A DNA stretch of 64,000 nucleotides from Cliona cf. orientalis (taxonomy: Eukaryota > Porifera > Demospongiae > Clionaida > Clionaidae), in NCBI GenBank assembly GCA_963930775.1, contig OZ005690.1, positions 12,736,411 through 12,800,410 on the forward strand. The letters run 5' to 3'. The notes under the pieces were generated by a model. The model did no database searches, had not been told where the DNA came from, and saw only the letters and a program-made list of their open reading frames with translations. Within the stretch, counting starts at the first letter, position 1. Each line of letters starts with the position of its first letter. The position numbers and the translations under genes are program-made. Of the stretch, positions 1-64,000 are shown piece by piece.

Positions 1-245
1 GCCAAGAACATGGGGCACGCTCGTAGAGGCCCTAACAGATGACACAGTCAATGAGGAAGCATTGGCCAACAAAATCAAAAGCGAAAAGTGTCAAGGTACA
101 TAATCATTATAATAATTCCGGATAATAATCAGGGCCACTATCACTCCAAAGATAATCACCCCTGGGTGACAATCAGCTGTGGCACTCGGCTAGTACATGT
201 TCTAGTCACCATGCGAATAATGAAAATTTCTTGGTCTACAGTTAA

Positions 246-1023
246 TGGGCTATTCAATTTAATAGCTGTACACCCCCTATGGATGAGCAAGAAGGAAGAT
301 TTGACCCCTAGACACAATTAAAAGGCAATCAACCCCCTGGACAGTCGTTAATTAGGTCACTGTTCCCCCAAGACGTAATTAGGAGCATCATTTATCTCCT
401 TGAACACTTAATTAAATGAAGTTTCAGTGGCAGATCCAGGATTTCTAGAAGGGGGTTTCTATTATAATGTTGCGCACGAAGCGTGCGCGAAATTTTGGAA
501 GCCACGCCCATTTTTTTGAGTGAACTCCGCCCATTTCGATCGTTTTGAGCGAAACTATCAGCCCAATCGATCTGCTTTCGAAAACTTGAATCTTCTCTGC
601 AGCTAACACATGCTAAGGTGAGCCATAGCAGCAATTTTATTAGGTCTGTAGCGAGAGCGGGGGGTTCTATTCCCTGAAAATCAAAGCCACTCCATAATGT
701 ACTTGTATTTCAAGTCTGCCAAAGGGGGTTTCCATGGAAACTATGGAAACCTGTCTGGATCCACTGCTGAGTTTTATTCCCATTGGACACAAATTGATGC
801 ATTAATTTACAGAAGGGAAATCACCTAACAGGGGTGAGACACCCCCTAGACGCCATGATTAGCGATACTTGTACCCCTAGACACAATCAAACTTACCTAA
901 AATACCCCCTTTTCTTCATTACAATCAAAGTTTGATCCCCTGGATAAGGCTCAAAATACCCCCCTGGATATTCGTCAATGGTCATCCATAGGGGGTGTTA
1001 TGCTTATCAAATGGAATAGCCCA
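246..1023. repeat. Inverted-repeat transposon (MITE-like) with a nested insertion
   Basis: The left end (TGGGCTATTC, then CACCCCCTATGGATGA near 271-286) is matched in reverse complement by the right end (TCATCCATAGGGGGTG at 982-997, then GAATAGCCCA). The terminal repeat is about 40 bp with a few mismatches. A different element (425-766) sits inside. No transposase frame is visible, so it is non-autonomous. It ends about 40 bp before the death-domain exon. Confidence 0.6.
425..766. repeat. Degenerate CAGTGGC-end transposon copy
   Basis: It begins CAGTGGCAGATCCAGG and ends in the near reverse complement TGGATCCACTG. It belongs to the same family as the clean copy at 26598-26914: both share internal stretches such as the gcgcgaaattt / ccacgccca block. 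It is nested within the 246-1023 element. I see no clear target duplication. Confidence 0.5.
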
Positions 1024-1066
1024 ACGTAACCAGCTTTTTGCATGTAGTAGTTTTATGATTTATTAG

Positions 1067-1418
1067 GTTATCCGATGATTACAATAATAATAGGTGGAGG
1101 TGGAGGAAGTGCATATGGTTCATCTGGAGCTGCTTCAGCAGCCAACAGCACGTCTGATAATCCACCTACTCTGCCTAAGATGCTGAGGATTTTGCTGCCA
1201 ATGAGTCAAGATTGGGTGAACATAGGGACCATGCTGGCACTCAGTGATAAACACCTTACTGCAATTAAAATGCGTTGTAAAGATGTTCCTGATAAGTGTC
1301 TCGAGAGATGCTGAGTGATTGGCTCAAGCAGACTGATCCTCGGCCCACCAAATCAGCACTTGTCGATGCTGTTGAAATGTACAATCCAACACTGGCTGAT
1401 GAGATTTCTGCCCTGTGA
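1067..1418 (+). pseudogene. Death-domain 3' terminal exon, frameshifted
   Basis: After an acceptor-like tttattag, the frame reads a Gly/Ser-rich stretch, then a death-domain-like sequence: SQDWVNIGTMLALSD, CKDVPDKCL, then MLSDWLKQTDPRPTK and LVDAVEMYNPTLADEISAL before a stop at 1416-1418. This matches the helix pattern of death domains (W..iG..L.l....L..I, cL..ML..WL....p.pT...L..Al). The two halves lie in different frames: the first stops (TGA) near 1312 and the second continues one frame over, so a single base appears missing near 1300. Death domains mediate homotypic adaptor contacts. Upstream exons are not in the window. It may be a pseudogene or carry an assembly error. Confidence 0.6.
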
Positions 1419-1634
1419 GAACTCTCCTTGAGCATTAGAAAAGCACCGACTTTTCGTATAGTTATGATATTATTTTTCTATAAAGTTTTGTAATTTAGAT
1501 AGTACCCACTTTTTGTATAGTTATGATATTTTTGTATCATGAGCAATGAAGTTTGTAGTAGTTTTGTATAATAATTAAAATTAATTTCATAGTACCCACA
1601 AGTACGTAATATTCAGAGTACCTAATCCACTGCT

Positions 1635-1834
1635 NNNNNNNNNNNNNNNNNNNNNNNNNNNNNNNNNNNNNNNNNNNNNNNNNNNNNNNNNNNNNNNNNN
1701 NNNNNNNNNNNNNNNNNNNNNNNNNNNNNNNNNNNNNNNNNNNNNNNNNNNNNNNNNNNNNNNNNNNNNNNNNNNNNNNNNNNNNNNNNNNNNNNNNNNN
1801 NNNNNNNNNNNNNNNNNNNNNNNNNNNNNNNNNN
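1635..1834. other. Assembly gap (200 N)
   Basis: Exactly 200 unknown bases, probably a placeholder length. Frames called across it are meaningless. Confidence 0.99.
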
Positions 1835-2324
1835 CATCTGGCTGCCAAGTCATATGGTCAGTCATAATTATGGAATTTGGAAAAGTGGAGTACCATGCAC
1901 TTGTGTATGGACAGAAATGTCATGCTATATTATAATTCTACTCACTGGAGGGTTCCTAGAGTGTTAAGATTATGAATCGTAGATCTACTGACCAACAAAG
2001 CCACACGCAGTGTATTGACCTTTTCTATAATAAATGTATATTATTATCTGGCCGTAGAATAATGTATGTACATGTATGTAGTGAATATGACACACTCTAA
2101 ACACCATTGCAGCAATCCTCATTCTACGCCTGCTCTTCGTCGCACACACAAAATTATAATTATGGAATTCAGCAGAATACATGAAATACATTATGAAGAG
2201 TCCTGGAATATGAATTTTTTGAGCTCCAATTCATAAACACAGTAATTATTTTTGTAACAGCTATAATTATTGTAATACCTGTAGCACAAAAAAAAATGGG
2301 AAAGGTTGATATTTGAGAACTAAG
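1835..2324. other. Non-coding, partly repeated
   Basis: No exon is recognised. The first part (CATCTGGCTGCCAAGTCA) recurs near 38840-38890, so it is dispersed repeat sequence. Confidence 0.5.
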
Positions 2325-2381
2325 CTAAACTTTCGACTCAGTATTATCATCAGACTGAGGATGGACTTCCACTGTATTAAG
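2325..2381 (-). CDS. Gene A last exon: short receptor tail
   Basis: After acceptor ttag, 19 codons in phase 0 read LNTVEVHPQSDDNTESKV and stop. This is one of six related tail exons in the window (others end at 5924, 43128, 44795 and 55306 on the minus strand, and at 53227 on the plus strand). The shared pattern is a polar stretch with H-P-Q, then D/N-x-E-L and a short hydrophobic end. It joins in frame to the gene A membrane exon at 3704-3831, whose donor is also phase 0. Function of the tail is unknown. Confidence 0.6.
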   Translation of the reverse strand, partial: LNTVEVHPQSDDNTESKV

Positions 2382-2681
2382 CTAAATAAAGAAATATTAT
2401 ATTGCATCACTTAATTACTATACGAGCATACTATAATATTATGTGAGTATAAATTTGCATGTGTGTGCATGCAAGTTTACAGCTTATATTATACTTTGTT
2501 GATAGTTGCTTAGCAACCAAAGTTTTTATAGGCAATTAGCCGGCTATGGGAAGGGGTTGGGTCATAGGCCAATGATGAACAGAGGTCAACTACCAACAAA
2601 ATAGTTATCTGACAGTAATATATATATAGGGGTGCATTCGGCCATGCATCTCATGCACCCCAATTACTGGCAGATAACTAT

Positions 2682-3153
2682 TACCGTATAGCGGGTAATT
2701 TTCGTGGGTATTAATTTTCGTGGAAAGTCCGAAAAGGCCCCCAAAATTAATTTTCGTGGTTTTAAATTTCGTGCCAGCAATCTCTTCAGGGGCGTGGCAC
2801 CCGGCAAAGTGATGATGTAATCGATACACGCGCTCGATCTCGCTCGCGATCTTTTTCGTTACTATTACAAAGACTTGGACAAATAGCATGAGATAGAAGA
2901 ATATTAGCATCTAAGACGCTATCAGCTGGATGACAATGGCTACTGTCACTTGCAAACACTAGGACTGTTTATATTAATAATAGCTTCGCTGCCCATGACG
3001 ATGTTTATGGCCATGCCCATCGTCACGGACTCATACTACCGCATACCGGTACCGTAGGCATTAATTTTCGTGGGTGGAAATTTTCGTGACTGCCAAGTCA
3101 GCCACGAAAATAACGAAAATTAGCACCCCACGAAAATTACCCGCCATACGGTA
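2682..3153. mobile_element. TACCGTA-ended inverted-repeat element (cgggtaattttcg family)
   Basis: It starts TACCGTATAGCGGGTAATTT and ends AAATTACCCGCCATACGGTA, near-perfect terminal repeats. Internal copies of attttcgtgg occur near both ends. It is 472 bp with no transposase frame. Close relatives lie at 7816-8271, 8655-9308, 29023-29525 and 55593-55787. Confidence 0.8.
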
Positions 3154-3703
3154 TGTGCGTTCTTGGTGATTTTGCCTACCAACTACAATTTATACCCCGA
3201 TCACATTCCTTGTGGTTTTGCTAGCCTAGCTTTGCTGATTGGTTTCACAAAATTGAATTTTAAGCTTTAAGCAGTAGTTATGTAGTAATGATTACAGTTG
3301 ATTATCGACCGGTACATATTCAAGTATCAACTTTAGGCAGATAATAATACAAAGTGTGAGTTTTCCTTGGATAAAAATTTCTCTAAGCCCAGCTATATAT
3401 ATACCTTTGTATTATAGAAAAAATTTGTGGAATAAAATTTCGCCAATGCGGTAAAGGTCATCATAATATCCTCTATGTAATCTTTAACATGGGACAAAAA
3501 ATTAGCGTGATACAATTTTGCCAATGAAAGCAGATGGCAAAATTGGCAAAATTTTGTCCTTACGATCGAAAATTCCCATGTTTATGGTGGAATACAATGT
3601 ATGTACATGACATGGCATATATGTATGTATGCACGCAAACATGTTTAATCTATCAGTAAACCAACAGCTAGGCCTATATGACATACATTGATAATAGCAT
3701 TAC

Positions 3704-3831
3704 CGTCTTTTCTTTTTTGAAATGACGATAGATATCGACAATAATGATACCACCGAGGATGCAGATGAATACTGTCACTACAAGTACCACAGCTATAGTA
3801 ATCCCGGTTACAGCACCAGCACTAAGTTGAT
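3704..3831 (-). CDS. Gene A transmembrane exon
   Basis: Acceptor cttccag and donor gtaatg bound 128 nt entering in phase 1 and leaving in phase 0. The product is QLSAGAVTGITIAVVL followed by a long Val/Ile/Leu helix and a basic stop-transfer segment (YRHFKKEKT), a type I single-pass membrane segment. It is homologous to the membrane exons at 21404-21550 and 52142-52270, which both leave in phase 1 instead. The phase difference means gene A can join directly to the tail exon at 2325-2381 and would lack the hexokinase part. Confidence 0.65.
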
Positions 3832-4505
3832 CTGGAAGGTAAAGATAAAATAAGACATGATAAAATAGCTTCCAGAAAAAAAGTTCTAAACAAAGCTGCA
3901 TGTAGTAGTTGGTCCTTCGCTAGTCATTTATGCAATGAATCAATTATTACACAGGCTTCTCTTGTGCTGTAAAGCCCTTGAGCCTGCAGCCCCCAGGTTT
4001 TACATTACTACGTACTATGCCTATATCTTCCATGTGGAACTGCTCGATCGTTCACTGGCCGACTAGAATGGATTAATGTATATTTCCATAGTGTGCTAAT
4101 TAAAGTCTTCTGGGGTAATGCAGTAGTATTGCCACTCTTTGAGTTTGAGTGATTTCTGGGATTGAAGTCTGCTATCAACTGGTGATCGATCAATCTCACA
4201 CTATCAATCAAATTTGATCGCTTGAACCTTCTAATTGCAATCACTTGAATAGAGCGATTTGGCTTTCTTAGACTCTTTAAGCGTCTTTTTCATGCTAGCT
4301 ACGATTGGAATAGTTGACTGCATGTTTCATCACTGTTGGCCTCAAGGGCCTCCAGGCTGTCATTCAGAAAGTTTTCTAAGGAAGCGGGGGTGCAAAATGA
4401 ACATGTGTATTAACATTATTATGCTATCAATAAGGTGCATGCATGATGATCTTCTTGTGAAGGCAAGGCACAAGTTAAACAAATTTATAATTTCCATGTG
4501 CTTAC

Positions 4506-4899
4506 TAGAAGTAGAATCAGATCCACCTTCGGTAATCGTAGAAGATCCATCTTCGGTAGTCATAGCAGATCCACTGTCAATGGTAGTGGGAGCAGTTGGC
4601 ATATCTAACAGAACTGGCTGTACTTCAGATGAATTAATTCATTCCCACACAACCAGCATGACTCACAGCAGCAACTTGTATACGAATATCATCACCACAG
4701 TTTGATAGAGTGAGAGTAGATTCGGTAGAAGATGAAACACCATCCCTGATGTTTCGTGATGGAACATAAATGATATACTGGTCAATATCAGAAGCATCAC
4801 TGTTGGATGGAGGATCCCATGACACCAGAATTATACAGACATCATCACGAGGTCGTGAAATTTCTTCTGCACTAATTATCTGAGGTACCCCAGGAACAG
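4506..4899 (-). pseudogene. Gene A fibronectin III exon, frameshifted
   Basis: After acceptor gttag the frame reads VPGVPQIISAEEISRPRDD, LVSWDPPSNSDASDIDQYI and IQVAAVSHAGCVGMN, a typical FN3 domain with the W-D-P-P strand. The frame then hits TAA. The homologous gene C sequence reads ATGAATTCTTCTGAA where this copy has ATGAATTAATTCATCTGAA, so four extra bases (aatt duplicated) shift the frame near 4642. Beyond the shift, a Ser/Thr/Pro-rich stalk continues in the right frame to donor gtaagc (phase 1). No Ig exon or signal peptide is found upstream, so gene A is a partial copy and probably a pseudogene. Confidence 0.65.
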
Positions 4900-5572
4900 C
4901 TAACAAGGATGTGTGCAAAAATTAATATCCATTTGATATATAATATTATACATGTACATGTACATACAATAAGCTGAGCACTGTATTAATAATTATTTTA
5001 TTTTAAAGGGACACTGTGGGATATCTCCAACAACTCCCTCCAGCTCACCTCCAGTGAAAATCTATCATTATGGGGGTGGGGGGAGGGTTGGGATTATATT
5101 AGTAATAGATAAACTATAGGATATACTGTTCATATACCACCCTGAGCTGTTACAAAATCATATCTATATCTAAGCATGTTTATAACAGAGATCAGTTTTC
5201 CTTCAATGATATTGAAAAAAAAACAACATAATATCCATTTCAAATGATGAAAACGGTACATGGCACTGTAAACAGTATACCTAGCATGATCTTGCTTACT
5301 TATAGCTACATGCATACATGTGGCATGTTTGTCAATGTGTAATTTCCCAACCAATCCTCATGAGAGGCAAGTGAACAACATAATATTTAATACATTATTA
5401 TGCTGACACAGAAAAGCAGCTGTTATGCCACAAACATTCTTGAAAATTATAAAAAATATCACCATCCGTAACGATTAAAACAAGAACAACATGCACAATC
5501 TAAGATAAACACATCTCCCTCAATTAACAACATCTCTATAATGTAGGCATGTTGCTGTATAATATACCGTAG

Positions 5573-5653
5573 TGTCCCGGGTAAGCACCCATGGGCGCTT
5601 AAACATGCATTGCGAACTTGGCCAGTATGGGGGCTTATCCGGGACAAAATTTC
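5573..5653. repeat. Short inverted repeat of the TAGTGTCCCGGG family
   Basis: GTAGTGTCCCGGGTAAGCAC... is answered by ...GCTTATCCGGGACA. Related copies lie at 19672-19756, 42787-42886, 49424-49551 and about 63440-63590, some ending GGACACTACGG. About 80-150 bp, stem-loop forming. Confidence 0.55.
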
Positions 5654-5923
5654 CATACATTTGTATATATAGAATACACAGAGTGAACTATGTAATCTGA
5701 CCCGAGTGTACTGATAGTAATTAAGGGGTAGAATAAACAATTTCAACAGTTTTACACAATCCATAGTAGTTGCTTGAGCACAAAAATTAATTGTAATAAT
5801 GACTATAATAATTATATTATATTATGACATTGTACTACTATTATTAAGAAGCGATATCTAGTCAAAAAAATTGCATTTTAACTGGTATTTATCAAAAATA
5901 CAAGGTTAATTAGTACTTGAAAA

Positions 5924-5992
5924 CTAAGCTACATTTTTGAGTTCAATATTACCACTAGGCTGAGGATGGACTTCGACATCAGTTGAAGTGGG
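5924..5992 (-). CDS. Hexokinase receptor exon 19: C-terminal tail
   Basis: After acceptor tctag, 23 codons in phase 0 read PTSTDVEVHPQPSGNIELKNVA and stop. The previous exon ends in phase 0, so the join is in frame. It belongs to the six-member tail-exon family, with H-P-Q-P and E-L conserved. Confidence 0.65.
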   Translation of the reverse strand, partial: PTSTDVEVHPQPSGNIELKNVA

Positions 5993-8900
5993 CTAGACAA
6001 AAGAAATCAATAATTATTATTGCATCACTAGTATAATAATATTATGTATGAGCAAAGCTTAGTAGGAGGTTAATTCATAAATCAACTACTAACTTTCTAT
6101 AAAAACCAGAGCTCTGTAGAGCATATACTCAGCATGCTGCTTGCAAAGATGAGAGCTGCTGCGCTTGTTGATGATCTTTACATACTATGCTAGTAGTAGG
6201 AACTTAAAGCATAAGGAGGTGCGGCTGATAGGAGTGGCCAATAAAACGCCTGATGCTAGTGGGCCTACTGAATATTTTGAAGCACAAGATTATAGGAAGT
6301 TTTCTGACAGATTCGTTATGCTTAGGAGTTGCTCGAGATCTGATGACAGATGATAGACAACAGACAATTGCTTTATCCCTTGCTTATAAGCCCAGTGTGG
6401 ATTATAACGATCAGTCATTGGCTAAAATCCGACCAATATGGCTCCATGGACGCCCAAATAGGCCCTAGCGCTTGCCAGTAGCTGGGGATAGTAGTTTATT
6501 TAGCACCCACTTAGCTTACAGCTTTCACTGCTCTGTGCTGTGGTTTGTGGTAATTGCACCTCTGCACCTTAACAAACCATCTAGCTGTGCTTGTGTAAGC
6601 TATGCCAAGAGTGCAAGAATGTGCATGTAAGCCCTTCATTTGCAAGGACACTTATATCTGGCAAGGATACTGCTGTACTGCATATATATACAATGTACAA
6701 TCATGTCATTATGCCCTCAGTAACAATAATTTATTTACTTTCTGCGATTATTAGATAATTATGAGGTAATCTATGAGGTAATTATGAGAAGATTCAGGGC
6801 CTCAATGGACCCTTCTGGGACTTGAAATTTAGTGAAATATGTAGAGTATCTTGTGCATGTATCCAGCGAATACCTTACAAGCAGCGTGTTGCCTTCTCTG
6901 ACGAGCAGTGACGGCTGAACTTCACGCATTCTCTAGGCTGACATAATCCCGTGGATATAATTTATATAGCTAGGCTAGTCCTGCGCTATACTATAAGCAC
7001 GCACCATGAGCAGCGGTGCCACCGAACCAATCTAGCTGTACTGCGCTGTTGAGTTCTTCTTAGCTTTGAAACTTTACACTATCGAGGTCGAGAGCCACTC
7101 TCAGATTCCCGATGATCCGAGGATAGTCTGCGACTGAGGTACCGGCATCGTACTGTACAGTGAATCCACTATATTGACGACCTTTACCACATACACCATT
7201 TCCACTATGCAGCTATATACTGAGGGCATGGTCAAGTTTTCATATGTATTACAAAGTCCAACCAACAATTGGTGATGTCCAGTCAAACTGGGCTATGGTC
7301 TGACATTTGTCAGATCATCAACAAAACAACATGTAGACATGCATTGAACACACAAACATCACAAGTAATCTTGATACAAACTATAATACCTCTTTTGGTC
7401 CTTCCAATATGGCTTTTTTTTTAGGGCTTGATCTAAGAGATAAAATGAGAGTATACAGCGTCAGAATAAATTACAATAATTTTTATATGTATACGTACCT
7501 TGGGGTCAAACTTGGGGGTAAGCCGTCATAGTTCATTGCAACTGCAAAGGCAGCACCTATACTTGAACCATCCTCTGTCAGTTTCATCTTGATATTGCTC
7601 ATAGGTGCTAGTTCATCCAGTGCATCCCTCAGCCTGTAGAATTTATGTATCAATAGCACAAAATAATCACTGACAGGTGGACATGCACTAGGTGCCAGTA
7701 GAGTGAATGATTGTGTATAATAATACAATAATTATGATCATAATATTATTATTACTATGAGTATCTTGAGCAGTACTGTAGTGTAGGCACCATTAGATAC
7801 ATGCATGATTATTATTACCGTATGGCGGGTAATTTTCGCGGGGTCTAATTTTCGTGGAAAGTCCGAAAAGGCCCTCAAAATTAATTTTCGTGGTTTTAAA
7901 TTTCGTGACAGCAACCAGTACAGGGGCGTGGCACTGCTGCACAAGCGATGATGTAATCGATACGTGAGCTCGCGATCTTCTTTGTTTAACACTAAGCCAT
8001 AGAGACTTGGACAAATAGCATGAGATACAAGAATATTAGTGTCAAATTAAAGACGCTATCAGCTGGATGACAGTGGCTACTATTGCTTGCTAATACTGGA
8101 AAGTGTTGGCCGCGCTGCCACGATGTTTGTGACCACGCCCATCATCGTGGACTCGCATAATACTATATCACTGTAGGCATTAATTTTCGTGGGTGGAAAA
8201 TTTCGTGACTCCAAGTCAACCACAAAAATAACGAAAATTAGCACCCCACAAAAATTACCCGCCATACGGTATTATTATGTTGAAGTTGTATTATAATAGT
8301 CTTGTGCTTCCCTATTGTTATTGTTGTACACAGGTTACATGTATCTTCATGATAAATTTATCATCATTAATTTTAATATTGACATGAATTTACCGTTTAC
8401 CTGCGGGTGCTGTACTATTATTAGAGCATAAGTTCAGCATGTGCACTACAAGTAATAAAAATAGTAGCCAAAACTTTCAAGGGAGACTGCAACTCTATAG
8501 GAAATGAGCATTTCATGGTGGGTGTGGCATGTCTAAAATTTCATGCAGAAAACTTTTTGAGATGGCATTGCATGGTTCTCAAACCATGAAAGTCATATCC
8601 CTCCCCAGAAAGATTTCTATTACAAAACAGTAGCAAAACTAGAATTTGATGTAATACCGTATAGCGGGAAATTTTCGAGGGTAGCAATTTTCGTGGATGT
8701 GGGATTTTGAACTTTTTCGCGTTTTAATTTTCGAGGATCAGCCTTGAGACAAAGCCACACCCCCAAATTGGATGCAATAAAAACCACGCCCCTCTTCTTT
8801 CACACGTGCGTGAAAATCATAGCAGATAGTGTTAAACACGAGCCAAGTATATCTGAACTACGTAGCTGTGTTGTGGAGGCGATGATCTGTGGATACCACG

Positions 8901-11900
8901 AGTATCAAAGCATTTGGGAACCTGAAGTTGGAGAAATCTGACGTGTATCAGAGAGCCCGGTAACGTCCGTGACCCCTACGCTGTAGCTGTCACAAAATCC
9001 GAGTCTTCAACAATAGTTGGATACGGTCCAAGAAAAATGTCAGCTATATGTTCGCTCTTTCTTCGAAAATGGCTTGCTAACGCTACAAATAGTGCATTTC
9101 TGTTCAGCATACCTTGTGCGACCACACTCGTTCTACTGATATCATGTGCTGGTGAGACTGCGCATGCTCGAGCTAAGTCAGTGTAGGAACGGGTCGTCAA
9201 GTCATACCGTATAGCGGGAAATTTTCAAGGTATCAAATTTCGCGGATTCACCCTGATCCGCGAAAACAGCGAAAATTAATACCCTCGAAAATTTCCCGCT
9301 ATACGGTACACACAATGAAAGGATCGTACTCCAACTCACGCACACATAAGGCCACTCCAAATAAATTTCCTGTTTCCCGTCCACCGCCCGCATCCTTTTC
9401 TGGCATGTCACAAAATTTTCCATTATTAGTACTTTTGTATGTATGCAATATCCGCATTTACTTTTGTACACGTAGTGTTCTTGCCTCAAGTGAGTGATAA
9501 TTAATTAGTTTAAGTGTTTCCTGTAGGCCTTGCTGCTATGTAAATAATGGAATTTACCGCCCGCCCGCATACTACATTAGTTGTTTCCAGGACGGGAAAC
9601 AGGAAATTTATTTGGAGTGGCCTAATTATGTACATAAAGCCAGCTCTAATGTACTTGTATATAGGTAAGGAACAGCTCAAATGTACATATTATAGTCAAC
9701 AAGTTCCATCATGGGTGCATAATCATCACCACAAAGGAATGCTATAAAAGATGTGCTCGCAACAGATTCTAACATTACATACAAAATCTATCTGTATGGT
9801 ATAGTACCTATCAGAAAAAAGAGCTCGTTTGTAAAGAGTGCCATCAACAGCCACAGTGCAGCCACTTAACTTAGTCTTCTTGATCTTCTTCACCAGTGCT
9901 ACAATACCAGCAGCAGCCAATCTAGCAGCACGAGTGGACACAGCCACACACACTCTCCGAATCACCTCACAGTCCTTGATAGATGCTTCAATACCGAAAC
10001 GATTTTTGAAAAGCTCCTTGCACTTCTTCATTTCCCTGCAGTAAAAGATTTATCTATTTGTATGCTATTGCTATCATACTGTTGGTTAGATCAAAACAAT
10101 TACATTTTTCCCGCATACATGTAGTATAATTATACCGCCTATATATAGCTAAGAGCAATAATAATAATACTGTAAAAAATATTATTGGATAGAATGTACC
10201 ATCCTTCCATGGTAGACAGCCTTTGTGTGCTAAATTCCTTAAAATTATCAAATCTGTCAGATGACTGTCCCACAAAGAGTTCTCCTTTGCTGATGAGATC
10301 CTTGAGAATAAGATAGACAATTCTCCCCTGGTACTTGTTTGAGATCATCTTCTCAAAGCTTTAAACACAACCAAAAATTAAAAATTATTATGATCACTGA
10401 CACATACTGGTACCTGAATGAACAATCACTGACTTACATTTGTTGTTCAGAATTGCTAGAATTCTCATCAAGAAGGCGATCATAGTAATTCCTCGAATAA
10501 TTAAGCTTTCCATCATCACCAAAGGCACCCCACTCCGTGTTAACAATGACCTTAGTATGCCCACCATCTTCTTTGAACTTGGGTATGGCACTTAGCTTCT
10601 CCATGTAGCAGGCATTTACCCCATCACCTAACACTAGTCCAATATGGCAGTCTGGCACTTCATTCCCCACAGAAAGTAGGACCCCAGTTGTGTCATTGAT
10701 CAGTGCTACCACATTGATTTGCATATTATCCTATAACATGGAGTAAAGATATACCTATCTAACTCAGTCTGGTGAATTCCTGAAATATTTTATTATACAG
10801 GTGAGAGGGGAGAAAAGTGCCAGGAATTATTTTTTTCCCTGTATCTGCTAACTTCTTTCTCTACACAAAAGGAGTGCGTCTCAGGGGCTGCTGCAAAGCT
10901 CATTATCTTCCAGTGCAAAAAAGACCATTGCCTCTAATAGCAGATTCTTTATCTCAGCCATTTCTTGATATACTTAAGCATGCGCTTCTCTCCCCTCTCG
11001 CCTAGTTAACATCTTTGCCTTTACTAGGCCATTGGTAATAAAGTCAGTTTATTAACTGTACACATAGTCTGGTACTTACTCCTCTCCTAGAGGCAGCTTC
11101 CTTGAGTAGCTGGACAACATCCCTCCCCTCTGCTCCAGTGCCTCTGAAGTCTTTAGTCCATCGGATTAGCCTGCCACAAGTGAGGCTCTCAGGCTTCATA
11201 AGGAAGGGAAATGTGAATCCTATGGGCAACTGTCTCCTGATATTTCTGTCCTTAATGAACTTGGCTATGCAGTCGACAATGAAATCAAATAGCTTTTCAT
11301 ACGATGAACCCTTAGTATCTTCACTGATGAAGAACTCCTTACAATCTTTCCTTTTTTTACTTCCCTTAATAATAACTACAGAAACGAAATTTACAGCACG
11401 CTATCAATAATGGCAATATGTGTGTGCATGAAGCGTCTGCCTAATTATATCATACAATGGAAAATTGTGAGGGATCCAAATTTCTTAATCAACTAACAAG
11501 AAATTATACCCATGAAATTAAGAACTGTTGTACAGCAAATAATGTGCGTACCGTGTTTGCTCGATCAGATGCTGTTCTCGAATAGCATGTGTGCACATGA
11601 ATTAGCCTCGTGACTCGTCAATTACGTGTGGGCATTTCTCTACAGATTGCTTCTCTACCGGTATCAACAAATGCCACTCTCAAATTTAATAGTCGCTGCA
11701 CAAAATTGGCCAATAAAATTAATAGTAGCCATGACATCTAATCGAGCAAATACGGTAATCGTTAAATGTTAAAAATAGCCTATCCACAAAAATTTGACCC
11801 CTCCAAAACTTCACAGAAGATACCAAAATATTATTATTACCACTGAAAGTGAACCTACTAATGTGCAGCACTTTAAGATGGTGAACTCCTAAATCCACGA

Positions 11901-14900
11901 CAAGGAACTCTCCCTTCTCTGTCCCCTTGGGCATCTCGTGGACATGAGTAACAAACATCTTCACATTTACATCTTCTTCCTCACTTTCCAGCCCTTTAGT
12001 AAACTCAGCAGACAGCAATTTTTCCACCTTCTCCAAAGATTGCACAGGAATCTCAAACATGTTCACAGCTTCATTCTATGGCGAAATTAAATTATGCATA
12101 ATATTATATGTAATATCAGGGGCAAAATAATTATGAGCCGGCAAAGGAGCGTGTAACTTGCATGCCATTGAAATAAAAATTCATGCAAGGACATGGGTGT
12201 GGCTATCTTTGCATGTATATACCGTAGGATTGGTATGTTATGCACTATTTTTAGTTATGCGATTATGCGAATTTTAGTGAAATCGCACAATTAAAAATAG
12301 AAAAATAAGCATGCGCATTGCATACATTGCGCAATAGGGTGGCCGGCCGAGGCACGCACCGCGTACACATGATCATATTATCATATTATTGCATGCGCGA
12401 TCGCGCAATTGATCTGCTAGTAAGCGCTCAGTCTGTTTGACCAAACGAGTTTGAGTCCGGAAAGAGCCAGAGAGAAGATTGCTTCCAATATTAATTTTAC
12501 GAACTACTGGTGAGTATTTTCAGCATTAATCACCTCTACTAAAGGCTGATACATAGCTCTTTCCTCTACGAGAGCCATATGGAGCGGATAGTCTCGTGTC
12601 CAGATCCTACCCTCGAGGGTGGAGTCTGGCTTATGGTATTATCTATCGCATATATAAAAATTGCATAATACTTTTAACTAGAAAATCGCATAAATTTAAC
12701 CCCACATAACATACCAATCCTACGGTATGGCAATAGACATTTCCAATAGACACACACTTTCCAAAAATGGAAAGTATATATTGAATTTAAATTTGTATTT
12801 CAATGGCACCCAGGTTGATATGGTAGTTGCATGCACGCTCCTTCGCCACCTTTGGCGGCTCATATGCTCCTGATAATATAAATTGATCAAGTTAGTCTCA
12901 CAGCTCATATCCTTTTGCCACCATGCATGGCTAATTATAACGTTCGGTCATCGGTCACTTGACCCCCACAAAGAGCCTTGTGGCCGGTCAAAATTAATAG
13001 TATAGTGTCTGGACATAGTGACCGCCCATACTGGTTGCCTTATGCATATGCACTTCAGTACTGGTAGTGGACAGTGGTTGGTGGTCACTAATGTGATGCT
13101 ACTATAGTTTGTTCAACGTCAACTTGAGGCTAATTTCCTTGTCTGTACAGTAGCATGGTTTGTGGTGCATGTACTTAGTAGTAGCTACTGTACTGTGGTG
13201 GTGAAGTTGCTGTAGGATACTTCTAAGTATTGTACATAACAGTTACACTATTATGATATCTGTATACTATAGCTCTATAATACCAACAGTTAAAAAATCT
13301 TAGCATGGATCTATAGTGTTATGTCCTGACAACATTTGGAGATGTCCGACCAACCTTTGGTCTGATCTGACATTTGTCAGGTCATTAGCAAAGAGTTATA
13401 ATAATAATAATTATTAGCTCTGCCATGTACAGTGTATGCAACAGTGCTAGTCTAGAGTTGATTAATACTAATAAGTACAATTAGATCCTAGTTGTAATAA
13501 ATACTGTGATTTGATTGGTCAGGAGCAGGTACCTATTTCTCATATAAACCTGTAAAAAGCTCATATAAACCCTGTAAATTTTTCATATACATGTAAACCT
13601 GTAAAAAATTGTTGCCTATGGTTAGGATTGTTGCTAGGCAGCAGTTTATATGTTAAGCCTATGGGCATTGTTGCTAGGATCTAAAGTTGTTTAGTCGGTT
13701 TCTACGTGATTTATAATTAGAAGACCTCAGGACTCAGTAGAACCCTCGCTTCGCTCGGGATTCTACATAGAGCCTTTCAGTCTTCTAAATCATTGTAAAA
13801 ACCTCCTAAACAGTGTCTAACTATTATTTATAACAAGTATAAAAAGCAATTGAATAAAATTGAAGGATGAAGTAGGGATGGCAGTGCCAAAAAATACACA
13901 AACAAGATTTGTAGGGACAACGTATCACACCCACTATACATCCCTACACTTGCTTTTTGAGTAGCCGTGCAAACACATAACATTATTATAATAATATGGG
14001 GCACATGCAGGAATGGAAATCAATACCGTAAACCCATGGATAGCAATACTTTACATACTAAATCAGAAGTGTATGATATTAATTATCGAGAAAAGCAAGC
14101 GTAGGGATGTATAGTGGGTGTGATACGTTGTCCCTACAAATCTTGTTTGTGTATTTTTTGGCACTGCCATCCCTACTTCATCCTTCAATTTATTCAATTG
14201 CTTTTTATACTTGTTACTGTTCTTTTTTTTAGAGCTCTCGGGGTAGCTTATGATTGTCATTAATTTCATCAATGCCACCTAACTGACTAATCTCATGGGG
14301 ACAGAGGCCGGGCATGAAACTCTACATACACTCTACATGGTGACCGGATATTATGGTTTGCATACTCATTGTTATTTATAAATGCTTAGAACTAGCTTTT
14401 TTTTCTGGACCAAGCTACATTCAACTGTGCTCCAACAATAATACAATACTATAGGGAAGTAGGTACACCTGGACCACTGATTAAGCATGTTTGTGTGATC
14501 CTAGCCTTTGTGTCAGGCCTGAGCTATGGTGACCACAACACACAGTGATTTCAAACTTGAATATTCCTGTAAGTGCAAATCTCAGGCAGTCGTTTGATAG
14601 CTAGCTAGGACGTCTTCTTTTGCATCACACACTATTGAACATACATCAGTGGGATTCTCGAGGTAACCAGCTAAACTGACCTGCGAATGAAACCACGCCC
14701 CTCGTTATCTCGATCCTGAAGCTGGCTGACCGCGAACTTGAAAGAAGGCCGTTTAGAACCAAGTAGCGACGAAAATCTTCTGTTTCGGGAGCGTATCTTA
14801 TAGGCCAGTAAGTTTACTGTTGGTAGTAGCCACCATAATCTGAGCTGATCGATCAGGTTTCGGCGCATGCGCGCCACTGACATCGGTCACATGACTTCAC

Positions 14901-17900
14901 CATGGTAACACCGTATGAGCATGCGCACTATATGACAAAATGGCTAATCAGATACACCCACAATTAAATCGCTTGTCCTGATAACACAAAATGAGTGTGC
15001 CACAGACGTGCGTGCTCGAAAATGGAGTGGATTTATACTCAAACTAAGGTGAGCGGTCAAGGCAGTCTTGAGTTAGCCCAGGAAAACAGAAAGAAAGAAA
15101 GAAAGATTGAGAAATGGCTATTTTTTTGAATATCTGGTTCTGGCATACACAATGGAATTAATGAATGATCTTGGTCTGGTTAGATAGATAATTTGCTGTA
15201 GATTCTGATTTTAACACTTAGAAATCTCATAAACTTGAGATACTTTGATATTTATAATGTATTACATATATGGAGTATCCGTGCCATCCCTACTTATAGA
15301 GTCTACCGACTCTATGATAATATATCTCACTTGTTTTGGTGATAGTTCCAGGAACTTGTCAAATAGTGCATCACATAACCTTAGTAGAATTTTCTATGAT
15401 CAAACATGTATGCATGCAACAAAATATACATTACTTAACATGTATACAGTGTAGTCCACTCAATTCGAACATACACATGTACAAATCCACCAAATTTTTT
15501 TGGAATTAAAGGAAAATTTGAATTACAGTGACATCCATTCATTAATAATTCAAATTTTGCTCATATGAATGGTAATTTTGAATTAAAGGAGTAATTTCTA
15601 TATACCACACATAAAGATGCAGCAACCTTTTTCTTCTTCTCTGGACGCAGACTGTTCACTTTATCTACTCTTTCTAGCTTTCTTTTAACAGTTAGAGCCT
15701 GATACTGTTAGATATAGCTAATTTCTGGCTAGTGCAGCTGCACTTAGGTGTAGCCATGTGGTGCTCACGTGATCTATATTCAGTATACTACATTTGCATG
15801 TTGATGTATATACTAAACCTTGGTGGATGTTTTAATTAAGCGCAAGTGGCATTTCAAATTTATGTATTAGCTCTATGAAAGACTTCAAATTAGAAGAAAA
15901 CTTGTGGTACAATGTATGTGGATTCGAATTAGGTGGACTACACTGTACTACTATACAATGTACGTATACCTACATGTACTTAAATAATGGTACGTGAAAT
16001 ATTAATTTATCGGGAGACTGTCTTAGTATTTCTTACTTACGTATTGTCTACCAACCCCCATCCCTCCCCCCCCCCCACCCCCCGCATTGGCAAATACCAC
16101 AAGGATTGCAAAATTAGGGATTTTCCACTGTTCAGCTAACCCATGGATGTAGTTACTATGACTGGTTTACAGACTGCAAATCACACTGCTGCACATCAGT
16201 TCAAGGTGCTTAGTTCAGGTATATTGCTGACATGATATTAAGGGATTTTAATATTGATAGTTATTGTACTATAGAAAAGTTATGAAATCTCACTTGAATT
16301 TCATCAGGGGCTGGCCAATCCACCTTTTCTATCATATTATCCAAGGCATCCTGCAACAAAAGTATAAGAAGTATACATGTAGGATGATGACAAGGATATA
16401 CATGTAATAGCATAGACAATCTCATATTATCACATAGTAATACTGTATATGTACTTACTTCTATAGAAGGTGATTTTTTTTCATCTCTCAATTCTTCAAT
16501 ATTGCTCTAAGATCATTGCAAACAAAACATCATGTCAGTGTGAGCCAGATCGAGACATACAGCACAATAATAATACAAATTACTAAGATTGGGGCGAGTT
16601 TGACCAAGCACCCCTCCCCCTTTTGGATATTATCCCCTCCTAATAGTGTGACTTTGACCTAGCTATCATGAGTGCCTACCACCATCACCCTCCCTCCCCC
16701 CCACCCCGAAGAAATCCTAAATGCATCTCTGTTGGCACAGTATGTTAAGATTTCTTTGCTCTATTTTACTGCTTCTCTTGATAGCACATGTGACTTACCC
16801 TAAAATCATCGTCAATGCTAGACATATCTGGAAATATTTCCAACAGATGATCAAGAGCTCTCTGGAAAATAATATACAAGCTTACACATTATCATAATCC
16901 ATAATTACCATAATTCTTTTAAAGCTTCAGCATGAAAAAATAATATTGCTTGAGCTTTGCCAAATTTATAGTCAACACTCCATCCACGTGTGCATTCTAT
17001 TCCCATTTATTGCATACACATGACAACCTTTACCGCGCCGAGACTATTTTTAATCACTGCATGGGTAAAGGGTGCCGAATAATTAGAAGAGCCGAACTTT
17101 TAGGAGTACTTGACATGTTACAGTAGGTATTGATGCATGACAAGACCTTACTTGCAAGTCTTCATCTTCTTCTCTCTTCAATTCCTCCAGGCAATTTTTT
17201 AGTCCATCCTAAATTAAGTTGTAGTACATGCATATGGGTGTAGGGGGATACATACACCATGTACATTACATATAACTACACAAAGTAGGTGCCAAAAGTG
17301 CAGCTGTACGTTGTATGTATCCCACCTGAGACATGGAATATATACCGTACCCTTGCGAAAGAGGGCCCATGGGCGGTGCACCTTACATTGGGTCAAGATT
17401 GGGGGATGGGCCAATATTCGAGGTATCAGTATTGCGTTTAATATACGTGAAAGAGCGCCCAGGTAAGTTACCCACGCTATCTTCATAATTTAAATAGTAG
17501 CAGCGGCTACTATTGATGCACGGTTACCAATCCAGAGCAAGGGCAGCCGCAATATTTTGCTGTGTGTTGTTGATTGCAGCCATATTAAGTGGGCGTGGCT
17601 ACGATCGCTAGCCGTGTACGATCGTTTGTTTGTGGCATAAAGCTAGTTTTACGGCTGTTTAGCACGTTACTTATCGATATTACATAGACTACTCGGAGTT
17701 CAGTCCTCATAAAACCAATCATTTGCGCTACGTTTTCTACACATGGGCGCATATTCATCTCATGTGATTGAAGCATCGAAACTTGTCACCACTGAGGTCA
17801 AGAGTTGATCTTAGAATCATCTCTGTGATCGAATAGACTGTGCACACACTATATCTAAATGAAGTTGTTTGATGCTTACTATGTATACGTCCATGCTCAA

Positions 17901-20900
17901 TAAGTAAGACCCTTCAAGTATATTGATGACCTTTACCATATGCACCATTAGAACTATTCAGGTACTGAGAATGTAGTCAAGTATTTCATTAGTATGACAA
18001 GTGAGCTAGACTAATACATAATTATTATAATATTATTAAACTTAGTGGACTTACTCTGACGCCAATAGCTTCCGCTTTCTTTAACTCTGCACGCAAAGCT
18101 CCCATAGTACTCTAGAAATTTAATATAATATAATCTCATATGTCATCATGTGTAATTTTGGAAGAATTTTGCATAATAATTATTACTGTCAGGGTTTCAT
18201 CTAGCTCCCCCCCCCCCAAAACATCTGACTCTAATTACATAATGTCAACAACTAGTAGTTGTTTTCATAGTTCCGGGAAAGCATCCACACCCAGCTAAGT
18301 ACCCACGTATGGATCAATGTATCCATATGCAATTTATATATCATAGAGTCGGTAGACTCTATAAGTAGGGATGGCCCGGATGTGCCATATATGTAATACA
18401 TTATAAATAACCAAATATCTCAAAATAGGTAATTTTGTGAAATTTCTAAGTGTGAAAATCAGAATCTCCAGCAAATTGTGCATCTAACAAGACCAAGATC
18501 ATTCATCAAAACAATTGTACACGTCAGAACCAGATGTTAAAAAAATAGGCCATTTGTCAATCTTTCTTTCTTCTTTCTTTTTCATTATCAGGGCTAACTC
18601 AAGACTGTCTGGACCGCTCATCTTAGTTTGAGTATAAATCCACTCCATTTTGTAGCGCGCAGCTCCATGACACGCTAGTTTTGCGCTATCTCTCCAGTTA
18701 CGTAATGGTGGGTGTGTACGGCGCATTAACTAGTGGGTGTGTCTGATACGCCATTTTTGTCATATAATGCGCATGCTCATAATATGTTGCCATGGTGAAG
18801 TCATGTGACTGTAGTCAGCGGCGCGCGCCACCGCCGATAGCATACGCGTATACTCGTATAGCTAGCTAGCTAGCGCTCGCGCTAGGCCTCGAGCTTAGTC
18901 AAGCTAGTGCCTATAGCTTAGCCATAGCTAAGCGCCAGGCTCTCCCGCGCGAGCTAGCTAGGCAGTGTAAGCGCGATATAGCGAACTTAGCTAGAGGCTA
19001 GTGCTGCGCTGGGATATGGAGACTCCAGGCCTCAACGTATATACACGGCACGGGCCTCAGCAGTCGACATAACAGCCAGCTCAGCAGTGACAAAGATAGT
19101 CGATAAAATAAATGATAGCTACTAGAGTCTCATAGCTACTTGGCCGCCAGAAACAGCCTTTGGCATCTATGCTTTATCGAGTTAACGAGGGGTGTGGCTA
19201 CTACTTTTGCGCACGCGCAAACTCACCGCTTATCTTCTATATTATAATTACTGAAGTTGCAATAAAAAAAACAGAAATAAGTATAAAAAATAATTGAATA
19301 AAATTTAAGGATGAAGTAGGGATGGCAATGCCAAAAAGTATACGAACAAGATTTGTAGGGATAAGAAATAATCACAACCACTATACATCCCTACGCTTGC
19401 TTATTGAGTAGCATGGGGATCATAAAATTAATAATGAAAACTGACTGACAGGGAGAACATGAATTTCTTCCACATGCAAGTCAAGAACACTCCAAGGATA
19501 GCATGTTTCGAACAAGTCAACATCAATAGGTCTGTAATAATCGAGAAAAGCAAGCGTAGGGATGTATAGTGGTTGTGATTATTTCTTATCCCTACAAATC
19601 TTGTTCGTATACTTTTTGGCATTGCCATCCCTACTTCATCCTTAAATTTTATTCAATTATTTTTTATACTTGTCCCGGTAAAGCGCCCATGTAGGCCAAA
19701 TTCACAAGTTATACTTACAATGTAAGCACCCATGAGCACTTAACCAGGACACTACGGCAATTACAATTTACTGAACTCACCATGATGAAGCTGTCTTTCT
19801 GCATTCCAGTCACAGCCTAGATAGTATTATGTATAAAGCACTATCAATTCAGATAGATGGAGCATTTTTTCTATGACAATAACGTTATACATCAAAATAA
19901 TGGATAGATGGATAAGCTAATGAACTAATGAAACCATATACACCCAAATGTTCTATGCTGGATATTGAAAATTTCCCAGCTATTATTTAATACTTCTAAG
20001 CTATAGGTTTTAACAAATAAGTGCAATGAATGATTAGCAAAAACTCACACTTCTTACCGAACGTGATCTTAAAGCAAAGTAGAAGCTGAGCAGAGATCCC
20101 TTAATTAGGTAACTCTCATGCGTATCCTGTATGGGCAAGTGTACATGTAGAGAAATAAAGTTATGGCACTTTGAAGTTTCCCCATTACTATAATTATGTT
20201 TGTAATGGAAAGTCTTGCATGTTTCCTGCCCACGTGCCATGTTATGGGCGGGGCTACACACGCACATTTACTAAACGTAATGACTTTCATATAATTTGCT
20301 CAAAATTAAAGTATAGAGATCCTACTTGCAATGTATGTCTAGCTGTACTATATATGTAGCTTTTCTGGACACTTTTTTGAGTGTGTCAGCTCCCTTGAGA
20401 TGCAGATGTTCAAAAAATAGCCTATTGTCAAGCTATGAGTCGCTCAGATGCCTAGCCAGATCTCCAGCTAATTTTCGTACCAAGGTGGCCCCTTACACTT
20501 ATGCGGATGAGGCAATGATTGCATTCTAAAGTGTGCATGTACATACATAGATTCTGAATAAGATATGCTGCCAATTAAATTAGGTGCCTTTCACTGATAA
20601 ATGGGCTCAGCACCAAAGCCATTACAACTATGATCACTCACCTGTTTTTCTTCACTCAACAACCACTGTCGATCACCTAAATATTATGATACATACATGT
20701 ACATACATACATACAGTAACTGTTGTTGTTACCATCATTAGCTGATGAGACATAATATGATTTATCCTTATTCACTGACAGTCCTTCAGAGTTTCATTTA
20801 GTTGGGGGGGGGCCTCCCCCATAAAAATTTAACGCTAAGGTCATGCAGGGCCTGTTTGGGGCGAGCCTGAGCTGATACACATGTACATGTAGCTTCGTAC

Positions 20901-23356
20901 CCACACCCTTTGAGAGGAGAAAGGGCCTGGATAAGACTCGGAGGCTAGAGCTAAGAGAGCTCCAAATGAGAAACATCAAAGCTGAAGCACAGGTTATTAT
21001 TACATGTATCTGAAGCAATCTGGAGAAATTAAAGAAATTCTCCTAAACAGAAACTGCCCGAAAATGTGACCCAAGGTGTGCTATAAATCACGCTTCCACT
21101 TCAAATTTTTGTCAGTAGATAATTATGTCCATTGTATCTAGTTATAGCGCACTTTAGTCTACAACTTAGAATATTATATTTGATATGAAGCTCAAGGGCT
21201 ATGACATGCATGTTTCTAAGTATAATCCCATGATAGATTCTAAACAAGCAAAACATTGAAGCCAAGGGATCTACAATTCATTTTAGATACCTAGCTAGGC
21301 CATGACGCTTTGCCTTATAGAGACTCTACCTATAATACTTCTAAATAATTCGCTAAGCATGCAACTAATATGTATACTTGTGACAATAGGACAATAACAT
21401 TACCTTCTGGAACAAAGTAACGACCAATATGTTTGCGATATATCTTAATAAACATCACCAAAGTGGTGACGGTGATGATGATGACGATGATGATGAATAC
21501 TGTTACTACACCTATAGTAGTCCCAACTGCAGCACCAACACTGAGTTGACCTAGAAAAATTAAATTATCATACAATTACTTGCAGAAAAATGTGCCTAGG
21601 GTCAAACTTGGCATTATGTCACAGTATAAAGCATAATACATGTATTAATTGTTCGTTCATCGATCAATTAAAGTGGGTACATATATAGGTGATCAACATC
21701 ATTGGACTACTAGCTCAGGTCTATGCTATAATATTATTATTATTGAAGGCTACAACTATATGCAACATTGAAGTACATCTAACTGACATCCTGTTGTACT
21801 TTGGGTACCAGCCCCATGCCTTTATGCTTTCAAAGAAATATTGACTTTCACGAAGGCTCGCCCCACACAGACGATTTTTATCACCACTAGTTTTATACTT
21901 ACTAGATTCTGATGATAATCCAAAAACAAAAGGAGTAGGTTGCAGGGTTACATTTACTTCACTTGAATTGATTCCAATACAACCAAAGCGATTTACGGCA
22001 GCAACTATTAAACCAAAACTTTCAGGACAGTCTCTCAATAAAAGAGAATATATAGGGGAATTTGTAGTAATTTTCATGTTTCGTGTTGGAACATAAAGCA
22101 TGTAGTTTGTAATATCAACACTGTTGGGAGGAGGATCCCACTTGACTAGTATCTCACAATCATTTTCAGATGATTGCAAAACTGCTGTTGCTCCAATATT
22201 CAGTGGTGCCTCAGGAACACCTACATGTATGTGTATACAACATGTATATATAAAATAAAATGTGCACCAGTCCACCACACAAAATTCATGATAGGAGGGC
22301 ATGGTGTGGGTGGAGCATGTAGCCACAACAAAGCTTTTGGATTCTCCCCATTCTCCACATCAAAGGGAATTCTGTACTGAAGGCTTGTTGGGTCGATAAG
22401 CCTTATACCGTGTTATTCGAATAGAAGCCGCACCCCGATTAGTAGCTGCACCTGAAGCTCTGCAAAAGAAATAGTAGCCACCCTCGAATAGTAGCCGCAC
22501 GCATGTGAGAGTACAATTAAGTGGGTGTAGCCACAATCATAAGCCATGAATGATCGTTAGTTCGAGGCAAAAACATGGCAGAAAACGCCCTTGACTTGGT
22601 TCTGCTGATTACTTCTCGATCATTCATACATCTTTTTTGAATATTCGAAAATCAGTCCTGAAAATGAGTCTGTCAATGTCAAGCCACTCCCCTCAACGAT
22701 GTCAAGCATGCATGCACATGCAGCAGACTTGGGGTGAGGCTAGATCGAACTCAGCCATCTGCCAATACTTTTGTTCTTGCTGGTTGAAGCCAATACACCA
22801 AATTTTCCGGCTATAGGTATTGCGCATGATATATTTCCGCGCACATAATTGTCGCAAAACCCAGGCTGTCTGATAATATTTTAATAACCAAAATTAATAT
22901 CCTGTATGTATAATATAATATGTACATGTACATGCCTGTACCTGAAACATTAAACTCTTGACTCATTCTACTGCTAGTTATTTCACTAGTGCAAGTCACA
23001 GTAGAAGCCTGATCAGCAACAATATGCAACTCAGATTCCAGTGTAGGTACTCCACTGATATTAGTGTTCCTTGTAAGTGTTGCAGTTACATTCCCATTGA
23101 TTGTACTTGTCCTATTTGTTCCTGGCACACTATCTGTAGTGAATCGCAGAGGGTTGACTCCTTGCCCTATGTATTCATCACTGCTCCAAGCAAGAATCAA
23201 GCTGGTCAAAGTTTGTGAGCCTCTTATTGTACAAGTGAAGATGACCTCTTCACCTCGACAGGCGTGACTTCTGCCACGTAGAGTACTGGTTAACTCTTGA
23301 CATGTTACATAAACTGCTGCAGCTATAATGATCAACAATAAATTTATTAACAACAC
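5924..23356 (-). CDS. Membrane receptor: Ig - FN3 - TM - helical linker - hexokinase-like domain (19 exons)
   Basis: Exons (minus strand, high to low): 23356-22942, 22220-21903, 21550-21404, 20676-20642, 20126-20049, 19816-19781, 18111-18055, 17208-17152, 16861-16799, 16506-16459, 16350-16294, 12075-11859, 11375-11080, 10730-10438, 10358-10200, 10035-9808, 7633-7499, 7432-7390, 5992-5924. Every junction has AG/GT sites and compatible phases, and the total is 2751 nt (916 residues plus stop) with no internal stop. Predicted order: signal peptide and Ig (1-138), FN3 (139-244), TM (about 250-278), acidic/basic helical linker (294-437), hexokinase-like (438-880), tail (881-916). Known: hexokinases are soluble or mitochondrial enzymes. 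I know of no membrane receptor carrying this domain. Inferred: the domain is cytoplasmic and may sense sugar or act as a scaffold. It could instead be two adjacent transcripts, but the 35-nt exon at 20642-20676 converts phase 1 to phase 0 exactly where a join needs it. Confidence 0.68.
6710..7232. repeat. Diverged copy of the ACATCCCCAGT element family
   Basis: It shares with 54574-55052 and 62076-62555 the segments GTAATTATGAGG, TTCTCTAGGCTGACATAATCC (varied) and TTGACGACCTTTACCACAT, followed by CACCATTTCCACTATGCAGC. The left boundary is uncertain. It lies in the intron between exons 18 and 19. Confidence 0.45.
7390..7432 (-). CDS. Hexokinase receptor exon 18: small basic tail exon
   Basis: A 43-nt exon, acceptor cttag and donor gtatta, entering in phase 2 and leaving in phase 0. 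It encodes SSPKKKAILEGPKE. The second gene has the matching exon at 56011-56056 (SPSPGGSVELEEPQE) and a third decayed copy lies at 46715-46760. A Ser-Pro and basic cluster is visible; no domain. Confidence 0.6.
7499..7633 (-). CDS. Hexokinase-like domain, last exon (adenosine-binding end)
   Basis: 135 nt entering and leaving in phase 2. The product RDALDELAPMSNIKMKL is followed by TEDGSSIGAAFAVAM, matching the hexokinase C-terminal motif (LSEDGSGKGAALITAV in animal enzymes). The Gly-Ser turn that contacts adenosine is kept. It is followed by DGLPPSLTP before the tail exons. Confidence 0.8.
7816..8271. mobile_element. TACCGTA-ended inverted-repeat element (cgggtaattttcg family)
   Basis: It starts TACCGTATGGCGGGTAATTT and ends AAATTACCCGCCATACGGTA. 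It is 456 bp and closely similar throughout to 2682-3153. It lies in the intron between exons 16 and 17 of the receptor. Confidence 0.8.
8655..9308. mobile_element. Composite TACCGTA element with an internal short copy
   Basis: The left end TACCGTATAGCGGGAAATTT at 8655 pairs with AAATTTCCCGCTATACGGTA ending at 9308. A second left-type end begins at 9205, so 9205-9308 is itself a complete 104-bp element with perfect terminal repeats. Either a short element inserted at the right end of a longer one, or the long element rearranged. No transposase is seen. Confidence 0.65.
9350..9622. repeat. Perfect 33-bp inverted repeat (stem-loop element)
   Basis: The arm at 9350-9382 (GGCCACTCCAAATAAATTTC...) is exactly reverse complementary to 9590-9622, with about 207 bp between. 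It lies in the same intron as the element that ends at 9308. Likely a small non-autonomous transposon. Confidence 0.65.
9808..10035 (-). CDS. Hexokinase-like domain exon (phosphate-2 region)
   Basis: 228 nt, phase 2 to phase 2. It reads EMKKCKELFKNRFGI, VSTRAARLAAAGIVALVKKI and GCTVAVDGTLYKRALFSDR. The segments match the hexokinase patterns VVSRRAAQLCGAGMAAVV and VGVDGTLYKLHPHF. The D-G-T turn that contacts ATP phosphate is kept, while the following His-Pro-His is replaced by Ala-Leu. Confidence 0.85.
10200..10358 (-). CDS. Hexokinase-like domain exon (connecting helices)
   Basis: 159 nt, phase 2 to phase 2. It reads FEKMISNKYQGRIVYLILK and ELFVGQSSDRF. It aligns with YEKMISGMYLGEIVRNIL of animal hexokinases. 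The usual Y-L-G-E is here Y-Q-G-R, a charge reversal at a normally conserved Glu. Confidence 0.82.
10438..10730 (-). CDS. Hexokinase-like domain exon (catalytic Asn-Asp)
   Basis: 293 nt entering in phase 0 and leaving in phase 2 at gtaagt. It contains NVVALINDTTGVLLSVGNE, LGDGVNACYMEKL, NTEWGAFGDDG and YDRLLDENS. By family knowledge these hold the catalytic base Asp (Asp209 in human HK1 numbering; residue 621 here), the preceding Asn, the Asn of the G-x-x-N-A-C-Y motif, and two sugar-binding Glu residues. All are kept. The second gene carries the same exon at 56557-56849. Confidence 0.9.
11080..11375 (-). CDS. Hexokinase-like domain exon (sugar-binding loop)
   Basis: 296 nt, phase 1 to phase 0. 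It reads KLFDFIVDCIAKF, LPIGFTFPFLMKPESL, LIRWTKDF and GRDVVQLLKEAASRRG. The family motif is LGFTFSFP...TWTKGF. The sugar-contacting Ser (Ser155 in HK1) is Pro at residue 566, while the Thr-Lys pair is kept. The second gene has the same Pro and also Lys to Arg. Confidence 0.87.
11859..12075 (-). CDS. Hexokinase-like domain first exon (degenerate phosphate-1 loop)
   Basis: 217 nt entering in phase 0 (after ccatag) and leaving in phase 1. It reads SLEKVEKLLSAEFTKGL, VKMFVTHVHEMPKGTEKGEF and LVVDLGVHHLKVLHI. The order fits hexokinase N-terminal sequence (lpty...pdGtEkGdFLaLDLGGTNFRVL). The phosphate-1 motif D-L-G-G-T-N is D-L-G-V-H-H here, which should impair ATP binding. The second gene reads D-L-R-V-N-H at the same place, so the loss is shared. 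Confidence 0.85.
12220..12727. mobile_element. TACCGTA-ended element, aggattggtatg family
   Basis: Perfect 23-bp terminal inverted repeats: 12220-12242 begins TACCGTAGGATTGGTATG and 12705-12727 is its exact reverse complement. 508 bp, with internal attatgcgatt-type repeats. It shares only the TACCGTA heptamer with the other families. Confidence 0.8.
13663..13826. repeat. Dispersed repeat with hairpin (copy at 33029-33195)
   Basis: GGGCATTGTTGCTAGGATCT ... GTTTCTACGTGATTT ... CAGTGTCTAACTATTA is repeated at 33029-33195. Within each copy an arm AGAAGACCTCAGG is followed by GTCTTCTAAATCA, so it can fold back. A fragment is also seen at about 55155-55185. Confidence 0.6.
13832..14214. mobile_element. 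Long inverted-repeat element, arms about 128 bp
   Basis: The left arm (AACAAGTATAAAAAGCAATT..., including GATGAAGTAGGGATGGCA) is almost exactly reverse complementary to the right arm ending at 14214. The loop is about 125 bp. A sister copy with its own matched arms is at 19279-19671. Within each copy the arms agree better with each other than with the sister copy. Confidence 0.75.
14886..15318. repeat. Dispersed repeat, inverted relative to 18341-18812
   Basis: Matches the reverse complement of 18341-18812: ATGACTTCACCATGG, AATGGAGTGGATTTATACTC, GAGTTAGCCC and GAGTCTACCGACTCTATGAT. A short end fragment (GAGTCTACCAACTCTATGAT) also occurs near 60058. Both large copies lie in introns of the hexokinase receptor. 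Confidence 0.65.
16294..18111 (-). CDS. Hexokinase receptor exons 7-11: small helical linker exons
   Basis: Five phase 0-0 exons: 18111-18055 (STMGALRAELKKAEAIGVR), 17208-17152 (DGLKNCLEELKREEDEDLQ), 16861-16799 (RALDHLLEIFPD...), 16506-16459 (SNIEELRDEKKSPSIE) and 16350-16294 (DALDNMIEKVDWPAPDEIQ). All have clean AG/GT borders and lengths divisible by three. The sequence is rich in Glu, Lys and Leu and probably helical; I recognise no named domain. The second gene keeps all five at identical length (62686-62630, 61939-61883, 61564-61502, 61189-61142, 61046-60990), with a few conservative changes, which argues for selection on the protein. Coordinates given span the block, introns included. 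Confidence 0.7.
18341..18812. repeat. Dispersed repeat, inverted relative to 14886-15318
   Basis: See the partner at 14886-15318. Shared blocks include GAGTATAAATCCACTCCATT and CATGGTGAAGTCATGTGA. No coding sense is apparent. Confidence 0.65.
18820..19020. other. GCTAGC/GCGC-rich palindromic stretch
   Basis: Unusual local composition in an AT-rich intron: repeated agctagct, gcgcgc, gcgctcgcgctagg and many self-complementary hexamers. No exon was recognised. Confidence 0.4.
19279..19671. mobile_element. Long inverted-repeat element, arms about 128 bp (sister of 13832-14214)
   Basis: Arms at 19279-19405 and 19543-19671 are reverse complements (AAGTATAAAAAATAATTG... / ...CAATTATTTTTTATACTT) and carry GATGAAGTAGGGATGGCA. 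It lies in the intron between exons 6 and 7 and is followed directly by a TAGTGTCC-family small repeat. Confidence 0.75.
19781..20126 (-). CDS. Hexokinase receptor exons 5-6: juxtamembrane cytoplasmic segment
   Basis: Exon 5 (20126-20049, 78 nt) encodes DTHESYLIKGSLLSFYFA then LRSRSVRS. Exon 6 (19816-19781, 36 nt) encodes AVTGMQKDSFIM. Both are phase 0-0. Exon 5 has two possible donors 9 nt apart, gtaaga after TCG and gtgagt after AGT. The second gene retains only the downstream one (the upstream GT is AT there), so I chose the downstream site. Matching exons in the second gene are 63973-63896 and 63652-63617. Confidence 0.65.
20642..20676 (-). CDS. Hexokinase receptor exon 4: 35-nt phase-converting exon
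   Basis: Acceptor atttag and donor gtgagt bound 35 nt. Entering in phase 1 after the membrane exon (split Gly codon), it reads GDRQWLLSEEKQ and leaves in phase 0, which every downstream cytoplasmic exon needs. Its existence is the main sequence argument that the receptor ectodomain and the hexokinase exons form one gene. Confidence 0.6.
21404..21550 (-). CDS. Hexokinase receptor exon 3: transmembrane helix
   Basis: 147 nt, phase 1 to phase 1. QLSVGAAVGTTIGVVTVFII is followed by a long Ile/Val/Thr helix, then basic YRKHIGRYFVPEG. Homologous to the membrane exons of gene A and gene C. Confidence 0.78.
21903..22220 (-). CDS. Hexokinase receptor exon 2: fibronectin III domain
   Basis: 318 nt, phase 1 to phase 1, intact frame. 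It reads GVPEAPLNIGATAVL, ILVKWDPPPNSVDITNYMLY, FGLIVAAVNRFGCIGINSSE and a Ser-rich stalk. The FN3 hallmarks W-D-P-P, the Y-x-L-Y strand and the final V-x-A-V-N-R-x-G are present. This is the only one of the three paralogous FN3 exons of this type that is free of frameshifts. Confidence 0.85.
22942..23356 (-). CDS. Hexokinase receptor exon 1: signal peptide and Ig-like domain
   Basis: From ATG at 23356 the first residues (MLLINLLLIIIAAAVYVTC) look like a signal peptide. The Ig-like domain follows, with CRGEEVIFTC, LILAWSSDEYIGQG, NGNVTATLTRNTN and ELHIVADQASTVTC: paired Cys, a Trp core and several N-glycosylation sites. It leaves in phase 1. A splice acceptor (cattatag before CTGCAGC at 23322) aligns with the acceptor of the gene C Ig exon, so the true exon may start at 23322 with a signal peptide encoded further upstream. 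Confidence 0.75.
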
Positions 23357-24787
23357 GCTGTATTTTCCCGTATATTAATCACGAGAAATGCAAAAAAACC
23401 CTTGCTTTTCGCTTAGTGGATATGGTTTTAAATTCGACACCAACTAAGTATATTGCATGGACAATATACATGTATATTAATGTACATTGTACGTACCACT
23501 AGATTAGGCTATGTCTGACAGTACAGTGTTCTCCCCAAGCAAAATTCAAGGCATGATGGGAGGGCATAGTTTGGGTGGAGCCTGTGGCCACATCAAAGCA
23601 CATGGGGACTATCCCTATTCCCACATCAAAGGAAACTCTGAACTGAAGACTTGTTGGGTCGACATGCCTTAGGTACATGTATGCTGGGGAGAACACACTG
23701 CAGTAGCTAGTTAAATTCATCTAAAACTAGAGGTCTCTCATGGTTGACATAGTGTATTCCCCCCCCCCCCCCCCCCCCGTATACATAATCTTACGTAAGT
23801 AGCACTGTATACGGTGACACTTACCAGATATAATCATCCATAAGTACTGTTGTTTGAACCAGACCTACATATGCATTAGCATAATTATAAATGATGGGAT
23901 CATAAGGCCACATATATGGCCTAACCAAAAATCTCCTATTACATGTATAAAATAGCCAGAATTTTTGCCATCTATCCATCGCCAGGTTTGGATACCGTAC
24001 TTTATCTAATACTACGTATAGAAAAAAAAATTTCAATTTTGAAAAATGCGCGTTTCTCTGGTAAAGGTCGTCAATCTCTCCACGTTACGAGAATTCGTAA
24101 AAATCTACGTTAGATTGGATCATACGTTGTGTTCGATTAACTACAGTACTTTAGTGGCCGCCAGTCCTGCTCAACTCAGGCTCAGAGGTGCTGATCACCT
24201 AATGGGCTATTTATAGGAGAATTCCACGCAAACGTGTGAAGGAATTTTAATGATATGCAAATATATTCAGCGCCCTTATAGGCCAGGTTCCTATCATGCC
24301 CATTGGTAGGAAACGAATGTCTATGGGCAGGGGAGGTTGGACATGACACATAATATTATCGTCATGATCACTTGACCTTGGTATGCAATTATGCTGCCAC
24401 CCCGCCCGTCCACCCCTCATACTTCTTGCAAATCGAAAAACTCGTTTGTCAGAATGGCAACACCAAAACGTATTTATTGATCGCAGTCAGCTTCTTTCGA
24501 TGTTACAACATTAGGTCTACACGATTCATCTCCATTCCAGCTTTAGATTTGGCCATAGTTCAAAAACTTTTAACTACCAGCTATATACATGTACACTCGC
24601 AAATAGCATTTTTTGAATGTGTGATCATCAGCTACTGGACGGACCTTGAAGACAGCCTCCTAAATTTCTGGACAAGCTATCTACAGTGTATTTTTGCCAA
24701 ATCCAAGACCACCGCCTACGGACAATCGAACTCGACTAGATTGACGCCAGCTACCGGATCCAATATTAATCTCTTACTAGGTTGGTC

Positions 24788-26076
24788 ATGGCTATTCGGA
24801 AGAGACTGAGAGAGCTAGTGGAGAGCAAGAGTAAGTACTACAATAGTATAAACATGGATTTAGCCGTGTAGTCGTACGATTGTAGCACCTATAGGGCGGG
24901 GTCATAAATAAGATTTTTTTTGTTTTACCTCAGAACGTTACTGTCTGGTGTTTTGGCCGGAAGAAAACTGCTACAGTGATGTGCTCGAGGCAAAACTCCT
25001 TGAGCCAAAAGAAGCAACAGTTGGAGCTGTTGCCAAAGTGAAAGGAGGCAAGATACACTCTGGAACTATAGTTATGGTGGGGACCCAGAGCTGAAGTGGA
25101 ACGACGACTAAATGAGCTAGAACGTATCGACTATTCACAGGCGGAGGACCAAGGTAAACTATAGTGTGCATGCGTACTTCATTATGAAGCCCATGCATGT
25201 AATTATGTGCATGTACATGTACACCAGTATGTAAAGTTTTGATCCTGCTGTCTTCTGATAATTCTTTAGCCAAAGACTCAGACAAACCAGGAGCCAGTGA
25301 TAGTACAACAGTTGGTGGTGAAGTGAATACAAGCAAAGAAGCAAGAAAAAAGCAATGTAACTCAGCTCAAAAGAGATAATGGGAACAAGTAACAGATGAC
25401 GGAAAGCCCCCAAAGAGGAAGAAGATGGCTGAAGGTTAGTAATAATAATAGTCATTCTTGCTGAAACTAGCTGAAATGCTGTGTTAAATATTAAAATTAA
25501 TATTAAATTGTTATTTTTACAGCTCAAAAGAAGCCTAGTGAGAAGGCTAGCTCTGCTGGAAAAGGGCAAAAAAGGAAGCAAAAGGCGGAAGGTTAGTGCA
25601 CACCAACACGATTTTATCTTGAGATTGTCTATGCACCTGTACAAACATACATTATGTACATGTAAGTGTACACACACTATTTACTTCCTTTTCTTGTAAT
25701 GTTTTCAGGCAAAATTATCCAAATAGTGGCTCATGATGGAGTAACCACAGATAAGAGTCAGTCACAGCCAGGGTGCTCTCCTCAGTCTGAGTCTTCTGCT
25801 GAAATCCAACAACCATCTGTATCTGCAGGTGCTGAAGTACCACCACAGCAGGAGTCTTCTGGTGCAGCAGCTCAGTCTGAGTCTTCTGCTGAAATCCAAC
25901 AACCATCTGCATCTACAGGTGCTAAAGTACCACCACAGCCAGAGTCTTCTGGTGCTAAAGTACTACCACAGCCAGGGACTTCTAGTGTACCACCTTGGTC
26001 AGCTTCCTCTGGTGTGGCAGGTGTAGCAGTACCACCACAGCCGGAGTCTTCTGGTGCTAATGATGTGATGATCTAG
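24788..26076 (+). pseudogene. Decayed multi-exon gene: charged N-terminal domain plus Ser/Pro/Gln repeats
   Basis: Five exons with AG/GT borders, all phase 1: 24788-24830 (MAIRKRLRELVESK), 24934-25153, 25270-25434, 25523-25591 and 25709-26076. Exon 2 reads RYCLVFWPEENCYSDVLEA and VGAVAKVKGGKIHSGTIVM, resembling the small beta-barrel region found at the start of BEN-domain-type proteins (tentative), then ERRLNELERIDYSQAED in a shifted frame, so one base is extra near 25090. Exon 3 has an in-frame TAA at 25377-25379. Exons 3-4 are Lys-rich and nuclear-looking. Exon 5 carries repeats of PPQPESSGA and SSAEIQQPS. The stop codon lies inside the arm of the 26067-26458 transposon, so the real 3' end is lost. 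Most likely a pseudogene. Confidence 0.6.
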
Positions 26077-26458
26077 GCATGTGAGTGAGTCATAGGCACA
26101 GGGAATCCGTAGGAATCGTCGAATAATTGGCTCCTCTAATTGTTTGATGAAGCCCACGAACGTCGTAAACACTGCGTTTTATGGCCAAGCCTATCAACCA
26201 TACCCGACATCAGGCCATGTACGCAAAACTATTTTGCATCTATAGCTGCAGATCGCCTGTTGACGATCTTTACCTACATATGCAAAATAGTTTGCGTACA
26301 TGGCCTGATGTTGGGTATGGTTGATAGGCGTGGCCATAAACGCCGTGTTTACGACGTTCGTGGGCTTCATCAAACGATTAGAGGCATAATGGAGCCAATT
26401 ATTCGACGATTCCTACGGATTCCCTGTGCTTATGACTCACTCACATGCCTAGATCATC
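26067..26458. mobile_element. Long inverted-repeat element truncating the upstream gene
   Basis: The arm from 26067 (GATGATCTAGGCATGTGAGT...) matches the reverse complement of the arm ending at 26458 over about 180 bp with few mismatches. The loop contains GACGATCTTTACC at 26262. It supplies the last codons and the stop of the preceding frame. Confidence 0.8.
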
Positions 26459-26597
26459 TGTTCTGGCAATTTTCGTGTTGACAACAGACAAACCCGATTG
26501 CTTCACACCTTGCTGCGTATGCGCGCGCGGGATAACTAGCAAAAAAGAGGTGTGGCTGGTGTTTTAAGGCAATAATGAAGGTAGAAGCGGTAGGTAG

Positions 26598-26914
26598 CAG
26601 TGGCGGATCCAGGGGGGGTAAGGGGGGTGCAAGTGTACCCCCCTTTGGGCTGCATCTAACACTAAGAAGTACTGATGATGAACTAAATGGAACCCCCCTT
26701 TCTGGCTATAGAACTAAGAAAACTCCTACTATGGCTCACCTTAGAATGCTTTAGAAGAAAATTCGTTCGAAAACGGATCGGTAGGGCTGGTAGTTCATCT
26801 TAAAAAACGATCGAAAATGGGCGTGGTTTTGCCCAAAAGTGGGCGTGGCTTCTCAAATTTCGCGCGCAAGACTATACTACAACCCCCCTTTTAGAAATCC
26901 TGGATCCGCCACTG
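26598..26914. mobile_element. CAGTGGCGGATCCAGG element with target duplication
   Basis: Perfect 16-bp terminal repeats: CAGTGGCGGATCCAGG at 26598-26613 and its reverse complement at 26899-26914. It is flanked by GGTAG on both sides (26593-26597, 26915-26919), a 5-bp target duplication. 317 bp, no coding. Relatives are at 425-766, 28542-28896 and possibly 48820-49275. Confidence 0.85.
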
Positions 26915-26919
26915 GGTAG

Positions 26920-27183
26920 CTTACCAAAGAATCGCTTAGTGACGAATCGTTTACCAACGAATCGCTTAAGGTTGAATCGCTTACCAACGAATCGCTTACC
27001 AACGTAAACGAATCGCTTACCACCGAATCGCTTAAGGTTGAATCGCTTACCAACGAATCGCTTACCAGCGAATCGCTTAAGATTGAATCGCTTACCAACG
27101 AATCGCTTAAGGTTGAATCGCTTAGGATCGAATCGTTTACGGTGGCATGAAATACAGTTGAATCACTTAAGGTCGAATCATAG
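26920..27183. repeat. 15-bp minisatellite (GAATCGCTTACCAAC units)
   Basis: About 16 units alternating mainly between GAATCGCTTACCAAC and GAATCGCTTAAGGTT, with one 6-bp interruption. It starts right after the transposon at 26598-26914. On the minus strand it reads as Ser-Asp-Ser-Leu-Val repeats, which I take as accidental since 15 is divisible by three. Confidence 0.85.
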
Positions 27184-28012
27184 TGCGTGTGTGTCTCTCT
27201 CGGCCACCGTAAGTTATACTATGACCCCTCGGGCTCAGGCCTCATGGGCATGTTATATTAGACTTACAGGAGGCATATACACCCAATTTAGTTGAGGAAC
27301 AGAGAAATTGAAACATCAATTAGTGGAGTCGAAACAATTTGTCTTGCAATAGGGTTGAGGCACTTAAACATTAACTACATTTGGAAAAGGGGGGGTCGAG
27401 GCGCTTAAAAATCAACTATGCAAAGGGGGGGATTGATACGCTTAAATATTAATTATGTTCAGCAGGGGCATCGAGAAATGAATATTTTTGGTAGGGTGTT
27501 GAGACTTTACGCCAGACACTAATCTGGAGGAGCTAAATTCAAAGATACAGTTGACACATATGATTGACTTCTATATTATAAAACTTTATACTATATGTCA
27601 GGCCTTCATTTAGAAACTTTCCCAAGGGGGGGCACAGTGAGCTAGTATGACATCAAGGGGGGGGGGCAAGACTATTTTGTGTGCACACGATCTCTAGGGG
27701 CCGGGGTCTGGGGGCATGCTCCCCCAGAAAATTTTTGCATTTTAGACTCCCGGAGATTGCTTCTGGTGCACTCTCAGGCACTACATTTTGATTACTTAAT
27801 ATCATGATTATTATTCATGTTAGGCGATTTCTTGACTTTATGCGTGTGACAATACCAGCTTTATAAGGGGGGGGCAAGGGGGGGCGAGAGTTTATGAAGC
27901 CCTGTATGTGTGTCTACATAATAGATATAGCTGGCATAATTGACAAGGCCCCAGCTTAATTTTGATACCAATACGTGTGTATGAAAAACTAACATATACA
28001 TGTACATGTATG

Positions 28013-29020
28013 TACCGTAGGTCAGGTTTTGAATGCGAGATTCTCTCGATTGTGAATTGCGAGTCTTTATACAAAACGCAATCAAAAGAATGGCAGGAAA
28101 AAGAATACGCAATGAATAATAGTACCGTACTTAATCTAATACTACACATGGAAAAAAAAAAATTTCAATTTTGAAGTTTTTCTGGTAAAGGTCGTCACTC
28201 GCTCCATATATAAACGTTATGAGAATTCGTAAAATGCTAATTTATTGCATTAAATTGGATCATGCATTGTATTTGATTAACTACCGTATACATGATCACA
28301 CCCTTTTGCTCGAGTGTGTGCTTGCAATCGTAAACATGCATGCGTTCTCGATGTTCGATCTACTTGCATGCATGTACCTACAGCTATATCAATCATCGAG
28401 AATGAGTTTCCTTCGATCTTCAAGCTGTCAACCTGCCAATACTCATGCAGCCAAGGGCAACTATCACTCAAGTAGTATGGTATTCTATTAATAGCCCACC
28501 CTACATGTGGTCTAGCTCATAAGCCACAGCTCTATACCCAACAGTGGCGTATCCAGGATTTAACAAAGGGGGGTGCTTGATGATCTGCGCGCGAAAATTT
28601 GGAGATCACGCCCACTTTTGTTGACCACACCCACCATGTTCGCCCGTTATTGAGTGTGCATTATTAAGAATCGCCCACTCCACCGCTCAAAAACCATGAA
28701 AACCGTTCAGGTGAGCAGCTACTAATGAACTAGCTAGCGATTTTGAAGCTTTAGTATAGCGTTTTTATCTAGTAAAATGCTAGTGACAGATGTAAACTAA
28801 GGCATGTTAGCACTACTGAAATTAATTGTGGGTGCTCGAGCACCCTGAGCACCCCCCCCCCCCCCCCCCCCCCCCCCCCCGCTGGATACACCAGTGCCTA
28901 AGATTGAGGGTGTGGCTTTCTCATTAAATTTTGGTAATTCACAATCGCTAGAATCGTAATCTGGTTTGTACAGCACCATTCGCAATCATTTAACTACGTA
29001 TTCAAAATCCGATCTACGGT
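28013..29020. mobile_element. TACCGTA-ended element, ggtcggattttgaat family, with nested insertion
   Basis: The left end TACCGTAGGTCAGGTTTTGA and right end TCAAAATCCGATCTACGGT are imperfect inverted repeats. The CAGTGGCG element at 28542-28896 is nested inside, and a further TACCGTA element begins 3 bp beyond. A shorter relative is at 46332-46539. Confidence 0.5.
28542..28896. mobile_element. CAGTGGCGTATCCAGG element
   Basis: It begins CAGTGGCGTATCCAGG and ends GCTGGATACACCAGTG. It carries the same CGCGCGAAAATTTGG and CACGCCCAC blocks as 26598-26914 and ends in a long C run (about 28852-28880). Confidence 0.65.
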
Positions 29021-29022
29021 TA

Positions 29023-29525
29023 TACCGTATGGCCGGAAATTTTCGAGGGAGCCAATTTTCGTGGATTTCGCGGTTGATTGGCGATCCACGAAAATTAAAT
29101 CCGTGAAATAAAAAGCCTAAACGCACGTGCGTACGTGCGATAACGGGGGCGTGGCCATCGTGGTGCATGTTGCTGCTCAGCTGGATTGATCTAACTGCTG
29201 GTTTACTTCACGTACATCGATCAGTTCATTATTGTTGAGCTTCTTCTGTACAAATGTCTCTAGCCTCGATCATATGCTACTCTCGTGCCATTTCTCGATC
29301 TCTGCTATGTACAAGTACGATCGATCGATCGCTTGCTGTTTTTTTCGGCCAGTTCTAACGAGATTTGAGCCGCAGCACGCGTGCAGTAAGAGGTGAAGCT
29401 GAACGGATATTGTGGATGGAGCAATTAACCCTGGAACATCCATCCGCGAAAATTAGATCGCGAAATCTTTGAAGATGGTACTTCCGCAAAAATTGGATCC
29501 CTTGAAAATTTCCGGCCATACGGTA
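29023..29525. mobile_element. TACCGTA-ended element (ggccggaaattttc variant)
   Basis: Terminal repeats TACCGTATGGCCGGAAATTT and AAATTTCCGGCCATACGGTA are exact reverse complements. 503 bp, same family as 8655-9308 and 55593-55787. Confidence 0.8.
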
Positions 29526-30385
29526 GACATAGTTAAGATAATTGACAGGCCCAAGCTTTGAATACAATCATAATAATAATATTCATGTTATAGGCAATAA
29601 TAGCTAGGTCAACTATGTAAACTTATCCAATTCTACGCCCTACTGGTAACAACAGTCTATGAAACTCACCATAATATACATAACAATTATTGTGAAATCA
29701 TAACTAGACTTGCTCCCCCAGACGTTGAAAAACTCAAACTGGTGCCGTTTATCGTAATAATAGATCACATGCACATCCCTAGTAGTCTCGTGCTGTACCC
29801 GGACCCAGGCCTCATTGTATATGGTAAAGGGTCGCTATGTATGCAAGTAGCAAACTTAAGTTATGCAGTGTTATGTAATCGTAAAATGCTATAGTTCTAT
29901 ATTGTAGTACTGAAGCCAAAGGATGCCGACAACAGCTAAAATCGCTTACCACCCAACTGCCTTCCCACACTAAACCCACAGGACAATAACTCCTGCAAGG
30001 CGTATAACTGACTTGTTATTGTCCTGCGGGTAGCAGCTGAGGGAAAGCACCTTGTAGCTATGTACACTAGCTGTGGTTTGCACCTTGTAGTTTTCTTTTG
30101 TTTAGTACTACAAATCGGTTATAGTACTCGATCTCGACAGTTCAGTGGCTTATTGACCTCAAGCTTCGCCCTCAGTCAATAGATCACTGTACTGTCTCGC
30201 TCTCGTGCTATGACCTATATTTAAACGCCCCACTCTCGTGCTATTACCTATATTTAAACACCCCGTGCAGATAATTTTCATCATCACTAGTATTGATACA
30301 GCGATGCTATAATAAGTATAGGTTCCAGCCCTCGGTGTGTAAATCCCGTAGAGACCTCCACCTCGTGATGTAACAGACTTGTACC
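29526..30385. other. No gene recognised
   Basis: Mixed sequence with a small inverted pair around AGGACAATAACTCCTGCAAG / GACTTGTTATTGTCCTGCGG (about 29980-30030) and a short tandem doubling of CTCTCGTGCTAT.ACCTATATTTAAAC near 30200-30260. No exon stands out. Confidence 0.4.
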
Positions 30386-31327
30386 ATAGATCATATAGAC
30401 TACGTAACCGAGATTGGAAACTGCTCACGTGAGCAATAGAGTCCATTGGTGCAATCCGTGCCGCACAAAAATTGCGAAAAAACCACAAAAAATGGCCAAA
30501 AATCACACATTTTCCCAATACTTTTGACAATAGCTACTAAACAGAAACACTTACAACCTTATAATTTAGCTATCCTCGTGGATAAGGCCTTCTTCTAACT
30601 ATTTGTAGTAACAAGAAGTTCCTTAGTTCAGTATCTGAGGTGTTTTAGTCCCAACAACGAGGCGACTTCAAGATGGCGTCGGTTTTTTGTGCTTCTGGCG
30701 GTTTCTGGCTCAGCCGCAGCAGTATATCTTCCAAATACCGTATTTTCGGTTATTTCCGTCATCGTTTTTTTTTCGAATGTCATAACACAAACGAAAATTA
30801 GAAATATGAAATGCTTATTCATAACGTTAATGTATACGGTAAGGGGTCGCCGCATACGAAAATTACTTTACATGAAAATTTAAAATTTGAATAATTTTTG
30901 AACGGAAATAACCCAAAATACGGTAGTGGCTATCCTAGTGCAGAGGCACCATATTTTGACTTTGAGCTTCGGTTTTTGGTAGCTGCTGCCACGCGAATCG
31001 AGATACAGTCCCGAAAGTGGTTTGTACAGCATCCTATGGGGATAGTATGGACGAAGACGACTGAAATAGCAGTGAACAACTTTGTACCCCGAAAAGACTG
31101 CCGTAGATAGTTGCGCTCTTCAAAAACTTTTGCTAGTAGTATTCTTCCATCATTGAGCTTTACTTTCGTTATCTCCACTTAGCTACAGCACCAACACAGG
31201 CTGCAGTAGAGCCATGTTCAGCTGCCTCGGTCATAGGGACACGGAGTGCCCCGCCATGGCTTGCATTAACTCTATTGCTCACGTGAACAGTTTCCAATCC
31301 CACGGTTACGTAGTCTATATGATCTAT
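30386..31327. repeat. Inverted-repeat block with nested TACCGTA element
   Basis: ATAGATCATATAGACTACGT ... GCTCACGTGAGCAATAGAG at 30386-30441 is repeated in reverse complement at 31270-31327, giving arms of about 57 bp. Inside lie the element at 30736-30925 and a Kozak-like ATG (CAAGATGGCGTC at about 30670) that opens only a short frame. Confidence 0.55.
30736..30925. mobile_element. TACCGTA-ended element, ttttcggttatttccg family
   Basis: TACCGTATTTTCGGTTATTT at the left, AAATAACCCAAAATACGGTA at the right. 190 bp. A fourth distinct family sharing the TACCGTA terminus. Confidence 0.75.
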
Positions 31328-31918
31328 AGAGCGACTGCGCGTGACGTCATCAACACGTCATCACCCATATAAACCAATGTAAATTTTCATGTAAATTCAC
31401 TTCCGCATGGCAAGCAAGACTCGCGTACAAATGTGTGCCATACTCGAGCCACAGCTACAGTTCTTCCGAAATTGCTATACATATGGATGCCTTTCCACTT
31501 GATTTATATTACTGCTATGCTAGTTTGTGAAAAAAAATCGAAGATAGCCCTACAAAGTGAGCGATTCAGTTTGAATTTGCCATGTGGAAGTGAATGTCAT
31601 TGCAGTCGCTCTATGCTTAATTAACGCGCTTGTACCATGGACCATGGGCCTGCATGGGTTACGTGGTCCTGACAAGTCGACAACGTATCTACGGCCTAGC
31701 AACTACAGCGCTGGCCATAAAAGGCTCGAGCGCGTACCTAGCAACAGTTCAAACCGCTGGACATCGATGCATAGTGAGCCGACGCCGTTTTCTGTCCAAC
31801 TCGAGCTTCTTCCTTGACATCCAGGACCACAATACTATCGTCGCTGCGTACAAAAGGCTGGCCATGTCATCGTTGTCTTGATTTTTCAATTATTTTAGTC
31901 AGAGTGCAGCTCAGTTTT

Positions 31919-32933
31919 TTAAGGTACCATTAAATTGCGTGGGCGTGAGGTGGGGGATATGACACCTAAACCACATCAAAGTCATTAGTGAGGTGCATGC
32001 TGTGTAACCACGCCCTTTTAATTGCACAGGTCTCAGGGGTGTGGCTGCTAGAGCCGGAAGTGTTCATTTAATATCCTCCATGGACCGGAAGCCGAGCCGG
32101 AAGGGAGGGGCCAGGCCACGCCCAAAACAGCCCCACCCTGTTCCCCAAGGACCACCATTCTCAATCAAGTGCCTACTAACCACCGGATGTCCACCGGAAG
32201 CCCACAATCAATCCCAATTAAAACACACAGCTTCCTCAAGGCCAAAACACACACAAACACTTGGAGGCCGTTCTGCCACACCGCCCACACAAGAGCTCAC
32301 CTCATTTCCTGTGTGGGCGGAGTAACAACACGTCATCGCAACCACATCCGTTTCAAACCATCGTCAGCTTCCGTTCAGCCGTACAGGCCCCTCGATCGCA
32401 CCGCCGTACAGTGCCTCATTAACAGACATGGCCTCACCTTTGACCTCCTGCCACGCCCCCAAAGCCTCCTGGACGGGTTCAAAGGTCACCACCGCATCCG
32501 GGACACGCCCACCTATCGCCGCCGCCAAGTCCCCGGCCCCGATGTCCAAGCACTGGCCCGTGAAGCCACGCCCAATCGGAAGCAATAAAACCTGCATTAA
32601 CGCACACGCACACACTCCACACAGTGCCAGGAACACGCCCACATGCTTAATTAGGCCTAATTAGCTTTTTTTTTTTTTTTTTTTTGTCGTTGCGGTTAAT
32701 AGTTAAGCAAGAATGCTTTGATCTTGCTTTGATGTGGGCAATTACCGGCCTTTTCTTCAGGGGCCACTTCCGGTCGCTAATTACACGCGCATAATCATCC
32801 CTGGCCGATTCTGGACACGCCCACCTTCGACCAAAAGCACTCGTATGGCCTCTTCGGCCACGCCCCTTCACGATTCGCTAATTGAATTAGCCATTCCTGA
32901 CGCTCACGCCCACGCAATTAAATGGTACCTTAA
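31919..32933. mobile_element. TTAA-flanked non-autonomous DNA transposon, GC-rich
   Basis: TTAA at 31919-31922 and 32930-32933 flank inverted ends of about 28 bp: left GGTACCATTAAATTGCGTGG, right its near complement ending AATTAAATGGTACC. A TTAA target is the hallmark of piggyBac and Kolobok transposons. The interior is much richer in G+C than its surroundings, with many CCACGCCC blocks and an internal poly-T run (about 32667-32685). Open frames inside show no transposase. Confidence 0.75.
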
Positions 32934-33028
32934 TACTACTGCAATCATTCGCTCCACCCATTCAATTAACGCAGTAAGACCTGCTTTTATTGCCAGAGGT
33001 CGAATCACTATTTATATACAAAGCTTTT

Positions 33029-33195
33029 GGGCATTGTTGCTAGGATCTAAAGTAGGTAGACATTGTTTAGTTGGTTTCTACGTGATTTAGAAGACCTCAG
33101 GGCTCAGTAGAACCCTCACTTCGCTCAGGATTCTACATAGAGCCCTTCTGTCTTCTAAATCACGTAGAAACTTCCTAAACAGTGTCTAACTATTA
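33029..33195. repeat. Dispersed repeat with hairpin (copy of 13663-13826)
   Basis: See 13663-13826. Here the fold-back arms TTTCTACGTGATTTAGAAGA and TCTTCTAAATCACGTAGAAA are perfect. Confidence 0.6.
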
Positions 33196-34451
33196 TATAA
33201 AAACAGTAGCTACAGCTAGCAAACTAGCTGTTTGTGTCATATTATTCCTTACTTTGTCATGTTTTGCCCACCAAACAGCCAGAGAGAGAACAGGTCGCAC
33301 GCCCACGTTGTATTCGACGATCGGTAGTGGTCGTCACACGGAAATGTAACGATCCCGCGTATAAACCCCTCCGGATCCGGTCCCCACTAGCACTTTAAAT
33401 TTAGCCCAATCCTAGCATTACCAAAGGGGGAACTATCCCGCAGCTGTTTTCAAACCCGTACCCTTCCATACAAAACCCTATACCAATCCCAAACCCCGCC
33501 CCTTCACGTGACCAATTTTAGCCGATCAGAAGCGACCTTTGAAATGAGCTGCGGTATTACCAAAGGGGAGCGTAATCTATTCTACGGTATTACCGGTATC
33601 TTATTACGCTGTGTCTAGAGTACTTATGTACAAATTTATATTGCCATATGCAGGAGGGGGCGGGGACTAGGGCTACGTAAGAGTACAGTATTTTATATGG
33701 ACTTACCGGCACTATAACGCTTAAATTGCGGTGCCGGTACCGGCACTGTAGACACAGCGATCTTATTAACACTGTTAGTACTAAGTTATACAACATTACT
33801 GGTTGTTGAAGAATATTAATTGTATAATTAGTTGGTGTATACGTAGTTGATTTTTTGCAATTCCGCAATTAGCTATTAGTACGAGCATAGATACTATGGT
33901 TACCAGGTACAAGCAAAAATGTGAGGGGTATACCAAATCGCAAAATTAAACACTAAGTAGGAAAAAAAAAGATTTAAATAATTAAATAATCTAATTCATG
34001 GGGGGTTTGAGAGCACTTGGCGGGATAATTTTTACATGGGCACGCAGAATGGGTCGAAACTAGAGATTTGACCTGAAAGAATTTTGATTCACACCTTAGA
34101 ATTAAAGTTACGGCCCTTTAAAGTTTTCATGAGGTTTTAATGGCCACATTTAAAGCAGGTTAATTGGCGGGGAGTCCCCTGCCCTGCGCGCGCATGCGCG
34201 CGCAAGGGCCAGCAAGGCGCCAAACATAAGTTCGGCGCCATAACATATTACACGGCGCCATATCGATACATGGCCCTTAGCAGGTCGCATCCAGTCTGGC
34301 AGGAAGTAGCCTGTCCTACTTAAAGCTGCTTGACTGCAGGCCATGGGTATCTTGGCTTGGCTACCAGCTTAACTCAGCTGAAGCATCAGGAAGAGGGAGC
34401 GCGGAGAATCATTCGTTGCCCCGCCCTCCCTCCTCCTGTATGGTTATATGG

Positions 34452-34600
<149 letters not shown>

Positions 34601-35426
34601 CACGCGTGCGTGTGTGTGGACGCGTGTTCGTTTGTTTGTCTGTTTGTCTATTTTTGTTATCTCCGCCGACAATAGTCGGCGTGATTAGCCCTGTGTAGTG
34701 ATGTTGGATGTAGGGGAAGTGGCGCCACTCCCCCTGGTTATTTGGACCCCAAGCCTTCTGCGTTAGGAGGCGCCGCTGGCGCACGGGGTCTGGGGGCCCG
34801 CTCGGCATCCCAGAGTACTCATCTCCGTGGGCCCCCAGCCCAGTGCACGGTAGAGGTCCGGCAGCCAGCTTATCACACAGGCGCTTCCACCAACACTTAA
34901 CTCTGGTCATGAACCAGCGGAACTCCAGATATATCAGGGCAAGCGGAGACAACCCAACAATTAACCATATTATGTTTGTATAGGGAAGCCATGCGTTTGC
35001 AATGTTTCCGCCCACGCGCTACGTTAGGGGCGGGTCCACGCGCGCACATAAACGTGACGACCTTTACCGTCTTTTGACAAAATTGAAATTTAGGCTGCCT
35101 GCTTGCATTGTATGGTTCCACTATGCATCCAGCTCGATTATATGGTGGTTTTTGGACAAATTTTTTTCTGCTTAGTGTTCTGGTCGCCTTGAAAAAAAAA
35201 AAAAAAGCTATAATACCAGCTATAATAATATCGCAGGATCGCGCGTTGGAAACTTTCGCGTATTGCAATACTTAACCCGAACTTCCTCGTTTAAGTCTTC
35301 AGTCTTTGCGAGTGCGTAAGCTTCCAGGGCTCCGTCAGTCGGCTGAGATATATATAGAGTTAAGAATCGAGATTAATAATAGTGGAAATTTCATTTTGCG
35401 CGAATATATAGATAGATATAAGAGTC

Positions 35427-37305
35427 ATGCTACTGAATCGTAATAATATTATGCCAACGCTCTTATTAGTAATAATTAAACTGCTCTCCAGCTGCTGCAA
35501 AGGTATAGGTTGTCATCAATATTTACTGCATGCCTATAATTATTTATTAGCTATTATAGGTACATCCATAAGACTATCACCACTGGGAATGGTGTCTGTT
35601 TGTCCTGGAGGGCAAGTTCTGTTGACTTGTGAGAGAATAACTGGCTCCTTCTTGTACTGGGATGTTTCCATTCCTCGTCTAGATGCTATGAGTCGTGAAA
35701 TTATTGTCTCAAATCAAGGAGATATCGATACAACAGCTCTGCAGCAATTTAATGGATTACAGTTTACTGTCACCCGTACATCTGAAAATCCATTGATTAG
35801 TCAGCTACTGATTAAAAATGTGACTACTGAGATAAATGGATCAACCATCTACTGTTCTGAAGATGGCAATGAAAATGGAGCATCAGCAGTAGCAGTTAAT
35901 GTCATATATTATTACTATGGTATAATAATAATAATGATATTAAAATCATAATAATTAATGATCTGATGTTTCACAAATATAGGTCGTTTGTTCAATGTTA
36001 GCATGGTAAATCAGTTCTTGAGAAACAGTATCACAGTCACACTTCAATGGCCTCGAGAGCCTGGAGCAGTTTACCGTGTCAATATTATGCCAGAAGCACC
36101 CCATACTGAGTTAACTAATCATCATAACAATGTTGCAGTTGTGATGAATCTAACAATTTCTTACAACATTCAATACAATATTAGCATTGTAGCAAGTCTC
36201 TGTGGTGTCACTATAACTACAACCAAGATATTGAAATATGGTAGGTATGAAAATGATTCAAAAAATTTACATGTACCAGGTGACTCTATAGGCTCCCCAA
36301 TCTCATATAACTGGAATGGAAAAGCTGGGAAGAGCCTGCGTATGAGGCTGGCTGGAAAATAATAATATTATAATATTTATATTATCTACGTATTGCAGTT
36401 ACTTGTGATCAGCCAACACAACTGTTAAATCACCCTATTACTGTGGTCAGTGGATCTCAGGAAAACCCTTACAGAGAGGGACAGTTTATCACATACACAT
36501 GCCCTCCTGGATTAATACTGACTGGTCCAAATGCATCAGTATGTACTGGGAATGAAGAATGGGAACCAGACCCTGGACAGGTGGACTGCATAGGTGCCAA
36601 CAATGGTACATAATGTTAATATTAGTGTACCATATTATATTATACTACCTACTAAGTATGATCATACAGCTGACTGTAGAGTACCTGTTTCAAATGCTAA
36701 GCTAAACTACAATTCTACTCTGGAAGGTTCTGTTTTAATACTGACCTGTGAAAATGACACTTCTACTGACAAACAAACCCTCAATGTGACATGCCACAGC
36801 AATGGAAGTTGGATTCCTGATCCAGCTGATTTTATTTGTTCTGAATCATCATTTACTGTACCACCAGGTAGCTACTTATCGTATGAAGAGCATAAACTAT
36901 TATTGCTGTACATAACTGTACGTAACCCTGCATGGTAACGTTGTAAAATTCTAACCAATCAGATTGCTCCATTGCAACATTATCTAAGGATGATTTATTT
37001 ACCTAATACTATTGTGCTGATCCTTTACTGCAGATTTTAACAACACAGCGTCTGGGAATATCTTATTAATAATTGTACTAATTCTTTCTGGTACTATTTT
37101 AATTCTCTTAAGTTTACTAGCTCTCTATGCTATTAAAAGAACATTATGTGTGCCCAAAAAAGCTTCAGAGGAGGAGCCTAAACAGCAGCCAGTATATGAC
37201 GACATCAAGCCACATCATGAAGGAATACAGATGGAAGGAAATGCTGCATATGGCCACGTGATACATGCTAGAAAAAACTGTATCACTTCAAGAAATATAA
37301 TATAA
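35427..37305 (+). CDS. Gene D: Ig - FN3 - CCP - CCP - TM receptor with tyrosine tail
   Basis: Six exons, all internal junctions phase 1: 35427-35502 (signal peptide MPTLLLVIIKLLSSCC), 35560-35919 (Ig-like: VSVCPGGQVLLTC, FTVTRTSENP, STIYCSEDG), 35983-36240 (FN3: VTLQWPREPGAVYRV, SLCGVT), 36399-36593 (sushi/CCP: VTCDQPTQL, FITYTCPPGLILTGP, VDCI), 36670-36867 (second CCP: ADCRVPVSNAKLNYNSTLEG, LTCEN, GSWIPDPADFIC) and 37034-37305 (TM then cytoplasmic tail). Total 1359 nt, 452 residues, frame intact. The tail has QPVYDDIKP, an SH2-type tyrosine site, and MEGNAAYGHV, an N-x-x-Y site of PTB-binding type. A type I cell-surface receptor, ligand unknown. TATA-like gatatatatag lies about 80 bp upstream of the ATG. 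Paralog: gene E. Confidence 0.8.
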
Positions 37306-39634
37306 TGAGCAGTCAACGTTAACGCACATTATCATCACATTGAACTCTCACAATGTTATCATCATGCATTCATGCTAGATATTATAATAATTATACCATG
37401 GCAATATTATATCCCCAGTATTAAACCTTTTCCGAATCAGTGGTTGTAATTATAGTGTAATTATGATGTAATCTACGAAGGGTTTCATCCAGAAAAAAGT
37501 TTTGGTGGAAAAATGGGTATGGCACTTTCACACACCATGTCCCCCCCTACTCTGCAATGGGACTTGAAAATCAATGTAGAATATCTTACATGACATTGTG
37601 TATCCAGTGACTGCTTATAAGCTAAGTACAGTAGCTACTATGCATATTCTAATAAGGTGACCTATTTTTTGTGGATACTGGTTGATATTGGCCTAGCCTC
37701 GTCCCCAGGCCTTCTGAAGGGGAAAGGGCCAAATATTGGCCCAAAAAAGACAGAAATGGTACAGAATAAAATTACTATGCACTTTAGCCTGCACCATTTC
37801 TGTGTATAAGTTGCAAAATAATTTATTAGTACTCATAAAATTCACTTCAAGCCAAAATTGCATAAAAATGTCTTTCATGGAATTTGGAATAAGGACACAA
37901 ACAGATAGCAGCCTTGTTGATGCAAATATTTGTGCTCGTGTTTCTCATGAGAACTGCTTGATCGAAGATTTGACAAACATATAATATAATAATTATCTGA
38001 TATAATATTATTATGCCTGCAATCATTACTACGCACTGATCATCATAATAACATTATGATCTTTGTAATCTTTGAGAATGTATTATAAATCTAGACTTCT
38101 TCTAAAGTATATATTTACCATCAATTTGGGTTCTGCCTTTTATGGTTGCATTGCTCGAACGTGTTTTCAGGTACAAATTTCTGTGATTTCACGTTTTGCA
38201 ATAATTTTTTTTTGGCGATTTGTACGCGGAAATGGTACAGGGTCGACAAATTCTATGGTCCCATAGTGTAATGGTGAATAGTGTGTGTAATTTTTTTCGC
38301 ATTTAAAATTAAATACTTCATTTGGTGCTAGCAGGAGCACATGTAGAGCAACACCAGCAAAATTATATAGAATGTCAATGTTTATAAGGGCAGATATAGA
38401 ATCTAGAGGATCTACATCTCCATACTAGTAGCCACAGTAGCATAGGTGGCGAAAGTGTGGGGGGGGGGGGGGGAGGGGGGGGTTACCAGGTGCACATGCA
38501 TGTCCCCCCCCCCCCCCCCCCCCCACTGAAGCCATGCAAAGAGCTACTTTGATGTTTGATCCTGGTATCTTGAGTAAATACATTCCTAACCATGCAACAC
38601 AAAGTCTTATTCCTAAAACACACTCCAGTCCTGCTACACAAAGTCTCATTCCCATTAGTAAACCAACAAGGTGATTACACAAACAACATTCATGGTTCTG
38701 ATTCATGTTGCAACACAAAGTCCCATTCCCATTATTCATAGCACCTGGGGCTGACCCTTGTTGTTTTAGTACATAATATGCATACAAGAATGCATTGCCT
38801 ATTATGAGCTAGGTGTGTTCCACATTGTAGTCATACATTCATATGGCTGCCAAGTCATGGTCAGTCATAATTTAGCCAATTATGGAGCTTAAGCAAGCTT
38901 CCAATAAGCAATAATAATATGATATCTTACTAATAATTATTTGTACTATAATTGCATATGAATTCCTACAAATATTCGATTATTATTCATGTCTGCTCTT
39001 GCACACTATAATAGTGTATTTTCTGGCTAATAATTATACTGCATTTAATCCCTTAGCCTATTGCTAGAGCCCTCCTTTATTCCTTAAAGTTAGGCCATGT
39101 ACTCTTTTGCAATTGAAATTTCCTGTACACGTGCATGTGCAAATCTGAGGGATTAAATTCAGGTAATATATAAATTAAGCAAAATCTGCAGCTGGGATGG
39201 CAACTTGTTGGCACACAAGTTGATGATTTTCAGACTCGATCTTAATCAGTAAATGTGGGAAGCCTTCAGTCTGTAGTTTTCCATAGATATCCGCTCTGTG
39301 CCATATTATGAATGAAGCCTCACAATGTGAAGGAGAATCTATAGAGATAGATTGCTTACATACAAATATTAAATTTTATGGAGGAAGTCCTGCATGCACC
39401 CGGCCATTGTGAGGAGTGCAGGTGTATGCATACAGTAATTACATGGAGGAACTACATGTGATCATTATCATGAGCAGCTGTCACAGTACGTACTAGTGCA
39501 TATTATAATAATGGATATGTACTAAGATTTATATATAGGTCAGTGGATGTGATATATATTTTATACAGTATAGCTCTACTCATAGTAATGTTATTTATCA
39601 TTAGTTTCTATGATGGATGCAGATACATAATATT
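37306..39634. other. Intergenic region, repeats only
   Basis: Contains a fragment of the ACATCCCCAGT family (about 37402-37640), G and C homopolymer runs at about 38459-38524, and a short tandem repeat of CACAAAGTCTCATTCC units (38581-38720), duplicated at about 54175-54290. No exon was recognised. Confidence 0.5.
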
Positions 39635-41599
39635 ATGGCAAAAATGAACAAAGCACTCCAAGTAGCACTTAGTTTGATGATAATAATATTGTACTGCTGT
39701 GAAGGTGAGCTATTGTAACTATATAGCAGCTATAGGCCTTAAGCATAGATTTCCAAGGTAAGTATTATTATATTAAGCTCGAGCTCATTTGTATAATAGG
39801 TACATCCCTAAGACTATCTCCTTCGGGAATAGTGTCGGTCTGTCCTGGAGGGCAAGTTCTACTAACTTGTAAGAGAATTCCTGGCTTCATCTTATTCTGG
39901 AACATTTCTGTTCCTCATGCATATGGCCGGTGCCACAACTCAAAGAATTATTGTCCCAGCAAGTCCTGGAATTGTACTATCACCAGACTTTAAGATAGGT
40001 TTCACAGAGTTCAATGTCACCCGTACATCTGATAGCCCATTGACTAGTCAACTGCTGATTAACAATGTGACTACTGAGATAAATGGATCAACCATCTACT
40101 GTTCTGAAGACAGTAATGAAACTAATCCACCAATGATTGCAATTGACATAAAAAACAAAGGTAAACAGTATGATAATAATGAATACTAATTAGGGTTGTT
40201 TCATAATATCCATAGATGATGTTTTGCATAGCATGGATTGTTCCCTCAATGTTACCATGCATATGGTGAACCAACTCTTGAGAAGTGATGATATCACAGT
40301 CACACTTCAATGGCCTCGAGAGCCTGGAGCAGTTTACCACATCAGTGTTTCACCAGAAACATCACATACTGAATTTACTACAATAAGTGATCATAGCATT
40401 GTGATTAACCTAACCATTTCTTATAACATTCAATACAATGTGAGTATTGTATCAAGTCTCTGTGGTGTCACTACAACCAAGGTGTTAAATTATGGTAAGT
40501 GAACTTGCAAGCATAGGAATTAATGAACAGAATGCTGATGTAATTTTCTGCATAAAACTTTTCATTGAAGCCTAGATATAGGGCAATAATGATGAAATAC
40601 TATTATATTATTATTGTGATGTCATACAGTTACCTGAAATTATCCACCAACACAATTACATGACCCTGTTTCTGTTTCTGTGGTCAGTGGATCTCGGGAT
40701 AATCCTCTAATAGTGGAACAGTTCATCACATACACATGCCCTCCTGGATTTGTACTGACCGGTCCAAATGTGTCAACATGCATGGGGAATAGAGAATGGG
40801 AACCAGACCCTGGAGAGGTGGACTGTATAGGTAATAAGTTTAAGAATTATGGTTACAATTACACGAAAATAATTATAATGTTGTATACATAATATTATAT
40901 AGCAATCATACCTTGCAGCTGACTGTGGATTACCACTTGTGAATAGAAACCTCAACCTAAACTACAATTCTACTCTGGAGGGTTCCATTTTAACACTGTC
41001 CTGTGAAAATGAAATGCCTAATATTAACACCGGTACCCAGACTGATAAACTGATTCTTAATGTGACATGCGACAGGAATGGTAATTGGATTCCCAATCCA
41101 GCGTATTTCATTGAATGCTGCTCTACAGTTGCTACTACACCATCAGGTATTATGGGGATAGGCTATTTAAGCCATTAAATTTTTGCATATGCACTAGCTA
41201 TAGATGTACTCAACCATTGATCAGTAGTCTAAAGTATAATAATTTTATATTATCTGATTCTATGGTCAGTCCAAAGGAAGATAATATTATTGTTCATTTT
41301 TCTCAGATGCAGAAACCTTCTTATGGACACCAGTTTCATCGATTCTAGTTGCTGTGTGTGCCATAATCTCAATAGTGTTCCTTTCCATTGGATGTGCCTG
41401 TGGCTGGTTTTGTCAGAAACACAAGCAATCACGTACAAGAAAAGTAACATCATCGGTTGAGGAGAACAATAATGAAGAATCTCAACTGCCACCAACTCCA
41501 GGACCTCTATACGAGGAATTACAGCAGAGCTCTACACCAGAACATCAGGACCTGGTTGAATTGAAAGAGAATGTTGCCTATGGACCAATTGTAAAATAA
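39635..41599 (+). pseudogene. Gene E: Ig - FN3 - CCP - CCP - TM receptor, two lesions
   Basis: Same six-exon plan as gene D: 39635-39704, 39800-40160, 40216-40494, 40630-40830, 40919-41146 and 41307-41599. Lesion 1: the Ig exon is 361 nt, one base too long, and the frame must change near 39925 between LFWNISVPH and the part beginning at ATTQRIIVP. Lesion 2: the first Cys codon of the first CCP domain (TGT in gene D) is TGA at 40635-40637. The FN3, second CCP and TM exons are clean. The tail reads PLYEELQQS and LKENVAYGPIVK, again a YxxL-like and an N-x-x-Y motif. Either a recent pseudogene or two base-call errors in one gene; a stop at a structural Cys favours decay. Confidence 0.7.
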
Positions 41600-42349
41600 C
41601 CCACGGCGACTGAACAGATGTAAATTACTTATTATTTATTAAAATTTTAATACTTTATCACTTACTTAAGCATTATTAGTCTGTCACTACACAGGTGCAC
41701 CACAGTACAATATTATCATTTATAGGTTGTACTAAGCATCTATTATCAGATTCTATACTATATGTTGTATATAAGGGACTGGACTTTTGTGAAAAATGAT
41801 GGTAATGGTCGTTAATGGTGCTAGCGATATTGTATGCATGTATGGAAATGGTCGCACATGCAATAAGTGCTCATACTCCTATATAGACGGTCACCTAACT
41901 CCTTGCCTGTGATGTTCGTAAGCGTTTACTTAAGCACATGCACAAGGTGTTTCCCAAACGAGTAATAATTAAATATGCCACGCGCTTGTGGTTTGTAATT
42001 AGACTAGCCTGTTGACGTGATGACCATTTCCAACACTGCATATGGAGCAACTATCTTATTGATTGCTCCTTAAAATTCGATTCCTTGGCATGGAATAGAT
42101 AGTTTGTGTGCATGGATAGATTAATAATTATTATTCTCAGGCAGATCTAATTCTCATAATAAGTAGCGTTGTTCATTCAATACCAACACTGCCAGAATAA
42201 GAATGATTCTAAATTTTCTGTGCAGCATAATATTATTATCAAGCATTTTTTGTTAAGTGTAAATGCCTTATGCCCTAATTTTCCTATAAAAACAGTGTAC
42301 ACTATGGCTAGCACACAGATCTAGAACTCCAGCAGTGATTTTCAAGGAA

Positions 42350-43250
42350 GGTGGCTATTACAAAATCATATCTACGTCCAAAAAGGAAACATGTTTATAG
42401 CAAAGATCAGTTTTCCTTTGGGAGGTTTCATTGATACTGAAAATATTATCATAATATCCATTTCAAAATTAATGATGAAAACGGTACGTGGCACTGTAAA
42501 CAGTATACCTAGCATGATCTTGCTTATTTAGCTACATGTATACATGTGGCATGTTTGTCAATGTGTGATTTCCCAACCAATCCTCATGAGAGGCAAGTGA
42601 ACAACATAATTATTATATTATATGCCGACACAGAAAAGCAACTGCTATGCCACAAACATTCTTGAAAATTATAAAAATATCACCATCCATAATGATTAAA
42701 ACAGGAATAACATGCATAATCTAAGATAAACACATCTCCCTTGATTAATAACATCTCTAATGTAGGCATGACATTGCCACAGTATATGCCGTAGTGTCCT
42801 GGCCGGGTGAGCGCCCATGGGCACTTACAATTTAATATGCATTGCGATCTTGGCCAGCATGGGCGCTTATATACCCGGGACATAATTTTCATACATTTGT
42901 ATAGAACATATGCGGAGGGAACTGTGTAATCTGACCCGAGCAATTAAGGCGTAGAATAAACAATATCAACAGTTTCACAAAATTAATCTATAGTAGCTGT
43001 TTGAGCACAAAATTGTAATAATGATGACTATGACATTGTACAGCTATTATTAATTTTAGAAGTTCTATCTAGTCCAAAAAAAATATTAACTAATATTTTA
43101 TCAAAAATATAAGGTTAGTACTTAAAACTAAGTTACATTTTCAAGTTTAATATTATCACTAGGCTGAGGATGGATTTTAACATCAGTTGAAGTGAGCAAA
43201 TTAATATTGCATCACTAGTATACGAGCAAAGCTTAGTAGGAAGTTAATTC
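42350..43250. repeat. Duplicated block (copy of 5140-6060)
   Basis: Colinear with 5140-6060. It includes the TAGTGTCC small repeat (42787-42886) and the decayed tail exon at 43128-43193. Confidence 0.7.
43128..43193 (-). pseudogene. Orphan copy of the receptor tail exon
   Basis: 22 codons TSTDVKIHPQPSDNIKLENVT and stop, clearly related to the exon at 5924-5992. The acceptor is lost: where 5992 has tttgtctag, this copy has tttgctc. No membrane or hexokinase exons are nearby. Confidence 0.6.
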
Positions 43251-43259
43251 ATAAATAAA

Positions 43260-44220
43260 ATCTTCTTTAAGGGGGTCTCCCCATCAGAAAATTTGTGGAT
43301 ACTTTTTTCTCCAATACCATAGAGGTATGCAAGGGAAAAAATATACCATTGCATGTAATCCTCTCAATGACTCAGAGTTCTTTCTAAAGAACACCTTTTC
43401 AAAACAAGTGGGGTAAATTTTATTTTCAGATTTTTTCTGTACCCCCATAAAATTTATGAAACTCAATGTCATATTATCAAAGATAGACACTTTGGTGCAA
43501 GTTTCATGTCTGTAGGGGGTATAGAAGCTAGCCAATCGAGATATTGATGTCCTAGAACACCAAAAAATCGTCAAAAAAAATAGTAAAAAGTTCGATCATT
43601 TCTAGGATATTATGATTATGTACATGTGCATGTGACATGTAGTGCGTTAACCCTAACTGAGCAGTAGGCATTGTATCCCTAGAGTCAATAACATGCAATT
43701 GGCCAGTGGGTATTCCATTGTACATAATTATTGTGATGTTCCAACTAAAGCCATCCTTCAGAAGACTACTATAGTCATGTAAAATTAATGTGCATAATAA
43801 ACTGCCACACTACACGTAGTACCGATATCTTGAATGCCTTACATTTAGTAAAGTACCCACAACGGGTTGTTTTTGATATTCACCAGTTAACATGCAAACT
43901 TTTTTGTATTAAATATCTATTATCATAATAACTGCTCAACATAATAATAATAATAATAATATTATAATTCTTTCTTATTGTTGAAGTTGCTCACTGCATG
44001 TGCTCAATTTCTGTTACGTAGGTGTAATACTCGACGATCTTTACCTACCCTTATGCATCGCGCAGGTAAAGATCGTCGGACGAACATGCGCTTTGTACTA
44101 CGGTATATACGGGTAAGGACTTTCCCTCTGCCACGTGCATATAGTTAATCATACTTTTAATTAATTATTTTGTTCAAGCTTGCCTGTTGACGACCAATTC
44201 CAATGCTACAGATCATAGCT
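43260..44220. other. Unassigned region with duplicated stretches
   Basis: 43260-43600 is not repeated elsewhere in the window as far as I can see and gives one 96-codon minus frame of no recognised family. 43610-44150 resembles 45320-45500 and 53240-53600, including the palindrome around GACGATCTTTACC (44033) and GGTAAAGATCGTC (44065). Confidence 0.4.
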
Positions 44221-44225
44221 TAGTA

Positions 44226-44510
44226 GCCCGTAGCCAGACATTTTAAAAGGGGGGTGCACATGTGTATGGGTTTAGTGACTACTAATTATGCATGTATTGG
44301 TCACAATTGTTTATTGATTGAGGTGTGATGTTAATAATTATTAGCTACACTAAGTGTGCATGGTTTTGTCAAGCTGATAGAGAGGATAGCATGCAGCCTC
44401 AGTCTGTTGCTCATGCAATTAAGAACTTCTGTGAAATGACATGCAATTATTAGGCTGAAAAAAGGGGGGTGCACGTGCACCCCCCTGCACCCCCCCTGCC
44501 TACGGGCCTG
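44226..44510. mobile_element. CCCGTAGCCAG inverted-repeat element
   Basis: The left end GCCCGTAGCCAGACATTTTA and right end CCCCCTGCCTACGGGCC are inverted and imperfect. GGGGGGTGCACATG near the left is matched by CACGTGCACCCCCC near the right. About 280 bp, non-coding. Confidence 0.5.
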
Positions 44511-45669
44511 TTAGTGCTGGTGCTACATATGCACACCAATACAGCAATATGCACACTAGTGTACCGTGTACACGTGATGATGTACATGTGCATGCATGTG
44601 TATACCTAACTGAATAGTATCCCTTAGTCTCACATGCCAGCCCCTCCTATGCGCATGCATGACTTGTTTGGGGGGGGGGGGGGGGGGGGACATGAGTGAC
44701 TTCAATAACAAATGAATGCACAGGAGTGCAAAACCCTCACCGCTTATACACGCATGCTGTTGTGGGTACTTGATAACTAAATGTAAGCGTATTATTATTC
44801 TTCAATGACAACTTTAAGTTCAGTATCACCAGCCTGAGGAGGATGGTGGCCTTGGTCCCCGATGTTTAACTGGACCATTGAAAAAAAAAATCACTACATC
44901 ATTTCACATCAGTAAGTATGTGCCCAACCACCACCCCCTGCTCCCTTGTATAACAAGCTCTACTGCTAAGTATATTTTGTTTCTATATAGCTGGACCAAT
45001 GTGTTCATGTGTATGTATGCCATTTGATGTAGCTAGGAACTCCTTGCCCGTACGGCATTATGTTCGCTTAACGACCTTTACCTACCATATTCAACTGATA
45101 GGCAAAGATCGTCGAGTGAACACAGTAAAATTAAATTTAATAGACGGGCAAGGAGTTAGCCGACTGTTGCTATATGGTATATATGTATCCACCACGCGCA
45201 TGTGATTAATTAGATTTTTAATTAAATTTTGTTGTTGCCTGTACGTAGCTGATGACCAACTCCAATGTGGTTGAACAGTGCATGCTACTTAGTATACTAG
45301 TGTACTGTGTACGTGTAATAGTGGGGACTTGCATGTGTAGTGCATTAATTTTAACTGAGCAGTAGGTATCCCTAGAGTCAATTAATGTGCAATTGGCCAG
45401 TGGGTATCCCATTGTACATATATAATTATTGTGATGTTCCAACTGAATTAAGCCATCCTTCAGAAGAAGACTACTATAGTCATGTAAATGTTCATAATAA
45501 CCTGTTACACTACATGCTACTGAAAGTAGGTATAAAAAAACCATGTGTAGAACATAGGAAAGCATGCATATGTGCATATGCATAATTATTATCCATATGA
45601 TTTCTGGTAGTGTACCTGAGAATTTGACCCCCGTTTTGTGGGAAATTTCTCGATAGTGTTTGGGAATAG

Positions 45670-46201
45670 TACCGTATCCTCCCGAAAATAAGCCCCCCCT
45701 TTTTCAGCAGTAGACATGACCTAGACTGGGGAGGGGGCTTATTTTCGAATATGCACTTTCCCTCGAATATAAGCCCCCCTTAGCCACCATCGTTGGTCAC
45801 GTACCGCGGGAAATATCCAGGGTTAGCTTGTCTTTTCTCCAAAAGAACGGCAACACGAGGATCGGCGGTAGGAAAAGGACTTGTTGTTCCGTGTGTGTAC
45901 GTCTTTAGAGGAAAGTAAAAGCATCTTGACCGGCTCGTAAGTATCTTCGCCAATCTAGAAGTGCCATATGCATCATAACAGAACAGGCTTTTCTAAAAGC
46001 CAGCATGATCTTTGTACTCGTAGTCAATTGAAGGGCGGAGTTACATACGTACGTGCTCGCGCGTGTATATTATGTGCAGTCTATCTACTTGGTGGGAGGG
46101 GGGCTTATAATCGAGGCAAACATACCTGTGCAAGAACTTGAAGGTCAAAGAGGGGAGGGGGCTTATTTTCGAAGGGGGCTTATTTTCGGGAGGATACGGT
46201 A
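45670..46201. mobile_element. TACCGTA-ended element, tcctcccgaaaataagcc family
   Basis: TACCGTATCCTCCCGAAAAT and ATTTTCGGGAGGATACGGTA are exact terminal inverted repeats; the similarity extends through AAGCCCCC. 532 bp, no transposase seen. Confidence 0.82.
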
Positions 46202-46331
46202 TTGGAATTTGAACTTTCCCACACTATTCCAATCTTGTCTGTGGGAAAAATGAGTATCAAATGTTCTATAGGCATTCAAGATACTAGGTGTATCAAAATT
46301 TAACGTTCTATAGGCATTCAAGACAATCTAG

Positions 46332-46539
46332 TACCGTACGTAGGATGGGTTTTAATAATTATTGCGTTCTAGTCAAGTCAGGCCAAATTGTGAATTTAAT
46401 AATTGCGATGGACGACCTTGTACCGTACCGTAGTATACGTGCACGTTTATATTTGCGAATCTATTAATTGCGAAACATAGAAAAACTCGTAATTCGCAAT
46501 TAATAGATACTCACAATTATTAAAATCCGACCTACGGTA
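46332..46539. mobile_element. TACCGTA-ended element, ggtcggattttaata family
   Basis: The left end TACCGTACGTAGGATGGG and right end TAAAATCCGACCTACGGTA are imperfect inverted repeats. An inner palindrome occurs around ATCTATTAATTGCGAA / AATTCGCAATTAATAGAT. Confidence 0.6.
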
Positions 46540-46989
46540 TCTTGAATGCCTATAGAACATTAATTTTGATACTCATATTAATTTTTATGATACTGGCCAG
46601 GTTGCTTCAGTATGTAATACACCTTAAGAACTGGAACTAGATTTTGTGTTGCTCAACAAAACCTGACTGCCTGCCTGTATATACCCTTAGCACTGAAACT
46701 CAACATGTGTATACCTCTTATGGTTCTTCCAGTCCTACAGATCCTCCAGGGCTTGGTGATCTAAGAGCATCAGCAGCATTATTGAGAATAAAATGCTAAT
46801 TTTCTAAACGCATGCATAGACAAAGTTTAATAAATGGGGAGAGGGATTGGCAACTCATCATAGACACTCAATTAAGTCTATGGTAAATGATACATGCCAT
46901 TATGGAAGAGCAAGGCTTGGGCTTCATCCGTGCATACAACCGACACCATCATGCAGAGCAGCATCCAGTTCAAACTGATGCAGGACAGG

Positions 46990-48400
46990 ATTACATAACA
47001 ATGGAATGAACCCTGAGCTTACCTGAGCAGGCACAGCCAGTGGTTGTCCATGGTCTTTGCTTGAACAATAAATGTGCATGCACAATAAGCATGGATATAC
47101 AAATTCTCTTTGTGTTGGAAAGTGAGAGAATGGCTGCTATGAAGTGAAAGTTGTTGATGTATCCAAGATTTCTAGTACAGAGTGCAGGGTTTATTTTGAT
47201 TTTCCCTATATTATGTGTGTACGCCAAAATTAATTAATTTTGGTAATTTACAGCAACAGTGAAGTAATCGTTTGTGATCGATCTAGTTATAGCTTGTGTA
47301 CACAGCATGTGCTCATGCATACACAAGTTTAGAACCTGAACTGCCAGTGGTAATTGTCTAACTGGATTCAATTTATTGAAAGTAGCTAACTGCACAGGTG
47401 GATGGATAAAGTTAGCGAAAGTGTACTATAGTATACATGACACTGTAGTACTTTTTAGTATAATAACCTATAGCTAGGTACTATTCCATGTAGACAATCT
47501 ATGTACATATTATACTATAGTGATATAAAAATACATGACATGTTGCATTACAAGTATTATAGTGAAACATGCATACTGTGCATGACAGGCTACAGGTAAA
47601 TAGAACTACACATCATGCATGGGATGGGTGCACAGGTGCATACAAATGAGCCCATGCGCGTGCACCTCCCTGGCGACACCACTGTGAACTGGCTTTATTT
47701 GTGATGTACTCCTGTTATTATTATATACATGTACAAAAGTAGTACATAATAGTATAGTCGAAATTTTCAAACGCTCGCTTTGCTGCTCATGAAAGATCAT
47801 TATAAAAATCATTCAGTACCACAATCACAATAAGATACAGCATGCACTGTTAAGACGATGTTTATTATCTTGTATGGCTTTGTGTGGCCATTATTAGAAA
47901 TCTGAAGTCTATAGGTTTCTATGGTGATCTGATGCACTATGACTCCACCCACTGACCACCATAACAGATGTGCAGCTACAGCTATAATAATATTATAACA
48001 ACATCTAACAGTAGTACATGTACATATGTGTACATGACAGTTTTTACTAGTGACAAGGGCTTATCGATCTAAGATCTCTATCACATGCAGCTGCATGACA
48101 TTGTGTTTTGTTTACACGACACTTTGTTAGACTACACCATTAATTTTATTACCCCACGCCCTTGTAGGTACTAGCTACCAAGCTGACCAATGGTGTTCAA
48201 TCGCGACGTCGACGTCCATACTTAACTCGGCCCAGCGTTGCATCTTGACTCTATCGATCAGTGCAGCCCAGCAATTTCAGCTCTGGAAGCGGCGCCTACT
48301 CGCACAGTAGCCGTTGGAACCTCTTTTATAAAGTTTCGAGGAGGGGCAAATTACATATAAACGAAGCCTGGAGCTCTGAAACCACTTAGATCACTTTCAG
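46990..48400. other. Intergenic, nothing recognised
   Basis: AT-rich sequence without a convincing exon, long repeat or element end. Short homopolymer and gtacatgtac palindromes occur, as throughout the window. Confidence 0.4.
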
Positions 48401-48819
48401 AATTCTGAAAATGAGAAAGAGATGGTGAGTTACTTGTGTGATCAAGAAAAAAATGACCCACCCATCATTTTCATATCTGGGCATTGATACTATGATTTAA
48501 ATGTGCACTATAATTTGGAGTCAGTCCAAATTATTAGCTAAATTTGGAGTCCATTCTGACTTTGCTAAGAGCACATGACATAATTTTTTGAATTTTATTC
48601 TGAACCCTTTCCACTGAAATTCCATTTTATCACTATACAAACACTATGATGTGACCCTCACTGTACTCTTAGCCTTTTGTTGACCTTTGCATGATTGGGG
48701 ACCCCCTCCCCCCCCCCCCCCCCCCCCCACAACATGCATGGACTGTATACTATAATTATGAATAATCATTAATGGTAAGTTATAATTAGCCAGTAGTTAA
48801 AGGCTTGAGTAGGCCTCAC

Positions 48820-49275
48820 TGGCGTAAGAACCAGGGGGACTGGGGGGGGGGGGGGGGGGGGGGGGGGGGCAATTGCCCCCCCAGTCATAGATTGGGGGGG
48901 CAGAGCCCCTCTGATTTTTAGACTGCTGTACAAGCCAGGGGGTGGGGCTCACCCTCTGAGGTTTGCACTTTACTTTTTCATCTGTTGCCACAATCAGGGT
49001 TGAGTTATTCATGATTGTGGTGTATCTTAGCCCCACGGTGTATAGATATCAATAATTGTCACATGTGAACACAGATCAGTAGTCACTGATCTGTGTTCAC
49101 ATGTGACAAGCTAAGAGTCCAGAATGTCCTCGAAAATGAACTAGAAAAGCTCTCAATTTTCCTAGGGGAGCATGCCCCCAGACCCCCCTAGCTTTCGCGT
49201 GCTACGCGCGCGTAAAGCGAGTCTTCACCTGCTTACTTTCAGCCCCCCTGCTCAAAAACATCTTCCTACACCACT
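48820..49275. mobile_element. Element related to the CAGTGGCG family, containing a perfect palindrome
   Basis: The left end CACTGGCGTAAGAACCAGGG and right end TTCCTACACCACTGG are inverted and imperfect. Near the left end lies a G run of about 28 bases. Inside is a perfect palindrome: 24-bp arms 49057-49080 and 49085-49108 separated by 4 bp. Confidence 0.5.
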
Positions 49276-49889
49276 GGGCCTGCTGATAAATTTAATGACA
49301 CTTTCAACGGATTGAAAAGAATAGCTAATTTTCGGCAAGGATCGTCATGTAACATGTGTATATGCTATAAATGGGAATAGAATGCGCACATGGATGGAAT
49401 ATTGAATATTAGTTACCGGTCGTAGTGTCCCAGGCAAGCACCCATGTACCTCATTTCATGAAGTAGCTTCTATACAATGTATGGGATTTGATCATGGATA
49501 AGTGCCCATGCGGGCCAAAATCGTGAGTTATGACCCAGGACACTCTACGGTACGTAACCTCAGTGAAACTCAAATAATAATATTATTATTTTTGTGCTGA
49601 ATTTTTACAGTATTCTTATACTGCAGGACGGTTTCAAGCAATTCTATTTATTGTGGACCCTTTTTTCTGGTGAGTGTGATAAGTATAATTTAGCAAAGTT
49701 ACATGTAATTAATGATTGTCATTTGTGTCCATAATATAGAATATAATTGAGTTATTGTTAACAGAACAGGCGATTGAGAAGTGAAATGGAACTTGAAAGT
49801 CCTTTCACAATTAACACCTGTCTTACCAGGCTTATGCTATCTAGTCTTAATTTTATAAAATTAATTACTAGTACTCTTAATTTAATTAG

Positions 49890-50267
49890 CTGCAGCAATT
49901 TGTGTGCTGTGTCAGCAACAACAATTGACCAGTACACTACGTGAGGGAAATTACAGCTGTCAAGGAGAAGAGGTCGTCTTCACTTGTACCGTAAGAGACT
50001 CAACTTTGTCAGTCTTAGTTATTGGCTGGAGAAGTGATGAATATATTGGGCCAGATGCCTTGCTTCAATTCACAACTAACGTTATGCAAGGAGAGAATCG
50101 TACAAGTATGATTAATGGGAATATTACTGCAACACTTACAAGAAACACCAACGATAATGGAGTGCTTATGGTGGTGTCTATGCTACATATTGTAGCTACT
50201 GTGCCTTCTCAGGTGACATGTGGTGTAACTGATAGACAGCCAGTGATTTCAAGGTTCTCCGTCTCAG
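49890..50267 (+). CDS. Gene C Ig-like exon
   Basis: 378 nt, phase 1 to phase 1, clean frame, acceptor taattag and donor gtatat. Paired Cys (YSCQGEEVVFTC and SQVTCGV), a Trp core and N-glycosylation sites. Homologous to the first exon of the hexokinase receptor. Confidence 0.75.
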
Positions 50268-52141
50268 GTATATTATACATACCTTATAATAATATAGATG
50301 TGGAGTCTTTTTAATGCATGGGGTCAGCAGCCTCATGCATATTTATATCTTTGGTTATAAGCGGCCATGCGGGCAAATAATAATTAATTGTGAGTTATTG
50401 GCTTATCGCCTATCGCAAGACTGTGGCTTGCGCTCATACCTAGATCAACGAACTTGATGAATCGGTACCAGCTGTTTTACGTGCGGTTCGCATACCAATC
50501 GTACGCACGCACGTACGTGCATATGGTATGCCATAATGATAATAATAATAATATGGTGTTGAGTGGTCAAAGGTCAAATTAAAGGCACAAAAAGTGGGGC
50601 GGCTAGAGCTGCTCCTGCTGCCCCGCCTCCGACAGTCATGTACGCAATGTAGTACACATGGGATGTTAATTCTTAGCATGTGCACCCTGTAGTACATATA
50701 CATAGCTAATCACAGATTCAGAGAAATTGTGTGCTATCACAGATCTATAGATTATCTAAGATTGCATTTATATAAACCTGGCAACAAAAATCAAATGTAC
50801 ACACATCCATTTTGGAGTAACTTGTGAATTGCATTCCTTATTAATATTAAAGATACATATTATGGCTTCATGATGATTTTTAATATGGAAGTTGTATACT
50901 AGTATGAAGCCACTAATAGGTCTTCAATCACTGCTAGCTGACAATTGTATTCATAGACCACTTATACAAGCATAGATATATAGCTATGAAATTTATTGTG
51001 CATTATTATTCCACCATACATGCATGCGCAGTCGCCCATCTATATGGAATTATGAACTAATTAACACGTTTATCAATCACAAGTTTCATTCATGCACACA
51101 TTATTTCCAGCTGTTCCTGGGGTGCCACAGATGATCAGTGTAGCAGAAATTTCACGACCTCGCAATGATATATATCTGCATCATTCTGGTGCAGTGGGAT
51201 CCTCCTGCTAACAGTGATGCATCTGATATTGACCAGTATATCGTTTATGTTCCATCACGAAACATCAGGGATGACATTTTGTCGTCTACATTAATCACTC
51301 TCACTCTATCGAGCTGTGGTGTTGATGTTCGTGTACAAGTTGCTGCTATGAACCGTTTTGGTTGTGTGGGAATGAATTCTTCTGAAATACAGCCAAGTCC
51401 GTTAGATGATATACCAAATGCTACTGCTGAAGGTGCCTCTACTCCTGCTGCTTCCAGTAAGTATTTAGAAATACCTTGACATTTTATGTGCAATTTTTTT
51501 TTTTTGTAAGTTATGCAGTTTTTGATTTAGAATAATGTTACTACCACTTTCCTGTAATCTGATTGGTCAATAGGAGGTGACTAAGTAGCAATTATAAGTT
51601 ACTTGTAGTAAGTTACTTGTAAATGTTACTTATAAATTTTGGCCAATAGGATCCGTGGTAATTTATAAGAGCTCCAAGGTAAATAGCTGTACTACTATAG
51701 CAACAGTTGTAAAACTCTTAATAATAACTTAGGCCAATGGGATCCACAGTATTTAATTAGTATCCCTCTGTCCCCTTAGTAACACCCTCACTATGCTCGG
51801 GTGTCACAGCTCGGGGCCATTGGGATGCTGAATACTGTAGATCCCTTGTCCTTGGTATCTAACTATTATGTAGTGGCATGATTACTGTATGTATAATAAT
51901 ATACTCTTACTACAGTACAGTGGAAATTTTCGTGGGGTCCAATGTTTGCGGAAGGCCAGTCTTTACGGTTTAAAATTTGTAGACGCATAATGACCATATT
52001 CTATACACTGTATTCTACAATCATACTTATTCGTTAAATCATGAAAATTGGACCCTCGAATACTTCTCGGTATGAGTATGATATTGTGTGTTTCAGTTTC
52101 TCAGTTTCACACTATAGTTTTAGTGTGTAATAATTTCACAG

Positions 52142-52270
52142 GTCAACTTGGTGCTGGTGCTGCAGCCGGGATTGCTATAGTTGTGGCAGTTGTAGTGATA
52201 TCATTCATCTGTATCCTCAGTGTCGTCATTATTGCCTATATTATCTATCGCTATTTCAAAAGAAAAGAAG
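52142..52270 (+). CDS. Gene C transmembrane exon
   Basis: 129 nt, phase 1 to phase 1 (acceptor ttcacag, donor gtacgt). Long Ala/Ile/Val helix followed by YRYFKRKE. It is two bases shorter at its end than the gene A exon, which explains the different exit phase. Confidence 0.7.
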
Positions 52271-53143
52271 GTACGTATACTACCACTATTAGTGCATGTA
52301 TATTTTTATTGGCTTACTGATAGATTTAAGTTATGCAATATGCATGCATGCAGTGGGTAGGGTCTATATATATATAGGTGTAGCCAATAAAGGTTAGTAT
52401 TTGCGACACTCGTGGGCCTTACCGCACAATCTGAAGCACAAAATTTAATGCAATGAAGCCACTTTTTCAATGATTTTGACAGTACTTACGAGTCGTTTAG
52501 TTGCCTATAGATCAGCAATTTTTTGTTGACGACAACGACAGAGAGCGATTGCTCAATCCCTTGCTGTACATATGACAGTGTGCATGGGGTAATAATGTCC
52601 TTGTGTGTTCTATTCCATTCAGCACTTGTAGGAGTGCATTAACTACAAAACTACGTTAAATAATGAGAAAGAGTTTGTACGTTAAATACAACTTTCCAAG
52701 AGAGAATGTTTTTGGGTCGTAGTCTTAATTATTAATTAGTACAGATCCGTCAAAGTCGTCATAAACTTGCTCCATTATGCTTCAAATCATTTGGTAAAAC
52801 CCATGAGCATTGCAATTGAAACGGGCATTTTTATTGGCCACACCCATCACCGGACCCCTTTGTGCTCTCTGCTCATGTGCACAACCCACAACCTAGCTGT
52901 AACATGCCCAGTCTGTCATCTAGAGAAGTAACTTCGTATTGTGTAATTATACACACCCAACAGACACAAGGAAGCATGCATGCACAAGCATGCAACTTTA
53001 CATTCAGTACGGCATGTATAATAATTTACTATTCTATCATAATTATGGTGTTGGTCTCTTAACTTGCTACTATTACTGGCTTTGATAATTTTTAAATGTT
53101 TGTATAACTAATGATGTAGTGATGATTTTTTTCAATGATCCAG

Positions 53144-53227
53144 CTCAACATCGGAGACCAAGGCCACCATCATCCTCAGGCTCAGACCAGTGATATTGAA
53201 TTTGAAGTCGTTGTTAAAAATCAATAA
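53144..53227 (+). CDS. Gene C tail exon
   Basis: After acceptor gatccag, 28 codons in phase 0 end in TAA. The tail-family pattern (NIGDQGHHHPQ, DIEFEV) is best preserved in this frame. Joined in phase 1 it would instead give a 16-residue Pro/Arg/Ser end. Confidence 0.5.
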   Translation, partial: LNIGDQGHHHPQAQTSDIEFEVVVKNQ

Positions 53228-54573
53228 TACGCTTACGTTTAGTCATTAAGTACCCCGGCAACAGGTTGTTTTTGAGCACCAGTTAACATGCAAACTTTTT
53301 TGTATTAAATATCTATTGTCATAATAATTATTATTATTAAACTGCTCAACATATTATAATTCTTTGTTATTGTTGAAGTTGCTCACTGCATGTGCTCCTT
53401 TCTGTTACATAGATGTAATACTCAACGATCTTTACCTACCCTTATGCATCGCGCAGGTAAAGATCGTCGGACGAACATGCGCTTTGCACTACGACATATA
53501 CGGGTAAGGACTTTCCCGATTGTTGTTTACTATCGTGGCGCAGCGGTACGTGTCTGCCACGTGCATGTGGTTAATCATATTTTTAATTAATCAAGCTTGC
53601 CTGTTGACGACCAATTCCAATGCTGCATGTGATTAAACATAACTTAGTGCTGGTGCTACATGCTAGTATAGCAATGTGCACACTAGTGTACTGTGTACAC
53701 GTGATTAGTCTCATATGCCAGCCCCTCCTATGTGCATGCATGAATTGGGGGGGGGGGGGGGGGGGTGGTTGGGCACGTACTTATTGGTGTGAAATGACAC
53801 AATGATACCTACATGTACTTCTCAGTTAAGGTTACATGCACATGTACATGTACATAATCATAATAACCCCACCATTTATGGGTGGCCAGTGGGTATCCCA
53901 TTGTACATAATTATTGTGATGTGTTCCAACTGAAGCCATATATTCTTCAAAAGAAGACTTAGATACTATAGTCACGTAAATATGCATAATGCATATGAAC
54001 TGTCACACTACACCTAGCATCTTGAATGCCTATAGAACATTTGATACTCATATTATGATACTGGCCAGGATGCTTCAGTATAAGTATGTAATTACACCAA
54101 CCAGACTTTGTGTTGCTCAATCAGAACGTACCTGACTGCATGCATGCCTGGCTGTATAATATGTACCCTTAACACTGAAACACATTCCAGTCATGCAACA
54201 CAGTCTCATTCCTAAAACACATTCCAGCCTTGCAACACAAAGTCTCATTCCTAAAACACATTCCAGTCCTGCTACACATTCCCATTAGTAAACAAGGTAG
54301 TTACATACATGTGGGGCTGACCCTTATATAGTACACTTCCCACTGTGCAGTACAATAAGGTATGTACAATACATTGCCTATTATGAGCTAGGTGTACATT
54401 GCCTATTATGAGCTAGGTGTGTTCCTTACATCTTAATGACATTGTACAGTTACAGTAGTAGTTTTACACAAGATCTCCACGAGATGACCAATTCCAACAC
54501 TGCATAATATGGAGCAACTGTCCTATTAGTAGCTCCCTCACTTCCTTCGTATGGAAACTCCAGCATAATTATT

Positions 54574-55052
54574 ACATCCCCAGTATAAATTTACTTTTTT
54601 GCGGTTATAAGGTAATTATGTTGTAATTATGATGTAACCTATGTCGTCATAGCGCTAAAATTCAGAGCCTTTACAGAACACTTCTGAGACCTGAAAATCC
54701 ATAGAATCATATATTAACTTACATACATACCCAGCGAATACATTAAAAGCTGAGTGCTACTTTCTCCGACAAGTAATGCCGGCCGAACTTCACGCGTTCT
54801 CTTGGCTGACGTAATCCTGTGGATAAATAAAGCTAGCCTTGTGCTATTTATAGCACGCGTCATGCCACGACCGATCTGAAGTTCGGAAGCTGTACTGTGC
54901 TGTCGAGTTCATCTCCTTTGATTGAAGCATCGAAACTCGAAGTCGAAAGTTGATCTTAGACGCCATCTCTGCGATTGAGGCCCCGGCATCGAGGTGTGAA
55001 TTGACGACCTTTACCACATGCACCATTAGAACTATGCAGCCACTGGGGATGT
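54574..55052. mobile_element. ACATCCCCAGT inverted-repeat element
   Basis: Ends ACATCCCCAGT at 54574 and ACTGGGGATGT finishing at 55052. 479 bp. It contains GCTGACGTAATCCTGTGGAT and GACGACCTTTACCACATGCA. A full relative is at 62076-62555. Confidence 0.65.
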
Positions 55053-55305
55053 GGTCAAGGGTTCATATAGAATAAAATTTAATGTTTATAGTCTATGTGC
55101 ATGTACTCTCAGCAGCCCTTCGGTTTTCAAAATCACAAGTACATAATTATATAAAAACCTCCTAACAGTGTCTATTTATAGTACAGGTAATGGTAAGCTT
55201 ATAATTAATACAATCATGCATATAATAAAATAAAATTTGTTTGTATGCTAACAAGGCTGGTGGTTATATAAAATAATCAAGTCCTGCTGGTACTTGATAA
55301 CTAAA

Positions 55306-58300
55306 CTACAAGACAATAATTTGAGGAAGTTCAATATCACCAGTCTGAGCCTGAACCTGAGCAGGATGACGACCTTGGTCCTCGATGTTAACATAAGTGA
55401 GCTATGTAATAAAAAAAATTATTGCATCATTAGCTATACAAATAGAAAGTTAGTAGCAAGTCAAGGGACCAAGATGACTCTACATTACATATACTATGAA
55501 ACAAACGAAGATTCTGTGTGAATGTAGTTGAAAGCATGAGGAGCCTGCCCATGGAGTAAGGCTAGTTATAGTATTTTTATTAAACATAATAATACCGTAT
55601 AGCGGGAAACTTTCGAGGGAGAAAACTTTCACGAATTTCGCGATTTTTCCGCCATCCGCGAAAGTTTTCTCCACGAAATTCTAGGCATGCCACACCCATT
55701 ATGCGACCAATTAAGCATTCCGCGAAATGCTCCTTTCCTACCGATCCGCGAAAGTTTTCTCCCTCGAAAATTTCCCGCTATACGGTAACATTATGTTACT
55801 AAAAGCTGGTAAGGCCCAAAATGATAACTGTGATCATTATTTTTATTGTGATAAAATTATTTCAAAATCCTACTGTATCTGATTGACATATAATATATTC
55901 CAGGATTAATGATTATCTTGCACACATACTGCAGCTATGTGCAGAAATAAACACACAAGCAAACATCATAAGACTTAGTAATGTTGAGAGGCCTCAGGCT
56001 TGCGGTATACCTCTTGTGGTTCTTCCAGTTCTACAGATCCTCCAGGGCTTGGTGATCTAAGAGCATCAGCAGCAGTATTATTGCCATGATAGGGAATAAA
56101 TCATTACACTACTAATTTTCTAAACGCATGGGGGGGGGGGGGGGGGGGGGGATGGAATGAGTTATTATTATCCTGCACGCACATGCACAGCCAGGGATGA
56201 AGCAATTGGTTTTGTTTGTCATTCAGGCTTGCTTCAATTATGTAGCATACATGTATGGGCTTTGGGCTACTTGCTTAAGTGCAAAATGCAGTTTATTCAA
56301 ACCTCCCCCCCCCCCNNNNNNNNNNNNNNNNNNNNNNNNNNNNNNNNNNNNNNNNNNNNNNNNNNNNNNNNNNNNNNNNNNNNNNNNNNNNNNNNNNNNN
56401 NNNNNNNNNNNNNNNNNNNNNNNNNNNNNNNNNNNNNNNNNNNNNNNNNNNNNNNNNNNNNNNNNNNNNNNNNNNNNNNNNNNNNNNNNNNNNNNNNNNN
56501 NNNNNNNNNNNNNNNCTGATACATACTAGTACCTGAATGAACAATCACTGACTTACATTTGTTGTTCACGATTACTAGAATTCTCATCAAGCAGGCGATC
56601 ATAGTAGTTCTTCCAATGATTAAAATTTCCATCATCACCAAAGGCACCCCACTCCGTGTTAACAATGACACGAGTGTGACTATGATCTCCACTGAATTTG
56701 GGTATGTCACGTATCTCCTCCATGTAGCAGGCATTTGCCCCATCACCTAAAGATAGCCCAATATGGCAGTCTGGCACTCCATTCCCCACAGAAAGTAGGA
56801 TCCCGGTTGTGTCATTGATCAATGCAACCACATTGATTTCCATATTATCCTATAGCATGGAGAAAGGATATACCTAACTGATGAATACCTGAAGTCTGTT
56901 AATAATATTATTATACAGGTGAGAGGGGAGAAAAGTGCCAGGAATTTTTTCCCTGTATCTGCTACCTTCTCTCTCAGCACAAAAGGAGTGCATCTCATGA
57001 GTTGCTTAATAGCTAGTGACACTCTGCATTAATGTGGTGCTTTATAACCACCCCAGTACAGCAAAGCTCATTGTCCTCCAGTACAAAAAAAAGACCATTT
57101 GCCTCAAACAGCAGCTTCTTTATCTCGGCCATTTCTTTATTGCCATAAGCACTTCTATCCCCTTTTGCCTAGTTAACATCTTTGCCTTTTCTAGACCATT
57201 CGTAGTCAAGTCGGTTTATCAGCTATACATGTAATTTTGAATACTTACTCCTCTCCTAGAGGCAGCCTCCTCGAGTAGCTGGACAACGTCCTTACCCTCT
57301 GCTCCAGTGACTTTGAAATCTCTAGTCCAGCGGATCAACTTGCCATGAGTGAGGCTCTCATGCTTCGTAGGAAAGGGAAATGTGAATCCTATGGGCAACT
57401 CTTTCTCAATTTTTCTGTCCTTTTTGAACTTGGCTATGGAGTTGACAATGAAATCAAATAGCTTTCCATATGATGAGCTCTTAGTATCTTCACTGATGTA
57501 GAACTCCTTACAATCTTTCTTTTTTATACTTCCCTTAATGATAACTACAGAAATGAAATTTATAGCATGCTATGATCATAATAATGGCAACATTTGTGTG
57601 CATGAAGTGTTTGCCTGATTATAATAGCAGAAAAATTGTGAGGAATCCAAATTTCTTAATTTTTGTGGATATATAATCAACTAATAAGAAACTAGAGCTC
57701 TGTAGAGCACATACCCCGCGCGCACATTGTGCAATCTATAGATCTGCTTTTGCGTGTAGCTAGCAGCCAAACATGTGCCACTAGCATTGTTGACGACCTT
57801 TACCAGCTCATAGTATTTGTTATGCGCATGAGCAGAAAGCACAAGGGCCTGAGCTTCCATGCATAATGCATTGAGTGGGCACTGTCGATAGGCGTGGTTA
57901 TGAAGGCTAACAAAAAAGGCACTATTTATGATGCTCGTGGACTATGTCCCTCGATTCGAAGCATGCTGAAGCCCGTTTTTCACCAAATGCGACTGATTCA
58001 TTGTACTTACTAGTCGCTCAGGTGCCTAGACCTCGAGATATGGCGATTTTTGTGCTCACAACAACGACGACAATGACGATAACGACACGACCAATTACTT
58101 TACCCCTTGCGCATGCGCGTGGGGTAATTACCCCGCGCGCATGCGCAAGGGGTAAAGTAATCGGTACGGAATCTTTCACGACCATCACGTACATCCTTGG
58201 TTTTCTCATTGCTGCTCCACATTACCTCTGGTTGAACAGCTTTGGCGGAAGGTTTGCCTTCTTTTTCCAGCTCACTTCGACCATTGAACGTCAACGAAAC

Positions 58301-61300
58301 GAAGAAACGGGCGAGTATCCAAAGAAGAATCTCATTATAGCGGATCAACTCGAAGATGCATTTACAGTGTACAATTTGAAACGGAACTCGATTTTCCAAG
58401 TCTACTTTGTAAAGCTTGTTATACCTATGAAATTAAGCACTGTTGCATGTACAGTGTATAATGTGCATACCGTGTTCACTTGATCAGGCACTGTTATCGA
58501 ATAGCACATGTGACTCATTAATAATTACCCCGCGTGCATGCGCAAGGGGTAAAGTAATCGGTTGTGTCGTTGTTGTTGTTGTTGTCGTTGTCATGAGCAC
58601 AAAAATCATCATATCTCGAGATGTAGGCATCTAAGCGACTCGTAAGCACAATGAATCAATCTAATTCGGCGAAAAACTAGCTTCAGTGTGCTTCAAATCA
58701 ATGAACACGGTCCACGGGCATCACAAATAGTGCCTTTTTGTTGGCTAACGTAGCCATGCCTATCAACAGTGCCTACTCAATGCATAATGCATGCCTATTG
58801 TGTTTTCTGCTCATGCGCACAACTAAGTAGCCAAGAATATAATTGGTAAAGATCGTCGAAATTAATAATGCTCGTGAAATCTATTGTCCATCCGCATCCG
58901 CTGACGGAGCTGAAATCTGCAGCCCTATGGCTATACCATATCATCTATGACCTGTGGTAGCTACATACAATTAAACTGCACCTCCACTAATTTTTTGAAG
59001 TTCTCAAAATTACAGCCATGCATACAAAAGCAATTCTATAGATTGCACAATATGTGCACGGGGTATGTGCTCTACAGAGCTCTAGTTACCCCGCGTGCAT
59101 GCGCAAGGGGGTAAAGTAATCGGTCGTGTCGTCGTTGTTGTCGTTGTCGTTAGTACAAAAATCGCCATAGGCGTCTAAGCGACTCGTAATCACAACAAAT
59201 CAATCGAATTCGGTGAAAAACTGGCTTCAGTGTGTGTCAATTAAATCGAGGGATACGGTCCATGAGCGTCACAAATAGTGCCTTTTTGTTGGCCACCGTA
59301 GCCACGCCTATCGACAGTGCCCATTAATGCATATGCATACCAATTGTGCTTTCTGCTCATGCGCACAACTAAGTGGCCAAGCATATGACTGGTAAAAATC
59401 GTCGATGTTCTAAATAATGCTCGTGATGTCTCTAGTGTCACAGACTGAAATCTGGAACCAATCATAATGTAAGACAGCTATACTACTATTATTACAAAAA
59501 TAAATAAGTAGAAATTCAGAAGTTCCTAGTTTGGGCTAGGTGTGGGTGCAGAGAGCGCTTTCTCAAGTGTCACCCCGGAACCCCCAGTAGGCTAAGCAGC
59601 ATTTCCATTTTTCTGAAGTTTACAAAATTATAGCCATGTACCAAAAGTAAATCTATAGATTGCACAATGTGCGCATGGGGTATGTGCTCTACAGAGCTCT
59701 AGTTATTAAGTGTGACCTTTTCTCTACAGATCGCAGGGGCGTAGCCAGGGGGGAGCACAGGGGGCATTTCCCTCCCTTTTTTCATTTCTTACCGCAAAAA
59801 TACCAGCACCAAGTTGTTACAGTAGTCTTCAGAGTCAAAAATGATCACAGAAATTAAGGCTGACTATAAAGCTATCTGTAAACAAACTTTTGAGCTTGAT
59901 CGAGCAGTGTCTGATCTCGAGTCTCGAGCATTTGATGAATTCAAAGGGCACAAAACAGGCATGTGGTTTAATTAGTGGGTGTGGTTTCCGGGCTAAAATT
60001 TTTCGCACTGTATTACATATAATAATTATGGCATATCAGGGTCATTCCTACCTATAGAGTCTACCAACTCTATGATAGCTATACAAGACTAATATGGCTT
60101 GTACCTCAGAAAATATCAGTGCATTATGCATAGCTTAATTTCCATGGAGGATCATATCGTAGAAAACACCAAATAATATAATTATAAGTCAACTCACTAA
60201 TGTGCAGCACTCGAAGGTGGTTGACTCTCAAATCCACGACAAGGAACTCTCCCTTCTCTGTCTTCTTGGGCATATCATGGATGTGAGTAACAAACATCTT
60301 CACCTTGACATCCTCTCCCTCTCTCTCCAGCCCTTTAGTAAACTCAGCAGACAGCAATCTTTCCACCTCCTTCAAAGATTCCGAAGAAATCTCAAACATG
60401 TCCACAACTTCATTCTACAGTGAAACAAAATTATGCATAAATTAAATATGTAATAATAATAATGAGCTGGCAAAGGAGCGTGTAACTTGCATGCCATCGA
60501 AACACAAATTCATGCAAGGAACTGGGCAAGTTTAACTTAGTCTCATTTTGGCAGCGTGTACAGTGTATATGATCTCGAGCAATGATTGTATGCAATAGTC
60601 TAGAGTATGTACAATTAAGTATATCTCACTTGTTTTGGTGATAGTTTCAAGAACTTATGAAATAGTACATCACATAAACGTAGTAGAATTTTCTGATATC
60701 AAACATGTATACAACAAAATAAACATTACATAACGTGTATACCATATATTATTGTATGTACACCTACTTAAATGTAAAAATATTTAATAAAAATTTCAAT
60801 ATTTTAATTATTGGGAGACCATCCTAGTATCACCTACTCATATTGTCTGCCAACCTCCACCCACATGCCACAAGGATCGCAAATAAGGATTTTCCACTGT
60901 CTAGCCAGCCCATGGCCACGGATGCAGTATACAATTATACATGTAGATAATTCTGTGCTTTATAGAAATCAACAGTTATGAAATCTCACTTGAATTTCAT
61001 CAGGAGTTGGCCAGTCCACTTTTTCTATCATATTATCCAAGGCATACTACAATAAAAGTAGAAGTAGAGTATACATGTAGGATGACAAGGATTATATACA
61101 GCATAGAGAATCATATATGCATAGTACGTACGCTAGCTTACTTTTATAGAAGGTGATTTTTTTTCATCTCTCAATTCTTCAATATTGCTCTAAGATCATT
61201 GCAAGCAGAACATCATGTCAGTGTGAGCCAGATTGAGACATACAGTACAATAATTATACAAAACATACTTAGTCTAAGGGTTGGGGTGAGTCTGACCAAG

Positions 61301-63973
61301 CACCCCTCCCCCTTTTGGATATTACCCCCTCCTAACATTGTGACTTTGAGCTATCATGAGCTACCACCACCGCACTCCCCAACCCCCCCCCCCCCCCCCC
61401 CCCCCCCTAGGCCTAAAGAAATCTTAAATGCATTTCTGTTGGCACATTTCTTTGCTCTATTATGTTACTGCTTCTCTTGATAGCATGTACATGTAACTTA
61501 CCCTAAAATCATCATCAATGCTATACATATCTGGAAATATTTCCAACAGATGATCAAGAGCTCTCTGGAAAATAATATGCAAGCTCACACATTATCACAA
61601 TCCATAATTATCGTATTTATTTTCAAGCTTTAGCATGAAAAAACTAATATTGCTTGAGCTTTGCCAAATTTTTAGAGGTGAATATTCAACATTCCATCCC
61701 GCATGCGCATTCTATTCCCATTGGTAGCATAATATGCACATGGCAACCTTCGCTGAAAATAGACATTTTCAATCATTGGGTAATTATAAAGGGTGCTGAA
61801 TAATAATTAGAAGGGCCGAATTTTTAGGAGTACTTTACATGTTACAGTAGTCTGTAGCTATTGATACATGACAAGACATTACTCGCAAGACTTTATCTTC
61901 TTCTCTCTTTAATTCCTCCAGGGAATTTTTTAGTCCATCCTAAATCAAGTTGTAGTACATGGGTATAGGGGGACACATACAATTTGTGCATGTACATATT
62001 ATTAACTTTAATTTATAAAGTAGGTGCCAAAAGTGCAACTGTATGTATCCCACCTGAGATATGGAATATTATATTACATCCCCAGTAGCAAGTTATTTTT
62101 CTGTGATCAATTATTTGATGTAATCTATGAGGTAATTACCAGAAAATTCAGGACCTCCATGGAGCCTTTGAAAATCGGTAAGTATACATAGAGCATCTGA
62201 TGCATGTATCCAGAAAATATATCACAAGCTGAATGCTACTTTCTCTGACAAGTACCATATTGGCCAAACTTCACACGTTCTCTTGGCTGACGTAATCCCG
62301 TGGATAAAATTAATAAAGGTAGCCTTGTGCTATATATAGTAAATATCATGCGGCGTGCCATGCCACAAGTGATATGAAATTTGGAAGCTGTACTGTGCTG
62401 TCAAGTTCATCTCATGTGATTAAAGCATCAAAATATGTCACTGTCGAGGTCAGGAATCAGTCTCAGACTCCATCCCTGTGATTGGGTAGACTATGCATTA
62501 TATTGACGACCTTTACCACATGCACCATTAGAAACTAGGCGGCTACTGGGAATGTCGTCAAGTGTTTCATTAGAGTATGATAAGTGAGCTAGACTAACAC
62601 ATAATCATTATAAACTCTAGTGGACTTACTCTGACATCAATATCTTTCGCTTTCTTTAACTCTGCACGCAAAGTTACCATAGCACTCTAGAAGTAATACA
62701 ATCTCATAATACTAGAGCTCTGTAGAGCACATACCCCGCGCGCTCTGCAATACTCTGCAATATTGCAACTTGGGCAAAGCTGTTTTATGACTTGACGACC
62801 CTTTTCAACACTGAGCTTGAGCATGCGCAGTTGCATCAGCATACTAAAAGAGTGGGTGTGGTCGACAAACCACAGGCATGCAGAACAGAAAATGCACGAT
62901 TTGTAGCACTAGTAAGCCTTTTTGAGCAATTCGAAGCGCGTACAAACCAGTTTTTCACCGATATCTATCGATTGGTTGTGCTTACAACACGCACAGACGC
63001 CTAGAACTCGAGATCTGGCGATTTTCGTGCCGACGACAACTACAACAACAACAACAACAACAGACATACAAACCGATTGCTTTACCCCTTGCGCATGCGC
63101 GCGGGGTAATTATATCATCATGTGTAATTTTGGACGAATTTTGCATAATTAGTATGTATGCACTGTCAGGGTTAAGCTTCATCTAGCAACAAAAATTTGA
63201 GTGGGTGCATGTATTTATCATGCCAAATTCCTTGGGATGTACGTTTTAATAGGAAGAATTTCTATAATTCCTCAAGATATTTTTATGAAAACGAAATACT
63301 AGTTGTTGACATCATGATGTATAATTTCATAATATGCTTTTTTGGGGGGGGGGGGGGGGGGGGGGGAGGGGGGGTTGGGGCGGGGGAAGCTTCCCCCTGT
63401 CCCTCCATTGGATAATAATTTAAAAACCCTGACCGCGGTGTTCCGGGCAAGCATTCATACCCAGCTAAGTACCCATGTATGGGTCAATGTATCTGTGCAA
63501 TTTATATATCCCGGGTAAGCGCACATGTGGGCCAAATTCACAAGTTATACTTACAATGTAGGCACCCATGAGCACTTAACCAGGACACTACAGCAATTAC
63601 AATTTACTGAACTCACCATGATGAAGCTATCTTTCTGCGTTCCAGTCACAGCCTAGATAGTACATATGTATGAAGCACTATCAATTCAGGTAGAGCTCTT
63701 TTTTTCTGTAACAACTAACTTTATGCATCAAAACAATGGATAGATGGATAAGCTAATAATAAAGCTAATGAAATCATGCACCCAAATGTTTTCCAGCTAT
63801 TTTAATACTTCTAATTAAGCTATAGGTTTCAAGTTTTTTTTATGCTTCAAATTTCAAATAAGCATGCATACAATGAATGATTAGTAAAAACTCACACTTC
63901 TTATCGAACGTGATCTTAAAGCAAAATATAAGCTGAGCAGAGATCCCTTAATTAGGTGACTCCCATGCGTCTC
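55306..63973 (-). CDS. Second hexokinase-receptor gene, partial (runs off the right edge)
   Basis: Exons found: 63973-63896, 63652-63617, 62686-62630, 61939-61883, 61564-61502, 61189-61142, 61046-60990, 60414-60198, 57544-57249, 56849-56557, then a 200-N gap, 56056-56011 and 55401-55306. Ten exons match the first gene in exact length and phase (78, 36, 57, 57, 63, 48, 57, 217, 296 and 293 nt). Missing are the three hexokinase exons that would lie at the gap. The Ig, FN3, TM and 35-nt exons should lie beyond 64000. The tail reads LTYVNIEDQGRHPAQ ... GDIELPQIIVL. All recovered exons are open. The hexokinase domain shows the same degenerate phosphate-1 loop as the first gene and further changes in the sugar loop. 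Confidence 0.68.
55593..55787. mobile_element. TACCGTA-ended element (cgggaaactttcg family)
   Basis: TACCGTATAGCGGGAAACTT and AAATTTCCCGCTATACGGTA. 195 bp with further internal copies of cgcgaaagttttctcc in both orientations. It lies in the intron before the tail exon of the second gene. Confidence 0.82.
56011..56056 (-). CDS. Second gene, small Ser/Pro/Glu tail exon
   Basis: 46 nt, phase 2 to phase 0, SPSPGGSVELEEPQE, matching exon 18 of the first gene in position and phase. Confidence 0.6.
56316..56515. other. Assembly gap (200 N) inside the second hexokinase gene
   Basis: Exactly 200 N, bordered on the left by a C homopolymer. It lies where exons equal to 10358-10200, 10035-9808 and 7633-7499 should be, about 3 kb in the first gene, so the true gap is probably larger than shown. 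Confidence 0.97.
56557..56849 (-). CDS. Second gene hexokinase-like exon (catalytic Asn-Asp)
   Basis: 293 nt. NVVALINDTTGILLSVGNG, LGDGANACYMEEI, NTEWGAFGDDG and YDRLLDENS: catalytic and sugar-binding residues as in the first gene. Confidence 0.88.
57249..57544 (-). CDS. Second gene hexokinase-like exon (sugar loop)
   Basis: 296 nt. LPIGFTFPFPTKHESL and LIRWTRDF: the sugar-contacting Ser is Pro, as in the first gene, and the Lys of the T-K pair is Arg. Confidence 0.85.
57692..59702. mobile_element. Cluster of CTAGAGCTCTGTAGAGC / GGGGTAATTA elements in one intron
   Basis: At least three copies: 57692-58130 (CTAGAGCTCTGTAGAGCACA to GCGCGTGGGGTAATTA), 58525-59084 and 59086-59702 (both inverted). 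A fourth partial end begins at 58122, making a perfect palindrome at about 58092-58165. Each has GGTAAAGATCGTCG or its complement and a GTT/GTC trinucleotide tract beside the GGGGTAATTA end. They expand this intron to about 2.65 kb, against 0.48 kb in the first gene. Confidence 0.7.
60198..60414 (-). CDS. Second gene hexokinase-like first exon
   Basis: 217 nt. VKMFVTHIHDMPKKTEKGEF and LVVDLRVNHLRVLHI. The DLGGTN phosphate-1 motif is D-L-R-V-N-H here. Confidence 0.83.
60990..63973 (-). CDS. Second gene helical linker exons (seven)
   Basis: 63973-63896, 63652-63617, 62686-62630, 61939-61883, 61564-61502, 61189-61142 and 61046-60990. Each is the same length and phase as its partner in the first gene, for example SNIEELRDEKKSPSIK against SNIEELRDEKKSPSIE. 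Span includes introns. Confidence 0.7.
62076..62555. mobile_element. ACATCCCCAGT inverted-repeat element
   Basis: Begins ACATCCCCAGT and ends ACTGGGAATGT. 480 bp, colinear with 54574-55052, including GACGACCTTTACCACATGCA at 62505. Confidence 0.6.
62712..63111. mobile_element. CTAGAGCTCTGTAGAGC / GGGGTAATTA element, single copy
   Basis: Begins CTAGAGCTCTGTAGAGCACA and ends GCGCGCGGGGTAATTA, same family as the 57692-59702 cluster. It has a CAACAACAACAAC tract before its right end. Confidence 0.7.
63345..63366. repeat. Poly-G run
   Basis: About 22 G residues followed by further G-rich sequence. It is one of about a dozen such runs in the window. Confidence 0.9.
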
Positions 63974-64000
63974 CTGTATGGTCAAGGGTACATGTAGAAT

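Follow-up and report, generated by a model that had tools for sequence, protein, structure and literature searches.

A gene on the minus strand of the analyzed window, which comprises 64 kb (C2:12736411-12800410), appears to encode a receptor with an Ig-like domain, an FN3 domain, and a transmembrane (TM) segment, followed by a complete hexokinase fold. The same order of exons, i.e., Ig, FN3, TM, linker, and hexokinase, was found five times in 255 kb, once in inverted orientation. The best explanation seems to be that these copies, denoted A to E, represent a family of demosponge single-pass receptors with a non-catalytic hexokinase-like tail, which would most likely bind glucose or be a glucose-shaped docking domain. 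We assign this explanation a probability of about 60%. The genome that was searched comprises 217 Mb on 149 contigs. The pattern CGA(S/C)YAF matched it at four sites, whereas the reversed control pattern matched none; three of the sites, on contig C12, read CGASYAF, and the one whose surroundings were read resembles a silicatein, so that the animal is very likely a demosponge.

Exon structure of the gene in the window

The receptor-hexokinase gene of the window (copy C) runs from 23.3 kb to 5.9 kb, if counted from the Ig exon. Its exons were rebuilt from the minus strand, with the following result:

23825..23864, minus strand: signal-peptide-like exon S2 (VWFKQQYLWMIIS, then G), phase 0 to 1, hydrophobic core; absent from the earlier model
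22942..23322, minus strand: Ig-like exon, phase 1 to 1, splice sites, invariant C-W-C over seven paralogues; Pfam match weak
21903..22220, minus strand: FN3 exon, phase 1 to 1
21404..21550, minus strand: transmembrane exon, phase 1 to 1; a long hydrophobic stretch precedes YRKHIGRYFVPE (by eye)
20642..20676, minus strand: adapter exon L1 (GDRQWLLSEEKQ), 35 nt, phase 1 to 0
20058..20126, minus strand: linker exon L2, phase 0; copy B lacks the donor
19781..19816, minus strand: linker exon L3, phase 0; clear in B and C only
18055..18111, minus strand: linker exon L4, phase 0, splice sites
17152..17208, minus strand: linker exon L5, phase 0, splice sites
16799..16861, minus strand: linker exon L6, phase 0, splice sites
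16459..16506, minus strand: linker exon L7, phase 0, splice sites
16294..16350, minus strand: linker exon L8, phase 0, splice sites
15331..15393, minus strand: linker exon L10 (KILLRLCDALFDKFLELSPKQ), phase 0; both splice sites kept in A, B, and E
11859..12075, minus strand: hexokinase exon HK1; DLGVHHLK replaces DLGGTNFR
11080..11375, minus strand: hexokinase exon HK2; FTFPFL replaces FTFSFP, WTK retained
10438..10730, minus strand: hexokinase exon HK3; GDGVN replaces GTGTN, INDT and NTEWGAFGDDG retained
10200..10358, minus strand: hexokinase exon HK4; FEKMIS retained
9808..10035, minus strand: hexokinase exon HK5; VDGTLYK retained
7499..7633, minus strand: hexokinase exon HK6, aligned with hexokinases
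7390..7432, minus strand: C-terminal exon C1, no clear counterpart in the other copies
5924..5992, minus strand: C-terminal exon C2 with a TAG stop; related exon in copies B and D

An earlier note on this DNA had proposed exon positions with matching splice phases, and these are borne out by the AG before and the GT after each internal exon and by the single open frame. The phases are 1-1-1 over the Ig, FN3, and TM exons, the 35-nt exon at 20676-20642 indeed performs the switch from phase 1 to phase 0 that had been ascribed to it, and phase 0 is kept from the linker into the hexokinase exons up to the TAG at 5924. The positions of the earlier exon set hold, but the phase-0 exon at 15393-15331 was missing from it. 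The total of 2751 nt that had been given for 19 exons could not be reproduced; the summed lengths amount to 2742 nt, if the Ig exon is extended to 23356, which is 9 nt less.

The start of the gene had to be revised. The GTG at 23356, which had been taken as the start codon, was rejected because it is intronic: an acceptor AG precedes the Ig exon in the compared copies, and in copy E as well as in a receptor on the plus strand of the window an in-frame stop is located two codons upstream of this exon. A signal peptide had also been predicted; its drawn position was wrong in detail, but a conserved hydrophobic exon (S2, 23864-23825) was located via blastn matches between the upstream regions. 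S2 is kept with AG and GT in all six sequences compared (copies A to E and the plus strand receptor of the window; acceptors judged by eye). It is likely part of a signal peptide that is incomplete as found, and an exon bearing the ATG was not found. The candidate exon L9 (15698-15627) was dropped because of its poor donor (gttgct); neither B nor E has a clear counterpart, and in copy A it is located between L6 and L7.

Intronic inverted-repeat elements with a shared flank around GTAGGGATGTATAGTGG are present at about 19700-19300 and 14240-13850 (minus strand), and they are probably mobile elements, judged by eye. Directly downstream of copy C a receptor fragment is located at 4897-2331 (minus strand), which consists of an FN3 exon with a stop, a TM exon, and a piece that is similar to the C-terminal exon.

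Collinear copies and the linker between receptor and hexokinase

The copies were sought by tblastn searches with the exons against C2:12615001-12870000 (255 kb, with 400 N letters in the stitch). In addition to copy C, the following were found:

C2:12857387-12830708, minus strand: copy A (tblastn)
C2:12804757-12792967, minus strand: copy B, C-terminal exon at 12779606 (tblastn)
56557..63973 of the window, minus strand: part of copy B inside the window, with L2-L8, L10, and HK1-HK3; Ig, FN3, TM, and L1 lie past the window end
C2:12689464-12666067, minus strand: copy D, diverged (tblastn)
C2:12625680-12634623, plus strand: copy E, inverted and most compact, about 9 kb from Ig to HK6

Open hexokinase frames of about 440 residues are present in three copies (A, C, and E). 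HK1-HK3 are intact in copy B, which is truncated, and its exons HK4-HK6 were not found. In copy D, L4-L8 and L10 are recognizable (L4, L5, and L10 weakly), and HK2 and HK3 are fused by an in-frame deletion. After boundary fitting, AG and GT flank L4-L8 and L10 in copies A, B, C, and E as well as the hexokinase exons of A, B (HK1-HK3), C, and E; the L2 donor of copy B is AT instead of GT. The adapter exon L1 is identical between B and C at 34 of 35 nt. Copy E contains a different candidate exon for the change from phase 1 to phase 0 (12627492-12627544, with good splice sites), and a search for such an adapter in A and D did not reveal any. Within the span of copy B, between HK3 and the C-terminal exon, an additional Ig-FN3-TM receptor is located on the plus strand (window 49889-52260); the first 20 residues are missing from its FN3 match.

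In blastn comparisons of the region from the TM exon to HK1, the linker exons stood out as islands of similarity with short flanks. The same linker exon is covered in both copies by seven of the 11 matches between E and C, by seven of the nine between E and A, and by seven of the 15 between E and B, the longest match of the last pair being intronic. When A-E and B-C are pooled, changes are found at 39 of 173 synonymous and at 77 of 658 nonsynonymous sites (p = 0.0004). The synonymous excess has a p value of 0.001 for A-E and of 0.10 for B-C, and it is not significant for L4 and L5 alone (p = 0.22). By these counts the linker exons, taken as a set, are under purifying selection. The dN/dS values are 0.43-0.74 for the linker and 0.40-0.55 for the hexokinase exons; values near 0.5 indicate that selection on the copies is relaxed.

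Copy A has no Met in L2, L4, and L5, and copy E has none at the start of HK1; therefore, linker and hexokinase have no conserved early start of their own. In each of the five copies, HK1 is preceded by a splice acceptor whose place and phase (0) agree with those in the two ordinary hexokinases, which are encoded on contigs C12 and C16. This suggests that a hexokinase copy was joined from an inner exon onward. A genome-wide search with the linker yielded 17 matches, every one of them to copy A, B, C, or E; since the linker exons of D went undetected, the sensitivity of this search is limited. Upstream of the ordinary hexokinases, no clear linker exons were found within 1.2 to 1.5 kb. The two hexokinase Pfam families gave 13 and 19 matches in the genome, all of which lie in the five copies or in the genes on C12 and C16.

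It could be argued that two adjacent genes, for a receptor and for a diverged hexokinase, have been tandemly duplicated as a pair and are joined on paper only. The gap between TM exon and HK1 is about 6 to 17 kb in copies A to D, L1 was not found in A or D, and a transcript passing the TM donor could end early. We nevertheless regard two genes as quite unlikely, because seven linker exons (L2, L4-L8, and L10) follow one another in an unchanged order in A, B, C, and E and have retained their splice sites except for the L2 donor of B, because these exons are under selection as a set and L2, L4, and L5 of A lack a Met, and because HK1 follows a splice acceptor in every copy, including copy E with its HK1 start devoid of a Met. 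Copy E also has the TM exon, the adapter candidate, and L2 within 1.05 kb. That the copies are a decaying set of duplicates without function seems very unlikely: such decay would be in line with the loss of HK4-HK6 and of the L2 donor in B, with the divergence and the in-frame deletion of D, and with the stop in the FN3 fragment at 4.6-4.9 kb of the window, but A, C, and E have kept open frames of about 440 residues together with fitted splice sites, and the dN/dS of the hexokinase exons is about 0.5. The fusion of receptor and hexokinase, as the earlier note had claimed, is supported by the collinearity of the five copies, which speaks against a chance join, by the conservation of linker exons that have no conserved early start codon, and by the compactness of copy E. 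From these features we infer a single transcript from the receptor to the hexokinase exons.

Residues of the hexokinase tail

The full hexokinase fold that had been postulated is confirmed by Pfam, which finds both halves in the joined protein with E-values of 4.6e-52 and 4.7e-68. PF00349 and PF03727 are matched over their full lengths, with 177.2 and 229.6 bits at cut-offs of 24.3 and 24. In a comparison of the joined hexokinase with PDB, the hexokinases HK1 and HK2 were found at about 1e-168 for both halves together (1e-81 to 1e-85 for single halves). Glucokinase was matched at about 1e-88. A protein kinase domain was not found in the joined protein of copy C, for which Pfam reports nothing beyond the two hexokinase halves and a weak L27_1 (0.12).

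The residues were compared in an alignment of the receptor copies with rat HK1 and the ordinary hexokinases, the C12 gene being covered over HK1-HK3 only. Six residues are lost in all five copies, i.e., G535 (V or A), T536 (H, Y, or N), N537 (H), T680 (D or N), T682 (V or A), and S603 (P); the position of T680 is an Asp in four of the five. Both ATP motifs, GGTN and GTGTN, are thereby absent from all copies. Four residues are kept in all five copies (N656, D657, N683, and E708), and E742 is kept in the three copies that could be aligned there; copy D also reads FEKMIS in this region, and copy B ends before it. We take D657 to be the catalytic Asp and the other residues to be binding sites for ATP phosphate or for glucose. 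The sugar site is changed further by an Arg at K621 in B and E and by an Ile at T620 in D. The ordinary hexokinases have kept GTGTN and FSFP, together with GGSN in the C12 gene and GGTN in the C16 gene, and the latter has a Ser at N656.

At the place of FSFP in PDB entry 4QS7, entry 4QS9 has FAFP; if the exchanged Ser is numbered S177, the second Gly of GGTN becomes G104. By this numbering, the equivalents of G535 and S603 in Arabidopsis HXK1 are G104 and S177. The variants G104D and S177A of HXK1 are reported to have lost catalysis and kept glucose sensing (PMC3594732, PMC6306471), and S177A is reported to bind glucose in the crystal (PMC8256278).

The residue changes point to a loss of catalysis, and the tail probably has no enzyme activity. 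Its sugar site does not appear to be untouched, with Pro at S603 in all five copies, Arg at K621 in two, and Ile at T620 in one; by analogy to the plant proteins, it may still bind glucose. It is conceivable, if somewhat unlikely, that the tail is a fold-only scaffold that docks partner proteins and binds neither ATP nor sugar. The changes just listed and the loss of the ATP motifs would be in line with such a scaffold, whereas the conservation of N656, D657, N683, and E708 in all copies, and of E742 in the three aligned ones, argues against it. We consider it highly improbable that the tail is an active, membrane-tethered hexokinase, which would use ATP in an unusual way and supply sugar phosphate at contact sites. 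GGTN and GTGTN are lost, an Asp occupies the position of T680 in four of the five copies, and Arabidopsis HXK1 is reported to be inactivated by mutations at two of the lost positions. This outweighs the retention of the catalytic Asp and of most sugar residues as well as the yeast Hxk2 serine mutant, which is reported to be only partially inactivated (PMC6306471).

The family shares with PF00349 and PF03727 proteins, including mammalian HK1, HK2, and glucokinase, the complete fold, the catalytic Asp, and the motifs NACYME, NTEWGAFGD, FEKMIS, and VDGTLYK. It differs from them by the absence of GGTN, GTGTN, and the Ser of FSFP in all five copies and by its placement behind a TM segment and an Ig-FN3 ectodomain. 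Ig and FN3 domains outside, one TM segment, and an enzyme fold inside are also found in receptor tyrosine kinases and phosphatases, and enzyme-fold tails inside receptors are a known plan. However, the inner domain of the sponge receptors has a sugar-kinase fold and is neither a protein kinase nor a phosphatase, and we know of no other receptor with a hexokinase fold inside. Literature searches with hexokinase terms and for sponge Ig receptors, the scope of which was mostly outside subscription papers, yielded no hexokinase-tailed receptor among the matches listed. To our knowledge, plant hexokinases of type B have no extracellular recognition domains. These membrane-associated enzymes, e.g., PpHxk2 of Physcomitrella, have in common with the sponge proteins an N-terminal membrane element, according to PMC3045890. 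With the non-catalytic glucose sensors of plants, i.e., HXK1 G104D and S177A and HKL1 of Arabidopsis, the tail shares the two changed positions, the fold, and most sugar residues. In contrast to them, the sponge proteins have lost more ATP residues, and their replacements are Gly to Val or Ala and Ser to Pro. In the cited passages of PMC3594732, PMC6306471, and PMC8256278, the plant sensors are not described as tails of surface receptors.

Ectodomains, receptor array, and possible function

All seven paralogous Ig exons that were compared contain the invariant C-W-C. Pfam assigns C2-set_2 to three of the seven (best 0.0015), and copy C matches Ig_2 at 0.08, under the cut-off. A PDB profile search with the Ig exon resulted in 17 weak matches, chemokines among them, and the best was an antibody heavy chain at 0.037. 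The fn3 family was found for four of seven FN3 exons (best 5.9e-6), with copy C under the cut-off at 0.018, and five of the seven also match Ig_RIMBP2 (best 0.008). These matches place an FN3 domain in the receptor family. Single-sequence structure models of the isolated exons were poor, with a pLDDT of 41 for Ig and 47 for FN3. As judged from these comparisons, both domains of the family are divergent. As judged by eye, a long hydrophobic TM exon is present in A, B, C, and E, and it was also seen in D.

The ectodomains and the tails seem to have different histories. The synonymous distances of ectodomain, linker, and hexokinase are 0.585, 0.244, and 0.197 between A and C, 0.800, 0.386, and 0.238 between C and E, and 0.165, 0.127, and 0.217 (HK1-HK3) between B and C. 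The dN/dS of the ectodomain is 0.51-0.78, and that of the short TM exon is about 0.65-1.15. B and C share their ectodomain type with a receptor at C2:13.508 Mb (its FN3 is 80% identical to that of C), near which no hexokinase match was found, and the ectodomains of A, D, and E resemble a receptor at 13.567 Mb. The unequal distances and the ectodomain types suggest that ectodomains were swapped onto the hexokinase tail or that the tails were homogenized.

Of 100 genome matches of an Ig-exon query, 90 are located on C2 between 10.5 and 14.2 Mb, and 32 of 36 matches of an FN3 query are on C2. According to this distribution, the hexokinase receptors are a small group within a large Ig-FN3 receptor array. 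The region C2:10.5-14.2 Mb, which includes the window, is a giant array of Ig-like receptor exons and resembles a candidate recognition-receptor complex. Tyrosine kinases were not found in this region among the matches listed (119 of 2511 candidates scored), and three death-domain matches in the array were among the 150 listed (12541194, 14038697, and 14041850; 150 of 1292 candidates scored). Another type of receptor, whose Ig exon differs (VSVCPGGQVLLTCE motif), is present at C2:12618334-12619700, and similar Ig exons occur across C2:12617000-12862000; these are apparently separate genes that are interleaved with the hexokinase receptors. Two candidates for a missing N-terminal exon were rejected, since each appears to belong to a separate receptor gene. 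One was a signal exon at 12618334 (for copy E), and the other was an additional Ig exon that is located upstream of copies D and E and of the plus strand receptor. Elsewhere in the genome, a frame of 2925 codons on C17 (2316562-2324877, minus strand) contains at least ten tandem protein-kinase domain matches among the matches listed, and a similar run of at least three protein-kinase matches is found in a frame of 1326 codons at C2:7894805-7897624.

For the family as a whole, we envisage the following scenario. An ordinary cytosolic hexokinase copy would have been spliced behind a receptor of the large Ig-FN3 array, the join being at the old phase-0 acceptor before HK1, and the adapter exon from phase 1 to phase 0 would have fitted the frames. 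In the predicted topology, the product of the signal-like exon, the Ig and FN3 domains, and the TM segment would make up the outer part of the receptor, and a linker of short phase-0 exons and the complete hexokinase fold would be inside. The tail would have lost ATP phosphate binding and retained the fold and most of the sugar pocket. Intracellular glucose would close the cleft between the two lobes, as in ordinary hexokinases, and the closed cleft would alter the docking of partners on the tail of an externally engaged receptor, so that contact outside and sugar state inside would be read by one molecule. Glucose binding and signaling by the tail are guesses that are guided by the plant precedent. 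The earlier note had offered a link to sugar status and a sugar-shaped scaffold as readings, and between these two the residues fit a non-catalytic domain that may bind sugar. Tentatively, the proteins could be regarded as a new class, receptor pseudo-hexokinases, with an exchangeable Ig-FN3 ectodomain and a constant tail that would sense intracellular glucose without phosphorylation, in which case the recognition of self and non-self or of partners would be gated by the metabolic state.

Whether hexokinase acts as a glucose sensor is a matter of debate, since its catalytic and sensing roles are difficult to tell apart. In this family of five copies, evolution itself seems to have split sensing from catalysis and to have tied it to a surface receptor. 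Such a receptor could enable a cell to combine what it touches with the sugar it holds, and the family would make it possible to test directly whether recognition is gated by metabolism in one of the most ancient lineages of animals.
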